Positions 1-64,000 of a stretch of DNA of 64,000 nt are shown here, one piece after another. The notes below the pieces were generated by a model. It saw nothing but the letters and a program-made list of their open reading frames with translations, did no database searches and was not told where the DNA came from. The first letter of the stretch is position 1. The number at the start of each line of letters is the position of its first letter. A program made the translations under genes and the position numbers. This DNA is from Maylandia zebra (Eukaryota; Chordata; Actinopteri; Cichliformes; Cichlidae). Location of the stretch: the NCBI RefSeq assembly GCF_041146795.1, contig NC_135183.1, forward strand, positions 10,342,840 to 10,406,839, read 5' to 3'.

Positions 1-614
1 CCTAGTTGGATAAAAAAAAAGGACAAAGTGGTAAACTTAGCTGAACTACTAATAGGGACAGCTGTGAAAAGAAGTAATAATGTGAAATGAAAACTTCTAA
101 GCTGCAATTACAGTAATGTTTCCCTTGGCAATATAGAATAAAACTAAATCATTCACACACTGCTAAAATATCAAAGTCAACTGAATGCTGAAGCTGACTT
201 TGCTGGTTATCAACAATGCCAATCTGTGAGGAGAAAATTGAAAACAGTGTGTAACAAATTGAAACGTAATACAATGTGAAGGAATAGTCGTTACTGCTCA
301 ACGCAGGCTTGTTTTGTTTTTCAAGACGCACTTAAGTTCTCCGTCAGCCCCTAAAAGGTATCTCACAAATCTCTGTATGGAAACCAGCAAACACTGAGGT
401 ATATAAAGTTGTATTAGCAGATTTGGAAGGCTGTACTAATGGCATTTAGCTATGTTATCATGGTAATAGTAGTTGGTCATCAGCAAACCCAAAGCACAGC
501 TGACAGTATGTTTAAACTTATGAATGAAATAAATATTTTAATTTGGACCTGAGAGTTGTGCGAGTTATGCAGTATAGACACAGGTTAACTTAAGATGGAC
601 TTTTGGGTAATATT
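1..614. other. non-coding, AT-rich, no gene seen
   Basis: This stretch holds no exon-like reading frame, RNA gene or repeat with recognisable ends. The only open frame of any length, on the minus strand at 149-331, has no domain character. It is probably intergenic or intronic sequence. Confidence 0.5.
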
Positions 615-880
615 CCAATTCAATTCAAGTTTTTAATGTAGCACCAAATTACAATAACAGTCAATTCAATGCACTTTATAATGTAAGGTAAGACTCTGCA
701 ACACAGAACCCCCCCCCCCCTCCGAAAAAAAAAAAAAAAATCAAACCTCCTATGAGCAAGCACTTGGCAACAGTGGGAAGGAAAACTCCCTTTTAAGAGA
801 AAGAACCAGGCTCATGGATGGGCAGCCTATTGCTTCATAGCTGAGGGTGGGTTCAGGGTCACCTGATCCAGCTCTGACTA
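615..880. repeat. degenerate teleost interspersed repeat fragment
   Basis: The block opens with the AATTCAATTCAAG / 'gcaccaaattacaa' type of sequence, continues through 'tttataatgtaaggta', a C10/A17 homopolymer junction near 711-738, 'gagcaagcacttggc', and 'gtgggaaggaaaactccc'. I recognise this phrase order as an abundant repeat of percomorph fish genomes. I cannot assign the family with certainty. Confidence 0.55.
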
Positions 881-889
881 TAAGTTTAA

Positions 890-1560
890 AGTCTCCTTTA
901 CTTACATTTGGGGTTTGCTTTTCTTCACTTCTAATATGAAGTAGTCAAGTCAGTGAGATAACATGGGGAGAAAACAAGTCTCCAAAAAGTGAGGCATCTC
1001 TTACTCGCAGTTTTCGGGGGTTCTCCTTCATCACATACATTGACCATTGATGTCTAACAGGTGAATTTTCCAGTGCCAGTGCAACTACCCAAACAACAAA
1101 GAACCACTTAATGTGAAAGAAGAGTGAACGTGGACACCATCTTGGTTTCTTAACATAAAACTAATTGTTGCAGTCAGGAAAAGCCCAAAAGTGATCCCCC
1201 TTAAACTGACTTTCACTTTTAGTGTCCTTATTTTCGCCTGAGTTATCGGTTCTCTTATTAGTTGGTTAACATTAAATAATGTCTATTAGCTGTAACCAAC
1301 CAGCCATTCTATTGATGTAACATTCTTTACTTACACAAGATGGCACTAAACTTGTAACTTTAAGCACGTATTTGTTCAATCAGGTTTCACAGACAGTGTT
1401 ACATCTATGTCAGTTTTTGAGAGCAGGCTCCATAGTGTAAATTAGCCTTTATACAAGTTGGATTTCATGTCTGCTTCAATCATAATCTTAGCAATCCAAA
1501 TACTTAATGACAAATACCAAATGGACATTGTTGCTGGAAATCACTAAAGTCAGTGGAGTT
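890..1560. repeat. dispersed repeat, copy 1 of 3 in this window
   Basis: The part around 929-1050 (with 'ctaatatgaagtagtc' and 'tctccaaaaagtgaggcat') recurs in diverged form near 9818-9900. The part around 1150-1340 (with 'taacataaaact', 'gagttatcggttct' and 'aacattctttact') recurs near 10305 and again at 45095-45300. No coding frame or clear termini were found. It is probably a decayed DNA transposon, possibly of the hAT group because copy 2 lies just after a hAT-like end at 9256. Confidence 0.5.
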
Positions 1561-2244
1561 TATCCTCTTATGGAACAGAAACACAACCTTTGTTCAGTTA
1601 CTAGTTCCAAAACGTAACACTCCTACCTCCCACTGTTAAATCAGTCATTTCAAGTAGGCTCCCTGATTAATTGGCCTACATGAAATCATTCATTGGACTA
1701 AGTTTAGTGTCTGCCTTTAACACACAGTTTAACAATCACTGGTTAATGAAGTCAGCATATTAATGCTACTAGTGTGGCTGAGGCTGAAAGCATCATCATT
1801 TGTCCAGATTGTCATTTTTAACATGATGGTGGTGCAATGGAATCATCAGAGTGCATCAAAGTAAAATTGCATTGTGTTAGGGAGATCTTGGAGGCAATCC
1901 AAGAGTTTTTGACAACTGAATGCTATTCAGTGCTATTTTAATTTGATTATTTTAACCTGCTGTTAATGTGACAGGTAGAGTCAGAGGATTAACAGTGTCA
2001 CTGTGCAAAAACATTAACTCTTAGATATTGCAGATACTGCAAAAGTAGTATATGTATTAGTATTAGCAGTAGTATGTTTTATGATAGTCATAATATGGAT
2101 ATTGAGTGGTTACAATCAAAAACAAAATAATTAATTTAATTAATAGTTTATCCCAGCAGAAACCACTTTCTAAACCTTTATGTAGACCAGTACTGTCCCC
2201 TACTGAGTCAATACAAGAGGGCCCCATATTTTATTGTACCGTTT
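1561..2244. other. non-coding, nothing recognised
   Basis: AT-rich sequence without a supported gene or a repeat with recognisable ends. Confidence 0.45.
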
Positions 2245-2507
2245 CATGCACATCAGTCTCGGTCAGTGTGTCCTTGGGCAAGACACTTCACCCGTTGCCT
2301 ACTGGTGGTGGTCAGAGGGCCCAGTGGCGCCAGTGTTCGGCAGCCTCGCCTCTGTCAGTGCGCCCCAGGGTGGCTATGGCTACAAGGTAGCTTGCCATCA
2401 CCAGTGTGTGAATGTGTGTGTGAATGGGTGGATGACTGGATGTGTAAAGCGCTTTGGGGTCCTTAGGGACTAGTAAAGCGCTATACAAATAAAGGCCATT
2501 TACATCT
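2245..2507. repeat. teleost interspersed repeat ending in 'taaagcgct'
   Basis: Hallmark phrases are 'gtccttgggcaagacact', 'ggtggctatggctaca', 'ttgccatcaccagtgtgtg', 'gtgtaaagcgctttggg' and the terminal 'agcgctatacaaat'. The order matches a very common fish repeat, probably a retroposon tail. The short overlapping open frames here (2106-2473) are by-products of the repeat and are not genes. Confidence 0.65.
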
Positions 2508-4030
2508 GGTTGATTAAGCTTTGATGATTTTCTTCTAGCCAGATGGAGGTGCAGCGTCTCACATGCTATCAAGAAACAACAAAGTCAATCCTATTAATAA
2601 TACCAGTCTGAGGGCCACTGGTACTAGTAGAGAACTAGGTCTGTACACTGTTTGTGTACCATATACAATGTTTCCTACACTGATAGGAAGGGTTTTAAAA
2701 TGTGTTGCTTTTGTGGTGCCTTAAAAGTGCTATTCAGTGCTTTGTGCTTAAATAATGACAAGTGGCTAAATTTATATATGCTTTTGCTCAGGAACATTTG
2801 GTACTTGTCGGAAATTAACAGTAACTGCATCCGTACTAGTCTCACACTGTAGACTAGCTCAGACTTTGTGATTCAAAATAATCTTTGAAAGATGCAAATG
2901 GATGACGACATCAAAAGGGTTCATCTTTGAATGTACACGTTTTTAATTAACCCCAAACAGCCAGTATCCCCACAGATAAGATGTTAGATCTAAATTAGCT
3001 TGCAAGCCGATAAACAGCCTCTGCTGTTAGAAGCTTCTGAAGTATTAGGACCTGAAATGAGCCTCGAGACCCACACATACCCTTGCAACCTCCAGTTGCT
3101 AGGGAAAATGCCTCTTGTTGCTGAGTTGTTGCTGGCTGTCTCCAGGTAAAACTGGTTGCAAAGATTATGCTGTAGCAGAAACTTCCTTGTCACTGCTTTG
3201 ATCACTAGCAGATTGCAGTGGTTGCCAGTAGCATGAATGCTCACATTGTCTCTCTGAGCTGTACATGGAAAAGCAGGATGCAAATCTGAAATGGAGACTG
3301 TTCGCCCTCAAAGTAATAGTTTTGCCTTATTGCTGACATCAACACATTTCAAAATATGCAACTTTTACTTTGAAAGGAAACAGTCACATCTTCCAGAGAG
3401 TTTGCGGACAGGTAAGCACCTTTCATATAAACTGCTCGCAACTGATCTCTAGGGTTGATTGAATGGGGCTTTAGCAGTCAATTTCACAACAACTGCCACC
3501 AACCTCAGGCAACCACGCACCAGACAGAAGCACTGGTCCCAACCAAATGGTCACCAGTCTCTAAGCCTCACTCACCTGTGTGACTGAGGCTTTATTCATA
3601 AAGGAAGAAAAATGAAAATACGTAAAAATTAAATAAAAAAGAAAGAAAACAAGTACAGAAAAAAAACTAAATACCACTTGCTTTGAACAAATCTGATGTC
3701 TTAGAGTGCCCACAAAATATCCTCAACTGCCTTCTGATACCCTTCTGATAAGTTTTGTAGTAATTTATTCATCACTTTACCTTCATCTCACTTGGTTTTC
3801 TATGACTTTTGCTGTAAACTACTCAGTTATGGTCATAGAGAGATTTTGCTACCAATTGGTGGAAATTTGACCCTGATAAAAACGTGGCCACATTGTTCCA
3901 AGTTGGCAGATTGGAGCTGATTATGTTTTTAACCAACAATAACTTCCTTCTACAGCCTTTCTCGTTTCCCATTCATCTCTCAATGTATGATTATAATATT
4001 TGACAAGATATTTAGCCAAACAAACACAAT
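2508..4030. other. non-coding, nothing recognised
   Basis: There is no supported exon. Weak open frames (for example minus 2990-3283) show no domain, signal peptide or splice context. Confidence 0.45.
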
Positions 4031-4268
4031 GTCCCGCAAGGGACATGGGAGAAAAATTACGATGAACTTTTGCGAGATCTCGCCAAACTACTACAGCCGG
4101 GAGGAACACCGCTCTCCCGGCACATCGTGCCTCGACCTCCCGGTCGGCTTCGAGCTGGCAGCCTCCGAAGAATGTGACTAAAAGTTTTGCAAGATCTCAC
4201 GAGTTTGTTTTGCAAGATCTCGCAAAAGTCTGTCTTAATTTTTTTTTCTCCCATGTCCCTTGCGGGGC
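4031..4268. mobile_element. MITE-like palindromic element, CpG-rich core
   Basis: The left end (CCCGCAAGGGACATGGGAGA) is repeated inverted at the right end (TCTCCCATGTCCCTTGCGGG), and the match extends inward through 'cttttgcgagatct' on both arms, about 45 bp with small gaps. The core is GC- and CpG-rich ('tcccggcacatcgtgcctcg') in AT-rich surroundings. It has no coding capacity. A target duplication is not obvious, so the superfamily is not assigned. Confidence 0.65.
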
Positions 4269-6076
4269 TCCGTAGTAACTGAATGCTATAATGAAGCGTA
4301 CATATTGAAGTCATTCTATCAACTTTGTATTCAGCCCTGAACCTCAACAAGGAATCAGTGCTCAAGCCGAGGCCTGAGTAAAAAAGCTCAAATCAAGTTT
4401 CATTTATGTCACACAAAAAAAATGTGTTTGCATCCACAGTGTGAGACTGCAGACACGCACTTAACTGATGCCCACCATACTGTCTGAAGTTAATGACATA
4501 TCACCATCCTCAGTAAAAAGAGTCTAATTGCATTATAGGGAATTGAAGTAAGGAATGAACATGTTCAATTTGCTTTTGCATTAGACTCATAAGAACTCAT
4601 CAAAGGTGAATTAGAGTCTGAGTTTGATTAAATAGACGGTAACTAACCATCAGGAATAAGAAGGCTTACATGCACATTTCCCTATCTAATTATAGTGAAC
4701 AGAGGACAATTATTATACTTCTTTAGCAACGAGAGAAGTAGTCAGTGAATGGAAGCTACATCTCCAGAGGCTATATAGAACGCCATAGGAGTTTGTAGAT
4801 GTTTTTCATAAAATACGGTCTTGAAACGAAGGGCACGCTGGCTCCTCGTGTGCTTGATATTTTGTTTTGCTTTTGGGGTTTTTTCTTTTTTTTCCCCCTC
4901 TTTTTTTTGCAGCACGTGTCAGGACAGCTTATACTAGCATGCACAATAATGCAGTACGCTTAAATTGTTGTGTTTTCAAGGCCGTGCATTGAAACTGAGG
5001 GTGACCCTTCCCTGCAAGCAGCCCTTGGCCTTATTTGATCCAGTTCTCTGGAAAATAAGCGGTTGCCTGGGCTCAGAATCTTAAGTGGGATTTGAGTGCA
5101 ACTGTTTATTTGTGTTTGAGGCAAAGGTGAAGGAGTCCGTGTAGAGGTAGGGAGTATGGGCTAAACCTCAGGGGAACCAGGAGGAGAAAGAAAAAGCCGA
5201 AGAACATGAATAGGAATAAAGCGGCAGGACAACAAAACCAGACGCAGCGTTAGTTAAAAGTTGAGCACAGGACAGCAATTCTCTGCTAAGTGCTTATTTA
5301 GTGGATGAATCATGGGATGCAAGGGCTTAATAACAGGTTATTAATGCCCATCATCACACCCTTAAACATAGTAGGGGAGACATGCAAAACAGAGGCTTGA
5401 TGTGGACCCTGATCTCTCCTCAGTCACTCACAGCTGCAACCAGACAGGATGAGAGATCACAAAACTGGAGCAGACAGATTATAAAATGCCGCTGACATAA
5501 ACCGCAGTGATGCCGTCACAGAGAGGATGCTGTTTCCCTGCTCACAGCATCCTTGCTCTTTGCACTTAAAAAAAAGGTTTAGAAGTCAGTGAGGATGAAT
5601 AGAAAAATAACGCTCCGTCCTCGCTGTGTGTCATTCTGGAGCAAATTATTATTATCTCTTGTCAAAGACTAAGGACAATGGGCAGCGGTTTTTAAAATGG
5701 TAAACAACTTTCAAGTGCTCAGTGAAAAAGATGATGCTAAGACTGACACCATTTTGTTCTAAGACAATTAAGTAAATGGCAAAGCTGCGTTCCAGTATTT
5801 CACAGTTCAGTTAATTAGCCAGCTGCAGTAATTACCTAGCTTAATCCTCTCTGCTGTGAGATGGTGACGTTCACAGCCCTGCTTTTTACAGGACACTGAA
5901 TTCTCTTTTGTTCTCTGAGCTTATCTCATATTTTCCATTTCAAAGCTGTACTAATCAATATTTTTAGATTTGTAACCTCAGTGTTTGTAATATAAAAAGC
6001 TTTGGCTTGTTGTGACAAACAGAAAAAATAATTGCCTTGTTTTGCTGCTACTTTTTTTTTTTTGCATGATTTTCAG
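4269..6076. other. non-coding, nothing recognised
   Basis: Homopolymer-rich intronic or intergenic sequence (T- and C-tracts near 4870-4905). No exon or repeat with recognisable ends was found. Confidence 0.4.
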
Positions 6077-6147
6077 TCCAGCTCTGGTAACGTCATTGAA
6101 CCCTCGTGGAGTAGAGGAAGCTGAAGAGACAGAAACTCCTCTTGAAA
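6077..6147 (+). CDS. candidate internal exon (weak)
   Basis: A long polypyrimidine tract followed by 'catgattttcag' gives a good splice acceptor, and the block ends at a consensus donor (GAAA/GTAAGT). One frame is open and reads about 23 residues (PALVTSLNPRGVEEAEETE and so on), with one spare base at each end. No domain is recognisable and no partner exon could be linked with confidence. It could be a chance match to splice consensus. Confidence 0.25.
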
Positions 6148-6794
6148 GTAAGTGGAGACCAAAACAAAGCTAAAAGCTCAAAGGTTTAATTAAAAACACA
6201 TTATAAACAGCTACAATCGCTGCTCCATACAGGAAAATTATACTACTCAGACTTGTGTGACTATCTATAACACTATGGTTGTATTTAGTGGTAGCTGCTA
6301 GTGGTATTTATTTACATATATCATACAGTTTGTCATAGTATAGCACAATTCTTCACTTAGCACAACAGATAATGACTCCTGGACATTTTATTGGCATTTT
6401 TGATGTGGAGCAAGTCTTTAAGCTACAGCACATGGGCTCAGGTGATGCAGACCCCAAATGTTTGAACTCAGGCCAACTTGAGCTTAGGATCATGACTTCG
6501 TAGCAGGTATTTTAAAGAGGATTAATGATTAGCCTTGTGTTGTGGTTAGCTCATCTCAGACAATCTTTTGGCTGAAGTTTGGTCCATTCTTCTGCCAAAG
6601 GAAGGCATTTGTCTCTGCCCGTCAGAGACCCTTAACATGAACGTTTGCTGAAAACAATTTAACCACCATCTTCCCTGCTCTGTTTATATTAGCCTAACCA
6701 CAACTTCATATCTAGCCACCAGGTAACTGAACAGCTGAGAATCGGTAAAGTAGCCCAACTTCACTAACCCTCCTTTCTGTCTGTTTTTCCAAAG

Positions 6795-6955
6795 TAATAG
6801 CAGCCCTGTACATTTGTGTTTTTCTTACTGTGTTGGCCCTGGCAACCTGTCCGGGGTGTGCCCGACCCTAATCGCAGCTGTTTTACTCAGGCTCCATTCC
6901 ACTGAGTAGAATAAGTGGTCATGAAAACAGATGAGTGGATGGTTCAAATTCAACT
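6795..6955. repeat. fragment of a common teleost repeat (tail)
   Basis: The sequence contains degenerate 'cctgtccggggtgtgcc', 'taatcgcagctg' and 'taagtggtcatgaaaac' phrases ending in 'gatgagtggatgg'. This is the tail of the same fish repeat type whose other part is seen at 56023-56282. Confidence 0.5.
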
Positions 6956-7317
6956 TAAGTATAGTACTATTAATGACGCCATACGATCTAAAAGTAAAAC
7001 AATAAATGGATAAATAAATACAAAATTTTTAAATGAATACAGATAGAGTGTGCACCTTAGCCACTAGCTGTATTAATTTTTGCAAATAAAGATTCATAGT
7101 AAGCATTTAAAAGAAAGCCTTGGAGACATGCCAGTGGTAGTGATACATGCGGATAAGCAGCCAAGTGTGGCAATTACTATTCAGACAGAATACAGTTACT
7201 TTTCTGCTATCCATTTATCTTTCCTGACACATGGGAACCAATCAGATTGTTCACAATGCATAAATCGCCAGCCTTCACACACTGCAGTTATGCTCTGGCA
7301 TTTTGAGTTAATTATTG

Positions 7318-7575
7318 ATCCATGTGGTCAGGGAGTCCTGGAGAGCAGTCTTTCTGTGTGAGGCACCGTGTAGTTGGAGCATGCAGTTTGATTCAGGTGG
7401 AGCTTTTGGTGGCAGTGCTCCAGAAACTCTGCGCTGGCCTCTGGTCCGCTTCCACCTGGAAGCATCTGTCTGGCTCAAGTCCTACTCTACACGGAAAGAC
7501 CAGTCAAGCGCACGCAGGCTCAGTGATCCGCGATTCATTCGGCATCGACCGGTTTCTATGTCAGTGGACAGATAA
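7318..7575. repeat. CpG-containing repeat-like block
   Basis: Sequence around 'agcatgcagtttgattcagg', 'ctctgcgctggcctctggtc' and 'tccacctggaagcatc' has a base composition unlike its flanks and two overlapping open frames without domains. I think it is an interspersed repeat rather than a gene, but I cannot name it. Confidence 0.35.
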
Positions 7576-7956
7576 CATAATTTGCTGTGGAGTTTTCCTT
7601 TTGAATTCCTCTTTTCTTTACTTCAGAGATTGTTGTTTTTACAGTAATTGCTCACGGTGACTTTTAGTCGACCCAGATCACGCGAAAAGAAAATGCAGAA
7701 ATTTGTTTGACAGTATTGGATTGTATTTATAGTGCTTGTTATTGCACGTGCTGCATTCGCTTACGTATTTCAGAGGCAGTGGTTGCAAGTATTTAACCTA
7801 CCTGTCACCTTATCTTACATATAAATCAAAGCACTACATCGATAGAAAAACATGTTTCTATATAATAATATTATTATATTATGTATTCTGTGTTTTCAGT
7901 GCAATATATTTGTCTCCTCCAGCTAAAGTCAACTTTATTAACTTGAAATGAATTTT

Positions 7957-8186
7957 CCCATATGGAAAAGAAATAGTAAAAACTTATATGATTTACTCAT
8001 GAAAGTGGCCACTTTCTCATTACTTTCATATATCGTTTTAGTAAGTATCCAAAACATACAAGTTTCATTTATATAATTTTTTCAAGGGATCTTATATCTG
8101 TTTTCACTCTTGTATGCTTTTCATACAAGTTTCACACAAGACAGATACAAACTTTATAAGATTTATATATATCTTTTCCATATGGG
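7957..8186. mobile_element. MITE with CCCATATGGAAAAGA inverted ends
   Basis: The left terminus CCCATATGGAAAAGA is mirrored at the right by TCTTTTCCATATGGG, and the interior is AT-rich with further internal symmetry ('tcatgaaagtggccactttc'). The flanks read TTTT and TTTA. Ends beginning CCC beside T-rich flanks would suit a piggyBac-type MITE, although an exact TTAA duplication is not present. It is non-coding. Confidence 0.55.
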
Positions 8187-9255
8187 TTTACTTGAAGTCA
8201 GGGATTATGAGTACAAGTTTTGAAAATAAGGATTTTACATTTTTCAATTTCTAGTTTCTTCCTGCATCAGCTACCTGTCTCACAAGTGTCTGTGCCTGTG
8301 AAGGAAACGCTGTGGATGGCTATAGCAGCACAGCAACAGCGGTGAAAAGTGACATAGACTCAACTACAACACGATCCCTCTGGGATTTTCTGGCAGTGTT
8401 TTTGTGAGCGTATAAATTTTAACATCATCAGTCATTTTGTATGCAAATATTTAGCATATAAGTGACAACATCTTTGTCCAAGTGATTCATCATTTAAGAG
8501 ATGAAAGATTAAGTCTCTGGAGAAGGTTTAGATACCCCGAGGTAAGTCAGTTTCACTTTGTAGTTGTTCATTTTGATAGGGGTAAGGAAGAAAAGTCATA
8601 AATATTCCTCTGATCGTGCCGTAAAGAGAACAGGCAGTGAAGCTGTCAGTGGTCTGAGATGATGCCGAAGTTGCGTCTTTACTATAAAGAGTTCATTTAC
8701 TCAATGCTGATCTATGTCGGTTGTGTCAGGTCAAACTTGATCATATTAATTTTAGTCAATCCTATCGTCACTGCCTTACATCTTTGCTGTTCACAGTAAA
8801 TTATTTACAGTGTTTCATTTCATTAAGTTTGACTAATTCAAAAATAGATATTTTACTTTCTAGGAAAACAACATGGGAAGAAACTGCTTTGTATCCACAC
8901 AGTGACACACGCTCAATGCTAAATGACATTTATCATCAGAGGTTCATATTCATTCTGAGCTGAGTGCAGATGCAGTGGTGGGTACATAAATATGTTGAAT
9001 GAAGGAGACAGACTCTCAATAAATAAAAATGAATATTTGCCAGGTGTATGTATGTTAAAGCTAGATGACATATATAGAGATTATAACAACACTGTTATTG
9101 TAGCATATCGTCTAATGATATATATTATTTTATATTATCTAATGTTATATCTATGAAAAACTTGAATGAATAAAAAATTTTGCAATCAGCAAAACTCATC
9201 TTTAACTTGTTGGGGTATAGATTGATGAAAGCTTTCACACAGTTTTAAATTAGGC
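8187..9255. other. non-coding, nothing recognised
   Basis: AT-rich DNA. The open frame at 8721-8963 shows no recognisable domain. Confidence 0.4.
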
Positions 9256-9470
9256 CAGTGGTCGCCAACCTTTTTTGCGGCACGGACCGGTTTAATGTCA
9301 GACAATATTTTCACAGACCGGCCTTTAAGGTGTCGCAGATAAATGCAACAAAATAAAATGATAGGACCAAGTCAAAAACCGTGGTATTTTGTAAATACAA
9401 TATAAATGCAAATTCAAGAAATAAAGTTTTAAAAAATGTTTAGCATCATCTTCTGTCAATACTGAATGTG
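9256..9470. mobile_element. hAT-like element, left end only
   Basis: CAGTGGTCGCCAACC followed by a T-tract, 'cggaccggtttaatgtc' and 'gcctttaaggtgtcgc' matches the end of the element at 18273-18567 in the same order. The right end is not identifiable here, so the copy is truncated or has diverged. The 8-bp duplication typical of hAT elements therefore cannot be tested. Confidence 0.55.
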
Positions 9471-9739
9471 ACGTCATGTGGTTGTTTGGTTGCAGCTGAC
9501 CTAACATACACTCATGTAAGCTGAACTAGTGACAATAAGAATCGATAACAAAACTAAAATTAAAAATCAGTCACATTTGTGTGAGCCCTGGCTGCAACAA
9601 TGAGTTCCATGTAAACAAACCGAGGATATACTGTCATTTGCTCTCTCTTTAGCAGTAAGCTAGCTGCACTTAGACAGGAAAATCCAGCTGTTAGCCATAA
9701 TGTTCGGGTTTGCAAAGTACTTTATAAATGAGGACTGTG

Positions 9740-10335
9740 TTGAAGAGAGCCTGTTTGAGCCACCAGACTGACAAGCTGCAGTCCACACTCCCATTTTACT
9801 GACCAGGCTGGGTCATTTCTAATATGAAGTAATCCAGTCAGTGAGATGATGTGAGGAAAAAACAAAGATCTCCAAAAAGTTTGGCATCTCTTTCTTGGAG
9901 CCTCTGCTGTTTTTTCCTTCACACACATTAACCTACTTTCCCTGCAGATGTGCTGATGAGATTCCCGAACTTAGTTATATTTGTGGTGTGATGTGCATGT
10001 AGTGGGCTGTTGGATTAGCTTGCGAAGAGAAATGTTATTCTATTTCATTTAATAGCGCTGATCACATTATTTGATTGCACCACTCGGTACACTGCCAGGG
10101 AAGGGAGCCAGAGAAGGAAAAACATGTTTCTGTCGGCCCAGTGAACCACCTGTCACCTGGCTCAAACAGTCCTCATTCATAAAGTGCTTTACAAAACCAT
10201 ATTACAACTAACAGTTGGATTTTCCTGTTTCAGTGCAGCTACTCAAACAGCGAACTTACTACTAAAGAGACAGAGAGTGAATCCTTGGTTTGTTAACATA
10301 AAACTCATTGTTGCTGCCCTTTGATATGATGCTGA
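9740..10335. repeat. dispersed repeat, copy 2 of 3 (rearranged)
   Basis: It shares 'ctaatatgaagtaatc' and 'tctccaaaaagtttggcat' with copy 1 (929-1000), and 'taacataaaactcattgttg' near 10308 with copies 1 and 3. The order differs and intervening sequence has been lost or gained. No coding potential was seen. Confidence 0.45.
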
Positions 10336-11808
10336 TGATGCTGAGATTAATTGACTGAATTCTACCTTCATACCAACTTTATAACATCTAGATAAAGTCA
10401 GTATACTGTCAGTGTAGAGGATGGAAATCAGGACAACATCTTGGGGAATTCAGTTGTGTACATCCAGCCCAGTAGCCCAGATCAGCTGATCACACCCTGT
10501 ACACTGAGAAAATCTAACTGAGTTCTCAGTTGGAATGTTTGTGATTCTTCTCCATGCTGTGCTACTACTACTGATTTTAGGGTTCCCCCACCTGCTGACT
10601 CCCACTTTAACCCCTGACTGTACTCATTTTCCTGTTTCGAGGCAGTCACACTCCAACATAGGCAACAGAAAATTGAGATTTTTCTTCAGATTCAAGTTGA
10701 GTACTATTAGAATTAAGTTTGTATTCCCATCTTCTTATATTTTTATATTGATACATTATTGTAGCACAAGGCTTAGTTAGCTTTGCACAAAACCAGCTGG
10801 TAGAAACATCCTCCAGAGAGCTACTATTTACTTAATTGTTTTGAATACATTTCAGAGCCTGTACTTTTTTCACTTGAGTAAATACATTGAACCAGTAATT
10901 CAACTTTTACTGGAGTATTTTTAAAACTAATATTTGTATTGTACAAGGACACTAGATCATGCACCCATTTCCATAAATTTAATAGCAAAGAGCTGTGCAT
11001 GTTGCAGGTTTGTATTTCTTAAAAAATGTCAATTGTGTGCCTGGGCAATCAGAAGTAATAACCTAAAACTCACCATACTTTTATGATCAGCGCTTATGAT
11101 GAGAATTATTAGCTTTGATGAAATTACTCTGATTAAAATGTACATGCTAAAAACATTTTCTGTGTTCAGAATACCAACATTAACTTTTTATTACCCTTCT
11201 TTCCCTGAGGTTTTTTAGTCTATGCGCCTTCCCTCTTTTTCTGTGCTTTAGCTTATTTGTTCATGTTTTCCTTAACAGCTTTTTCTTTTTTTTAACATTT
11301 TCCTGGTTTGGTTTCCTCAAGTTTCTATTTTTTCTGTTAGTTTGGCAAATATACAAGATACAAGTGCAGTCTTGTCGTGAAAGTGTGTTCATGATCATGA
11401 TCACAGTTATATCAACTATTAAAGACTCTCTGAAAGTGACAGTCGTTTCACCCATAGTCTGTTTACATGGGAAAGAAGGCAGCGTGGGAATATGTCAGTT
11501 TTGCTTCAAATGGGAGGGAGTGTATTTTTACAAATCTGGATTTCAGTGCTGCCATATTTATGTCAGTCAAAAAAGTCACCAAGTATAGCTAAATATTACC
11601 AAATTACTTGTGTTGTTCAGGTTTTTCATTTGTATTATAAAAGTCTAAAGGCTTACATACGTGAGCTCTAAAGTTATCTAGCAGTACATGGATCTGGTAG
11701 TTGGACAATCATCAGCTTGACTGACAAAAATATCATCTCAGTTTCTTGACGACAAAAACGACTTTTTAAACTGTTCTAAGCATTGCTCTTCATCTATTTT
11801 GATGCATA
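10336..11808. other. non-coding, nothing recognised
   Basis: No exon, RNA gene or repeat with recognisable ends is visible. The short open frames at 10535-10780 and 11261-11588 lack domain or splice support. Confidence 0.4.
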
Positions 11809-13225
11809 CAGTGGGGCAAAAAAGCATTTAGTCAGCCACCGATTGTGCAAGTTCCCCCACCTAAAATGATGACAGAGGTCAGTAATTTGCACCAGAGGTA
11901 CACTTCAACTGTGAGAGACAGAATGTGAAAAAAAAATCCATGAATCCACATGGTAGGATTTGTAAAGAATTTATTCGTAAATCAGGGTGGAAAATAAGTA
12001 TTTGGTCAATAACAAAAATACAACTCAATACTTTGTAACATAACCTTTGTTGGCAATAACAGAGGTCAAACGTTTACTATAGGTCTTTACCAGGTTTGCA
12101 CACACAGTAGCTGGTATTTTGGCCCATTCCTCCATGCAGATCTTCTCGAGAGCAGTGATGTTTTGGGGCTGTCGCCGAGCAACACGGACTTTCAACTCCC
12201 GCCACAGATTTTCTATGGGGTTGAGGTCTGGAGACTGGCTAGGCCACTCCAGGACTTTCAAATGCTTCTTACGGAGCCACTCCTTTGTTGCCCGGGCGGT
12301 GTGTTTTGGATCATTGTCATGTTGGAAGACCCAGCCTCGTTTCATCTTCAAAGTTCTCACTGATGGAAGGAGGTTTTGGCTCAAAATCTCACGATACATG
12401 GCCCCATTCATTCTGTCCTTAACACGGATCAGTCGTCCTGTCCCCTTGGCAGAAAAACAGCCCCATAGCATGATGTTTCCACCCCCATGCTTCACAGTAA
12501 GTATGGTGTTCTTGGGATGCAACTCAGTATTCTTCTTCCTCCAAACACGACGAGTTGAGTTTATACCAAAAAGTTCTACTTTGGTTTCATCTGACCACAT
12601 GACATTCTCCCAATCCTCTGCTGTATCATCCATGTGCTCTCTGGCAAACTTCAGACGGGCCTGGACATGCACTGGCTTCAGCAGCGGAACACGTCTGGCA
12701 CTGCGGGATTTGATTCCCTGCCGTTGTAGTGTGTTACTGATGGTGACCTTTGTTACTTTGGTCCCAGCTCTCTGCAGGTCATTCACCAGGTCCCCCCGTG
12801 TGGTTCTGGGATCTTTGCTCACCGTTCTCATGATCATTTTGACCCCACGGGATGAGATCTTGCGTGGAGCCCCAGATCGAGGGAGATTATCAGTGGTCTT
12901 GTATGTCTTCCATTTTCTGATGATTGCTCCCACAGTTGATTTTTTCACACCAAGCTGCTTGCCTATTGTAGATTCACTCTTCCCAGTCTGGTGCAGGTCT
13001 ACAATACTTTTCCTGGTGTCCTTCGAAAGCTCTTTGGTCTTGGCCATGGCGGAGTTTGGAGTCTGACTGTTTGAGGCTGTGGACAGGTGTCTTTTATACA
13101 GATGATGAGTTCAAACAGGTGCCATTCATACAGGTAACGAGTGGGGGACAGAAAAGCTTCTTACAGAAGACGTTACAGGTCTGTGAGAGCCAGAGATTTT
13201 CCTTGTTTGAGGTGACCAAATACTT
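11809..13225 (-). mobile_element. Tc1/mariner element with one recognisable terminal repeat
   Basis: The left end starts CAGTGGGGCAAAAAAGCATT directly after a TA dinucleotide (11807-11808), as expected for Tc1 elements. It continues with family-typical 'ttagtcagccaccgattg' and an inner 'aagtatttggtcaataac'. On the other side the inner match ('gaccaaatacttac', 13211-13224) is present, but the sequence then diverges and the distal inverted repeat is absent. The element carries a complete transposase frame on the minus strand. With one end lost it should not be able to move by itself, although its transposase could act on other copies. Confidence 0.85.
12025..13047 (-). CDS. Tc1-family transposase, intact frame
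   Basis: The frame is 340 residues, the usual length for fish Tc1 transposases, and runs without a stop or frameshift. The N-terminal third (about residues 1-115) holds two helix-turn-helix DNA-binding regions, including [14 protein letters not shown] and a GRPR-like hook seen as RSGAPRK near residue 58. The catalytic domain shows WSDE (D153), HDNDPKH (D244) and PIENLW (E279). There are 34 residues between the second D and the E, so this is DD34E. A glycine-rich KHGGGN segment lies between the first two acidic residues. The protein would cut and paste elements with matching inverted repeats in the nucleus. The start MAKTKELS is the normal family start. The intact frame suggests a fairly young copy, but expression cannot be judged. 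Confidence 0.9.
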
Positions 13226-14761
13226 ACCTTCTAATATTGAACAGAAGTAGATTTTTTGAGACAAGTTGCTACCATCAAACTCAAAACGGGCTAATATTAA
13301 TTCATTTTATGAAATAGTTAAACATCAGTTTAAAAAAATCGATGTGCTTTCTGGGTTTTTGCAAACCACTGGATTGTGTTTTATGTACATTTTACACAGC
13401 AACTACCTTTTTTGAAACCGGGGTTGTTGAAGTGTTTTGTTATCCACATCCGTACAGGTGCATGTTTATAATTCTATAGATCATATAAGCACTATCAGGA
13501 CGTAGTGGCCTGACTGTTTTGCAGTGCCCTGCCAGTTTCTTCTCTAGGGGAATGCTGTTGCTAGGGGCTTTCTGCTCACAAACAACCAAGAGTCTTTTCA
13601 TGCTGGCCATCCTGCCAAGCATGTGATCCCCTGGTGTAACAGGATCTCTATTCAGAATAATACACCCGTGTGTCCAGGTCTCACCAAAGAAACAATTCAA
13701 CCCAGACTCCTGTTCAGCAGGAAAAAATTCTCATTCTTAGACTTTGTGCAGCTGCCAAAATTGGGCTGGTGTCTAAGGGATTTAGAGGGAAAATACAAGG
13801 CTAGTCCTATATAGAGTTATCAGCTTAGTAGTTACACCTGCACAATCGAAGAACAGTGGTGCAAAGAAACTTTTTAAAGCCTATTCAGTTTTTTTTTGTA
13901 TTGTTTTTTTTTTATATTAGCTGCTAATATTGGATGACGGTGCACCACTTTTTGTCCAGCGTGACATTAGCCCCACACCCACTAGGACTGAAACCCTATA
14001 GAATGTCATACAGTGATAGGATGAAACATAATGACATTGGAAAACGTACAGTGGACCTGAGAGTTCAAATGCACTGCAACTTAAGAAATCACTGGTGTAA
14101 AAACAAAAATTCAGTGTGGCAGTTGATTCAATCAGAGAAAAAACACCTATAAATTATGTATGCCATCTTTGATCACAGGCTATTTGCGGATATTGTTGTT
14201 GGTCATGATGGCCAGAACAGCTGAGCTTACATTAAACAGCTTAATCAGTATTTTATGAGATAACTTGGACTGTGAGCCCATGCAGAACCCAGAGCAGGTG
14301 CAGGGAGAGAAAAAGGAAACATGTGTTCGGGATGATGAACACCTGGCGTTTCGTTTTCTTGGAAGCCCATAATGACAGTTTAACATTAATGGCAGAATTT
14401 GTTGTTGTTCCATATGGTAACGTTTAAAGTTATAGTAATATAATTGAATATATAGTCTGAGTATAATTTGTGTAAGGACAGAAAAGTATGTCTAAATACA
14501 GTTCTGTAGAATACATGATATTTATGTTAATGCAAAGTATCATTTTTGACTATAATATGAAATTACTTCTTACATAAACCTGTACTGGTTGCTGGAGTTT
14601 ATTGTCAATTTGAAGTGCTATTACTGCCGTGGGCAAAATATCCTGACCCTGCATTCTACATAATGGCAGTCACAGCGATGATTGGAAGATTGAAATTATA
14701 TAATCATAAACAAAACATTATCATTAACAGTGTCAATTCTTTCTCTTTCGGTCTCCTCAGA
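13226..14761. other. non-coding; short repeat pieces only
   Basis: No gene is supported. It contains a 32-bp segment (13451-13482) repeated exactly at 16553-16584, and a one-sided fragment near 14058-14090 ('agagttcaaatgcactgcaa') of the MITE family seen at 19832-20042. Confidence 0.45.
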
Positions 14762-14983
14762 CTCCCTTGTGCCCGAGGACGTCTATCCTTCGTCTCTTTT
14801 TTCCTTCTCGTTCCCCTCTTATGCCTTTTGCCAGTGGTTGAGGCTGCTGAGGATACAGCAGCATCCCTGCAGGATGAGGCAATAAGGACACGAGGTGTTA
14901 TGGATGGCCTGCCACCTATTGCCTCATCCATGGCATTTCCATGGTGCTGCTGTTGCCTCACCACCCTGAGAACTAATCCCTAA
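14762..14983 (+). CDS. open frame behind a splice-acceptor-like site (weak)
   Basis: The segment follows 'ttctctttcggtctcctcag', a good acceptor match. One frame stays open to a TAA at 14981-14983. It reads a hydrophobic stretch (SFFLLVPLLCLLPVVEA) followed by EDTAASLQDEAIRTRG and a Cys cluster. The hydrophobic-then-polar pattern resembles a secretory signal, but no known domain is visible and the opposite strand is open over the same region. It may be a terminal exon or chance; I lean to chance. Confidence 0.2.
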   Translation, partial: LPCARGRLSFVSFFLLVPLLCLLPVVEAAEDTAASLQDEAIRTRGVMDGLPPIASSMAFPWCCCCLTTLRTNP

Positions 14984-15615
14984 CTGGGTACAGCTTAAGT
15001 GCTACAAAACATAAAAGAATAAATATTAAACATTAAAATAAGTGTCTCTAAGACTTGCTATTGTGAAAATTGTCTTACCAACCTACTTTTGCTTGAAGTT
15101 ACCCCACTATTTCTTCACCCAGCCAGGCGTCAGTACACCCTGCAGTCCAGTTTCTTTCACAAATATCCAAGAGCAAACACAATTATGTCCACAGTTATTA
15201 CAACAGAGTTTATAACTTGTGAGCAAATAAAGACTGCCTGCAGGGTGCATCATGTCAAACACTTTCAAGACAATGTAGACTAACCTTTTTGACTATGAGT
15301 GCCAACATCTTCATGCCAGTTTCCAAGAACAAAATGAATTTTGTTCAGAGGTAACCTGCCACAACTTCTAACAACTAATAGGATAATTAAGTGGAAAATG
15401 ACTACTCATATATTACTTGATTTTAAAAATATGCCTATATTGTAAGGCCCCATGGAAACAGCAAGCTCCATCTGTGTATTTATTCAAAACTTCTATATTA
15501 GCACATAAACATACTTTTGCAATTTTTTCATCATCCAGCTGTTACCAGGGATTCAACATTAATTAAAATAAATGTGGCAATATGCAAAATCATCGTGGTA
15601 AGTTAGCCATGCATT
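14984..15615. other. non-coding, nothing recognised
   Basis: There is no supported feature. Short open frames lack domain or splice support. Confidence 0.4.
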
Positions 15616-15800
15616 CCTGTCCTTGCTGTTATCCCCACGAAGGAAGGGAATATGTCATTGTCTCCCCATGTCTGTCTGTCTGTTTGTTAGCAGCCTAGCA
15701 TCCACAGTTTTCGAGATATCATTTTCAAATTTTGAGTGATGGTAGATACCGATAGCAACTCAAGCTAATTTAAGTTTGGTGAAAATCGGGACAAGCTCAA
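15616..15800. repeat. possible interspersed repeat
   Basis: The phrases 'cccacgaaggaagggaat', 'gtctgtctgtctgtttgtta', 'cgagatatcattttcaaat' and 'ggtgaaaatcgggac' are familiar from a dispersed fish repeat. The ends and the family were not determined. Confidence 0.35.
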
Positions 15801-18272
15801 GGTCAATTCAGTAAAATCAGTATGGATTGTCTTCACAACAATATATTAGGCCTTGGGGGACACGAGTACCTAGGTTGGCTGGGATTTTGACCCTGACCTT
15901 ATTTTCTGATTTTGTTGACTCTGAAAATAAAATTAAAGAAACCATATCCAGAAATATATCAGCTTTAGGACACGTTTCTTCTTTTTTCTCCATACAACAC
16001 TCTACAACATCTAGCCTTCTAATGAACCAGTCCATGATTCTTCCTTGAAATTGTATACATTATGATTACTTTATTGTAAATGCTAATCATGTTAGAATGC
16101 TGCAGTGAGGACAAACAACTTCCTCACTGTGATTGCCTGACCTGTGTGGCTCCTGAGGTTTACTGCTCTTTCTACATGTATATAAGCTGATATAATCAGT
16201 CCTGCTTGTCCATTTTTATAAACTCCAACAGAATATGACAAACTACTCATTTTACCAAGTCCTTGAACTGTCCAGTATTGTCATGTGACATTTAAATAAA
16301 ATGAAATCCATTTCTATCTAGTTTACCATAAAATACATTGCATAATAAAAAATAAGTAGCCCACAAATTGATCTATTTATTTGTCTCTCGAACAGTCCAA
16401 TCCTTGTGTTTCCCCACTGGTATGCTGGCCAGGCAGGTGTTACAGCAGAACTTTGTGTAAGTGAGCTGCCTCTGCAACAAAGCTTTCTTAGTGTGAAAGA
16501 CTCCAGAACCACTGTCGTGGACTGCACTTGGCAACATTGCAGTGCTACATTGCGTACAGGTGCATGTTTATAATTCTATAGATCTCCAGTAAAGCGTCTG
16601 CTTGTACTGGTCCTCCATTACAGTTAGGTAGGTTGGTTCTGAGCAGGTGCAGCCTCCCCAAGGCTGCCAAACAAAACAAGGAAGCCATAAAATTCACTTC
16701 CAGGCTAAGACTGTCAGGATCCTGGGTCTCTCAACCCGTGTTTTTGTGTTTAACCCCGTGTGTTTTGAGTCCAGCATTTGGGTCCTCGCCTGCCTACACA
16801 CAGCCGCTCCCTGACAAAGACGTTCGAATCAGAGTCTGTCTGCAGAAAGAGACTCACTGGAGAGGTATCTGAATAAACTCTTCAGTTGTGTATTTGTCAT
16901 AATACTAGTGTTTTACAGTTATTGGAGTGGCGCACCTTGTGTACAATCTAGATATTTAACAGTTAATTCAAGAGTGGAACTTCTTTTATGCTGTGTAACT
17001 TTAAGCTGTCTGGCGAAAGTCTGTAATTCTTCAGTTCTTCTTGGGTTCCATATTGTATTATTTTAAAAGACATATAAAGGATCTTACATTTCAAATAATG
17101 TGCACTTTCACTACAAACAAGCAGCAACTTTTTAACAGCTTGTACTCAAAACTTTTTTTCCCTTGGTCCTGAGACACGCAGGCATTGAGCAGACTGACGC
17201 TCCATGTGTCAGCCAAAGATGCAATAAGATAGCCACAGCTGAAAGAAGACAATACGGAGGCTGTAACCTTATTTCCACCAGACTGTCATGATGAAATCCA
17301 ACAGTCTATGTGCCAATCGCTCCAAAACCTCAGATGAGCCTTTAATATTGGCAGAAGGGAATTTAATCTCCTCTCCAAGCTGAAAACACTCAGGCTGCCC
17401 TAAGATTCACCTCTCCATGACTCAGTGAACTTGCTTTTATTTTTTCCGTTCAAAGAAAAGCTCTTAACCAATCTTCCATTAACAGTTGAAGTAAAATGTG
17501 TGGAAAATTCATAAAGTTATTACGGTTGTTACTCTCTGTTACAACTCTTGTTTCCTGTAGGCATGAATTTCCATTTCATTTTATTCTTTCTAACTAGAAT
17601 TGGCTGAGCGCTGATAAGAACATTTGCTCACACTGTACTTTTCTTTTCTTTAGCAGAATTTCAAACTGGTGTTCTGCTGTGATTTCGATCACTGGATCTT
17701 TTTTGTGAAAGCATTTCTGAGTAACAGTAAAATTAATAAACAGATACACATTATTTTATTTTGTCAGAGAATCTTCAATATAGCTGTTATCATTATTACT
17801 TTCTTTATGTACATGAAGCTGCAGCTCAGTGTTAGTAGTAGTCTCAAATCTGTTGGTCGGACTCGGCTGGAGACTGTTTGCAGTTTGCCTGTCCTCCCTG
17901 TGTATATGGCTCCTCCCACACTCCAAAGAATAATGAATGTACATGTTAGCAAGTGCATCTGAGTAGCACCTGCTGGCTGCTGCTTTCTCTCATAACTCTA
18001 GCCTTAAAGTACATTAAGGATGTAATTCAAGTCTGTTTTTCACGGGACTGCATAAGAAAGTTCTCTTTTTAACATGACTATAAGAACCCATCTCTCCCTA
18101 TTTTTTTTAGGTATCATGAGTTTATCAGAGACATTTCTCTTTTTGTCCTCCAGCTGAGTAATATTTATTTGTGTGTGTGTTTCTTTCTAACAACAAATTA
18201 CATCAGATTTTTCCCCTCCATCCCTAGTTGGAAGCATATGCCTTTGTGCTTTTTACATGCAGTGCTCTAAAT
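15801..18272. other. non-coding; possible LTR-like debris near 16690-16880
   Basis: The sequence 'ctgtcaggatcctgggtc', with 'gggtcctcgcctgcctac' and 'ccctgacaaagacg', resembles the ends of fish LTR elements such as the one at 61919-62521, but it is too short to assign. The second copy of a 32-bp exact repeat lies at 16553-16584. No exon was found. Confidence 0.35.
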
Positions 18273-18567
18273 CAGCGGTCCCCAACCTTTTTTTTGTGCT
18301 ATGGACCGGGTTATGTCCGACAACTTTTTCATTGACCAGCCTTTAAGGTGTCGCGGATAAATACAACAAAATAAAACCAGTACTGGTACCAAAAAAAAAA
18401 GAAGATTTATTTATAACACACAGGAAAAGACTGAGGGAATCCGAGTTAGCAATAAAAATGATTAAAAAAAAATAATGATAAATAAAAACCCTGAAAACCA
18501 TAAATTTCATACCCGAGCCTCAACTCTCGCGGCCCAGTACCAAACGACTCACGGACCGGTACCACTG
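18273..18567. mobile_element. non-autonomous hAT element (295 bp)
   Basis: The ends CAGCGGTCCCC and CCGGTACCACTG form short imperfect inverted repeats of the hAT type. They are flanked by CTCTAAAT (18265-18272) and CTGTAAAT (18568-18575), an 8-bp target duplication with one mismatch. The interior is AT-rich and non-coding, with 'gcctttaaggtgtcgc' shared with the element at 9256. A full hAT transposase would be needed to mobilise it. Confidence 0.8.
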
Positions 18568-18575
18568 CTGTAAAT

Positions 18576-19831
18576 TGGTATAGTTGAGGCAAATTCTTAT
18601 AAAGCAGCTCCATTTATAAAAGGCAAAAACACATTCAAATAGTTAAAGTAAAAATAGTAATAAAAAGGATGTCCTAAACGCTAGGTGAAATAATAAAGCA
18701 GTTAAAGCAAATGCACAAAAGCATTTAAGAAAATCGAGGAATGGCAGCACCAGCCAGCTGACTCCTAAAGATTTCAAGGTCATATTCACGTCGATTCTGG
18801 AGCATCAGCAATGAATTTTAACTCTATTTTAACACATTATGTGCCAGTACTGATTATAGTTTAGGATTAATATGGTATCACACACTATCAGTCACACATA
18901 AACATGCTTTGACTCCGGGAACATCACTTTATCTTCCTCTAGAGAAGTCCTGTCTATTTTCTTTCCCAGTGTGACCAGATGCATGTAGTAGAGCGAGTAG
19001 TGAAGGACATTTTACTCACGGCTGCCCCAAAAAAAAAGTCACTCCCACAGCTGTCTTTCCTCAGAATCTAACACACCTTTTAGATGACAGAAAGCTGCAT
19101 ATGGTGGTCTAGATGGAGACAGATGCAGCCGTGAAGCCTGTGTGGCTCACACAGCTAAATGAACTGGCAAAAGATGGAATAAATGCCTGGATGTGGTTTA
19201 CAAATCTAACAGACTGCTTAAGACTCAGAAATCAGAAAAGAAATTGCATTTGGAGTTATGTGTGAAATAATTTTCTAGGCCAGCATGAGAATATTATTTT
19301 TCACCACAATGAGAGGAAAAGAAAAGATATGAAAGAGCTCACTGTCAGCAATACTCCCTGCTTCTAAAACATTATTATTTTTTTTGGCTTCCAGATATGA
19401 AATGGTCTGTGTCTAACCTAAAATTTAGATTTTATTCATCTTCCATGTGATGTGTTACATTGCAAACACAGTAAGCCAGCAACAGCAACAGAAAATCCAT
19501 ACCTGCAGTGAAGGTATCCTTCATAGTAGCAGGGTTTCTGCCAGGAAAATTAGGTAAGTTCGAGGGGGGTAGAGTCAGTACTTGGAAGTATCCACCTACT
19601 ATAATTCTACTACCTAATTTTGTATGTGTCTGTGTGTAGCTCTGCACTGCCGGACTTGCAATAAACTGGATACCCTGAGTAGATTATCTGATTAGATGCT
19701 GAAACAACCTATTGACTTTATCATTACATTACATTCAGTTTACTGGCAGAGAGATTTTTCCTTATTACATGGAGGCAAAGCTACTTTTTTAGTAGCCCAT
19801 TTTAAATACAATAAAACTTGCTTGATACGAT
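18576..19831. other. non-coding, nothing recognised
   Basis: AT-rich DNA without a supported exon. The short minus-strand frame at 19432-19647 has no domain. Confidence 0.4.
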
Positions 19832-20042
19832 GGCCCAGAGAGTTCAAATACACCACAACTTAAGAAAACACCGGCAAACAAAAAACAGCTGCAAAAGTGC
19901 ACAAAACACAACAGAAGTGTTTTTACAGTGCATCAGCTAATGCAGATATACAATTGGTAAAGGACTAAATAGGCTTCTGTTGTTTTTTGTGTCCTTTTGT
20001 TGGTCTTTTCTTAAGTTGCAGTGCATGTGAACCCTCAAGGCC
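19832..20042. mobile_element. MITE with roughly 40-bp inverted ends
   Basis: The left arm reads GGCCCAGAGAGTTCAAATAC and then 'caacttaagaaaaca'. The right arm read inverted gives GGCCTTGAGGGTTCACATGC and then 'caacttaagaaaaga'. A single arm of the same family lies near 14058-14090. It is non-coding. The exact ends and the target duplication are uncertain. Confidence 0.55.
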
Positions 20043-20220
20043 GCCTTTAAAATGTAAAAACAAGAGTAACATAAAACACGCAAAATACACAATCCGAAAT
20101 AATAGATTATTTTAATATTAATATGACAATTGTCTTTGTCTTATTATACAAACAAAATATTGTATTTTTTCATGTCTAATGCATTTTCATGATAATTAGT
20201 AAAATGACTCTGTCCTCTCA

Positions 20221-21292
20221 TACGGTGTACATTTTAGGACATCGTCAGGTATCAGACAAAAAATTGTCAGGTGTCAGTTGTCAAAAAAAAAATTGTCAGG
20301 TATCAGAAAAAAAATTGTCAGGTGTCAGAAAAAAAATTGTCAGGTGTCAGTTGTCAAAAAAAAAAAAGTCAGGTATCAGAAAAAAAATTGTCAGGTGTCA
20401 GAAAAAAAAATTGTCAGGTGTCAGAAAAAAAATTGTCAGGTGTCAGTTGTCAAAAAAAAAAAAGTCAGGTATCAGAAAAAAAATTGTCAGGTGTCAGTTG
20501 TCAAAAAAAAAAAAGTCAGGTATCAGAAAAAAAATTGTCAGGTGTCAGAAAAAAAATTGTCAGGTGTCAGGTGTCAGAAAAAAAAATGTCAGGTATCAGA
20601 AAAAAAATTGTCAGGTGTCAGACAAAAAAGTTGTCAGGTGTCAGAAAAAAAATTGTCAGGTGTCAGAAAAAAAATTGTCAGGTGTCAGTTGTCAAAAAAA
20701 AAAAGTCAGGTATCAGAAAAAAAAATGTCAGGTATCAGAAAAAAAAATGTCAGGTGTCAGACAAAAAAGTTGTCAGGTGTCAGAAAAAAAATTGTCAGGT
20801 GTCAGACAAAAAAGTTGTCAGGTGTCAGAAAAAAAAATTGTCAGGTGTCAGTTGTCAAAAAAAAAATTGTCAGGTATCAGAACACAAGGTACCAGAGAGA
20901 AAATCTTCCTGCAGGTGGCGCTGTTGTCATGTCCCACCCGAATTGATTTCCAAATATGTCATCAACGTGTGACCGTGGGAGAGCGTAAGGTCATTGACCT
21001 CACCGGAGTTTTACCGTGGTTCAGGCTCCTAACGACACAAGGTAAGTTTAACTTTTTCTCCCTTTTGTTCATATTTTTGCCACAGTTGTGTTATATTAAG
21101 TTGCAGTTATGTTGTGAAAGTTACATATCAGAGACGGAAAGCCAGTTTTGTACGAAACCAAATCAGTACTATTTTTGTCTGGCTAATTCATTCTAGCTAG
21201 CGACAGTGGTGAAACGTGATTCAAATTTAAACTGTTCAGTAATTGTTTTGTATACATTTCAGCAAATGGACAAGCTGAAAGCTCACGAGCAG
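20221..21292 (+). repeat. left terminal inverted repeat, with candidate promoter, first exon, intron and ATG
   Basis: The outer 25 bp and the inner 410 bp (about 20880-21292) match the right repeat (26958-27445) in inverted orientation with only a handful of substitutions. A consensus splice donor (ACACAAG/GTAAGT, exon end 21041) and an acceptor (CATTTCAG, exon start 21263) lie inside the repeat, followed by CAAATGGACAAGCTG with an ATG at 21266-21268. Promoter, 5' exon and first codons therefore seem to be part of the inverted repeat. The left copy is more than twice as long as the right because of an expanded tandem array. Confidence 0.75.
20245..20881 (+). repeat. subterminal tandem array, about 22-bp unit
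   Basis: Roughly 25-30 units of the form GTCAGGTGTCAG plus an A-tract plus TT are arranged head to tail. Variants have GTATCAG in place of GTGTCAG, GACAAAAAAG spacers, or an added GTTGTC. Variant units alternate in a higher-order pattern, which points to expansion by unequal exchange or slippage. The right terminal repeat keeps only about three units (27369-27424). Because 22 is not divisible by 3 and the units lack stops, all three forward frames stay open for 220-335 codons; these are not genes. Repeated subterminal motifs in DNA transposons often bind transposase, which is an inference here. Confidence 0.9.
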
Positions 21293-21919
21293 CCTGCATC
21301 CTTTCTGTCGCTCTTTTTCTTTATTTCTCTTTTCTATATTGCTGCTGTCGGGATATTTTTTGATCCCGATATGTTTTTTTCTGTTGTTGTTTTTAGACTT
21401 TGCTGCAATATGTCATCTGACGATGATGAAAGGAGTATCCGACTCTGGCTGGTTCCCATGACTGTACCAAAAATACTTTTTTTTTTTTAATTAAAAAAAG
21501 AGCATTAAAAATAAATGACTAAAGTACAACTTATTTATTAACTACTGTTCACCTCTTTCATATCAAAGAAGTGTATTTTTTGCTACACATGTTTTATTTG
21601 TGGGCACTGAATAGACGATGCTTTTAGTGTAATTGCCACATAAAAAGATTTAGTACTTTACTGGTTAATTACTTATGTTCAGTGTAAGAGGTGGGTGATC
21701 AATTAGACTGTTGTTGTTACACTTAACCTTTCAAGATATGATGATAATAACATTGTTCAACAAAGGCTTAAAACAAAAGGAAATCAGCTGTGCACTGAAT
21801 TCATATGGGCATAAAATAAGGTAAGTCTGCATTTCAACAGTTTCCGTGACAACTCTCTAAAATGACAAAACATGCAGTTTGCATTTAATATAATGTAAGT
21901 CTGTGTTGTCTTTTAACAG
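21293..21919 (+). other. 5' part of the transposase gene, exon structure unresolved
   Basis: The frame of the ATG at 21266 stays open to 21490 through a very T-rich stretch, which is unlikely to be coding throughout. A T-rich acceptor ('gttgttgtttttag', exon start about 21397) leads into CAATATGTCATCTGACGATG, which could encode an acidic N-terminus (MSSDDDERSIRLWL). No strong donor closes it. The N-terminal exon or exons of the transposase must lie here but cannot be fixed by eye. Confidence 0.4.
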
Positions 21920-24900
21920 TGAGAGGCATCTGAGATGAGTTTTAAAACTTCTAGGGTTGAAGCGAATATGCCCCCAACGACCTTTTACTGAAATCCACAA
22001 AGCTGTGGAGGTAAGCGTTAAAACATCAGTGCAAAAAATATATATTTTCCTGAAGTCTGTGTCGTGAGCTATTGTAGAAACAATAAATGTTATTTTCTGT
22101 AGTGATTTAAAAAAAAAAAAAAACATTCAATTGTCTGTTTGTTTGCTTTTTAGAGTGAGATGAAACAGTGGTCTCCTGAACAAGGAATCAGGGCAATGGT
22201 AAAGCGGGTAAGGGATGTCAGAGGAGTGCGGCCTTGTTACAGGTTGGTTAAATAGTGTGTATATGATCAAGTGTTCTCTTGTTTTACTGTTGAGCTCAGA
22301 GTAAAATCTATTGTTACTGTAGAGACGATGTTGCTAATATAATGAGGTATATGGATGCAAGTGGTCTTCAGAGGAGATCTCCTGGAAAGAAGAAAATTCC
22401 CTGTCGGAATTACATCAGCCGTGGTCCAAATGACACACGGCACATTGATGGTATTTATTTTATCTTTTCAATTAACCTTCCAAACATGTTTTGATGGTAC
22501 TTCTGTTGAAACAAATTGTAATTATTATTTGTTGTTTCATATAGGCAATGATAAACTGAAGTTCTTTGGAATGTGGATACATTTGGGGATTGATGGGTAG
22601 GTTTGAATATGGCATTCGCTACTTAATTTATTATATTCAGTGATAGTACAAAGTTGCTTCAAGATAAGGATGTGCGGTAAACTGAGGTGTTATCTCTCCT
22701 GAGTAGTCTAGGGCAGGGATGGGCAAGTCCAGGCCTCGAGGGCCGGTGTCCTGCAGGTTTTAGATGTGTCCTTGATCCACAGCTGATTCAAATGGCTAAA
22801 TTACCCTCACAACATGTTTTGTAGTTCTCCAGAGGCCTGGTAATGAACTAATCATTTTATTCAAGTGTGTTTACCCAGGGTGATATCTAAAACATGCAGG
22901 ACACTGGCCCTCGAGGTCTGGATTTGGCCAAGCCTGGTCTAAGGGACCAAGATAAAGTATGAATAGTGAAGGAGGATTCAAGATGGCGGTTTTTAAAAGG
23001 CTTATTTCCTGCTAGTCTTAAAGTTCCATTTCAGACTGGCAGTTAATTTCAGGGAGGGCCAAGACCAACACAACAAACAAAACATCCCTGATATAAAGTA
23101 AACAGAATTTAACTCCAAAGAAAATAAAATGTACAATTTACGATAACCTACCTAACCAACACATAAACAGGAGAATACAAGGGATTACAAAACAAAAGGC
23201 AGCTCTCCCCTCGCGTCAGTCTGAACACAGTCAAGAGTCACATTCAATTCCAAAGGCATGTAAGCCTACACAACTATGGCAGTCAAAATGGCCGGAGGAA
23301 CCAGAAACAACGCCTAGACATAATACAATGGAAAACCAGCATACTCTTGGGGAATGTAACAAAAACCAAACATAGTGCCAAAACATGATTAAATCATATG
23401 TACAAGTGGCCACTTTTCTGTTTCTTTCTTTTCAGATTTTCCAGGAAGGTTCTATGGCTAAAGGTGGGCACATCCAACCGCAAGCAAAACTTTGTGGCCA
23501 GATACTTCTTTGAGGCTGTTCAAGAACAGGGTGGTATGCAATATACTAAAAAATGGGGGTTTAAAAAAGATTACATTTTGTTAATAAATTTATTTTTTCA
23601 TCATTCACTAATTATCTTCAGTTTGTGTCTTTAGGCTGTCCTCAAATGATTCGGGGGGACAGAGGAAAGGAGAACCTTGTTGTGGGTCAAATGCAGATGG
23701 CATTTCACATGCGAGATCTTGGGAATCAGGCATGGAGGTGCTTCAGAATGGGGACATCAGTGCACAACCAGGTATGTCTTTAAGCTGGTAAATGACTATT
23801 TCTAAAGTAACAACCTGACAACAAAACTGATAATGTCATGTTTCTGTTGTTTAGAGAGCTGAATGTTTCAACAGTATTTTAAAGCGGACATGGATTAAGA
23901 AATGGCTGACACCATTTGAGGTAAAGCAAATCTTTCACCTGTAAAACCTATTAACAAAGAGTAGCCATCCAAATTTCGTTAAACATACGATGGATTAGTT
24001 TATCTGAAAACACAAGGCCAGAATCTGTGTTTATGTACATCTGTACCTTTTCACTAATGAAATTCTCACCTTCACAACTTATGTCTTTTTCAAAACAACA
24101 TGCGTAGGCCATGATGGAGTCTGGGATCCTTGAACTGGACAATCCTGTGCACATGTAAGTCAATATTTTTAGACATGAAAAATAATCAAGCAGCAGTATG
24201 AAAGTATGTGGTCTAGGAATGCCTTTGTTTTTTGAGTACTGATTAAAATTTAGCTTTTACTTATTCTACCTCAAAGAAGCAGATGAACATATTAATTTTT
24301 TAATTCTCCTTTTTCATAGCAACTGCTTGCAGTACTCACACTTGCCACTGCTTCAAAGAGACTTAAAAACGGAGCAAACAGTTTGGAACACCCATGACAT
24401 CCGCAAGCAACGCAATGCACCTGGTCCATTTGGGAAACCCGACCTTCTGTTTACCTCACCACCTCCTGGTATGTCATTTGAAAGCCTGTGGGGTTTTATT
24501 TTTTTGTTTGTTTTTTTAACTTTCATTAGTTTACTTTTACTTTGATATAGCACTCTTCACAGGATAAAAACCACAAAGTGGCTTCACAATAATATAAAAC
24601 AGATAAACATAAAACAGCACAATCGAACATACAGAATAAATGCAATCAAGGAAACGTAATGATGGAGGCAGAGCATTCCATGACCTGGGAGCCACCGCTT
24701 TGGAAGATCTCTTGCCTCTGGTCTTCTGGTGGGACTACTAACAGCCATTGATTAGATGATCACAGGCTGGGAGAGGGAGCGTGGGGTTCTATAAGATCAG
24801 AAATTAAGGCAGGAGCTTCACGATTCGGAGCATTGAAAGTCATTACTAAAATTTTTAAATGAATTTTCTAAAATATACTGGAAGCCAGTGTAATGAGCGT

Positions 24901-25510
24901 AAAACTGTTATAATGTGTTTTCTCTTTTGTGTCTTCCGAAGAAGCCTACTTGTAGTACAATAAGAGATTTCTGAATTTCTACTGTCAATACTAAAATGGC
25001 TTCATATTGACACCTTTAACTAAAAATTTATCTAAATGTTTGAGTGATATTTCCATCTTTAAGTTTCTGTAATAACATCTGTAAACACTGACTGCTTCTT
25101 ATACAGGTTCTAGAACAGCTTTGTCATTATTCATTTATTTTTAACATTCAAAGTGAACATCTTTTCAATATTGTCTTTCATTCGCAGGATATGGCAATGT
25201 ACTGCACATTGTTGACCCAGACCTTTTAGACTATGCCAAGCAATTAATCTGTGAGAGGGAAGAGCCTTCACTGGTAGCAAACCAGGAATTCAGAGACATG
25301 TGCCAGAACATTTTAGAAAACAGCCAGTTTCCCTGCACACCTGATGGTTGCCTTGCTGCATACCTCATGCTAGTCCAAGAGCTCACAACTGCCATGAACA
25401 GAAATGCAGTTCCTACACTTTCTACGTTTGCCGAGGCAAATGACATATACATCTTTCTGAAGAGAGAGAGGATGGAAGGTGCACCAGTAAACATTTCCAA
25501 TGACCAATAA
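21920..25510 (+). CDS. integrase-like DDE transposase gene, ten visible exons
   Basis: Exons with GT/AG borders and consistent phase are 21920-22010, 22154-22242, 22323-22450, 22545-22596, 23436-23533, 23635-23771, 23855-23920, 24108-24154, 24320-24468 and 25188-25510 (stop TAA 25508-25510), about 390 residues in all. The first exon reads a helix-turn-helix-like LKLLGLKRICPQRPF. The catalytic core is of the retroviral-integrase/IS481/IS3 type: GPNDTRHIDGN (first D), LGIDGFSRKVLWLKV, RGDRGKEN (second D) and TSVHNQRAE (E, 39 residues after the second D). The C-terminal exons are highly conserved in style but I cannot name them. It would cut and join the ends of the element in the nucleus. Only one defect is seen: an in-frame TGA at 21936-21938 in the first listed exon. 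All later exons are intact. An AATAAA overlaps the stop. It converges on the kinase gene. Confidence 0.8.
22714..22936. mobile_element. hAT MITE (223 bp) inside a transposase intron
   Basis: The ends CAGGGATGGGCAAGTCCAGG and GGCCAAGCCTG are inverted repeats that continue inward over 'cctcgagggcc', 'gtgtcctgcagg' and 'ttttagat'. The flanks GTCTAGGG (22706-22713) and GTCTAAGG (22937-22944) are an 8-bp duplication with one mismatch, as expected for hAT elements. This family is abundant in fish. It lies within the intron between 22596 and 23436, so it arrived after the host transposon. Confidence 0.85.
24541..24900. repeat. interspersed repeat fragment in the last transposase intron
   Basis: Phrases such as 'gatatagcactcttcacagg', 'acaaagtggcttcacaataa', 'gagcattccatgacctggga' and 'ggaagccagtgtaatgag' belong to a common teleost repeat, probably a LINE tail. 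It lies within the intron 24469-25187 and is non-coding. Confidence 0.55.
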
Positions 25511-25734
25511 AATCATACAACAGTGTTTGTTAACATTTATTTATCCTTGTTTAAAATCAACAGGTAATTTGAAAACTGTCTGACCAACAAAATGTACAAT
25601 AAAATGTTGAAATACAATTGACAAGGTGCCATCTTTCATAATGATTCAGTGTTTCATTTACCACAACTTTTGTTAACAATAATGTAGAACATAATTCACA
25701 TTGAAAGACTTTTGAACTGCAGACTGTAGCAACA
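25511..25734. promoter_or_regulatory. convergent 3' ends of transposase and kinase genes
   Basis: The 224 bp between the two stop codons contain AATAAA signals for the plus strand (25506-25511 and near 25600) and TTTATT, an AATAAA on the minus strand, near 25535. The two transcripts would overlap tail to tail. No further coding sequence is seen. Confidence 0.5.
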
Positions 25735-26844
25735 TTACCACTTGTAGCCATATCGGCTCGTAAGATCAAGGCCTGACTTGAGAAACTTAACAACATCAGA
25801 TGCGGAAGGCCTTGAGTCTGGGTCATAGCTCACCAAACCACCAAGAAAACTGTTTTTGTCACTGAGATGTGATAGGGCATGTGGTGGGTTTTTGGTGGCC
25901 ATTAGTGCAGCCAGTTCTCTTTGTTTTTTAACCATCCACGGAGCGGAACCCGTCAGGATCTCCAGATATGTGGCTCCGAGGGACCACATGTCTGTCTGGA
26001 ACGAGGCCTCTTCAAACATCAGTATGCATTAAGGGGCCATGTAAAGATATGTGCCACCAGCTGGACCAGTAGCCTGGGCAGTGAACTTACTCCCTTGACG
26101 AAGCATCACAGTGTCTCTTATGTTTGCCATGCCCCAGTCTGTCAGGACTGCCTTCTTAGAAGGGTGGTGAACCTATAAGGTATACATATGAGAACTTACC
26201 AGGTTGTCTAAAATTTCACAAATGTTATCAAAAATGTCATTCCAAAGACCACAGCTCATAATTGGGGAAAAAAAAAAACCCTCAAAGCTTTTAGCACCCA
26301 GATCACCCAATCACTGCAGATTTATTCTGAGATTGTTTATTATACCCAACATTAAAATTAACAGATTGGTTAATGATCCAACCCGGTTTTATAGTCCTGT
26401 GCATTTTTTAATCCCCATTCCACTTAAGCAAGTGGTACAGACTAATAAAAGAATAGAAACTTTCAGTTTGTAAAGCCTAAACTTACAACATGTTTGGGAA
26501 TTTTGTAGGTGTGCAAGAACCAACATATTAAAGAAAAATTGGACTATTAAAGAAACAATGTAAGGCTTCTTACTTTAAAAAAAAAATCCTTTATATGAAT
26601 ATGCCAGAAAAGTGTCTCATTGTTCAAATGTAGTGTTTAATAGACTGAAGAGAATAAAGTTAAATAAATAATATACTATTTTTATTTTGATCTTCAAAAA
26701 CAAAGTGGAGAAAAAGAAAAATACAATATGGCTTACCATGACATTTGCTGGCTTTATATCCTGGTGAATGATTCTCTGTGCATGGATGTACTCTACTGCC
26801 ATGGATAAGTCCAGTGATATGAAACCGGCATCATCCCCTTCAAG
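25735..26844 (-). pseudogene. Ser/Thr protein kinase C-lobe, broken
   Basis: Two exons join in phase: 26844-26737 (donor GTAAGC) and 26172-25735 (acceptor TTATAG). The first reads LEGDDAGF and so on and AVEYIHAQRIIHQDIKPANVM, the catalytic loop with HQD in place of HRD, keeping the Asp, Lys and Asn. The second continues VHHPSKKAVLTDWGMANI, with DWG in place of DFG (metal-binding Asp kept). It then has GPAGGTYLYMAP and a TAA (26029-26031) where the APE glutamate codon is expected. After the stop come FQTDMWSLGATYLEILTG (helix F motif, DxWSLG) and DPDSRPSASDVVKFL (subdomain XI arginine). The N-lobe with glycine loop and VAIK lysine is absent. In this copy the kinase is dead; intact copies elsewhere might phosphorylate host or transposon proteins. 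A protein kinase carried by a DNA transposon is unusual. Confidence 0.75.
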
Positions 26845-26929
26845 CTATCGGGACAATATATAATATTAATAAAACAATGCATAGCCAGGTGTGACAATCT
26901 AACATGTCTACCACTGGAAATGTATTACT

Positions 26930-26986
26930 TCAAATAGGATTAGTATTCAAATGCAACTGCTCGTAAGCTTTCAGCTTGGCCATTTG
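26930..26986 (-). pseudogene. kinase-side first coding exon, truncated
   Basis: On the minus strand a CATTTCAG acceptor precedes CAAATGGCCAAGCTG, the mirror of the transposase-side start (ATG at 26983-26981). Homology to the left repeat stops after GAGCAG (26958). The frame then reads only eight more residues before TGA at 26930-26932, and no donor is seen before the stop. I infer that the sequence linking this exon to the kinase exon at 26844, including the N-lobe, was deleted. Confidence 0.6.
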
Positions 26987-27445
26987 CTGAAATGTATACA
27001 AAACAATTACTGAACAGTTTAAATTTGAATCACGTTTCACCACTGTCGCTAGCTAGAATGAATTAGCCAGACAAAAATAGTACTGATTTGGTTCCGTACA
27101 AAACTGGCTTTCCGTCTCTGATATGTAACTTTCACAACATAACTGCAACTTAATATAACACAACTGTGGCAAAAATATGAACAAAGGGGAGAAAAAGTTA
27201 AACTTACCTTGTGTCGTTAGGAGCCTGAACCACGGTAAAACTCCGGTGAGGTCAATGACCTTACGCTCTCCCACGGTCACACGTTGATGACGTATTTGGA
27301 AATCAATTCGGGTGGGACATGACAACAGCGCCACCTGCAGGAAGATTTTCTCTCTGGTACCTTGTGTTCTGACACCTGACAACTTTTTTTCTGACACCTG
27401 ACAATTTTTTTTCTGATACCTGACGATGTCCTAAAATGTACACCG
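26958..27445 (-). repeat. right terminal inverted repeat
   Basis: It is the inverted counterpart of 20221-21292, with the same splice donor (exon end 27208, GT at 27207-27206), the same acceptor and the same ATG context, but only about three units of the subterminal array. The few differences from the left copy include 'atacgtc' for 'atatgtc' and GCC for GAC in the second codon. The outermost TA is now found at 32047-32048, beyond the LTR element. Confidence 0.8.
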
Positions 27446-27634
27446 TGTAACATGTTGACTCATGTGTGTATCAGCCACTAGATGGCACTGTGTTGCTGCA
27501 ATGTGTGTAATTCACTCGCGAGCAAGAAGCTTCAGGGGCAAGAAAAAAGAATACGAAATAAAGTGGAATCGGAGCAGAGTTTGGTGTGTGCGTGCAGTTA
27601 GTAAGAAGCTCGGTATACATACAAAAACAACACA
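27446..27634 (+). repeat. 5' LTR
   Basis: It starts TGTAACATGTTGACTCATG and ends ACAACACA, with an AATAAA at about 27556. It differs from the 3' LTR by roughly 11 substitutions and no indels, nine of them within about 30 bp. Confidence 0.9.
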
Positions 27635-27652
27635 TGGTGTCAGAGTAGCGGA
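27635..27652 (+). promoter_or_regulatory. primer binding site, tRNA-Leu type
   Basis: TGGTGTCAGA follows the 5' LTR directly. The first ten bases are the complement of the 3' end, with CCA, expected for vertebrate tRNA-Leu. The next bases match less well, with a small gap. Minus-strand cDNA synthesis would start here. Confidence 0.65.
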
Positions 27653-27687
27653 TTCTACGCAATCCCTCGCCGTCGGACAGCGCAGAC

Positions 27688-28644
27688 ATGGAGGCTTACG
27701 GCGTTCCCACACCGCGTATGGATTGGGACTCCAGCAACCTGCCCGAGACATGGCGGCGTTTCAAGCAGCACGCCGAGCTAATGTTCGCTGGTCCTCTTCG
27801 GGGGAAGGAGGAGGCAGACAAATGCAGCTACCTTCTTCTATGGGTCGGTGAGAAAGGACGGGACGTCTACAACACGTGGACGCTCACCGCAGACGACTCC
27901 CGAAAGCTTCAGACGTACTACGATAAGTACACTGATTACGTCATACCGAAAGCTAACCCAATCTACGCCCGATATAAGTTTCATGAAAAGATGCAGGGTG
28001 AAAATGAGACATTTGAACAGTTTATTACGGAACTGAAACTACTTGCTAAAGACTGTGGGTACCCAAATACAGATGAAATTGTCAGGGATCGCATTGTATT
28101 TGCCACTAACTCGCCACACGTCCGAGAAAAGCTACTCAGCCAAGGCGCAGAGCTCACGCTAGAGAAAGCTATAGATATAGCACGATCACACGAGCTAGCA
28201 AAGCAACAGCTAAAAACTATGGGTCACTCCAGGGGCCAAGAAACTGTGCACGCCATCGGCAGGAAATCGCACAGACAAGAATATCAAACAAGAAGCGTGA
28301 GACCAAAAGAACACGCTAATGCAACACTAAAAACGTGCAGCTATTGTGCCGGACAACACAGTAATAAAGACACCTGCCCAGCAAAAGGGAAGCAATGTGC
28401 AAAATGCAAGAAAATGAACCATTTTGCGAGAGCATGCAGGTCAAGACTCCCTCCGCAGACAAAAGCCCACCTCAAATCAGTACACACTGTGAGAGAGAAC
28501 ATAGAAATGTCAACTATAGACACAGATGAGGACCAAGACTGTTTCTACATTGATAGCATCACCATAGAAAATGAAGGAAGAAAGGATGAGCAAGCATATG
28601 CAGACATGCAGCTTGGTTCCCCCCCCACAGACAGTGAGGTTTAA
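27688..28644 (+). CDS. gag: Gag of the Ty3/gypsy element
   Basis: The 318-residue frame carries a capsid-like region (about 17-170, with NETFEQFITELKLLAKDCGY) and a nucleocapsid region. The second zinc knuckle is standard (C237-x2-C240-x4-H245-x4-C250). The first Cys/His cluster (C217, C220, H224, C230) has unusual spacing. Gag would form the intracellular particle and bind element RNA. The frame ends at TAA 28642-28644, shortly after an eight-C run (28619-28626), and overlaps the pol frame. Confidence 0.85.
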   Translation: MEAYGVPTPRMDWDSSNLPETWRRFKQHAELMFAGPLRGKEEADKCSYLLLWVGEKGRDVYNTWTLTADDSRKLQTYYDKYTDYVIPKANPIYARYKFHEKMQGENETFEQFITELKLLAKDCGYPNTDEIVRDRIVFATNSPHVREKLLSQGAELTLEKAIDIARSHELAKQQLKTMGHSRGQETVHAIGRKSHRQEYQTRSVRPKEHANATLKTCSYCAGQHSNKDTCPAKGKQCAKCKKMNHFARACRSRLPPQTKAHLKSVHTVRENIEMSTIDTDEDQDCFYIDSITIENEGRKDEQAYADMQLGSPPTDSEV

Positions 28645-29941
28645 AGTTGACACTGGGGCGCAAGCAAACACAATTCCAGCCAACATGTTCCAGACACTCT
28701 TCCCACATGTGACACTGAAGCCTGTCACACACAAGCTCACAGATTACGGGGGACACTCACTCAGCATGGAAGGGAAATGTCAGCTAAAATGCAAACACAA
28801 AGACAAAACCTGCACGTTGGAATTCCATGTTGTTAACACAAGCGCCCCACCTGTATTAGCAATGAAAGCTTGCCGTGACCTTAACCTGGTAAGGATTGTG
28901 ATGGCAGTGACGGAGGAAAGAGGCAAGACAACCAACAGTTCACAGGCAATACTAGACGAATATGCAGACGTATTCAAAGGGATAGGAGAATTTCCTGGTG
29001 AATGCAGTTTCCATGTAAATCCAGACGTTGCACCCACAGTCAGCCCACCTCGTCGGATTCCCATTGCTCTGCGAGCCCGACTCAAAGACGAGCTCGACAA
29101 CATGGAAAGGAACCAAATCATATGCAAGGTCACAGATCCTACGGACTGGGTGAATGCACTTGTTGTCGTGGAAAAACCCAAGACGGGCAGACTCAGAGTA
29201 TGTCTGGACCCCAGACCCCTCAACAAGGCTATACAAAGACCCCATTACCCTCTACCCACCTTAGAGGATGTCACCACAAAACTTGCTGGGGCCAAGTATT
29301 TCAGTGTTTTGGACGCCAGATCAGGCTACTGGGCCATTAAGCTAAGCCACGAATCATCTCTGTTAACCACATTTAATACTGTGTTTGGCAGGTACCGCTT
29401 CCTCAGGTTGCCATTCGGCATAATCTCAGCTCAGGATGAGTTCCAGCGACGCGTGGACGAGACCTACGAGGGCCTGAGGGGCGTGGCAGCCATTGTGGAC
29501 GACGTACTGGTCTTCGGAGAAACCAAACAGGAGCATGACGACAACCTGAGGGCCATGCTGCAGCGCAGCAGAGAGAGAGGTGTAAAACTGAACCCTGACA
29601 AGTGCACCATCTGCGTCAAAGAGGTCAGTTACTTCGGTCACACATTGTCACACGAAGGGCTGAAACCAAATCCACAAAAAGTAAAAGCAGTCCAAGACAT
29701 GGCGCCCCCACAGAACAGGGCGGAATTGGAAACAGTGCTGGGGATGGTTAATTATTTAGCAAGATTTGCCCCACACCTGTCAGAGATAAACGCACCGCTC
29801 CGCCAGCTGTTAAAGCAGGACAGTGAGTTTGTATGGGACAAGAACCATGACAGAGCCTTTCAACGAATGAAGGAGCTGATCACTAAAGAACCAGGCCCAG
29901 TTCTCTCCTTCTTCGACCCCAAGAAAGCGCTACGACTGTGA
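28571..29941 (+). CDS. pol: Pol, protease and reverse transcriptase part
   Basis: The frame lies +1 relative to gag. The aspartic protease motif is FKVDTGAQANTIP near the start. Reverse transcriptase follows, with LRVCLDPRPLNKAI, FSVLDARSGYWAIKL, FLRLPFGIISAQDEF and the catalytic VDD box (AAIVDDVLVFG), then the thumb and connection regions. Translation probably enters this frame from gag near the C8 run, so the ATG at 28571 may not be used. The frame stops at TGA 29939-29941, exactly where the first RNase H catalytic Asp should follow. This is the signature of a small out-of-frame deletion. Confidence 0.85.
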   Translation: MKEERMSKHMQTCSLVPPPQTVRFKVDTGAQANTIPANMFQTLFPHVTLKPVTHKLTDYGGHSLSMEGKCQLKCKHKDKTCTLEFHVVNTSAPPVLAMKACRDLNLVRIVMAVTEERGKTTNSSQAILDEYADVFKGIGEFPGECSFHVNPDVAPTVSPPRRIPIALRARLKDELDNMERNQIICKVTDPTDWVNALVVVEKPKTGRLRVCLDPRPLNKAIQRPHYPLPTLEDVTTKLAGAKYFSVLDARSGYWAIKLSHESSLLTTFNTVFGRYRFLRLPFGIISAQDEFQRRVDETYEGLRGVAAIVDDVLVFGETKQEHDDNLRAMLQRSRERGVKLNPDKCTICVKEVSYFGHTLSHEGLKPNPQKVKAVQDMAPPQNRAELETVLGMVNYLARFAPHLSEINAPLRQLLKQDSEFVWDKNHDRAFQRMKELITKEPGPVLSFFDPKKALRL

Positions 29942-31620
29942 TGCTGCAGGACGGCAAGCCAGTTGCCTACGCATCCAAGTCACTTAACAGCACTGAGCAG
30001 AACTATGCCCAAATAGAAAAAGAGCTGTATGCTGTTCTCTTTGGTTGCAAGCGGTTCCACGAGTACATGTACGGTCGACATGTGACCATTGAGTCGGACC
30101 ACAAGCCACTCGAGTCCATACTCAAAAAACCACTAGCATCAGCACCACCACGGCTACAGAGGATGATAATACAGCTGCAAAAGTACGACATCAGCATCAT
30201 CCACAAGCCAGGGAAAGACATCCCGGTAGCCGACACGCTCTCCCGGAAATCCATAGAGTTTCACGACAAATCACTATGTGACGGGATGGATGCGCAGATC
30301 CACTCAGTCCTCAGCAACATGCCTGTCAGTGATCAGAGACTCTCAGAGATAAGAAACGAAACAGCCCAAGATCCTCAGCTCAACAGCCTGAGACGGACCA
30401 CACTGAGTGGATGGCCTGATAAACGGTCTCAATGTCCGCCTGACATTCAGGAGTTTTGGAACCACAGGGATGAGATCTCACTGATAGACGGGATCATGTT
30501 TAAAGGAGAGAAAATGATCATCCCAAAAAGGCTCAGAAAGGACATGATAGATCGGATTCATTCCAGCCATATGGGCATAGAAAAGAGCAAAAACAGAGCC
30601 AGAGACCTTCTGTTTTGGCCAGGCATGGGAAAGCAGATTGAGGAAGCCGTCGGAGCCTGCAGCACATGCCAGGAGAGACAAGCTGCTAACCCCAAGGAAC
30701 CCCTGTTGTCACATGCAATACCAGAACGACCGTGGCAGGTCATAGCCACCGATCTGTTCACTTGGAACTCGGAAGACTACATCATCATGGTAGATTACTA
30801 CAGTAGATTCTTCGAGTTGGAAAGACTCCGCAGCTGCACTGCAGAAGCAGTGATCCACAAACTAAAGTCAGCCATGGCTAGGCATGGTATTCCAGAGTCG
30901 GTGATTAGTGATAACGGTCCGTGCTATGCTTCCAGTAAGTTTCAACAGTTCGCAAAGTCATGGAGTTTCACCCACACCACTACTAGTCCCCATTACCCAC
31001 AGAGCAACGGCCTAGCCGAGAAAACAGTCCAGACAGCAAAGAAACTTCTGGACAAGGCCAAAGCGGAACATAAGGATCCCTACTTGAGCCTATTAGAATA
31101 CCGGAACACCCCCGTTGACAACTTAAAGTCGCCTGCACAACTACTCATGAGCCGGAGACTTCGCTCCATCCTCCCTGCAACACCAAAACAGCTGGAACCC
31201 CAAGTAGTTTGCCAGCAAACAGTGCGTGAGAGGAGAGAGGTCTGCCAGCAGCGCCAGCAGACTTATTTCAACAAAGCCGCCCGACCTCTGCCTCAACTAT
31301 GTCCTGGCACACCGGTCCGGTTCCGGCAACAAGACGGTTCCTGGAAACCAGCTGTGGTCACAAGTTGTGCCGACACGTCCAGAAGCTACAACATAACCAC
31401 AGATACAGGACAAGTTTACCGGCGTAACCGCCGACACCTCCGCAGAAGCAGGAACAGCGTAGGAGGTGAGGAGTTCATTCAACCAACAGGCATCAGCGAT
31501 GACAGCCCTGTGGTATCTCAGCCCCCGCCTGTGGAGCCCCCTGGTGAAGACATTACAACACCTGGATACACGACTCGATATGGGCGTGTTACCAAACCAA
31601 GACAGGTCTTGGACCTGTAA
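29938..31620 (+). CDS. pol: Pol, RNase H (N-terminus lost) and integrase part
   Basis: The frame starts inside RNase H (MMLQDGKPVAYASKSL), so the first catalytic Asp is missing. The later motifs IEKELYAVLFGCKRF, TIESDHKPLESIL and VADTLSRK are present. Integrase has a zinc-binding region (H-x3-H-like IHSSHMG and CSTCQE), then the DDE core: ATDLFTWN, ISDNGPCYAS and SNGLAEKTVQ. A C-terminal domain (GTPVRFRQQDGSWKPAVV) resembles the GPY/F module. Ends at TAA 31618-31620. It overlaps the upstream frame by four bases, which is an artefact of the deletion. Confidence 0.85.
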   Translation: MMLQDGKPVAYASKSLNSTEQNYAQIEKELYAVLFGCKRFHEYMYGRHVTIESDHKPLESILKKPLASAPPRLQRMIIQLQKYDISIIHKPGKDIPVADTLSRKSIEFHDKSLCDGMDAQIHSVLSNMPVSDQRLSEIRNETAQDPQLNSLRRTTLSGWPDKRSQCPPDIQEFWNHRDEISLIDGIMFKGEKMIIPKRLRKDMIDRIHSSHMGIEKSKNRARDLLFWPGMGKQIEEAVGACSTCQERQAANPKEPLLSHAIPERPWQVIATDLFTWNSEDYIIMVDYYSRFFELERLRSCTAEAVIHKLKSAMARHGIPESVISDNGPCYASSKFQQFAKSWSFTHTTTSPHYPQSNGLAEKTVQTAKKLLDKAKAEHKDPYLSLLEYRNTPVDNLKSPAQLLMSRRLRSILPATPKQLEPQVVCQQTVRERREVCQQRQQTYFNKAARPLPQLCPGTPVRFRQQDGSWKPAVVTSCADTSRSYNITTDTGQVYRRNRRHLRRSRNSVGGEEFIQPTGISDDSPVVSQPPPVEPPGEDITTPGYTTRYGRVTKPRQVLDL

Positions 31621-31852
31621 TATTGTAAAGGGTGCAGGCGGATCGCTGCCCTAGAAAAAAAAAAAGGCTGTTTATATGTTTGTTGTTCCAATGATGTCAC
31701 TAAATGCATCTGTTTATTATGTTTGTGATATAGCCAGTATTGAGTCGAATGCTATGTTATCAATGGATGTGCTCAGGATGTTATTCCTGTAATTTCAGTT
31801 GCCTTAGAAATTTTACAAGCCTGAGTTGTGTTTTTCTTTTTAAGAAGGGAGA
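31621..31852 (+). other. 3' untranslated region with polypurine tract
   Basis: The region holds no gene. The bases AAGAAGGGAGA directly before the 3' LTR are a polypurine tract, the expected primer for plus-strand DNA synthesis. Confidence 0.7.
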
Positions 31853-32041
31853 TGTAACATGTTGACTCATGTGTGTATCAGCCACTAGATGGCACTGTGT
31901 TGCTGCAATGTGTGTAATTCACTCGCGAGCAAGAAGCTCCAGAGGAAATGGAGAAGTAGACGAAATAAAGTGGAATCGGAGCAGAGTTTGGTGTGTGCCT
32001 GCAGTTAGTAAAAAGCTCGGTATACATACAAAAACAACACA
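31853..32041 (+). repeat. 3' LTR
   Basis: It is 189 bp, starting TGTAACATGTTGACTCATG and ending ACAACACA. CACCG follows directly as the target duplication, and then the last two bases (TA) of the host DNA transposon. Confidence 0.9.
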
Positions 32042-32054
32042 CACCGTACTCTCA

Positions 32055-33135
32055 AGGACGCTTCGCTCAAAAAAAGCATCCAGCAGAATGCACAGGGTTC
32101 TTACGGTTAGAAATTGGTCACAGACTTGAAGAGTGTGTATAACTAACCTTAGGCACAACTTTGTGGCTTTGTAACACTCACATCTGTTACTGTGATCTAA
32201 GAATAGACCAACAGTGCTGTCTGATTGGGGAAGAAATTGAGAAAACAGAAAATATTACAGTATGTGGACTTCATTATTGATATATTCCACTTTTTACAGT
32301 ATATGATAGGAACTATAAAAATCAATAAACTGGGCAGAAAAAATGGATAGAGATGAGTAAGATTAGAGGAGTCAACAAATGAAACAGAACTGTGGAGAAA
32401 TATGATATCAGAAACAAGATGCCAGAGGTGCATATGAAGAATTGCTTAAAATATTTACATTATTGTGTAATATAAATTGCCCAATACACCAATATAGCAG
32501 AAAACATAAATACATGGACTGGTCTTCAAAATATATGTAAAAAGAAAAATGCATTATACACAGATTTCATAGGCAAAAACCTGAAGATGCTGAAATAAGA
32601 TATAAAAATGATTTCATTTATATAATAACATCTATGAAGAAGAAATATTATAAGAAACCATTCAACAATAATATAAATATTATTAAAAGGATGGAGGACA
32701 TACTTGTCAGTGTAATTAGAAGTGGGTCTATACCAAAACAACTAATCCGAGTATTTCATCGTAACAAACACGAGGATTATAATATGGATGGTTTCTCGTA
32801 ACTGTTGGACCAGATTTAGTGGGAAAAAAATCACTGATCCAGGAGAAGAAAAGCTGGATTCATTGAGACAGAAAGGTGAGATTAAAAAGTCATTGGGATG
32901 GAGTTGTAGTAATATTGATACGATACTGCTGCATGATACTGATCGGATAATGATTTGATGCATTTGTTGAATGAGTTGACTGTTGTTTTTTTTAATGTTG
33001 TTTTTTAAATAACACATCTGTAAAGATTCAAAATGGGGTTGAAACTGAAGGAGTCGATGAAAACAGTTTTCCTGGGTTCATTGATGGTTCATTGAGTGAG
33101 AGAACAAGGTTACAATTTGAGCAGTTTTTGTAACT
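32055..33135. other. non-coding, AT-rich
   Basis: Beyond the CTCTCA duplication no gene or structured repeat was found. Degenerate stretches near 32640-32900 read partly like eroded coding sequence but have many stops and no recognisable motif. Confidence 0.4.
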
Positions 33136-33620
33136 TTGTGTGGAAAATTGGGTTTCTGTGTGTGTAGTGACACTGTGGAAGCAATATTTAATACTCTACA
33201 TGTTTCTTGCCCTCTCTTTCTCTCTCTCGCTCCCTCTTCTCCTGTATCTCTGTGTTCTGTCTCCCTTACCTGTTCCCATGTTATTCTGTTTTTCAACCTT
33301 TGTCTCCCCAGTCTGTTGTGTGTTTCCATGTTTGATAATCCCGGTCTTTGTGTCAAGCCTGCATCTGATTTGTCCCTCCTGTGCTCTTTCCTGATCATCC
33401 TGATGTGCATGTATGGTCCCAGTCTCCCTTGTGCCAGAACATCAGTTCTTCTTCCTCCATGGACACCTATAGTCCATGTTCTTAGTGCTGGTTTTGCCCA
33501 GTGTAGTTTCATGTTAGTAAAGGTTTAGTCTCCTTTTGCCTTTCATTTTTGTATTGTCATGTAACCTTGCTACATGCTCCACTCTGAATTTGGGTCCTCT
33601 CTAAGACATGATCATGACAT
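33136..33620 (+). repeat. probable solo LTR or LTR fragment
   Basis: A pyrimidine-rich run is followed by 'agtaaaggtttagtctcc', 'gaatttgggtcctctc' and a terminal 'gatcatgaca'. The style matches the LTR of the element at 61919-62521 (read on its minus strand, ending GGGTCCTC...CATGACA). The left boundary is uncertain. The open frames on both strands here are compositional. Confidence 0.5.
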
Positions 33621-35344
33621 TCCCACTCCTTTCAATATCTAAACTAAGTATAGATGGAGGGAAATTGGAGTATATTTTGCTTAATTTTGTATAACATTTC
33701 TTTATTTGTTTTCCTCTTTCTAATTGACTCTCTGTATATTGTTTATATGATCGTGATTTATGTGATAGGCACTTATGCACCCCTATACCATCAGAGATGC
33801 AGGCTTTTGAACTGAGAACTGATAATAAGTTGGATATTCCCTTTCCTCTGTAGTCCAGAGGAGATGGCGCCCATGTTTTTCAAAATGAATTTCAGTTTTT
33901 TTGAGACATCATTTGATACACCACTATCAAAGTAATAGTAACTAATAGTTCAATGTCTCAATGAGTTCATATGTCTCATAAATGAAATATGTTCGAGATT
34001 TGCAAATCATTGTGTTCTTAGTATTAATATATTTAGAGAATCCCTCCTTTTTTGGAATTGGAGTTTATTTAAGTATATGTCGTTATATACTCGTTTTGGA
34101 CTGGCTCGGATATTCTGATATGTTTTGGAATACAAGTGACTAATAAAGTAAAATTTGTTCATATAGCAATTTTTTGAGACAAGAGTCATGAAGTCTTTAT
34201 AGAGGTATTGAAAAACAGTCACAATGAACAGATCAAACATTGCCCATCTGAATAGATTAGTTTTAAGTTGTAATGCATATAAAATCTATAAAACCTATAC
34301 CTCTGAAAAATCATCAAACATGAAAGTCAGTATAACTGGAGTTACAGTGTTTTCATATGACAGATGCAATTTGCTAATAAGTGTGCAAATTAGTTTAGGT
34401 AATGCCTTTGTTTGCATAATGGGATATGTGTGATCCATCGCTGTGATTATAGCAGCACAAGTGGTTATTTTAGCAGAACACTAGCTGTATGTAGCGTGCT
34501 CACCACATGCAGTGAATCATGTACAATACGTGGTCCAGGGAACTTCCACCCTCCATTCAAATTCACTGCGTGAGAGCTTTGTCTAAAGAAACTGCACTGC
34601 TAACACCTATGACCTACTGTTTGACTCTAAATGCGGCAACTGTTGTGCATGGTTCACTGTCTGCAGAACTCACATGGAGATAAATTACTAAATTGTCCCA
34701 TTGTCCTCGCTATGTGGGATGTCGTTTAAATGGATGTTCTTCGATAAATCTTTCTTGATATCCTTTGAGGGAAATTGAGTGCCATACTTGGTCCACATGG
34801 GTGACATTGTCCCTTTCACGCTGCAGCAGCTTGGATCTCAAAGAAATCAAGTCAACATGTAGATTCTCAGAGAGTACAAAGCCTCAGCCCCTTGTCACTG
34901 GCCTCTGCAGTCTATTTTGTTCAGCTCAAGTGGCCACACGTGGTCTTTATTCTTGAGAGGAAGACTGACAACTTCACCACAAACGTTAGTGCAACTACTC
35001 AACAAGATTGTCACTTTCCAGCTCTCCATGAGACAAAATCCTCAAATGAAAAAAAAGAAACCACCACCTGTCAGAACAGTCAATCTACCTCTTAGAAGTA
35101 TGAGGAAGGTGAGAGGAAATCCCTGCAACTATCACTTTAGGTCATGTCAGTGACAGGGAGTTACACTCTCTGGTTACAAAGCTTTTCTCTATGCTGTACA
35201 CATACTGAAAAGACACCTGATTTCTGCACCAATTCTGTGAATAATAACCCGTTGCCCTTGACAGATTCATTTCATGAAAAATCATTATATCCAACAAGAC
35301 ATGCCCAAAAAACAGAAATAATCAACTTGCACTCAGAAAAATAA
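33621..35344. other. non-coding, nothing recognised
   Basis: No supported exon, RNA gene or mobile element with recognisable ends. Confidence 0.4.
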
Positions 35345-35575
35345 AGGTGCCAACTGGAACCAAAAGTGATTCTTTAGACTGATGCCATAGAAGAACCTTT
35401 TTTGGTGCCACAAAGAACCATCAAGAAATGGTTCTTTGGGGCACCTTTTTCAAAGAAAAAACCTTTTTAAAAATGGTTCTTTGAAAAAACCATTTTTTAA
35501 AAGGTCATTCTATAAAAAAACATTTTAAAGAACCTTTTTTGAGTGGTTCTTTAAAGTACCATTTTAAATCTTTCA
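35345..35575. repeat. AGAACC/GGTTCT inverted-repeat-rich element
   Basis: Several copies of 'aagaacctttttt' and 'ggttctttg' alternate in opposite orientations, giving nested hairpins. This is a familiar type of fish palindromic repeat. The termini and superfamily were not resolved. Confidence 0.55.
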
Positions 35576-36112
35576 AAATAAAATGTATCCTAAATTGAAT
35601 TTGAGTAGGGTAAAATAAATACAAGCACATAGAGATATTTTAATGGTTTATTGCCATTTCGTAGTATACCAAAAGACAAAAAGGCATTTTAACCCTCAGC
35701 ACAACATCACAACTAATACATGTCACATATTAGTCATTTAAACAGTAATAATTAAACATTTTTACTAGACTATAAATAGATATATATATATATAAACTAT
35801 ACTAAGATAACACAATTAATGCATGTATTGTTTAATTAATAAAAAATCAGAAAGTGATAAAACACAATAGAAATAGCAATAGCTTCATAACAGACCAATA
35901 AATCAACACATTTTCATCAGAAGATATTTGCATGTTCAGTAAAAATATTTCAACAACAATTTTTTTTATTAAAATGATCAATGAACTTCAGCTTCATGTT
36001 ACGTAAGGTAAGTTTCATGTTGTACTCATGGTTCTTTATTAGTCCAGTTTAGGACAATGTCTCTGACGTTTATATATTATCACATATATGTTATATAAAA
36101 ACAACCTCACAC
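35576..36112. other. non-coding, AT-rich
   Basis: No coding feature was seen. It holds a short TATATA tract near 35780 and, on the host-gene reading, forms part of the intron after the exon at 36113. Confidence 0.4.
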
Positions 36113-36246
36113 CTGCAGTTGTTTCAGTTTTTCCACGTGTTTCCTGTCAGCTGGTCAACCTCACTCAGGTGGACATCCATATCAGCCAACCAAACGACAA
36201 GCTCCTCCCTTTGTGCTTCAAATCCCTCCCACTCTGAGACAAGGAG
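36113..36246 (-). CDS. spectrin-repeat-like exon 4 of a host gene, one base short
   Basis: It has a polypyrimidine acceptor (CTCTCTCTTAG) and a CAG/GTGTGAG donor. The frame reads SEWEGFEAQREELVVWLADM and then DVHLSEVDQLTGNT, a classic helix A of a spectrin repeat with the conserved Trp. A TGA then appears 22 bases before the donor. The exon is 134 bp while the preceding one is 135 bp; restoring a multiple of three would keep the frame open to the donor. This suggests a one-base deletion, real or an assembly error. Nesprin (SYNE) family membership is a guess. Confidence 0.55.
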
Positions 36247-36326
36247 CTAAGAGAGAGAGAGAAAAAGAGTCGATTATAAAGAAGAGAGAAAAGTGAAACC
36301 CTCCTGAGAAGGTCTGACTCGCATAC

Positions 36327-36461
36327 CTCCAGTCGAGCTGTGATGTACTCCGGTTTGGCGTTCACGTCATCCCAGCAGTGGCCGCACTCCCTCGCTGATG
36401 CCAGCAGCCAAGCCTGCAGGGTGCCCTGGAAGAGCCGAGGTCCTGCCTCTCGCCGCAGCCT
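36327..36461 (-). CDS. spectrin-repeat-like exon 3 of a host gene
   Basis: The exon is 135 bp (45 codons, phase 0 at both ends) with an ATTCAG acceptor and a GAG/GTATGC donor. It reads RLRREAGPRLFQGTLQAWLL, then a Trp/Cys segment (GHCWDDVNAKPEYITARLE), with helical heptad character. It splices in frame to the exon at 36246-36113, so together they make the end of one repeat and the start of the next. It was found by splice logic and composition, not by a search. Confidence 0.6.
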
Positions 36462-38622
36462 CTGAATACACAAACACAAATTGCATCTGAAGCAGGAGGT
36501 GCAGATTGTTTTTGCTATGCTTTTCTAAATCCAGGCCAGCGGACGACTTTTGTCTTGCAGAAGTAAGAACTGGAACCCAAATCAAATGTATGCGATACAC
36601 AATCAATTCACAAGAACGCATTATAAAAGAAAGTCCCATTCTTGCCTGATTTCAACTGAATTCTGCATCAAAACAGGATTATACATGTAACACTAAAGAT
36701 ATTTTGATGGCTTGTGCACATAAGCCTCTGTAATATATTTATAATTTAAAATGCCACTGGTCATAATATAACAGTAACGCTCAGTCATATCTCCTGAAAA
36801 TTATGTTTCAGCCAAAGTCTAAATTGTGTTTCCAGAGAAATATATTTGTTCTCCAGGATTATGTCTGTTTGTAAAGTATCACAAATATATTTTGTAAAGG
36901 ACAACCTAGAAAATGGCAACAAAGCTTCAGAAGGAGTCCGAAATCTTGGAAAGAGAGACTAAAAACTAAGGATCTTAGGCCAGTGTGGTTGAACGGCTTT
37001 CTAACTAAGCCAACCTATGTGGCTACTATAATCTGTTGCAGACAAGGACACAGAGATCTGGAGACACAAGGGCTAAGTAATCCTTCCTTTTGTACTTCCT
37101 TAAAGTCCGTCTAAAGGGTGTATGTATATAGCTATTTCTTTGTAAGACACAAGGATGTCAGCTAGGTGCTCCCCATCTGATGACAAATTTGACATCACCT
37201 TGAGCCAAGCAGATCCTAATGGACTTGCAGATGAAAGAACTATTAAATGCTCAATGGTGGATGGCCCAGAGCCAAGTTGGGGAGGCGGGACACCTCTGGA
37301 GGCTAAAAGCTATACATGGTTCCCTGTTGATGACCACAGCCCGCTGGGCAGAGAGCCAGTGGTGAAGATGACAATCATGAGGAACCAGGCAGATAGCCAG
37401 CGAGGATGAGGATCTTTTAGTGGTGGACCAGGTGTCCAGAGACACACCTTCAGAAGTTTCCACTTCTGAAGATTTATGAGCAGATGACCTATCAATTCCC
37501 CAACGGTTTAAACCCATAAATATTTAGTTCACATTTAAAAAGATATGTGAACAGACTAGACTGTTTGTTTCAGGAACTTGCAATCCATTTCCTGCCCCTG
37601 ATACAGTACTTCAACCATGTAACCAGCAAAGTACCTGCTAGATCTTTCCCTTACAAAAATAGCCATGTGTAACATGCACAAAGTGAAGTCAGTTGCATAG
37701 TTTTTCACGCTTAATGGATCAATAATCCTCCACTCTGGGTGGGAGAAGAAAAGAAAGTCTTCACTGTCAGGGCAAAAATTAGAACATATTAATTAAAGTT
37801 CGCTAGGTAGCTAATGTTTGTTGGTTTTCAAGGTTACTATAGTGTGACTCTAACAGTGATAGTTCAGTTTTGTTAACACATTCTGTTATGACATTAATCA
37901 AATAATGGGTTTGTTCCAGTCTAGTTTTAAACGATCCTTCACTGGGTTGCCGAGGAGACTGAGAGGTTGTTCCCATTTGGCCACTGTAAAGGGGAAAATG
38001 TATTAAAATGCAGTTCCAAACTCCCTAACTGGAGTGAAACTGACTGATGCTGGAATCTTTCTTATGTCATTTGCCTGTGGAAGGGGTTTCGCATCAGTTG
38101 TAGTGATGGTAAATTTGATTCTTTTTACTGAATCGAGTTTGAATGAGTCACTCACCAAAGTGAATCGCTTTTTTGAGTCATTTGAGTCACTGAGTCAGTT
38201 GACCAGAGAGTGCAAAAAATGTACATTTTCACTTAAACTTAATTTGTTTCTCTAAACGACTATATTATAGAGCAAAAAAAAAGCAAAAAAAAAAAAAAGA
38301 TTTCTAAAGGGAGCATTTATTTTATTTATTTTTATTTTATTATGTGTCAAATATATATTTTCTCATCTAAATGTCCACTGAGCTGTGTGCCAGAGTAATA
38401 GGCTCTGTTTTGAGTTTTGTTCAAGAAAGAATGACTTCATATAGGGAAAGATATATATCACATATGCAGGTCACCTTAAACTAGTTTTTTAATTAAGCAG
38501 CAAGGCAGAACAAAATCAGGTCTGTATCAAGACATGAGGACTAAACCCCAATTCAACCAGACCCAGAACTGATCCGGAATTATAACAGGACTACAACAGT
38601 TCAAAATCAGGACTACTTAGGA
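36462..38622. other. non-coding, probable intron
   Basis: The region contains 'gagtcactgagtcagttga'-type short repeats near 38125-38205 and open frames at 37155-37517 on both strands without domains or splice logic. No exon is supported. Confidence 0.4.
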
Positions 38623-38931
38623 CATAGGTGTCACCCTCTGGCTCACGGGCCAAATTAGGCCTGCAGCCTAATTACATTTGGCCTGCGAAGCCATACCAAA
38701 TTATTATTAGAGCTGGCCTACTGGTATTATACAGCTAATATATATATTGTTTAGTATTAAGCTTTGCTTGTTCCATATTCAGTTTTTCAGCAAAACATGT
38801 TTGAGTCCATAACAAGAGATTCATTCTTAAATCTGGAGGAAGATTTTTTTTCAATAAATATTAATGTTAGCCCGCGACCTTGTTCCAGTTTTGAATTTTG
38901 GCCTACTGTGTATTTGAGTTTGACACCCCTG
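38623..38931. mobile_element. non-autonomous hAT element (309 bp)
   Basis: The ends CATAGGTGTCA and TTTGACACCCCTG are inverted repeats. A perfect 8-bp target duplication ACTTAGGA lies at 38615-38622 and 38932-38939. The interior has the 'cacgggccaaattaggcc' and 'ttggcctactgtgtatttga' phrases of a common vertebrate hAT-type MITE. It is non-coding. Confidence 0.85.
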
Positions 38932-38939
38932 ACTTAGGA

Positions 38940-39285
38940 CTTAACCAAGACAGAACCAGAATCATAGACCTGCACTACACTTATTTTTTAATTCTACCAA
39001 AGTCCACTATTTAGATTGAGAAAAGTTTATATAATTATTTAGCCTTGTTGTGCAAACAAGCCTGCATAACTTAATAAATATAGAATTTGAAAAATAACAA
39101 ACCTAAAAAGAAACACTAGGTACAAGATACATGAGTACCTATGATACAGTGATACTTTTGGTAAACAACCATTTGACTAACATGTGTGTCTCACCTGCTC
39201 TTGTTCCATCTCTGTTCTATCTTCATTCTCCATCTCCCTCTCTGCTCCCCTCTCTCCCTCTTTGTGCTGACAATCATCAAATATA
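38940..39285. other. non-coding, pyrimidine-rich tract at its end
   Basis: A CT-rich stretch lies near 39195-39262. Nothing else was recognised. Confidence 0.4.
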
Positions 39286-39797
39286 CAGTTGAAGCCAGAT
39301 ATTTACATACTCTTCAGATCAAAACACAAACACTTTTTAATTGTAACATCAAATCAGACTAAATGTTTATTTTTTTTAGATTGATAAATATAAAAAACAT
39401 ATTTGTTAAATTTAAGAGTAAAGAGAGAAACTATCTGTATTTCTTAATTGTAAATGGCACCAAATTGTATTCAAATTTTGCCACACTTATGGAGCTCCAC
39501 AATTCTTTTCCTGGTGTTTTGGTTGACATCTCTTGATTTTCCCATGTCAAAGAAACAGGCTCTGTGTTTTGCCTTATATGCATCCACAGGTGTGCCACCA
39601 ATTTACTCACATGGACTCTACTAACCTATCAGAAGTTTCTTCTGCTCATAATGGAATCGTCTGGAGTTTTCTTATTATTTAACAATAAACTTAGTGTATA
39701 TGTGCTCCTAAATTTGATGATAATGATAAAATAGACAGCTCTGTCTCTCGTTATTCTGACGTTTAACTAATTCAAAAGATATTTCAATATTTATTTA

Positions 39798-41473
39798 CAG
39801 AGGTGGGACCAAGTCATTGTTTTGCAAGTCTCAAGTAAGTCTCAAGTCTTTATCCTCAAGTCTCAAGTCAAGTCTCAAGTAATGTCAGGCAAGTCAGAGT
39901 CGAGTCTCAAGTCACTGGTGTAAAAGTCCGAGTAAAGTCACAAGTCTGAAATTTTGAATTTCAAGTCCTTTCGAGTCTTTAAAAAAAAAAAAAAAGAAAA
40001 AATAATGTTGCAGTTATGCTAAATGTAAATATTAGACCATGTAATTTTTAAATCTGTGTTTTTCTCAACACATGACAAAATAGTGAACTCAGAAAATATA
40101 CACAAATTGTGAAATTGCACCTCTTTAAAATGCAGCTCAATTAAACTTAGCTCCTAGAATAATTTTCACCGACAGTTCTGAGATAAGCTGCATGTTATTC
40201 TTGGATGCGGTTGTAGGACCGGCTTTAAAATCGCATGACAAAAATATCATACATATTAAAAAAAACTGCATCACCAATGTAGCCTGGACAACATTTGCTA
40301 GTTAGATGAAGTCAGCTATCTCATCGTAGCATATTTATATGCATATTTATAATCATACGGTTCTTGGAGTGAGTGCACACACTCATGAAGTTTAGTAACT
40401 TCAGGTCACTGCAACAAGCCCAGGTACAGTTTACCGCCGGATGGGTACAGGACCTTGAAATGCACCGTGTAGAAAGTAAAGACCATCGTACGTATCATAA
40501 GTTTACCAGTCTCACAAATCGTCGTCATAAATACACATTCGTTAACCGTTTATTAATATAACCTTTGAGCTCAACGGTAATTAATTAGTAGTGGAAATAA
40601 TTTCTGGTAGTATCACAGAAATGTAGCAGTGACAATAATACTGTATGCTGTAATTGTACTGGGCAATTAGTGATACAAAAAACCTGTTTTATCCTGTGAA
40701 TAAAAGTATATGTTTTTGTCAATGTACCATAATAACAGAAGCGAAACACAATATTGTGTCAGGACAATTCACTATTTATGCACAATAAATAAAGGAGCAT
40801 AGCGCGACAATTTCTGTTCAGCGCCAGACTTGCTTGTAACCTATATCACCAATTATGTTATGAAAATGACGCATTAACTACAACAGCAGACTGACCTTTG
40901 TGGGAATGCTTGGAGCAGACTAACCTGTGAGCTGGAGTGTTCTAGGACGTTATATTTGATCTTTGAATGGCTGCAATCCAGTCGCCTCTTTGTTACTTCG
41001 GAAACATGGCTCGAACAATTTCTCTTCAACGACGTGATCCGATAACAACCGATCTCTTTACCCGTCGGCTTCCCGTGGCTGTCATGCGACCGGCTATTGC
41101 AGTTAATAATACAACAGCTTCTTGACATTTTTGGGTTTCTTTTTATCGCTGTGTGACTGATTTCAATTGAAAGCCTGCGTGCGCTAGTACCTCTTGCCAT
41201 GAGTTCCCAGAATCCTTTGCGGTTTTACCCCTGAATGACTTCACATTTTCAATCTCTATATAATATGCATGTTAAATTTTATATTTGGGGTGAAATATCA
41301 AGTCTTTTCAAGTAAACCGGTTCAAGTCCAATTCAAGTCCCAGGTCATTGGTGTAAAAGTCCAAGTCAAGTCAAAAGTCTTAGAACATTTTTTCAAGTCA
41401 AGTCTAAAGTCATAAAATTAATGACTCGAGTCTGACTCAAGTCCAAGTCATGTGACTCGAGTCCACACCTCTG
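39798..41473. mobile_element. P-element-like transposon (THAP relic), 8-bp target duplication
   Basis: The termini CAGAGGTGGGACC and GTCCACACCTCTG are inverted repeats. A perfect 8-bp duplication TTTATTTA flanks them (39790-39797 and 41474-41481). Both subterminal regions are dense in repeats of 'aagtctcaagt' and 'caagtcaagt', oriented oppositely at the two ends. A THAP-type zinc-finger relic is encoded near the right end. An 8-bp duplication plus THAP fits the P superfamily, whose zebrafish members, as I recall, start CAGAGGTG. A hAT origin is the alternative. At 1676 bp with no catalytic domain seen, it is an internal-deletion derivative. Confidence 0.7.
40874..41200 (-). pseudogene. THAP-domain exon relic
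   Basis: The minus-strand frame contains SRSCCIINCNSRSHDSHGKP, the start of a C2CH THAP zinc finger, then HVSEVTKRR. After that the matching sequence continues in another frame (WIAAIQRSNITS, a stop, then VCSKHSHKG, which supplies the last Cys and His). The gene is therefore broken by a frameshift and a nonsense codon. THAP domains bind DNA and form the N-terminus of P-type transposases. Confidence 0.65.
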
Positions 41474-41578
41474 TTTATTTATCCAAAACAAAACAAGTTT
41501 GCTCTAAATTGATGTTGTACAGTAAAAAGATGTTCTTTTGTTTTCCATAAAGTGTATGTAAATATCTGGTTTAAACTG

Positions 41579-42184
41579 TGAATATACTGCTGTGTATTGA
41601 AATTCCTCTTGTTTTGCATAGAAATATACTGAACAACATACAAAGCATAATATATAAAACAACATCTACCAGAGTTTTTTCTTTGAAAGAAGCTCCTTAT
41701 GTCCATTCTTGTATATCAGTGCATTACTGAAACCGATTTATTTAGCCATGGTGGGAAACAACTGAAAATATGAAATAAACACACATGTAAGCTAGGACTG
41801 AAAAAAAAAACCAGCATTTTTGTTGTTTGGCTTTTCATTTTGCCATTTGTTGATTCACTTAAAGAGCAAGTAACATAATATGGGTCAAGTGATCAGTTTG
41901 ATATCAATCTTTTGTGATAAACCGTCATATTTACATTATTTGTACAGTACAAATGATTTGCTTTGGTACCTGGTCAAACTTCAATTCTACCCCCCCTCAG
42001 TTGCTTAGAGTCTGAGCTCGGATCATACCATTATTAGGGGGGATTTACGTCATAAATTCCCACAGTGTGCACTATGTGCTTCAAATATTATGTGTAGTTT
42101 TTGTTTTATACAGTTGTCAGCCAGGCATCTAACTATGAAAAAAAATCACACTCCAAAAGACCCCGGGCTTCTGAAAAAGCAACC
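41579..42184. other. non-coding, nothing recognised
   Basis: No supported feature. Confidence 0.4.
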
Positions 42185-42440
42185 CGGGCTTAAGCCCCCC
42201 CGCTCCACCACTGTCACAGAGAAACAGCCATGAGGGAGATCGCGACGCTGGACAGAAGAAAACAAAAGGCTTAACTAGACAGGGAATGATGAGGGAACAG
42301 GAAACACGTGGGAAACACAGCTGGGGCAAATCACACACAACGAGACAAAGCAAAACACAGTGCACACACACAGGAGACTACCAAATTAAAACAGGAAGTA
42401 GTGGGAACACACACACAGAGGCCCAGACAGACACAGAGAC
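42185..42440 (-). repeat. LTR fragment, decayed
   Basis: Read on the minus strand it has the sequence style of fish LTRs ('gtgtgtgattgcccc'-like, 'cacgtgtttcctgttccct', 'ccctcatggctgtttctctg'), related in style to the LTR at 61919-62521. No internal region adjoins it. It is probably a solo LTR remnant. Confidence 0.45.
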
Positions 42441-42535
42441 ATGACTGAATGGAACTCAAGTGTTTTTGAACTCAGGTTGCCTTTTAGCATCTCAAAGTTG
42501 TTAAATTGCCCAACAATTGCCTTGAAGTTGCTGCT

Positions 42536-42569
42536 GGCTTGGTTTGTTGTTGACACAACAAACCAAGCC
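42536..42569. repeat. perfect 15-bp hairpin
   Basis: GGCTTGGTTTGTTGT and its exact reverse complement are separated by TGAC. No coding or terminator context is apparent. Confidence 0.8.
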
Positions 42570-44955
42570 CTGTCACAATAACACTGCGATACAGAAGCAG
42601 TTTATGCAGTATTCCAACAGTAGCTCTATACAAATGATTATGTATTCAGTGTTAGACACACAGGGTAATGTAACAAAAGACATTAATCACTAAAAACACA
42701 GTATACTAAAAATGTCATACATACATGGGCTTGACTTCTATGAGTTCTAATCCACTTTAAAATGAAGGGCCTACAAAATCTTCACTCCAGAGAGCCACAA
42801 TACCAAAGTCTGTCAAATGAAACTCAAAACTGAACTTAACTATGCAGGCACTTGGCAGGAGGCTTAGTCTCACACTGACTAATAGAGTTGCAAGGAATTA
42901 ATTTGTACTTGGCACAGCATGAGGCTATAGAATAACTGTCCCATAAAAAATAAAAAAAAAATCACACCTTCATCATCAGCTAGCTTTCATGTTATTATGG
43001 TGCAGTAGGATGGAAATACATGGAGCTTAACGTGAACTTTCTTGATAATATATGATAAAACCTTAGTGGCAGCATTTTTAAATAAAAAAAACCTGGTGTT
43101 CTTAGGGGTCGCTAAGTTGTTCCATAGTGAACAATGGGTTTGTTTGTTTTCTCTTTTGATTAATACATTAATTATGTCAAAATGATCAAAGACTTAGAAC
43201 TTTAATTTTAAAGACTTACTTCTGTATAGGAATGAATAGAAGAGAATGCCAGTGTTACACGCTATATTTTTTAAATTAAATGAAGTTATGCTATAACACC
43301 TTGAGATGAGCTTTTTTCCGTCGCTGTTTTGGTATTTTGATATTGGACATGATGCCTAATGGGTAGGGCTAACTGTGATACTCAGGATACCGCTAACAAT
43401 TATTCTTTATCCAGTGAGTACACTCTGCTATATCCTCCTTTATGACTTCAATAATCGCAATCACTTTTTACTCAGCAAGATTTTAAACTAGAGAGCCCAG
43501 AGTCATCCTCAAAGTGTTTACTAAGGTCATTGATCCAAGGAGCTGGGGGCTGTTTTCCCAGAGTTGCATACACATTGATGACTTTTAAAAACCAGAAGAG
43601 TTGCCCCTTGCTGGCCATTAGAAGAAATGCAGGATTAAGGAACTTCTGGAATAGCATCACTTTATGGTATTTGTGTTTCATTACTTTTGCCCCTATAAAT
43701 TTGTTAAAGCAGATTTAAAAAAAAATAACTGTGAGTTGACACTAACAAAAAAAATGTTTACTTTCTAGTGAAAAAAGCCCGTGGTGGTTTTGACATAAAA
43801 CTACCTTGTCAGCCTTCAGAATGATCTTGATATGAATTATCCAAAGTTCTGATTTTAGAAAAAAATAAATAAAAATGTAAAAACTCTATTTAAATGATGT
43901 AGCCATCCACTGATGTCACCCACTGGTTCTCTGAACCCTATATTATTCCACATTATGAAGCCTTGTGGTGACAGTTTCTGCTGTAATTGTCTTTTATTAT
44001 TTTTAAACTAGACATGACAAGTATCCCTCAGTTTCTCTAACCGAGAAACTTGTCAAACAAATGGCAAAGCATGCCCTATTTTTTTTTCTTTTTTACTGTA
44101 ATGAAGATCATGATTTATAAAATTAATTTCCTGTGACTTGAATCAGGCAGCTGAGCGAAAAACCAAAAAAAAAAGAAAGAAAAGAAATTCTATAAACCTG
44201 AAGTCTTTCTGCAACTAGAGGTATTACCCACATTTAACATCCATCCACCATATAAAGTCCATGTTGAGGGCGCACTACTGTTTGTTTTGGGGTTTTTTTA
44301 ATTTCCCAGGCACATCTTTAAGCCCCTCCCTCTGTGGGGAAAGTGACTTTATTAAACAGCAAAAAAAAATGTCAGAGTGTCAAATTGGATAAGACAAAAT
44401 GCAGGGAAAGTGTAGGGAAATGGTGGGCCAAAAAAAGACAGGGCCTTCAGGCAGGTTTTTTTTTCCAAATGTGCAGAAGTTGCTGACATGTTTGCTGCAG
44501 GCCATTCTTTAGCACCAGTGGCCATGATGTTAGTGGCAGGAGAGACGAGAACAGCAAGAGAGTGGACGGACCGTGGACGGTTGGCTGCCTGGCTCAACAA
44601 GATGTCATGAGAGATGATGATGATTAGCGCCAGGCTATATTACTGTGGAGTGCTGTTTACCTCACCATAACTGTATACAAAAGTGGAGCAAGTGCTAGCG
44701 GTGGACAAACTAGCTACCAGTTGGAAAGTTATATTAATAATGTTAACATCAAAGAAAAACCTGTAAAGCTAACTATCGAAACTGCCTATCAGTTAGCAAG
44801 CTAGTTTTCTATTATCTGTAGTTAGCTAAAAATACATCTTGATGTGGCTGTGATATATTGTGTTACTGGAAGAAGGTCATTATTTTGTTAACCACCATTA
44901 ATTAACATTACTATTGTGCAAGCTCCCAGTGCTTGTTTTTTTTTTCTTCATTTAT
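42570..44955. other. non-coding, probable intron
   Basis: No exon or element with recognisable ends was found. The minus-strand open frame at 44352-44600 has no domain. Confidence 0.4.
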
Positions 44956-45049
44956 GCATCAGACCATTGAGAGCTTGTGTGATTTACCGTTCTCATCAAT
45001 CATTCCTTTCACTCGCTCTTTCTCTCACTCACACACACAACCAAATACA

Positions 45050-45430
45050 ACATATCATAGAGTAGACTTCAGCTCTAGCATAACATGAAATGTAACTTAA
45101 ACATAAAACTCAATGTTACAGCCAGCGGCAGCACAAACGTGACACACAGACTGACTTTTAGTTTTAGTGTATTTATTTTCCCCTGAGTTATCGGTTCTAC
45201 TACTAGTTAGCTAACATAAACTAATGTCATTCTATTCGCCGCAACCAACCAACCCACCTGGTGACCTAACATTCTGTACTGACAGAAGATGGCCCTAAAC
45301 ATGTTTTTAAAACTTTGTCTTTAAGCACTTATTTTTTAAATCCACCTTCACAGACAGTATTTTTGAGAGCAAGGCTCCATGGTTTAAATTTGCCTTTATA
45401 CATTTAGTGTTTCATTTCCACTTTAAACCT
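45050..45430. repeat. dispersed repeat, copy 3 of 3
   Basis: It shares 'aacataaaactcaatgttac', 'gagttatcggttct' and 'aacattctgtact' in order with 1150-1340. It is diverged and non-coding, and the ends were not identified. Confidence 0.5.
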
Positions 45431-45734
45431 GATTTTAATTTATTTTGTCCAGAACTGGTCACAATATGATCAACTCACTTTCATGTCATACACTTTTATT
45501 GGAGACAATTTTGATCTTTTAGACACCTATGATTAAGAGGTTAGCACAAAGATTTAACATCAAATAAGTCTTGTACATCATTTCATCTCATTTAAGTCAT
45601 GTTTTGAATTTCAAGGGGAAACTCTGTGGTTGGTTGAATTGATTACAGATTTCCATGCATGTATACAGCATGATAGGAGGTGTCTAATCTTTGCGCATAA
45701 TCTGCAAGCTTTCATCTATTTCCTATTTGTGTTT

Positions 45735-45954
45735 TCTCAATTCTGTGAGACAAGTTCTGAAGGAAAAGGCAATTAACAATGGAAGAGACGTCTGACAGGA
45801 TGAGTTGCAGCAAGAAAGCCAGACGTCAGAATAAGACAAAGAGGCCATGAAACACTGCCACTGGACCACTGAAAACTGGAAGAAGGTATTATGGACTGAT
45901 GAATCTAAATTTGAAATCTTCAGTTCATCATACAGGATCTTTGTAGGCGAAAGG

Positions 45955-46010
<56 letters not shown>

Positions 46011-46465
46011 CTTTGTAGGCGAAAGGATGGTTCCACAATGTATGGCCTCAACTGTCAGTCATGGAGGAGGAAGTGTGATGGTCTGAGGCTGTTTTGCTGG
46101 ATCCAGGATCAGTGACTGGTACAGAGTGAGAGGCACCCTGAACCAAAACGGCTACCACAGCATTCTGCAGCGCCATGCACTACCCTCTGGTATGCACCTG
46201 GTTGGTCAGGGGTTCATCCTACAGCAAAATAATGACCCAAACATAAGTCCAAACTATGCCAAAACTACCTCAAGAAAAAAGAACAAGATGGTAAGCTTGA
46301 AAACATGGAGTGGCCAGCACAGTCTCCAGACTTAAACCCGGACAGAAGAGTGAAAGTAAAGCGACCTACACGTTTATGGGAACTTCTGCAACAGATATGG
46401 GAAGAACTTTCTGAAGAATATTTGATTTCTATTGTAGAAAGAATGCAATGAGTGTGTTCAGTTGT
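45735..46465 (+). pseudogene. decayed Tc1-family transposase
   Basis: Fragments in order: VRQVLKEKAINNGRDV, then HCHWTTENWKKVLWTDESKF (first catalytic Asp in TDES), HGGGSVMV, QQNNDPN (second Asp replaced by Asn), and the SPDLNP end region without the final catalytic Glu context. There are several stops and frameshifts, and an (ATT)n expansion splits the gene. It belongs to a different Tc1 subfamily from the intact one at 12025. It is not functional. Confidence 0.8.
45955..46010 (+). repeat. (ATT)n microsatellite inside the Tc1 relic
   Basis: About 18 ATT units are flanked on both sides by the same 19-20 bp of transposase sequence (ATCTTTGTAGGCGAAAGGA at 45937-45955 and 46010-46028). The flanking copy implies a local duplication linked to the repeat expansion. 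Confidence 0.9.
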
Positions 46466-46947
46466 TGACTTTGATGAGTCAAACGTTTAGAAGAAATGTT
46501 GGTCTATAAATTGATTCTACAGTTAACTCCAATTGCTTATCTGTACTATGCTTTAATTTCAGAGAAAAAAATGAAAGAAGAAAAAATTATTTATCAATAT
46601 TAAACATGTTTAATGTAAAAATGAATATATAAACAATGTAATGGAAAGGTTGATCGTTATGAAATTAAAACCCGAATCAAAGATCCAAAATAGGATGAAT
46701 TATTCTGTTATTATTTTTTTTATTCTGGCACTTCACATGTCCATAACAAAATGCCCTCACATGATGATTCACAGGCACCCTGGTGGTGCAAAGATGGCTG
46801 GTGTCTTACTGATTGTGGTGAATGGAGTGGGCAAAATCTTCCTACAATACCTTACATAGACAAACATATGGGACTCATATAGCACAAGATACATCTGAGT
46901 TTGTGTCAAGTATGCAACAAAAAAAAAAAAAAAACATATCCACTAAC
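46466..46947. other. non-coding, nothing recognised
   Basis: No feature was seen apart from an A-tract near 46919-46934. Confidence 0.4.
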
Positions 46948-47142
46948 CTCACAGCTTGGGGGATTAGATGAGGACTCAACCCTGATGATAGCCCTCTCCT
47001 GATGTTTGGACAGAATGACTGTAAGCTGTTCAGCGAAGCTAGTCATCATCAGAGATGAGTCACAGAGCTTCAGTTCACTGATCAACACCTCCGCCTCAGC
47101 CCCTTGGCACAGCTTGACACACATATACTCCCATGTGTCAAT
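46948..47142 (-). CDS. spectrin-like exon 2 of a host gene
   Basis: The exon is 195 bp, 65 codons, phase 0 at both ends. It has a TCTGACAG acceptor and a GAG/GTTAGT donor. It reads IDTWEYMCVKLCQGAEAEVL, then a helical, charged segment with LCDSSLMMTSFAEQLTVIL and KHQERAIIRVESSSN. The frame joins the exon at 49589 upstream and that at 36461 downstream. The heptad-like pattern suits a spectrin-repeat or coiled-coil protein, identity not established. Confidence 0.6.
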
Positions 47143-47751
47143 CTGTCAGAACCCAATGGGGTGGAATAGGGAGAGTATGCATTTTAAGCAAAGGTGACCT
47201 CAACTTTTACTCATTCTCTTTACATATCTATACATGTTATCAGCTGGACTGCAGAGACAGAAATGAAATTCCTAACCAGTTAACATTTATTTTTCTCTTA
47301 ACTATACAATGCAAGAATTGTTTAGACAAAAATCTTTCCTGCTGACCAAATACATGCTGCAGTTGATGCAAAGTTACATGTGATTATATCTAGTCAAAGT
47401 AACAAATGCTAACATTTCTAATTCTTCTTGTATATTAACATATCAAAAAAGTTCCTCTTACAGGAACATGTATTACTGTTTCTACACTCGGTAAAAAATA
47501 ACAATGCCCAAGCAGCAACCTCCAGGACTGAAAAAAGAAAGCTAACATAGAAGTGCCAAAAGTGCAGTACAAAGGTGAGTAAGCTCCCACAGATTCCAGT
47601 ATTTAAAATGCCCAAATTGCTGCTGTTTACTTTCCTGCCTTCATTTATGTTATGTCATTTATGTATGATATCATCTTTAGATGGAAGCTAGTGATCTAAC
47701 TCCTTTCTAACTTCTAACCTTCTAACCATTCTAACTTCTAGTCTGGATGTT
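47143..47751. other. non-coding, probable intron
   Basis: Nothing recognised. Confidence 0.4.
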
Positions 47752-48260
47752 AAACTTAATTGTTTCACCTGGTAGAGCAACAACGCTGATCATTTAATCC
47801 CTGTGGGGGACGGAGCTATGGCTGCCCACACTCCCTAGCAGATCATTACATGGAGAAACCTTTTGAATACAAGCGTGCTGATCCACACAGGTGTTCACAG
47901 ACACAAACTACACCTTTCTTGGCTGCTACCTCAAAGCGTACTTCACAATAACATGTAATATTTAGTATCTACTGTTATCTACTGCTAGCTAGTTTATTGT
48001 GATGGTGCTGTATTTATTATGTTGCTCTTTTTTATTTGTTTTCTCTTCTGTTTTTTCTTATCTCCATACAGGTGATCCAGGTGTTTTGTTTGTTTTTATT
48101 TTTTTCTTCCCCCCTTTCTCACCATCTCTTCTCCCCTCTATTTTTCTTTCTCTCCCTCTCCTTCTTTCATTCTTTCTCCCTGTCCTTTCCCCCAGTCATG
48201 TCTGTTCAGTCTGTAACAACCGAAAATCAAATCAAATAAATACATAATTATAATAAAGGT
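47752..48260. repeat. teleost retroposon 3' fragment with polypyrimidine tract
   Basis: Phrases 'cacaggtgttcacagacaca', 'aactacacctttcttggc', a long CT-rich tract (48090-48195), and a terminal 'cagtctgtaacaacc' followed by AAATAAA match a familiar fish retroposon tail. The open frames here are low-complexity. Confidence 0.5.
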
Positions 48261-49588
48261 CAATCAAATGGACCAATATGGCAAGGCCATGATGATCCAA
48301 TTGGTAAAGTAAATCCGCTTGGCATCTTTCTTGGCCTTCAGACAATAATTCTGATGGCTAAAGATCCAAATGGGACAGACAAAAAAAATTTTAAAAATTA
48401 AAGACGAAAGAATTCAGACAGTTTGTAACACAGTGTTTGTTTGAGTTTGGGATAGTATGAAATGAGACTTTGTTAGCATTAGCCTATTAGTAAGCAGCCC
48501 ACCATTATTATATATTACAGAATATGGAATCTAAAACCACCTGATGATGTCAATCATACTGTCTGTACTCATGCCGTATCATGCTCCATTCAGACAAATG
48601 TAAAACGTCTACAAAACATCTTTAAGATGGCTGTATGAGCATGTTTTCACATACAGTTCTTTTTAGAAGAAGTAAACTTTGTCTTCTGAAAGTGGTCCAA
48701 AAGTCAAAGGGGGGCATAGGTTATATTTTCTCTTATGTTTTTGTAATAAAATATAGCATAATCATAACATAAAATCACGTTTAATACAGAACTATTACTT
48801 TTACAGTGCGGTATATGTAAAATGCCAAGGCTTCCTCTGCCACTGAGCTTTGTGTCTTTGAATATGTCAAAGAGTATACCTTTATCTCCCTGCTGATGAA
48901 TGATTTCCCCTTAAATAAGATTTTCCAAGCTAGCAAAACACTGTGCATTTGTTCACAAAAGGGGCTATTTTCAGTTTTTTCTACTTTACTTTGTTGTGGC
49001 ATACGTAGCAGTATGTTCCTAACGAAGCTCCTCAATTCCGTGTGAGCTGTGAAATTGGAGATGAACCATAACATTTCCTGTTTGATGTGTTTTTCATTAA
49101 CAACTTGATGTGGTTACTCCTTTGTCGTACCCAGCATTTGTGAGCTTGTTTGTTTTGGTCCATGCCATTGTTGTAACATGCAATCAAGACGGCAAGCCTT
49201 TGAAACCTGTCATTAAATGGCAGAAGGGAAGAAACCAGAGAGCTTTGTGTTTACTGTGAACCTGTTAAATGAACTTTAGCATGTAGTATAACCAGCTCTG
49301 TGAATTAGGCAATGTTCTCGTATATATCGACACTCCAAATTAACTGCTCCTACTTCAAGTTGTTTTGTACTACTTTTGTGTTTAATCTTTATATTTATCT
49401 ACAAAGTACAGAGTTACCACTATTTTTATATGAGTTAAAGGTTTTGATTTATGTAGTTTAAAAATTAAAGGAAAAAAAAGGTATTGACTGCAGTTCAGTA
49501 TGTGGTAATTCTGAATGTGTCACATGCTTATGCAACAGCAGAAAACCACTCTCCATTCAAGGTTGAGTAACACAGCGCCAGCACCTAC
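48261..49588. other. non-coding, probable intron
   Basis: No exon or element with recognisable ends was identified. Confidence 0.4.
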
Positions 49589-49689
49589 CTCTTTGGACAC
49601 GAGGTGAAGTCTGCCTGAATCACTGAATCTCTCTTCCAAACAATCCATTTTCCCTTCACAATCCAAACGTCTCCCGTTTTCCCGAGATG
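49589..49689 (-). CDS. spectrin-like exon 1 (first visible) of a host gene
   Basis: The exon is 101 bp with acceptor TAATTACAG and donor GAG/GTAGGT. With two bases left from the preceding codon it reads SRENGRRLDCEGKMDCLEER and then FSDSGRLHLVSKE, ending in phase 0 and joining IDTWEYM of the next exon. The charged helical pattern agrees with a spectrin-type protein. The preceding exon was not found within the window. Confidence 0.5.
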
Positions 49690-51896
49690 CTGTAATTACA
49701 CACTAATGCCTTTCGGTAGAATTAGAACACATTTTGCAGGAACATAAATTAATGTTCAAGGAAGATTCCTGGCATAACCAATTCCGTCTACTTGGAACTG
49801 AATTCACACTTCACGAGCAACTGCTAAATGTTTTCCTCAAGCCCTTTTTTGAAAAAAGAGCCTGCACTTACACTGATGAAAAATGAATCATTTTCTGTCA
49901 TTACTGCTGCTCCACTGTGCACCTTTATCAGCTGTGCTGTTTCAATGAATGGAGAAATGGCAGCACTGAAAGGCTGCTTAAGAAGATCGTAATGGAAGCC
50001 AAATGGCATTGATTCACAAAGCTATTTTTGATACAAATTATATAGGAAATTAATATTATTCCTTATTTTTCTATTCATGAAAATGGATGTCTGCAGTATT
50101 GATTTAAACTTGACTTTGTTTAATTCATGTCTGCTGGCTATGCAGGGTGTAAATAATGAAAACCTTCATCTTGTGTGACTAGTTTGAACCAGGCTGTGTT
50201 CAAAGGCCTTGGAAAGCTTGGAAAACTTGGCTTTGGGTGTGTGACTCAACACTTTTGGACAAAGGATTATCGCCTTGGTTGTTTGCAAATGTTACGAGAG
50301 AGGTGCAGGTCTGATAGTGGAACCACACTCTCACTGGTTAACAGTTTATCGCAATCACCAGCCAATGTCAAGATTATGACCTTGAATGAGGAGCGATAAG
50401 AAAACAGAATAATGGTCTGCAATCTTGCTATATGTAATCTACTGAGACCTAATGGTTTTATTTTACAGGGTAAAGTTTTCACATTCTTCTCACAGAACAT
50501 GACTACTTCATACTTTTAATCATATTGCACGAGAAAAACATGGGATTGACATCAGTAAATTGGTGTTTGGCATATAAAAGTCTTTTAAAATCAAACAAAT
50601 GTTTACATTATTTTCAGTTATATTTTTTTTTTTTTTTTTTTCACATGTAATTACAGGAAGTAACTACTTGATGACTTGACCATATCATTCTCAACAGATC
50701 CATAATCTCAACTATTTACTTTCATGTTTCCCTTGGAAACGTGGGGTGTGGTTGGCTGTAGATGGCCCACTTGTTTTTGTTTTTTGTTGTTGTGTGTAAT
50801 GACACTGACATCAGCAGTGTCAATATTTTTAATTGGTTGTGTGTTTAAAAGTACAAACTGAAGCAATCAAATACACCAAACTTTTGAAAAAAGGGAAGTG
50901 ACACCTCAGGACCCAAAGACACCTGTGGTTACCGTGTTCTCGTCAGTGCTCAAACCAAACCTGCACCAGTGATGTCAACACTGCACACCTAGTGGGACAT
51001 CTTTATGCTGCCCTAATGAAAGAAACCTGAATCAGTAGAAGAGATGAAAGCTACTTCTGAAACCCCCAATTAAAATATGTATGCTTTTGAAAAATACTCT
51101 CTTGCCTTTCATCACATCTTATTCATTAAACCAACGTATGTACTAGCTTGTGAACTGGTTTTCCTTTCAACTCTGGACCAATTACACACACACACACACA
51201 AATATTTAAAAGAGATATTGAGCTATAAGTGAAATGTAAGTTCTGTTTTGTTCAGGAGATCATTTCACACATGGATATTAGCTATATGATTTTATTTTAT
51301 TTTTTAGGTCCTGCTCTCGGTGAGGCTCTGTGATCCTCTTTGATGCTTTTGATTTCAGTTCAAGGCCTTTTTTTATTTTTCTGATTGCCATGGAAATGCT
51401 TCAGTGACCTGATAAAAACCAGATTCATTTCAGCCCGGAGATTTGAAACATTTGAAGCGGCACCCCGCACACCCTCCGCCTTCCTCCCATCCCCAATTTT
51501 TCAGCACCGCTTTCATCAGCTGTATCAAATTTCAAAACCCTCCAGTCCACGTCTTTGGAAAGATTCAATAATGTTTAATATCTGCTGCTAAGTCAGCCAA
51601 ACACACTGGAACCTGCGCCGAAGAGCTCCACTGCTGCTAAAAGCAAAACAGTTTAGAATTTGCTCATCGACTCTGCCCAATGTCGCCTGTTGATAAGAAA
51701 TAAAGGAAATAGTCCTTGTTTCTTTTCCTTTACTCTACCCCTCCAGTTAGCTTCATTTCCTTCCTGATGGGTGTTTCTGTGGGGATAAGAGGCCATGAAT
51801 ACGCTAAGTATCCTTGAGGAAATGTGAGCAGAAAGCATGGAGTCTATCCGGTTAAGCATGAGTGGTTACTCTCTCTACTTCTACTCTGTGTATATG

Positions 51897-51931
<35 letters not shown>

Positions 51932-53384
51932 AGTGAGGCACAAAACAATGGTACTTTGAACTGAGAATGAAAAAGAATATGAAACTTTATAGCCATTTGA
52001 GGTCACTTAAGATGAAGGAAGTGTAGTGTTAGGATGTAATAGATGGCAAAAATTGCACAGTAATCTTTAGACGGTGCTATTTAGATGCTCTACTCTACAG
52101 GGGTATAAAAATATGAACACATTAGCAGTTAATGTATGAGCAGGTGAAAATAGCTTTCATATTTGTGCAGCAGAATCTGTCCATTTTTAAATCCTGACAC
52201 CCCGCAGATGTTTGTGTTAGCGTATGATCTGTAAATGTGTAACTTTATTGTCAGCTGGTAAACTTGAAATGTAAGTAAGTGGGCGGGGCTTTTCTAGCAG
52301 AGTCAGAGCTGTGTGTGCCCATGATTGTCATATCTGCCCTCACTGATAATATACAGATTAATTCTAAAGCCTGAGTTTTCATATAACACGTTAGTAACAT
52401 ACTGACTTTATTTGAACTGTGGCCATGTTTAATATGAACATTCATCTTTGTAACAGACAGGAAATAAGGGAATAGAAATGTTTGGAAACCCTCGCCACTA
52501 AGCCACTAGATCAGAAGGTCGTTTCTTTTAAGCTGCTCCCACCCCTCTGTGAAACTCCCACTTACCCACTGAGGATAGAAAGCCACTGCATCGAGTTTTG
52601 CTGCACATGCACAATGACAACAAAGGTATTATGATCATTTATTGTTATTATTTTTAGGCAAAAGCACAAAATTGCAGGGAGCAGAATCTGGAGAACAGGG
52701 TGGGTTTAGGGTCAACGTGATATAAGTTGATCATCATGTTTTTATTTCATCATGACTCGTTTAGTACAATTTATTATTAATGTGCAGTAAATCGTCCCTG
52801 GATTGCCAACAAATGGGCCAGAATGCTGCAAGGCTTCTCACATGGTCCTCTAAAAGGTGTCATGTGACACTGATTCTTTTCTCTTTACAGTGGCTCCTCC
52901 TTAAATTTAAGGTTAAATTTAGAGTTTGATAATCGCCTTCCAGGCTCTGAGTGGTCAGATGGCTCTCTGTATTAGTGAACTTTTATATCCATGTGTAACA
53001 GGCAGGTCTCTGAGGGCTGCTGATCAAAGGTTGCTGGTGGTACCTAAAGAGCAGGGGAGATTTCACTTTCTAGAAAGCGCCACCTAATTTGTTTAGCTTG
53101 CCTCCACTAGACTTAATATCTGTGGACACCTGTTCAAGCTTGATTTTATTATTTTTATTTCATTTAAAGCACTTTTAATTGCTGTATGCACGCCTTTCTA
53201 TCTTTTTATGTTATATTGTGAATAGTCATGTGACTTTTGTTCTCGTAAGGACTACATAAACAAATTCTACTTCCAGTTTTGTTGGTGTGAACAAAATCTT
53301 TTAATGCACAATTCCTTGCATCCCACTATTAAGAATAGCCCAGCTGATTCAGATTTACATAATGTGATCTTTTTTGCTTTTGCA
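49690..53384. other. non-coding with simple repeats
   Basis: It holds an (AC)n tract near 51184-51200, a (TG)n tract of about 15 units at 51899-51929, and a T-tract near 50623-50641. No exon is supported. The minus-strand frame at 49824-50009 and plus frame at 51385-51591 have no recognisable domain. Confidence 0.45.
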
Positions 53385-54186
53385 GGCCAGAGTTCAGAAA
53401 CTTTTGGATTCCTCCCTCCCACCTTCTTCCCTTAAAGAATGTCTGTCCGAATTAAAATCCTGGTTTACCTCCAATTTTCTAAAGCTCAATGAGGATAAAA
53501 CTGAAATCCTCCTTACTGGCACCAAATCCAACCTTTTGCAGGCAAACCATTTCTCACTCACTATCGATAACTCCACAGTTTTCCCTTCTCCTCAGTTTGG
53601 TGTCATCCCAGACAGTTCACTTTCCTATAAATCTCACATATAAATCTCACATCAATAATCTCTCCCTGTTCTGCCTATTTCTATCTACGTAACTTTAACA
53701 GATTACGTCCTTCTCTTTCCACCTAGTCTACGTTCATTCTTTTCCACAGTCTCGTATTGACTACTGCAACTCTCTCTTACATGGTCTCCCCCAAAAATCC
53801 CTCCATAAGCTTCAACTGGTTCAGAACTCTGCTGCCCGCATTATCACCAGAATCCCCTCCTACCAGCACATCACCCCTGTTCTTCAGGAACTTTACTGGC
53901 TCCCTGTGAAATTCCGGATAATATACAAACTTCTTCTGCTCACCTTCAAGGCCATTCATAACCTCGCACCTTCTTACCTTTTATGATCTGTTAAGCACTA
54001 CCTTTTCTGCCCGCTCACTTCGATCTTCTTCTTCTATCCAGCTTGCTGTGCCTTCCTTCCGCCTCACCACCATGGGAAGCAGAGCTTTTAGCTGCTCTGC
54101 TCCCAGGCTGTGGAACTCTGTAAAGTGTCCTTGGGTGTCTTAAAAGGCGCTTTATAAATAAAATTTATTATTATTTATTATTATTA
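53385..54186 (+). pseudogene. L2-like non-LTR retrotransposon, 5'-truncated
   Basis: The C-terminal part of reverse transcriptase is readable. First comes LSELKSWFTSNFLKLNEDKT with EILLTGTKS, then, after a frameshift at a 12-bp duplicated 'taaatctcacat', fragments of the thumb region ([44 protein letters not shown]). The end carries 'cgctttataaataaaattt' and an ATT-rich tail, as in L2/Maui-type fish LINEs. The catalytic core and ORF1 are absent. It is dead on arrival by 5' truncation, the usual LINE fate. Confidence 0.8.
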
Positions 54187-56022
54187 AAAAGAGGTGAGGC
54201 ATAATTTTCAAAGCCTTGTGTTATTTTAGGCTTGGATGAAGTCATAGGATGCTTAGGCCCATTCATACAATTTATTTTAATTCATCAGCTAAGCTTTAGT
54301 TTCTCACAAACAATGGTGTTTGTGTTTCTTTTTAAAAATGTGTAGGTGGCTCTGTTAGACCTTACCACCAAGCCTCTTTTAGCCTTGATGTAAAATACTG
54401 TCTTTTGGCAGAAATATATTGTCAAACATGGTACTTTCCATGCATCATTCACTGCTATTAAGCTGTTCCAGAATCATTCAGGCCTTGTAGGAGGATGTAG
54501 GAAATGGAAAGTCAGAAATAAAAAAATAGAACAAAAACACAAGGCTAAAATTGCATTTCTTTAAACATAGTCTTTTAGCATGTTGATCTTCACTTTAATC
54601 CTTCGTGGGGAATACACGAAAAAAGCTCTCCATTTGCCAACAGAACACTTAGGGAAGGCTTTTTAATCTTACTAACAGCCTTGTTGTGAGCCAACTCTGC
54701 CTGTATTAATGCCTTTGTAGATTAGGCACAGCATGGGGGCACACTAGGGGTCAGTGCTAGAAGCAGGTAGTACAAGCAGATTTCTGGCCCCACCTGCCTG
54801 TGGCCAGCAGCTGGCTTTACTGCACGCTGCTGGCACTGCTGATTAGATGAAGCACCTCAGTTTATCCCATCTACTTCCTCAACCCTGACCGAGAAACTCA
54901 GGCAGTATTTTTATGCTCCTGCCAAAACACATTGCGGTGAATGAAGCCCACATAAAGACCTAACCTCATCCGCACTCTAGATGACGATTCAGTTCACCTC
55001 AGGACACAAGACAGAGAGAAATAAGAATGAAAGTGGAGAGCAAGACAAAGAACGAGATAAACAAGGACAACAACAACAACAAGGTGCAATGTATGAGGTC
55101 GCTGCTGCCATTCTCCTGGTGTTGCCCCCAGGCTTGTTGTTTCAGAAATGTTGCATTCAAACCAAACAGGGATAACTAATTGTACATTTCAAATGCAAAG
55201 CCTGCCTACAGGGTAGTTTGGCAGCATTGCGTATAAAAGGATTTATACGTGTCTGCTCCACAGAAAGATGCCAACGCATGTGCATGCCAAACTGCATGCC
55301 TCGTCTGAGTTGGAATCAAAAAAAAAGAAAAGAAAAAGGGAGAGAGACATACTCAAATTCAGGAATCGTCATAATTCTCACATCACAGAAGGAAAGTAAG
55401 TTCTGGCATCAAGAGGTTAGCGGACATCAACCATTTAGTTAAATCCTGCGTGTCAAAAACCAAAATATGTAAATAGACCAGAAATGGTGAAGAGTGATGT
55501 GTGATGGCTTGGCTGAAAACACACCGTTTGTCACACATAGCAATTTCATAAAGAAATAATGTTTGATTTTAATCACCTTCTTTTGTCAGCTAGCAGGAAA
55601 TATGAGATTGGTTATCAGAGCTGCAATCCAAAGTAAACAACATACTAGATCAAAAGTTGGTTAATATTTCATTTGTGGGATGTGAAAGCAACATTTTAGT
55701 TCTGCAGTTAAAACTATTTCGTACATCCACATCCATTGTTGAAAACGCATCCATAGGAAGACACTGGAATATAACATATAATATGATAGGTATATAATAT
55801 ATAATATGCTCTTTTTACAGTCGTTATCTAGTCTTCCTCCACTCTTCAACAAAACAATTAGAACACATTAAAGAAAATGTTCTGACAGCCTCGTCCTGGA
55901 CACCTTCAACTCTCTGCACTCTTCTGAAGAACTATAAAGCATATTACTTCTATAGTTATCATGTAAACATTTACCATACTTCGAAATAAATAATTTTAAT
56001 CAGCTCAGGAACATCCATCCAT
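54187..56022. other. non-coding, nothing recognised
   Basis: No supported feature. The plus-strand frame 54981-55175 is rich in charged and Gln codons but has no domain or splice support. Confidence 0.4.
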
Positions 56023-56282
56023 CATCTGCCGCTTATCCTTTTCAGGGTCGCCGGGCCAGCTGTCGCCTATCCCATCTGTCGCAGGGCGAGAGGCAGGGTA
56101 CACCCTGGACAGGTTGCCAGTCTGTCGCAGGGTTGACATGTAGACACAGACATTCACACTCACATTCACACCTATGGGTAATTAGAGTTTCCGATTAACC
56201 TATCCCCACTAACTGCATGTCTTTGGACTATTGGAGGAAGCCAGAGTACCCAGAGAGAAGCCATGCAAAAACAGACCCTGGT
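56023..56282. repeat. common teleost interspersed repeat
   Basis: The order 'catccatccatcatctgc', 'gtacaccctggacaggttgc', 'cagtctgtcgcagggttgac', 'cattcacactcacattcac', 'taactgcatgtctttggact' is a very frequent fish repeat. It is cut at 56282, where the LTR of the Ty3 element begins, so the element may have inserted into it. Confidence 0.7.
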
Positions 56283-57196
56283 GTAACCAACTTTAAGGTA
56301 TAAAGGTGAATTACAGCGCAATAATTACTTGGGCTCGTAATAAGACCCTGGCCAGAATCAGAAGACACCAAATTCGTATGGAGCTAAAGTATTGAGCAGC
56401 AATAATGACCTGAACACAATGTTAACTTTTGAGTAGCCACTCTTGTATTGTTACAAGGTATAACAGGTATTTGTCCAATTTGTACAGATAAAGTATAAAA
56501 TAAAATAAATAGTGTGCACACTCAAACAAAATAAAAGTACTTGTTCGGGCCCTTTAAGAATTCAGAGTTAAGCTGGCGATAGCCAACTTCAAAGGTCCTT
56601 GTGAGTGTAACTGGAATGTATGAGTGTGTGGTGTGTATCTTCTTTGGGGTAGATCGTCCTCAAAGTGGTTGGCTCGCCATCTATCACAAGCAGAATATCG
56701 TCCTGGTCCTTGGACTTTTCCGTCCTCTCCAAAAAACCTGACCATTGCTCTGTTTCACAAAAGCCCAACACACACTGGCGTTGGAATTGCAGCAGCTCTC
56801 CGGATGAAAGGTGAGTGGTTAGCCGACGTTGCTTCTCTCCTTCATCCAGCCACTCGACTCCGGACTTCCAGCAGGTAAGTAGGCTGGCTTTCCTTCATCT
56901 CAATCCTGAGTTTTTCCTCTCTTTTGTCCGTGGATTTCTCGGTTTTACTAGCAGATGCCTCCACTCCTCTTGCTGAGATGAGAAAAAAAAACCCGGGAGC
57001 ACCATGCACCTTCACCTCACTTCCTGGCTGACAGGGTCAATGTGGCCTGGGTAGGCTCTGATTGGTCGCTGAGCTAGGTGCCCTCACGTGGGGTGAACTG
57101 AGAGGTGCATTCAATGGTCATAGGAAATATGACGTTTTGTTGATGTGGACAGTTAATATAAAGAGAATAAATATGATTTTTTCCATCTGGGCTACA
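56283..57196 (-). repeat. 3' LTR of the minus-strand Ty3 element (about 914 bp)
   Basis: On the minus strand it begins TGTAGCCCAGATGG right after the purine tract and ends TTGGTTACA at 56283. An AATAAA on the minus strand lies near 56530. The far boundary is set by TG...CA and the change from flanking repeat, and is less certain than the near one. Confidence 0.55.
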
Positions 57197-57208
57197 CCCT
57201 CCCCTCCT
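57197..57208 (-). promoter_or_regulatory. polypurine tract
   Basis: AGGAGGGGAGGG on the minus strand directly precedes the 3' LTR. It would prime plus-strand DNA synthesis. Confidence 0.7.
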
Positions 57209-57241
57209 GAACTCATGCACGTCCCTGTGCATGGTAGACAG

Positions 57242-58312
57242 TTAAATGATGATTATTTGACGGGTCAAGGAAGAGGGCGAAACAGGCTCTTCACCATCAC
57301 TGATGACATTGGCCCAAGCTGAAGACAGTCCTTGCAAGAATGATTTTGCTGCAGTGATCAGAGGATTGCCTAGCTCCGTATAGTCAAGCCGTCGTGGCGG
57401 ACGACGGTTTCTCTCAGATCTCCTTACAGAATCATTTGTATCCATGTTTTCCCTTGTATCCACTGGGACTATCTCCTCCATTCTCTCCTCAGGATTCGCA
57501 CCTCTGGTGCCAGCCTCCTGAAATGGAAGTTGCCTTTCTTGGACGTCTGGGTCATCAACAGGTGAGTCATTTTCAGTTAAGGTTATTTCATCCACTTGTT
57601 CGGTCGGTGTGACTCCATTGGCAGATAAGTACTCAGTATCATCTGTAGTACTGTTAGGCATATCAGGTATGTTGCTAAAATCAGATTGGCTGTCAAAAAC
57701 AGGTGGGTTGTCAATATCAGGAACATTGACAGGACTCTCACTCACTGTGTGGACAGGGGAACTCAACCAAACAGGAATGAGCAAATCATCTTCTTCGTCT
57801 GAGGAGTTCTCTTGCTCTAGCGCTGGATTTGCACGGGTTCTTGGCCTGCGTGACACTGGCTTCTGTACATGCTCACTGCTTTCCTCCACAGGTAGGTAGC
57901 CACATGGTAGCAACAGATCCCGGTGTAGTGTCCTTAGGGGACCATCTTTGTTTTCAGGCTTAACCGTATATACTGGGAGGTTGCCTGCCCTTCTCACCAC
58001 TACATGCACAGTGTGTTCCCACTTGTCTGAAATCCTATGTTTGCCCCGGATACGGACATTCCTGACCAATACCCGATCTCCAGCTTCCAAGTCTGAGGCA
58101 GTTACATGTCTGTCAAACCTCATTTTGTTCTTGTGAGCTATCTTTGCAGCCTTGTCCATAGCTAACTTGTAGCTTTCTTTGAGACGTGACTTGAGTTTTT
58201 GCACATATTCAGAGTGAGATGAGTGTTGTTCCTCTTGCACTGGCAGGTTGAATGCAAGGTCAACTGGCAACTGAGGTTGGCGTCCGAACATCAGTTCGTA
58301 CAGGGTGAAACC
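57242..58312 (-). CDS. pol: Ty3 Pol, C-terminal part of integrase
   Basis: The frame resumes the integrase after the insertion: TLYELMFGRQPQLPVDLAF, then a helical region, a DNA-binding SH3-like part (LEAGDRVLVRNVRIRGKHRI, KWEHTVHVVVRRAGNLPVYT) and the HRDLLLPCGYLP motif. A long acidic, low-complexity tail with an arginine-rich block (RRSERNRRPPRRLDY) follows. The stop is TAA at 57242-57244. The apparent ATG at its start is created by the end of the inserted LTR and is not the native start. Confidence 0.8.
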   Translation of the reverse strand, partial: GFTLYELMFGRQPQLPVDLAFNLPVQEEQHSSHSEYVQKLKSRLKESYKLAMDKAAKIAHKNKMRFDRHVTASDLEAGDRVLVRNVRIRGKHRISDKWEHTVHVVVRRAGNLPVYTVKPENKDGPLRTLHRDLLLPCGYLPVEESSEHVQKPVSRRPRTRANPALEQENSSDEEDDLLIPVWLSSPVHTVSESPVNVPDIDNPPVFDSQSDFSNIPDMPNSTTDDTEYLSANGVTPTEQVDEITLTENDSPVDDPDVQERQLPFQEAGTRGANPEERMEEIVPVDTRENMDTNDSVRRSERNRRPPRRLDYTELGNPLITAAKSFLQGLSSAWANVISDGEEPVSPSSLTRQIIII

Positions 58313-58746
58313 TGTCATGGCTCGCTGCGTGGCAGGCAGGATGAGGACCCAATCGCAAAACTCACGGACTCAAGGGATGAACTCAAAAGGCAGCTTTATT
58401 GCTGACAAGATGACAGGAAAATACAAAACTTAAACTGGGAACAATAAACTAATACTTGGAGAGAGACACAGGGAAATCCACGCAGCATGAGGGAGAACGC
58501 GACACAGAACTGAGGAAGACGCAGACATAAATACACAGAGGGTTAACGAGGGAAGTGGGAGCACACGGGGAACACAGGTGACACTGATAATCATAACAAG
58601 ACACGGCAGGAGTGAACGCAACACTAACGGGAGACGGGCAAAGTAAAACAGGAAGTACAGAGGTTCAGACAGGAGGAGAGAGCGCATGGGGAGAACACAG
58701 ACATAACGGGCTGGGGAAAACATAGAATAAAACACAAAGAGAGACG
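58313..58746 (-). repeat. 3' LTR, truncated
   Basis: It matches 61919-62352 at more than 98 percent by eye. At 58747 the match stops and internal sequence begins, so about 170 bp of the U3 start, and with it the polypurine tract, are missing. Confidence 0.85.
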
Positions 58747-61164
58747 TGCTGGCCATGGCCCGGTGGGCACAGGACCAGATGAGGCAGGGCCAGACGAGGC
58801 AGGACCAGACTGTGGCGATGCGGGGGCCGGACCAGGCGTCGCTGCAGAGGCTGAGGCTGGACCAGGCGATGGCGAAGCAGGAGCTGAGGCTGAGGCCGGA
58901 CTGGGCGAAGCACAGGCCGAAGCAGGACCAGGCGGAGCAGAAGCAGATGCTGGAGCTGGACCAGGCGAAGCCGGGGCCAGACCAGGCAACGACGGGGCCG
59001 GACCAGGCGACGACGGGGCCGGACCAGGCGACGACGGGGCCGGACCAGGCGACGCAGAAGTAGATGGTGGCTGGACGGGCTCCCCGGGCCCTCCAGCGGA
59101 GACGAGGAGGTGCTGGCCGGGCTGACCTGAGCCGCCAGCAGAGACGAGGAGCGGCTGGAGAGGTTCCCCTGAACCCCCAGCGGAGACGAGGAGCGGCTGG
59201 AGAGGTTCTCCTGAACCCCCAGCGGAGACGAGGAGCGGCTGGAGAGGTTCTCCTGAACCCCCAGCGGAGACGAGGAGGTGCTGGCCGGGCTGGGCAGAGC
59301 CGCCAGCGGAGACGAGGAGGTGCTGGCCGGGCTGGGCAGAGCCGCCAGCGGAGACGAGGAGCTGCTGGAGGGGTCCTCCTGAACCCCCAGCGGAGACAGA
59401 TGCAGAGCCAGCAGGTGCAGAGACTTCTGGCTGAGGGGACGCCAACTGTAGCTGCACAGGGCACGCAGTCGGCTTAGGATGCAACGGCTGGGGCTGTGCA
59501 GGGCAAACAGTCTGTCCAACGTTTGTCAGTACCATGCAGTCCACAGCTGGCGGAGAAAGCTCACAAAGGCTTCCAGCTGAGGTTGGCAGTAACTGAACAG
59601 GTTGCTGAGCTACTAACTGAGCTGGTGACCAAACAGGGAACTGGGCTGATAACTGAGCTAATGACTGTGCTGAGGACAGAAGTGCAAGTTGTAGTGGTGG
59701 TTGTAGTGATGGTGGAACAGCAGGTAGTTGAACTGATGACTGAACAGGTGACTGACTCCTGGCTGCTCTCCTCCGAGGAACAGGAACGGGTGCTGGGCCT
59801 GGCCGAACACCAGTCATCCCCACCCGAGAAACAGATACGGGTGCAGGGGCGAGCTGGGCTCTGGCTGCCTTTACCCTGGGGGCCAGTGTAGGTGCAGGAG
59901 CTAGCTGGGCCTCTGCTGCTCCCACCCGAGGGACTGAGACGGGTGCAGGAGTCGGCAGGGTCACAGTAGACCTCACCCAGGGAACCGGAACTGGCGCAGG
60001 CATAGGCTGGGCGTCCATCAACCCCACCCGAGGGGCAGGTACGGGTGCCGGGATGAACAGCGCCTCTGCCAAGCTGGGGACAGAAGCAGGGACCAGCTGG
60101 ACCTCAGCCACCCTCTCCCGAGGAACTGATACGGGAGCAAGGGAAAGCCGGGCCCGCGCTGCCCTGGTTACAGGAACTGGAGGCGGAGAGCGAAGCACAG
60201 GAACAGTAACAGTCACTGGGTGAACCAAGTTGGTGGAGCCAAACACAGTTTCAGTAAACAGAGACTTATGGTGGGCTGGTTCTAGCAACTCTGCTGTACT
60301 TAAGTTGTCCGTGTCATAATTAGCAGTTTTGGAAAGAGTGAGTTTAGGTACAGCCACAGGTACAGGAGAACTCACACAAGCAGCGTCAGGATAATCTGGA
60401 TGTGAGACAACACTACATACAGACGTACAGGATGTAGTCCGAGACGTAGTGCACACAGAGTCCATGAAACCTGGCCAAAAAGCATGGCGCAAAGAGTTAA
60501 ACTGACATGAGTGTGGAACAGAAAATTTAACCTGTGCAAACAGTTCTGCAGTGCTCAAACTAAGATCTTTTGCCAGTCTCTGTATGGCAGATGAAACCTT
60601 GCGGCTCTTAACCTTAGCAGGCATTGAATACACAGTCTCGAGGAGTCCACGAGGAAAAACAGAAGCAGTTTCCTGCTTAGCAGGCACGAGAGGAGGTGAG
60701 TTTACACAGGTAGCGTCCGAGTTAGCACTTTCAAGTTGTGGCACAGGAAAAACCACAGCCTGAGAAACTGAAGGAGCAACACTGGGAGTCACAGATACAA
60801 GAGCTGGTTTAAAGATTAAACTGTTCATAGCAGAGGAATGGCTACTAGTCTCTGTGTCACCTGGCTCAGGCAGAACGCTAAGCGTAGATGTTAAGTTGGC
60901 TGGCTCAGCAACACAGGTCTTGTTCTCAGTAACTCTCTGAAGAGCTGCGAAAGCAGTGGCTGGTTGAGGAGTTGGCTGAGAAATATCAGGAATGTCTAAA
61001 GACAAACTAGGCTGGAACATGAAACAGTCACTAGGAGGAGCATTAGCTATAGAACATATGGTTTCAGGGTGTATGAGTTTCTCAGCATGCACTGTTACAT
61101 GTAGAGCTGATGATACTGATGGTGTGTGGCTGGGCTCAGACTGGAAAATCCAAAGGCTGAGCAA
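58747..61164 (-). CDS. long proline-rich frame of the non-autonomous LTR element
   Basis: The open frame runs 846 codons from 61164 and reads on into the LTR, stopping at 58624. It is rich in Pro, Ala, Ser and Val with repeated PxPVPVPR-like motifs in its middle. Near its C-terminus lie about eight 14-residue units (type LLVSAGGSGEPLQP, 42-bp DNA repeat, about 59090-59400) and several 7-residue units (type SPGPAPS, 21-bp repeat, about 58980-59060). No zinc knuckle or catalytic motif is seen. The frame is closed upstream by a shift relative to the 61136-61924 frame. It could be a structural Gag-like protein or simply tolerated open sequence. Confidence 0.5.
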
Positions 61165-61900
61165 AACAGTTCTGCGGGGCTACAATGCTGGTAGCAGTAT
61201 GTAGGGGAGTCTGGTGTGAAATAACAGTCTTAGGTTCAGCTAACTCAACAGGGGAAGCATTCATACCGGCTGAAACAAAGGAAATACTGCGAGCATTACA
61301 AGAATCTGACGGCTCAGAAACACAAAGATCACTGGTGAGAGCTACGGCTGAATAATCTGACACTGAGGTGCCTCGCTGTACAGCGTCTCTGGAGTCCAAA
61401 CAAAAAGCGGCGGAATTATCCGAGTCAGGTAACACAACGGCGGGGAAAACGGAGCCACTCACAGTAGTGCATAGGTCATGAAGTTCGGGTCCCGAAAACT
61501 TGGGCGGAGTGTGTGACGCACAGTCACTCTCTCCCACAGGTGCAGCCCGCTCAGCAGTACTGGCGCAACGGCGGCGTGAACGCCGTTTTCGCCGAGAGGG
61601 GGGAGGAGATGAGCCGGGCCGCGAATCCTCCAGCGGACCGGGCTGAACGTCCTCTGACCCCTCACACTGGAGAGGCAGCTCCGGGCGGACGCCTACGGTG
61701 GAAACGAGAAAGTCCCGGATGTGGGGGCGCAGCGCGCCGAACAGCCACGGGAGTCCGGACACCATCCGCTGTAGACGGACGGCTACGACCTCCCGGTGTT
61801 CGTCTCCTGGCAGCGCCTCCCACTCCTGACAGTGGTACTCCACCGTATAGATCAAATCCTCCCGGAGCTCAGCGGAGGGGTTGTGAGTCGCTGGGTCCAT
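61136..61900 (-). CDS. Gag-like N-terminal frame of the non-autonomous LTR element
   Basis: From ATG GAC CCA just behind the 5' LTR the frame reads MDPATHNPSAELREDLIYTV, then YHCQEWEALPGDEHREVVAV and a region predicted as helical up to about residue 90. Arg-rich SRRKRRSRRR and Ser/Val-rich sequence follow. It ends at 61136, where the next frame overlaps with a one-base shift, so the two may once have been a single protein of more than 1000 residues. A position directly after the LTR suggests a Gag role, by analogy only. Confidence 0.5.
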   Translation of the reverse strand: MDPATHNPSAELREDLIYTVEYHCQEWEALPGDEHREVVAVRLQRMVSGLPWLFGALRPHIRDFLVSTVGVRPELPLQCEGSEDVQPGPLEDSRPGSSPPPSRRKRRSRRRCASTAERAAPVGESDCASHTPPKFSGPELHDLCTTVSGSVFPAVVLPDSDNSAAFCLDSRDAVQRGTSVSDYSAVALTSDLCVSEPSDSCNARSISFVSAGMNASPVELAEPKTVISHQTPLHTATSIVAPQNCFAQPLDFPV

Positions 61901-61918
61901 GTCGTGGTCGCGTTCTTC

Positions 61919-62521
61919 TGTCATGGCTCGCTGCGTGGCAGGCAGGATGAGGACCCAATCGCAAAACTCACGGACTCAAGGGATGAACTCAAAAGGCAGC
62001 TTTATTGCTGACAAGATGACAGGAAAATACAAAACTTAAACTGGGAACAATAAACTAATACTCGGAGAGAGACACAGGGAAATCCACGCAGCATGAGGGA
62101 GAACGCGACACAGAACTGAGGAAGACGCAGACATAAATACACAGAGGGTTAACGAGGGAAGTGGGAGCACACGGGGAACACAGGTGACACTGATAATCAT
62201 AACAAGACACGGCAGGAGTGAACGCAACACTAACGGGAGACGGGCAAAGTAAAACAGGAAGTACAGAGGTTCAGACAGGAGGAGAGAGAGCACGGGGAGA
62301 ACACAGACATAACGGGCTGGGGAAAACATAGAATAAAACACAAAGAGAGACGAGGGCTCATAAATACACAGAGGGGCACACAGGGGGTAAGAGTCACGAA
62401 GGGAAAACACTTAGGGAACAACACAACAGGGCAACTCAGGAAACATGGCCTAAATAAGGAACGAAATACAAAAATACAAGGAACTAAGAATACTGGGCCC
62501 ACATGGCCCAGGACCATGACA
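61919..62521 (-). repeat. 5' LTR (603 bp), complete
   Basis: On the minus strand it starts TGTCATGGTCCTGGGCC and ends GCGAGCCATGACA, with an AATAAA (in 'gtcagcaataaagctgcc') about 100 bp before its end. The bases that follow (GAAGAACGCGACC) show no clear TGG-type primer binding site. Confidence 0.85.
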
Positions 62522-62526
62522 AAACC

Positions 62527-64000
62527 AGTCACTTCATTCCTGGTGCAGTTATAAGCGTGAACCAGGGGTCTTACATGGTCACGCCAACAGGACTTATCTT
62601 GATCACGGAGAGTTCCCAACATATCAAGCAAGGTACGATTAAATCGTTCCACAGGATTGCCCCTAGGATGGTATGGGGTTGTCCTCACCTTGTGGATACC
62701 AGCCACCTGACAGAGTTCCTTGATTGTGCGGGACTCGAAATCTGGACCCTGGTCACTATGCAATTTTTCTGGGATGCCATAGTGTACCATAAAGTTCTCC
62801 CACAGACACCTTGCCACTGTGTGGGCCTTTTGATTAGGTGTTGGGATAGCAACTGCAAACTTAGTGAAGTGGTCCGTGATCACCAATATATCCTTGGTTC
62901 CACTCTTGTCAGCTTCCAGGGACAAGAAGTCCATGTACAAGAGTTCAAGAGGTCGTGTCGTATTAATGTTAACCAAGGGGGCCGCTCTTTCAGGCCGTGC
63001 CTTCCTCTGCACGCACCTGCCACACGTCTTCACTTTCCTTTCCACGTCCAAAGCCATCCTTGGCCAATAAAATCTTGTCCTTACAAGGTCCAGTGTACGA
63101 TCGACTCCCATGTGACCCATATGGTCATGCAGGCTGGTGAGAACTGTGTTGTGAAGCTCAGCTGGAAGTATAAGCTGGTAGGTTTTCTGGGACCCCTCTT
63201 GGCATCGCCGGTACAAGACATTGTTGCGGAGCTCAAGACGGTTAAGCTCTCGGAGGAGCAGTGGAAGCTCAGGGAGGTGTGTGCGCATGGTTGGAGGTGG
63301 TGTGTCCCCATATTCGATCTGAGAAATAACATGCTTTATACACTGATCTGCTCTTTGCTCATCTGCCAGCTCTGTCTCAGTTAGATGGGGAATGGTTGGC
63401 AGACCTCCAAACTGTTCCTCTTGCCCATAGCTATCAGGTAAAGCACTAGGAGACATAGCAAGCACCTCCACCAAGGCAACACAATCTGCATCTGCCTCTC
63501 TTTCATTGTCAGGACTGACGCTGCAGGTGAACTGCCTCTCACAGATTGCTTTCACCACAGACTGATTTACGGCATTGATGTTATCTGGATCAAAAAGGTG
63601 ATCTTGAGTGAACTGTTGTATGCGTTCAATCTCTTTTTGTGATTTCAGATCGTCCGCTAGCCCTCCGTGTGGTCTGCGTGATAATCCATCCGCATCTCCA
63701 TTCTGCTTCCCTGGACGATAGAGGAGTTTGAAAGAGAATGTGGACAGTGCTGCTAGCCACCTATAGCTAGTTGCGTCAAGTTTTGCTGAAGTCAAAATGT
63801 AAGTCAGCGGATTACTATCCGTTACAACGGTGAAGTGGTTGCCGTAGAGATAGTCGCTGAACTTTTCTGTAACTGACCACTTGAGCGCCAGAAACTCCAA
63901 CTTGTGCGCTGGATGGCGATTTTCGCTCCATGACAGCCCTCTACTTGCATAGCCTATGACTCTAAGTTGTCCCTCTTGCTCCTGATACAATACAGCACCA
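62527..64000 (-). CDS. pol: Ty3 Pol, RNase H and integrase part (partial)
   Basis: The frame enters from beyond the window (GAVLYQEQEGQ) and reads RNase H (ASRGLSW, HKLEFLALKWSVTEKF, VVTDSNPLTYIL, GDADGLSRRP). The integrase zinc-binding region follows (HDHMGHMGV, CGRCVQRKA), then the DDE core (YMDFLSLEADKSG, LHSDQGPDFES, NPVERFNRTLLDML). It stops being native at NEVTGF, where the LTR element is inserted; downstream residues up to 62230 are read-through of that LTR. All catalytic residues visible are intact, so before the insertion this copy may have been functional. Confidence 0.85.

Follow-up and report, generated by a model that had tools for sequence, protein, structure and literature searches.

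A two-gene IS3EU-type transposon of Maylandia zebra with a protein kinase gene opposite its transposase

Does a cut-and-paste transposon of fish carry a protein kinase as a gene of its own, and what could the enzyme be used for? The question was raised by a stretch of 64,000 nucleotides of the Maylandia zebra genome (contig NC_135183.1, positions 10,342,840 to 10,406,839 of the forward strand), referred to here as the window. A sequence-only reading had placed a DNA transposon at 20221..32048, with a spliced DDE transposase gene on one strand and a spliced Ser/Thr kinase C-lobe on the other, and had taken the kinase for cargo of the element and not for a host gene nearby.

Ends and class of the element

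The element and its surroundings comprise the following features.

20215..20220: left target site duplication (TSD) CTCTCA, with its right counterpart at 32049..32054
20221..21292, + strand: left terminal inverted repeat (TIR), which contains the subterminal repeat array
20244..20882, + strand: array of GTCAGGTRTCAG units in tandem, of which 27 exact ones are at the left end and 3 at the other end
26957..27445, - strand: right TIR, split near its outer end by an LTR element
27446..32041, + strand: Gypsy-like LTR retrotransposon, not part of the transposon, with LTRs at 27446-27634 and 31853-32041
32047..32048: final two transposon bases (TA), beyond the nested LTR element

The CTCTCA duplications and the matching long inverted repeats said to bracket the element were thus recovered. 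The termini of the window copy are mirror images (TACGGTGTAC at 20221, GTACACCGTA at 32048). The main inverted repeats measure 447 nt (20846-21292 and 26957-27403) and the outer arms 56 nt (20222-20277 and 27391-27446), each pair being 98% identical. Subterminal units of 22/29 bp form an array of variable size alongside the inverted repeats, and the GTCAGGTRTCAG units are candidate transposase binding sites. The left TIR likely also holds a 5' UTR exon, with a putative splice donor GT at 21042.

The proposed ends stood, but not everything between them belongs to the transposon. The nested retrotransposon has LTRs of 189 bp each that are 94% identical, a TSD of its own (CACCG, 27441-27445 and 32042-32046) and an RVT_1 match within 28571-29938. 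Its insertion point is 2 bp inside the right end of the transposon, and it makes up 4.6 kb of the proposed span. A single transposon of 11.8 kb is therefore ruled out, and the transposon proper measures 7,227 bp.

The window copy and 13 further copies with both ends were compared. All 14 carry TACGG..CCGTA at both ends. Perfect 6-bp TSDs abut the termini in 11 of them, a perfect TSD is separated from the terminus by a 3-bp terminal repeat in two, and in the last the TSD matches at 5 of 6 positions. The 13 further copies exclude a chance origin of this pattern.

IS3EU elements are described in the accessible part of PMC10045372 as having TA..TA termini, 6-bp TSDs, TIRs and an integrase-like DDE transposase without HHCC domain. 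Judged by its termini, TSDs and transposase features, the fish element is an IS3EU-type two-gene cut-and-paste transposon of vertebrates. It resembles IS3EU (with GingerRoot) in its TACGG..CCGTA ends, 6-bp TSDs, TIRs and DDE transposase without HHCC domain, and differs by its conventional kinase gene, which the accessible part of that source does not mention, and by its tandem subterminal repeats. Polinton/Maverick and Ginger1/2 also have integrase-like transposases. Ginger is ruled out by TSD length (4 bp for Ginger1 and 4-5 bp for Ginger2, according to the same partial source). Polinton shares the 6-bp TSD (same source) but is considered unlikely from size and gene content, since the fish element has 11.3 kb, spanned end to end by two spliced gene models.

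The sequence-only reading knew of no described eukaryotic cut-and-paste family with a resident kinase. One is in print, the TET+ IS3EU elements of rust fungi, which, in the accessible part of PMC12730594, have TAYGG..CCRTA ends, 6-bp TSDs and an alpha-kinase gene opposite the transposase, with a TET/JBP gene between the two. The fish element thus belongs to a type already described, of which it is a variant whose kinase has an unrelated fold. In both, kinase and transposase genes are on opposite strands, but the fold is that of an alpha-kinase in the fungi and of a conventional Pkinase (PF00069) in the fish; the gene models of the fish element include no TET/JBP gene, and an N-terminal module common to kinase and transposases sets it apart from the fungal elements as described there. 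Styx, an IS3EU-related transposon of Zymoseptoria, has further genes between its TIRs, with GATA and CCHC motifs and DUF3577; the accessible part of PMC10853768 names no kinase as part of the element and proposes an IS3EU ancestor encoding two proteins. In the open-access literature searched, no vertebrate case of a kinase-carrying cut-and-paste element was found.

Two opposed genes and their copies

The genes of the window copy are laid out as follows.

21410..25510, + strand: IS3EU-type DDE transposase, 12 coding exons with GT-AG introns, 429 codons
21410-21434, 21736-21820, 21920-22010, 22154-22242, 22323-22450, 22545-22596, + strand: transposase exons 1-6
23436-23533, 23635-23771, 23855-23920, 24108-24154, 24320-24468, 25188-25510, + strand: transposase exons 7-12
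21936..21938, + strand: in-frame premature TGA at transposase codon 43 of the window copy
25735..26172, - strand: last kinase exon, from the DWG/APE region to the C-terminal RYGYKW and TAA
26737..26844, - strand: kinase exon with the catalytic loop HQDIKPAN
26956..26957: junction of a 3,309-bp deletion, located by comparison with full copies

Both genes seen by the sequence-only reading were confirmed. The transposase, on the + strand, matches rva_4 in Pfam at 8.2e-31, gives no Integrase_H2C2 match there, and is 96% identical to protein P0001. Among 22 aligned relatives, the two Asp residues of the DDE triad are invariant and the Glu is at least 90% conserved. In a fold search, its predicted structure resembles TnsB, the foamy-virus (PFV) integrase and IstA. 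The kinase C-lobe, on the - strand (26844-26737 plus 26172-25735), matches Pkinase at 2e-25.

The window copy itself is broken, with one stop codon in each gene. In the kinase, a premature TAA stands at 26029-26031, where the Glu of APE is expected, and the N-lobe is deleted rather than hidden: the 3,309-bp deletion removed exons 2-9 and the end of exon 1. The Pkinase motif set of this copy is therefore incomplete and, being a deletion derivative, it cannot show an intact N-lobe. The junction 26956|26957 is common to six copies, so that the derivative without N-lobe occupies at least six sites. All six derivative copies also carry the transposase change W136R, three residues before a conserved Asp, which was found in none of the seven other transposase-bearing copies. 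The 7.2-kb form seen in the window would be non-autonomous and mobilised in trans by full copies.

Six full copies of 11.2-11.4 kb were found in the same genome, 99.71-99.96% identical when gaps are left out. Transposase (429 aa) and kinase (579 aa, 11 exons) are open in all six, and among the six proteins of each kind a single residue differs, in one copy. The two genes start at the two like ends, run inward on opposite strands and meet tail to tail, and the TSDs enclose both; opposite strands were found in all 13 copies with both genes. The kinase start codon, in the right TIR, and the first 27 coding bases lie inside the TIR at the end opposite the transposase start. In comparison with full copy C22, the inner edge of the left TIR mirrors these 27 nt of the kinase gene.

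GEGTFG, AAVK, HQD, DWG and APE are present in all six full copies and mark the protein as a complete kinase of conventional fold. A 411-aa kinase model matched Pkinase (PF00069) at 2.4e-44, with no alpha-kinase among the Pfam matches listed at E up to 5, and its predicted structure resembled solved protein kinases in a fold search. The protein also has a distinct middle domain, some 90 residues long (MEWKPRT..), modelled with middling confidence and without a Pfam match, and a basic segment, RKKSQSKQRK, as a possible nuclear signal. Between the TIRs of the six copies, variable sites number 3/1712 in the kinase, 2/1290 in the transposase and 19/6422 in noncoding sequence, too few to show selection.

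The genome was searched with the element ends, which gave 28 loci, 25 of them read. Kinase sequence was found in 19 of the 25, and the six loci without it are also without transposase; a kinase missing from most copies, which would have spoken against cargo, was thus not what was seen. Kinase exons are present at all 13 loci with the transposase of this family, as expected of cargo. An intact N-lobe, for which a search of other copies had been suggested, occurs in the complete kinases at 6 of the 13. Genome-wide, strong transposase matches and strong kinase C-lobe matches fall at the same loci, at least 13, both searches giving lower bounds. This coincidence rules out a host-gene capture confined to the window copy, and no single-copy host source was found: at E 1e-10 or better, kinase matches outside the element and its fragments have 28-32% identity, apart from one 75% fragment at C23:2266293, with no notable transposase match within the 5 kb read.

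No fewer than 63 further rva_4 loci (30-39% identity) have this family's kinase no nearer than about 90 kb, as compared by eye from match tables. At one of these, the diverged locus L050, tblastn with eight kinases gave a best E of 0.34. IS3EU-type elements in general therefore do not need this kinase.

Relatives and a common N-terminal module

Relatives of both proteins were found in other fishes and in frogs, from cichlids to reedfish; none was confirmed in viral contigs. A kinase was also found in 16 of the 22 named species with a transposase match. Contig data were available for 15 of these 16. In 7 of the 15, transposase and kinase are on contigs of identical size, apparently one and the same, for example of 99,201 bp in a frog and of 206,484 bp in a hake; in the other 8 the listed proteins are on different contigs. 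Transposase and kinase distances are correlated over 7 taxa (r=0.61, Mantel p=0.042) and over 11 taxa (r=0.58, p=0.0012).

The motif L(T/A)D(W/L)G(L/M)A occurs in 65 of 124 proteins from the kinase search. HQD is present in 44 of the 46 motif-bearing proteins in which HxD[ILV]KP was found; the N-lobe Lys motif, the Gly loop and APE occur in 30, 26 and 54 of the 65, many relatives being partial or decayed gene models. Gene sets label these relatives MAP3K2, mos-like or NPK1-like. The fish and frog proteins named in this way are probably transposon genes.

The N-terminal module of the kinase, about 35 residues, is homologous to transposase N-termini of related (sister) families. A profile built from five transposase N-termini alone found the kinase at E 1.2e-13 (47.6 bits), and the highest score among 2,500 shuffled sequences was 10.7 bits against the module profile. 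The pattern by which the transposase N-termini were located had been written after the kinase N-terminus had been seen. By pattern, the module occurs in 6 of 32 transposase matches and only 2 of 124 kinase-search proteins, many of them partial. A SHOCT-like identity was considered for the module but found no acceptable Pfam match. In the family of the window element the module sits on the kinase and is absent from the transposase, so that docking through it can only be proposed here.

Possible roles of the kinase

We favour, with some reserve, a two-gene IS3EU-type transposon whose kinase regulates transposition, its targets being the transposase or else proteins at the ends of the element. 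Transposase and kinase would be co-expressed from the twin ends, and the common module would let the kinase associate with the transposase or with a shared partner. The kinase would then phosphorylate the transposase, on which it may act directly, or proteins at the ends, and this phosphorylation would set the timing or efficiency of transposition.

It is less probable, by a wide margin, that the kinase acts on host proteins of repair, the cell cycle, chromatin or silencing, so that the nucleus becomes permissive. The completeness of the kinase, its distinct middle domain and its putative nuclear signal are consistent with such a role, as are the genes against host silencing, such as TET dioxygenases, that fungal IS3EU elements carry (accessible part of PMC12730594). 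However, the module points to the transposon's own machinery, and none of the present results suggests a host target.

We consider it improbable that the kinase was captured once between the ends and has been carried without benefit. The spread of the derivative without N-lobe, the other rva_4 families of the same genome without such a kinase and the many partial relatives would fit a passenger. On the other hand, the gene is open in every full copy and accompanies the transposase in species as distant as cichlids, reedfish and frogs; its catalytic-loop residues are invariant across a 15-sequence alignment, its distances track those of the transposase, and its N-terminal module is common to transposases. 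An intact kinase over this span is not expected of a neutral passenger. Finally, a host gene family merely inside or near the transposon, as the host-like gene names might suggest, is scarcely credible and, as far as the search reaches, refuted for the Maylandia zebra genome, where every one of the 13 strong C-lobe matches falls between element ends and other kinases are distant.

Starting again from the favoured reading, regulation of the transposon's own movement, a tentative extension, rather doubtful as a whole, is that a resident kinase is recurrent in IS3EU: vertebrate elements would have gained a Pkinase and fungal ones an unrelated alpha-kinase, both opposite the transposase, and the vertebrate kinase would dock through the module and phospho-regulate the transpososome as a self-encoded switch.

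A part in the regulation of transposition has been ascribed to host kinases. Here the transposon has its own, intact in recently multiplied copies, and the fungal alpha-kinase parallel points to more than one origin of the need for a kinase. With both genes intact in recent copies, it can be asked whether phosphorylation serves a transposon as a means of regulating its own mobility, and phospho-control of transposition becomes testable with two genes and two ends.

Ends, target sites and genes of the window copy

Both the perfect 6-bp CTCTCA duplications and the matching inverted repeats that the sequence-only reading had described around the element were read in the window. The proposed span, 20221-32048, holds for the termini and target site duplications (TSDs), but most of its right part is a nested LTR retrotransposon. 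The TSDs and other features of the window are as follows.

20215-20220 and 32049-32054: left and right TSD CTCTCA, direct repeats
27446-32041: Gypsy-like LTR retrotransposon in the right end of the transposon, 2 bp from its edge; TSD CACCG, LTRs 94% identical, reverse transcriptase match
12025-13047, minus strand: Tc1/Sleeping-Beauty-like transposase, unbroken 340-aa frame (HTH_SB, DDE_3)
57242-63990, minus strand: multiple long frames, the last matching RNase H and integrase of a second LTR-type element
58958-59397: tandem repeats of 21 bp and 42 bp

Enclosed by the two CTCTCA copies, the transposon starts with TACGGTGTAC and finishes with GTACACCGTA. Given its position inside the right end and the identity of its LTRs, the Gypsy-like element inserted later than the transposon, which measures 7,227 bp without it. 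The inverted repeats extend from the tips to 21292 (left) and 26957 (right), their inner 447 nt being 98% identical. On the plus strand, the transposase gene displayed 12 exons, GT-AG introns and 429 codons, with one stop at codon 43 and a match to the Pfam family rva_4 at 8.2e-31. On the minus strand, two exons encoded a kinase C-lobe (Pkinase match, 2.4e-25) with a stop at the place expected for the APE glutamate. Judged from its sequence, the window copy is dead.

Full-length copies and deletion derivatives

A 371-bp stretch of the left end served as query against the genome and gave at least 82 matches (40 of 100 candidates scored). These were grouped by reading into 28 loci, 25 of which were fetched. 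A first set of 20 regions around the best end matches yielded 13 further copies with both ends (14 with the window copy), and 11 more loci were fetched as a second set. Near the tips, the exact number of tandem GTCAGGTRTCAG units differed among the 14 copies, ranging from 7 to 33 at the left end and from 3 to 31 at the right end. Perfect abutting 6-bp TSDs were found in 11 of the 14 (window counted). Copies C22 and C16 had perfect TSDs (CTGCAG and CTGCTG, respectively) separated from one end by an extra GTA or TAC, and in C24 the TSD agreed at 5 of 6 positions. Both ends were visible at 5 of the 11 second-set loci, with a matching TSD at every one. Over 18 copies, C24 excluded, the TSD had C at position 1 in 16, T at position 2 in 12, A at position 5 in 9 and G at position 6 in 16. 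The target-site preference of the element is a symmetric, CTNNAG-like hexamer.

Six copies were full-length (C11, C4, C21a, C22, C20 and C13); they measured 11,243-11,437 bp, and their identity, with gapped columns ignored, was 99.71-99.96%. Each of the six had an open transposase frame of 429 codons and an open kinase frame of 579 codons, the latter from a model of 11 exons whose introns are canonical; for each protein, one residue differed in one copy. Full-length copies with an intact N-lobe, which the sequence-only reading had proposed to look for, thus exist. Its view of the kinase as cargo is supported; the gene is complete in these six copies, and the window copy, a deletion derivative, lacks the N-lobe and has a stop in the C-lobe. 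The kinase consists of an N-terminal module, a middle domain (MEWKPRT..) matched by none of the Pfam families compared, a linker and the kinase domain. Its start codon lies in the right terminal inverted repeat, and the left one mirrors the opening 27 nt of the kinase coding sequence.

A 3,309-bp deletion (C22 positions 6916-10224), taking the kinase first exon through the end of the N-lobe, was common to the window copy, C24, C3, C17b, C21b and C16. Relative to the full copies, transposase W136R was present in 6/6 of these derivatives and in 0/7 other transposase-bearing copies. W136 is three residues ahead of a conserved aspartate and at least 90% conserved in 22 relatives. P400L occurred in the six derivatives and in C14a, which carries a distinct deletion, and R124C in three derivatives (window, C3 and C16). 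The transposase was additionally frameshifted in C24, C17b and C21b, and open in C3 and C16. We infer that the form with the 3,309-bp deletion would be non-autonomous and moved in trans.

In the second set, one kinase exon without transposase was found at 5 loci and neither gene at 6; C14b, from the first set, had a kinase exon alone. Near element ends, loci L026 (C14b), L033-L036 and L042-L047 (C15a, C22b, C1, C8 and C21c) retained one N-lobe exon of about 164 bp, at 98% identity, and no transposase match. Such loci are probably non-autonomous families that arose from the element's kinase half. Further single-exon kinase matches were detected on C2, C3, C6 and C7 in the kinase-domain search of the genome.

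Distribution of the kinase within and beyond the genome

The alternative is a single-copy host gene captured only at this site. At E 1e-10, the kinase-domain query gave at least 55 matches (138 of 301 candidates scored); among those listed, the 13 strong C-lobe matches were all in element copies, 13 in number, and capture at this site alone is rejected as far as this search reaches. The remaining listed matches were further exons of those 13 elements, fragments of a single exon, one fragment at 75% and three kinases at 28-32%. The transposase query gave at least 104 rows (98 of 331 candidates scored). The element's transposase exons (41 rows listed) were at the same 13 loci, and at least 63 rows, of 30-39% identity, were other families. 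When the two tables were compared by eye, no listed kinase match was within 90 kb of these other-family rows. Therefore the kinase is tied to the element's lineage and not to all rva_4 elements. Within this vertebrate lineage, which is of IS3EU type and was active recently, the kinase is a resident gene.

Database relatives comprised 32 proteins for the transposase and, for the kinase, 36 by sequence at E 1e-20 and 496 by profile at E 1e-25, of which the best 120 were considered, generic kinases being included at the far end. A transposase match was found in 22 named species, 16 of them also with a kinase match among those listed. Contig data exist for 15 of these 16, and in 7 of them the transposase and kinase contigs are equally long: Paramormyrops, Notolabrus (two pairs), Triplophysa tibetana, Esox, Sarotherodon, Merluccius (206,484 bp) and Ranitomeya (99,201 bp). 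For the remaining 8 species, transposase and kinase as listed lie on separate contigs. Equal length would indicate the same contig, the short contigs of Merluccius and Ranitomeya being strong evidence and chromosome-size ones weak evidence. Transposase and kinase distances between taxa were correlated, in hand-picked pairs that excluded Sarotherodon and in which 4 of 11 taxa were not same-contig pairs; noise was added by the kinase of Triplophysa, whose N-lobe is not normal, and by the transposase of Merluccius, a fragmentary gene model. Many of the 65 kinase relatives with the family motif L(T/A)D(W/L)G(L/M)A are partial: 30 show an N-lobe Lys motif, 26 a Gly loop and 54 APE. Related kinases also occur in acorn worms, wasps and a metagenome (P0099, P0102, P0140, P0151, P0097), some with HQDIKPAN. 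In public gene sets the kinase relatives are named MAP3K2, mos-like, NPK1-like, CAMK1-like or plant-type receptor kinases.

Kinase structure, shared module and known IS3EU elements

The kinase model (P0072; mean pLDDT 68.9, kinase domain mostly >80) resembles the solved kinases Lyn, BRAF and IRAK4. In sequence comparison, the leading matches were EGFR, MST and RAF-type kinases (E 1.6e-24 to about 1e-20); therefore the element kinase is not assigned as orthologous to any known kinase. The transposase model (P0002; pLDDT 79.2) matched TnsB, foamy-virus integrase and IstA, with low whole-chain TM-scores.

A pattern search of all fetched proteins for the N-terminal module of about 35 residues matched 6 transposases and 2 kinases. 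Five of these six transposases (Melanotaenia, Rhinophrynus, Bufo, Esox and Erpetoichthys; a second Rhinophrynus protein was excluded) contributed their N-termini to a profile. Among 125 kinase proteins it matched P0088 (9e-16), P0075 (1e-14) and the element's kinase (1e-13), followed by P0033 (0.0012) and P0063 (0.047), in both of which the module is truncated; the best of 2,500 shuffled control sequences reached 10.7 bits. In the family studied here, the module is in the kinase and not in the transposase. Most simply, this sharing would reflect an exchange of exons between the ends, together with a common partner or mutual binding.

IS3EU elements have TA..TA termini and usually 6-bp TSDs, and the word "kinase" is absent from the available portion of that description (PMC10045372). 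Fungal TET+ IS3EU elements are reported to have, in all families, a TET/JBP gene between oppositely oriented transposase and alpha-kinase genes, with TAYGG..CCRTA termini in rust fungi (PMC12730594). Styx, an IS3EU-related element with four open reading frames, has no kinase named in the part of its description available (PMC10853768). We found no vertebrate IS3EU with a kinase in the open-access literature searched. Fungal TET+ and fish elements both carry a kinase, but the kinase folds differ; because the fungal elements are published, the fish element is not the first of its kind (PMC12730594). Altogether, the kinase-bearing transposon is real, with a stronger case than the window by itself could give, and a possible role of the kinase in transposition is a testable point.
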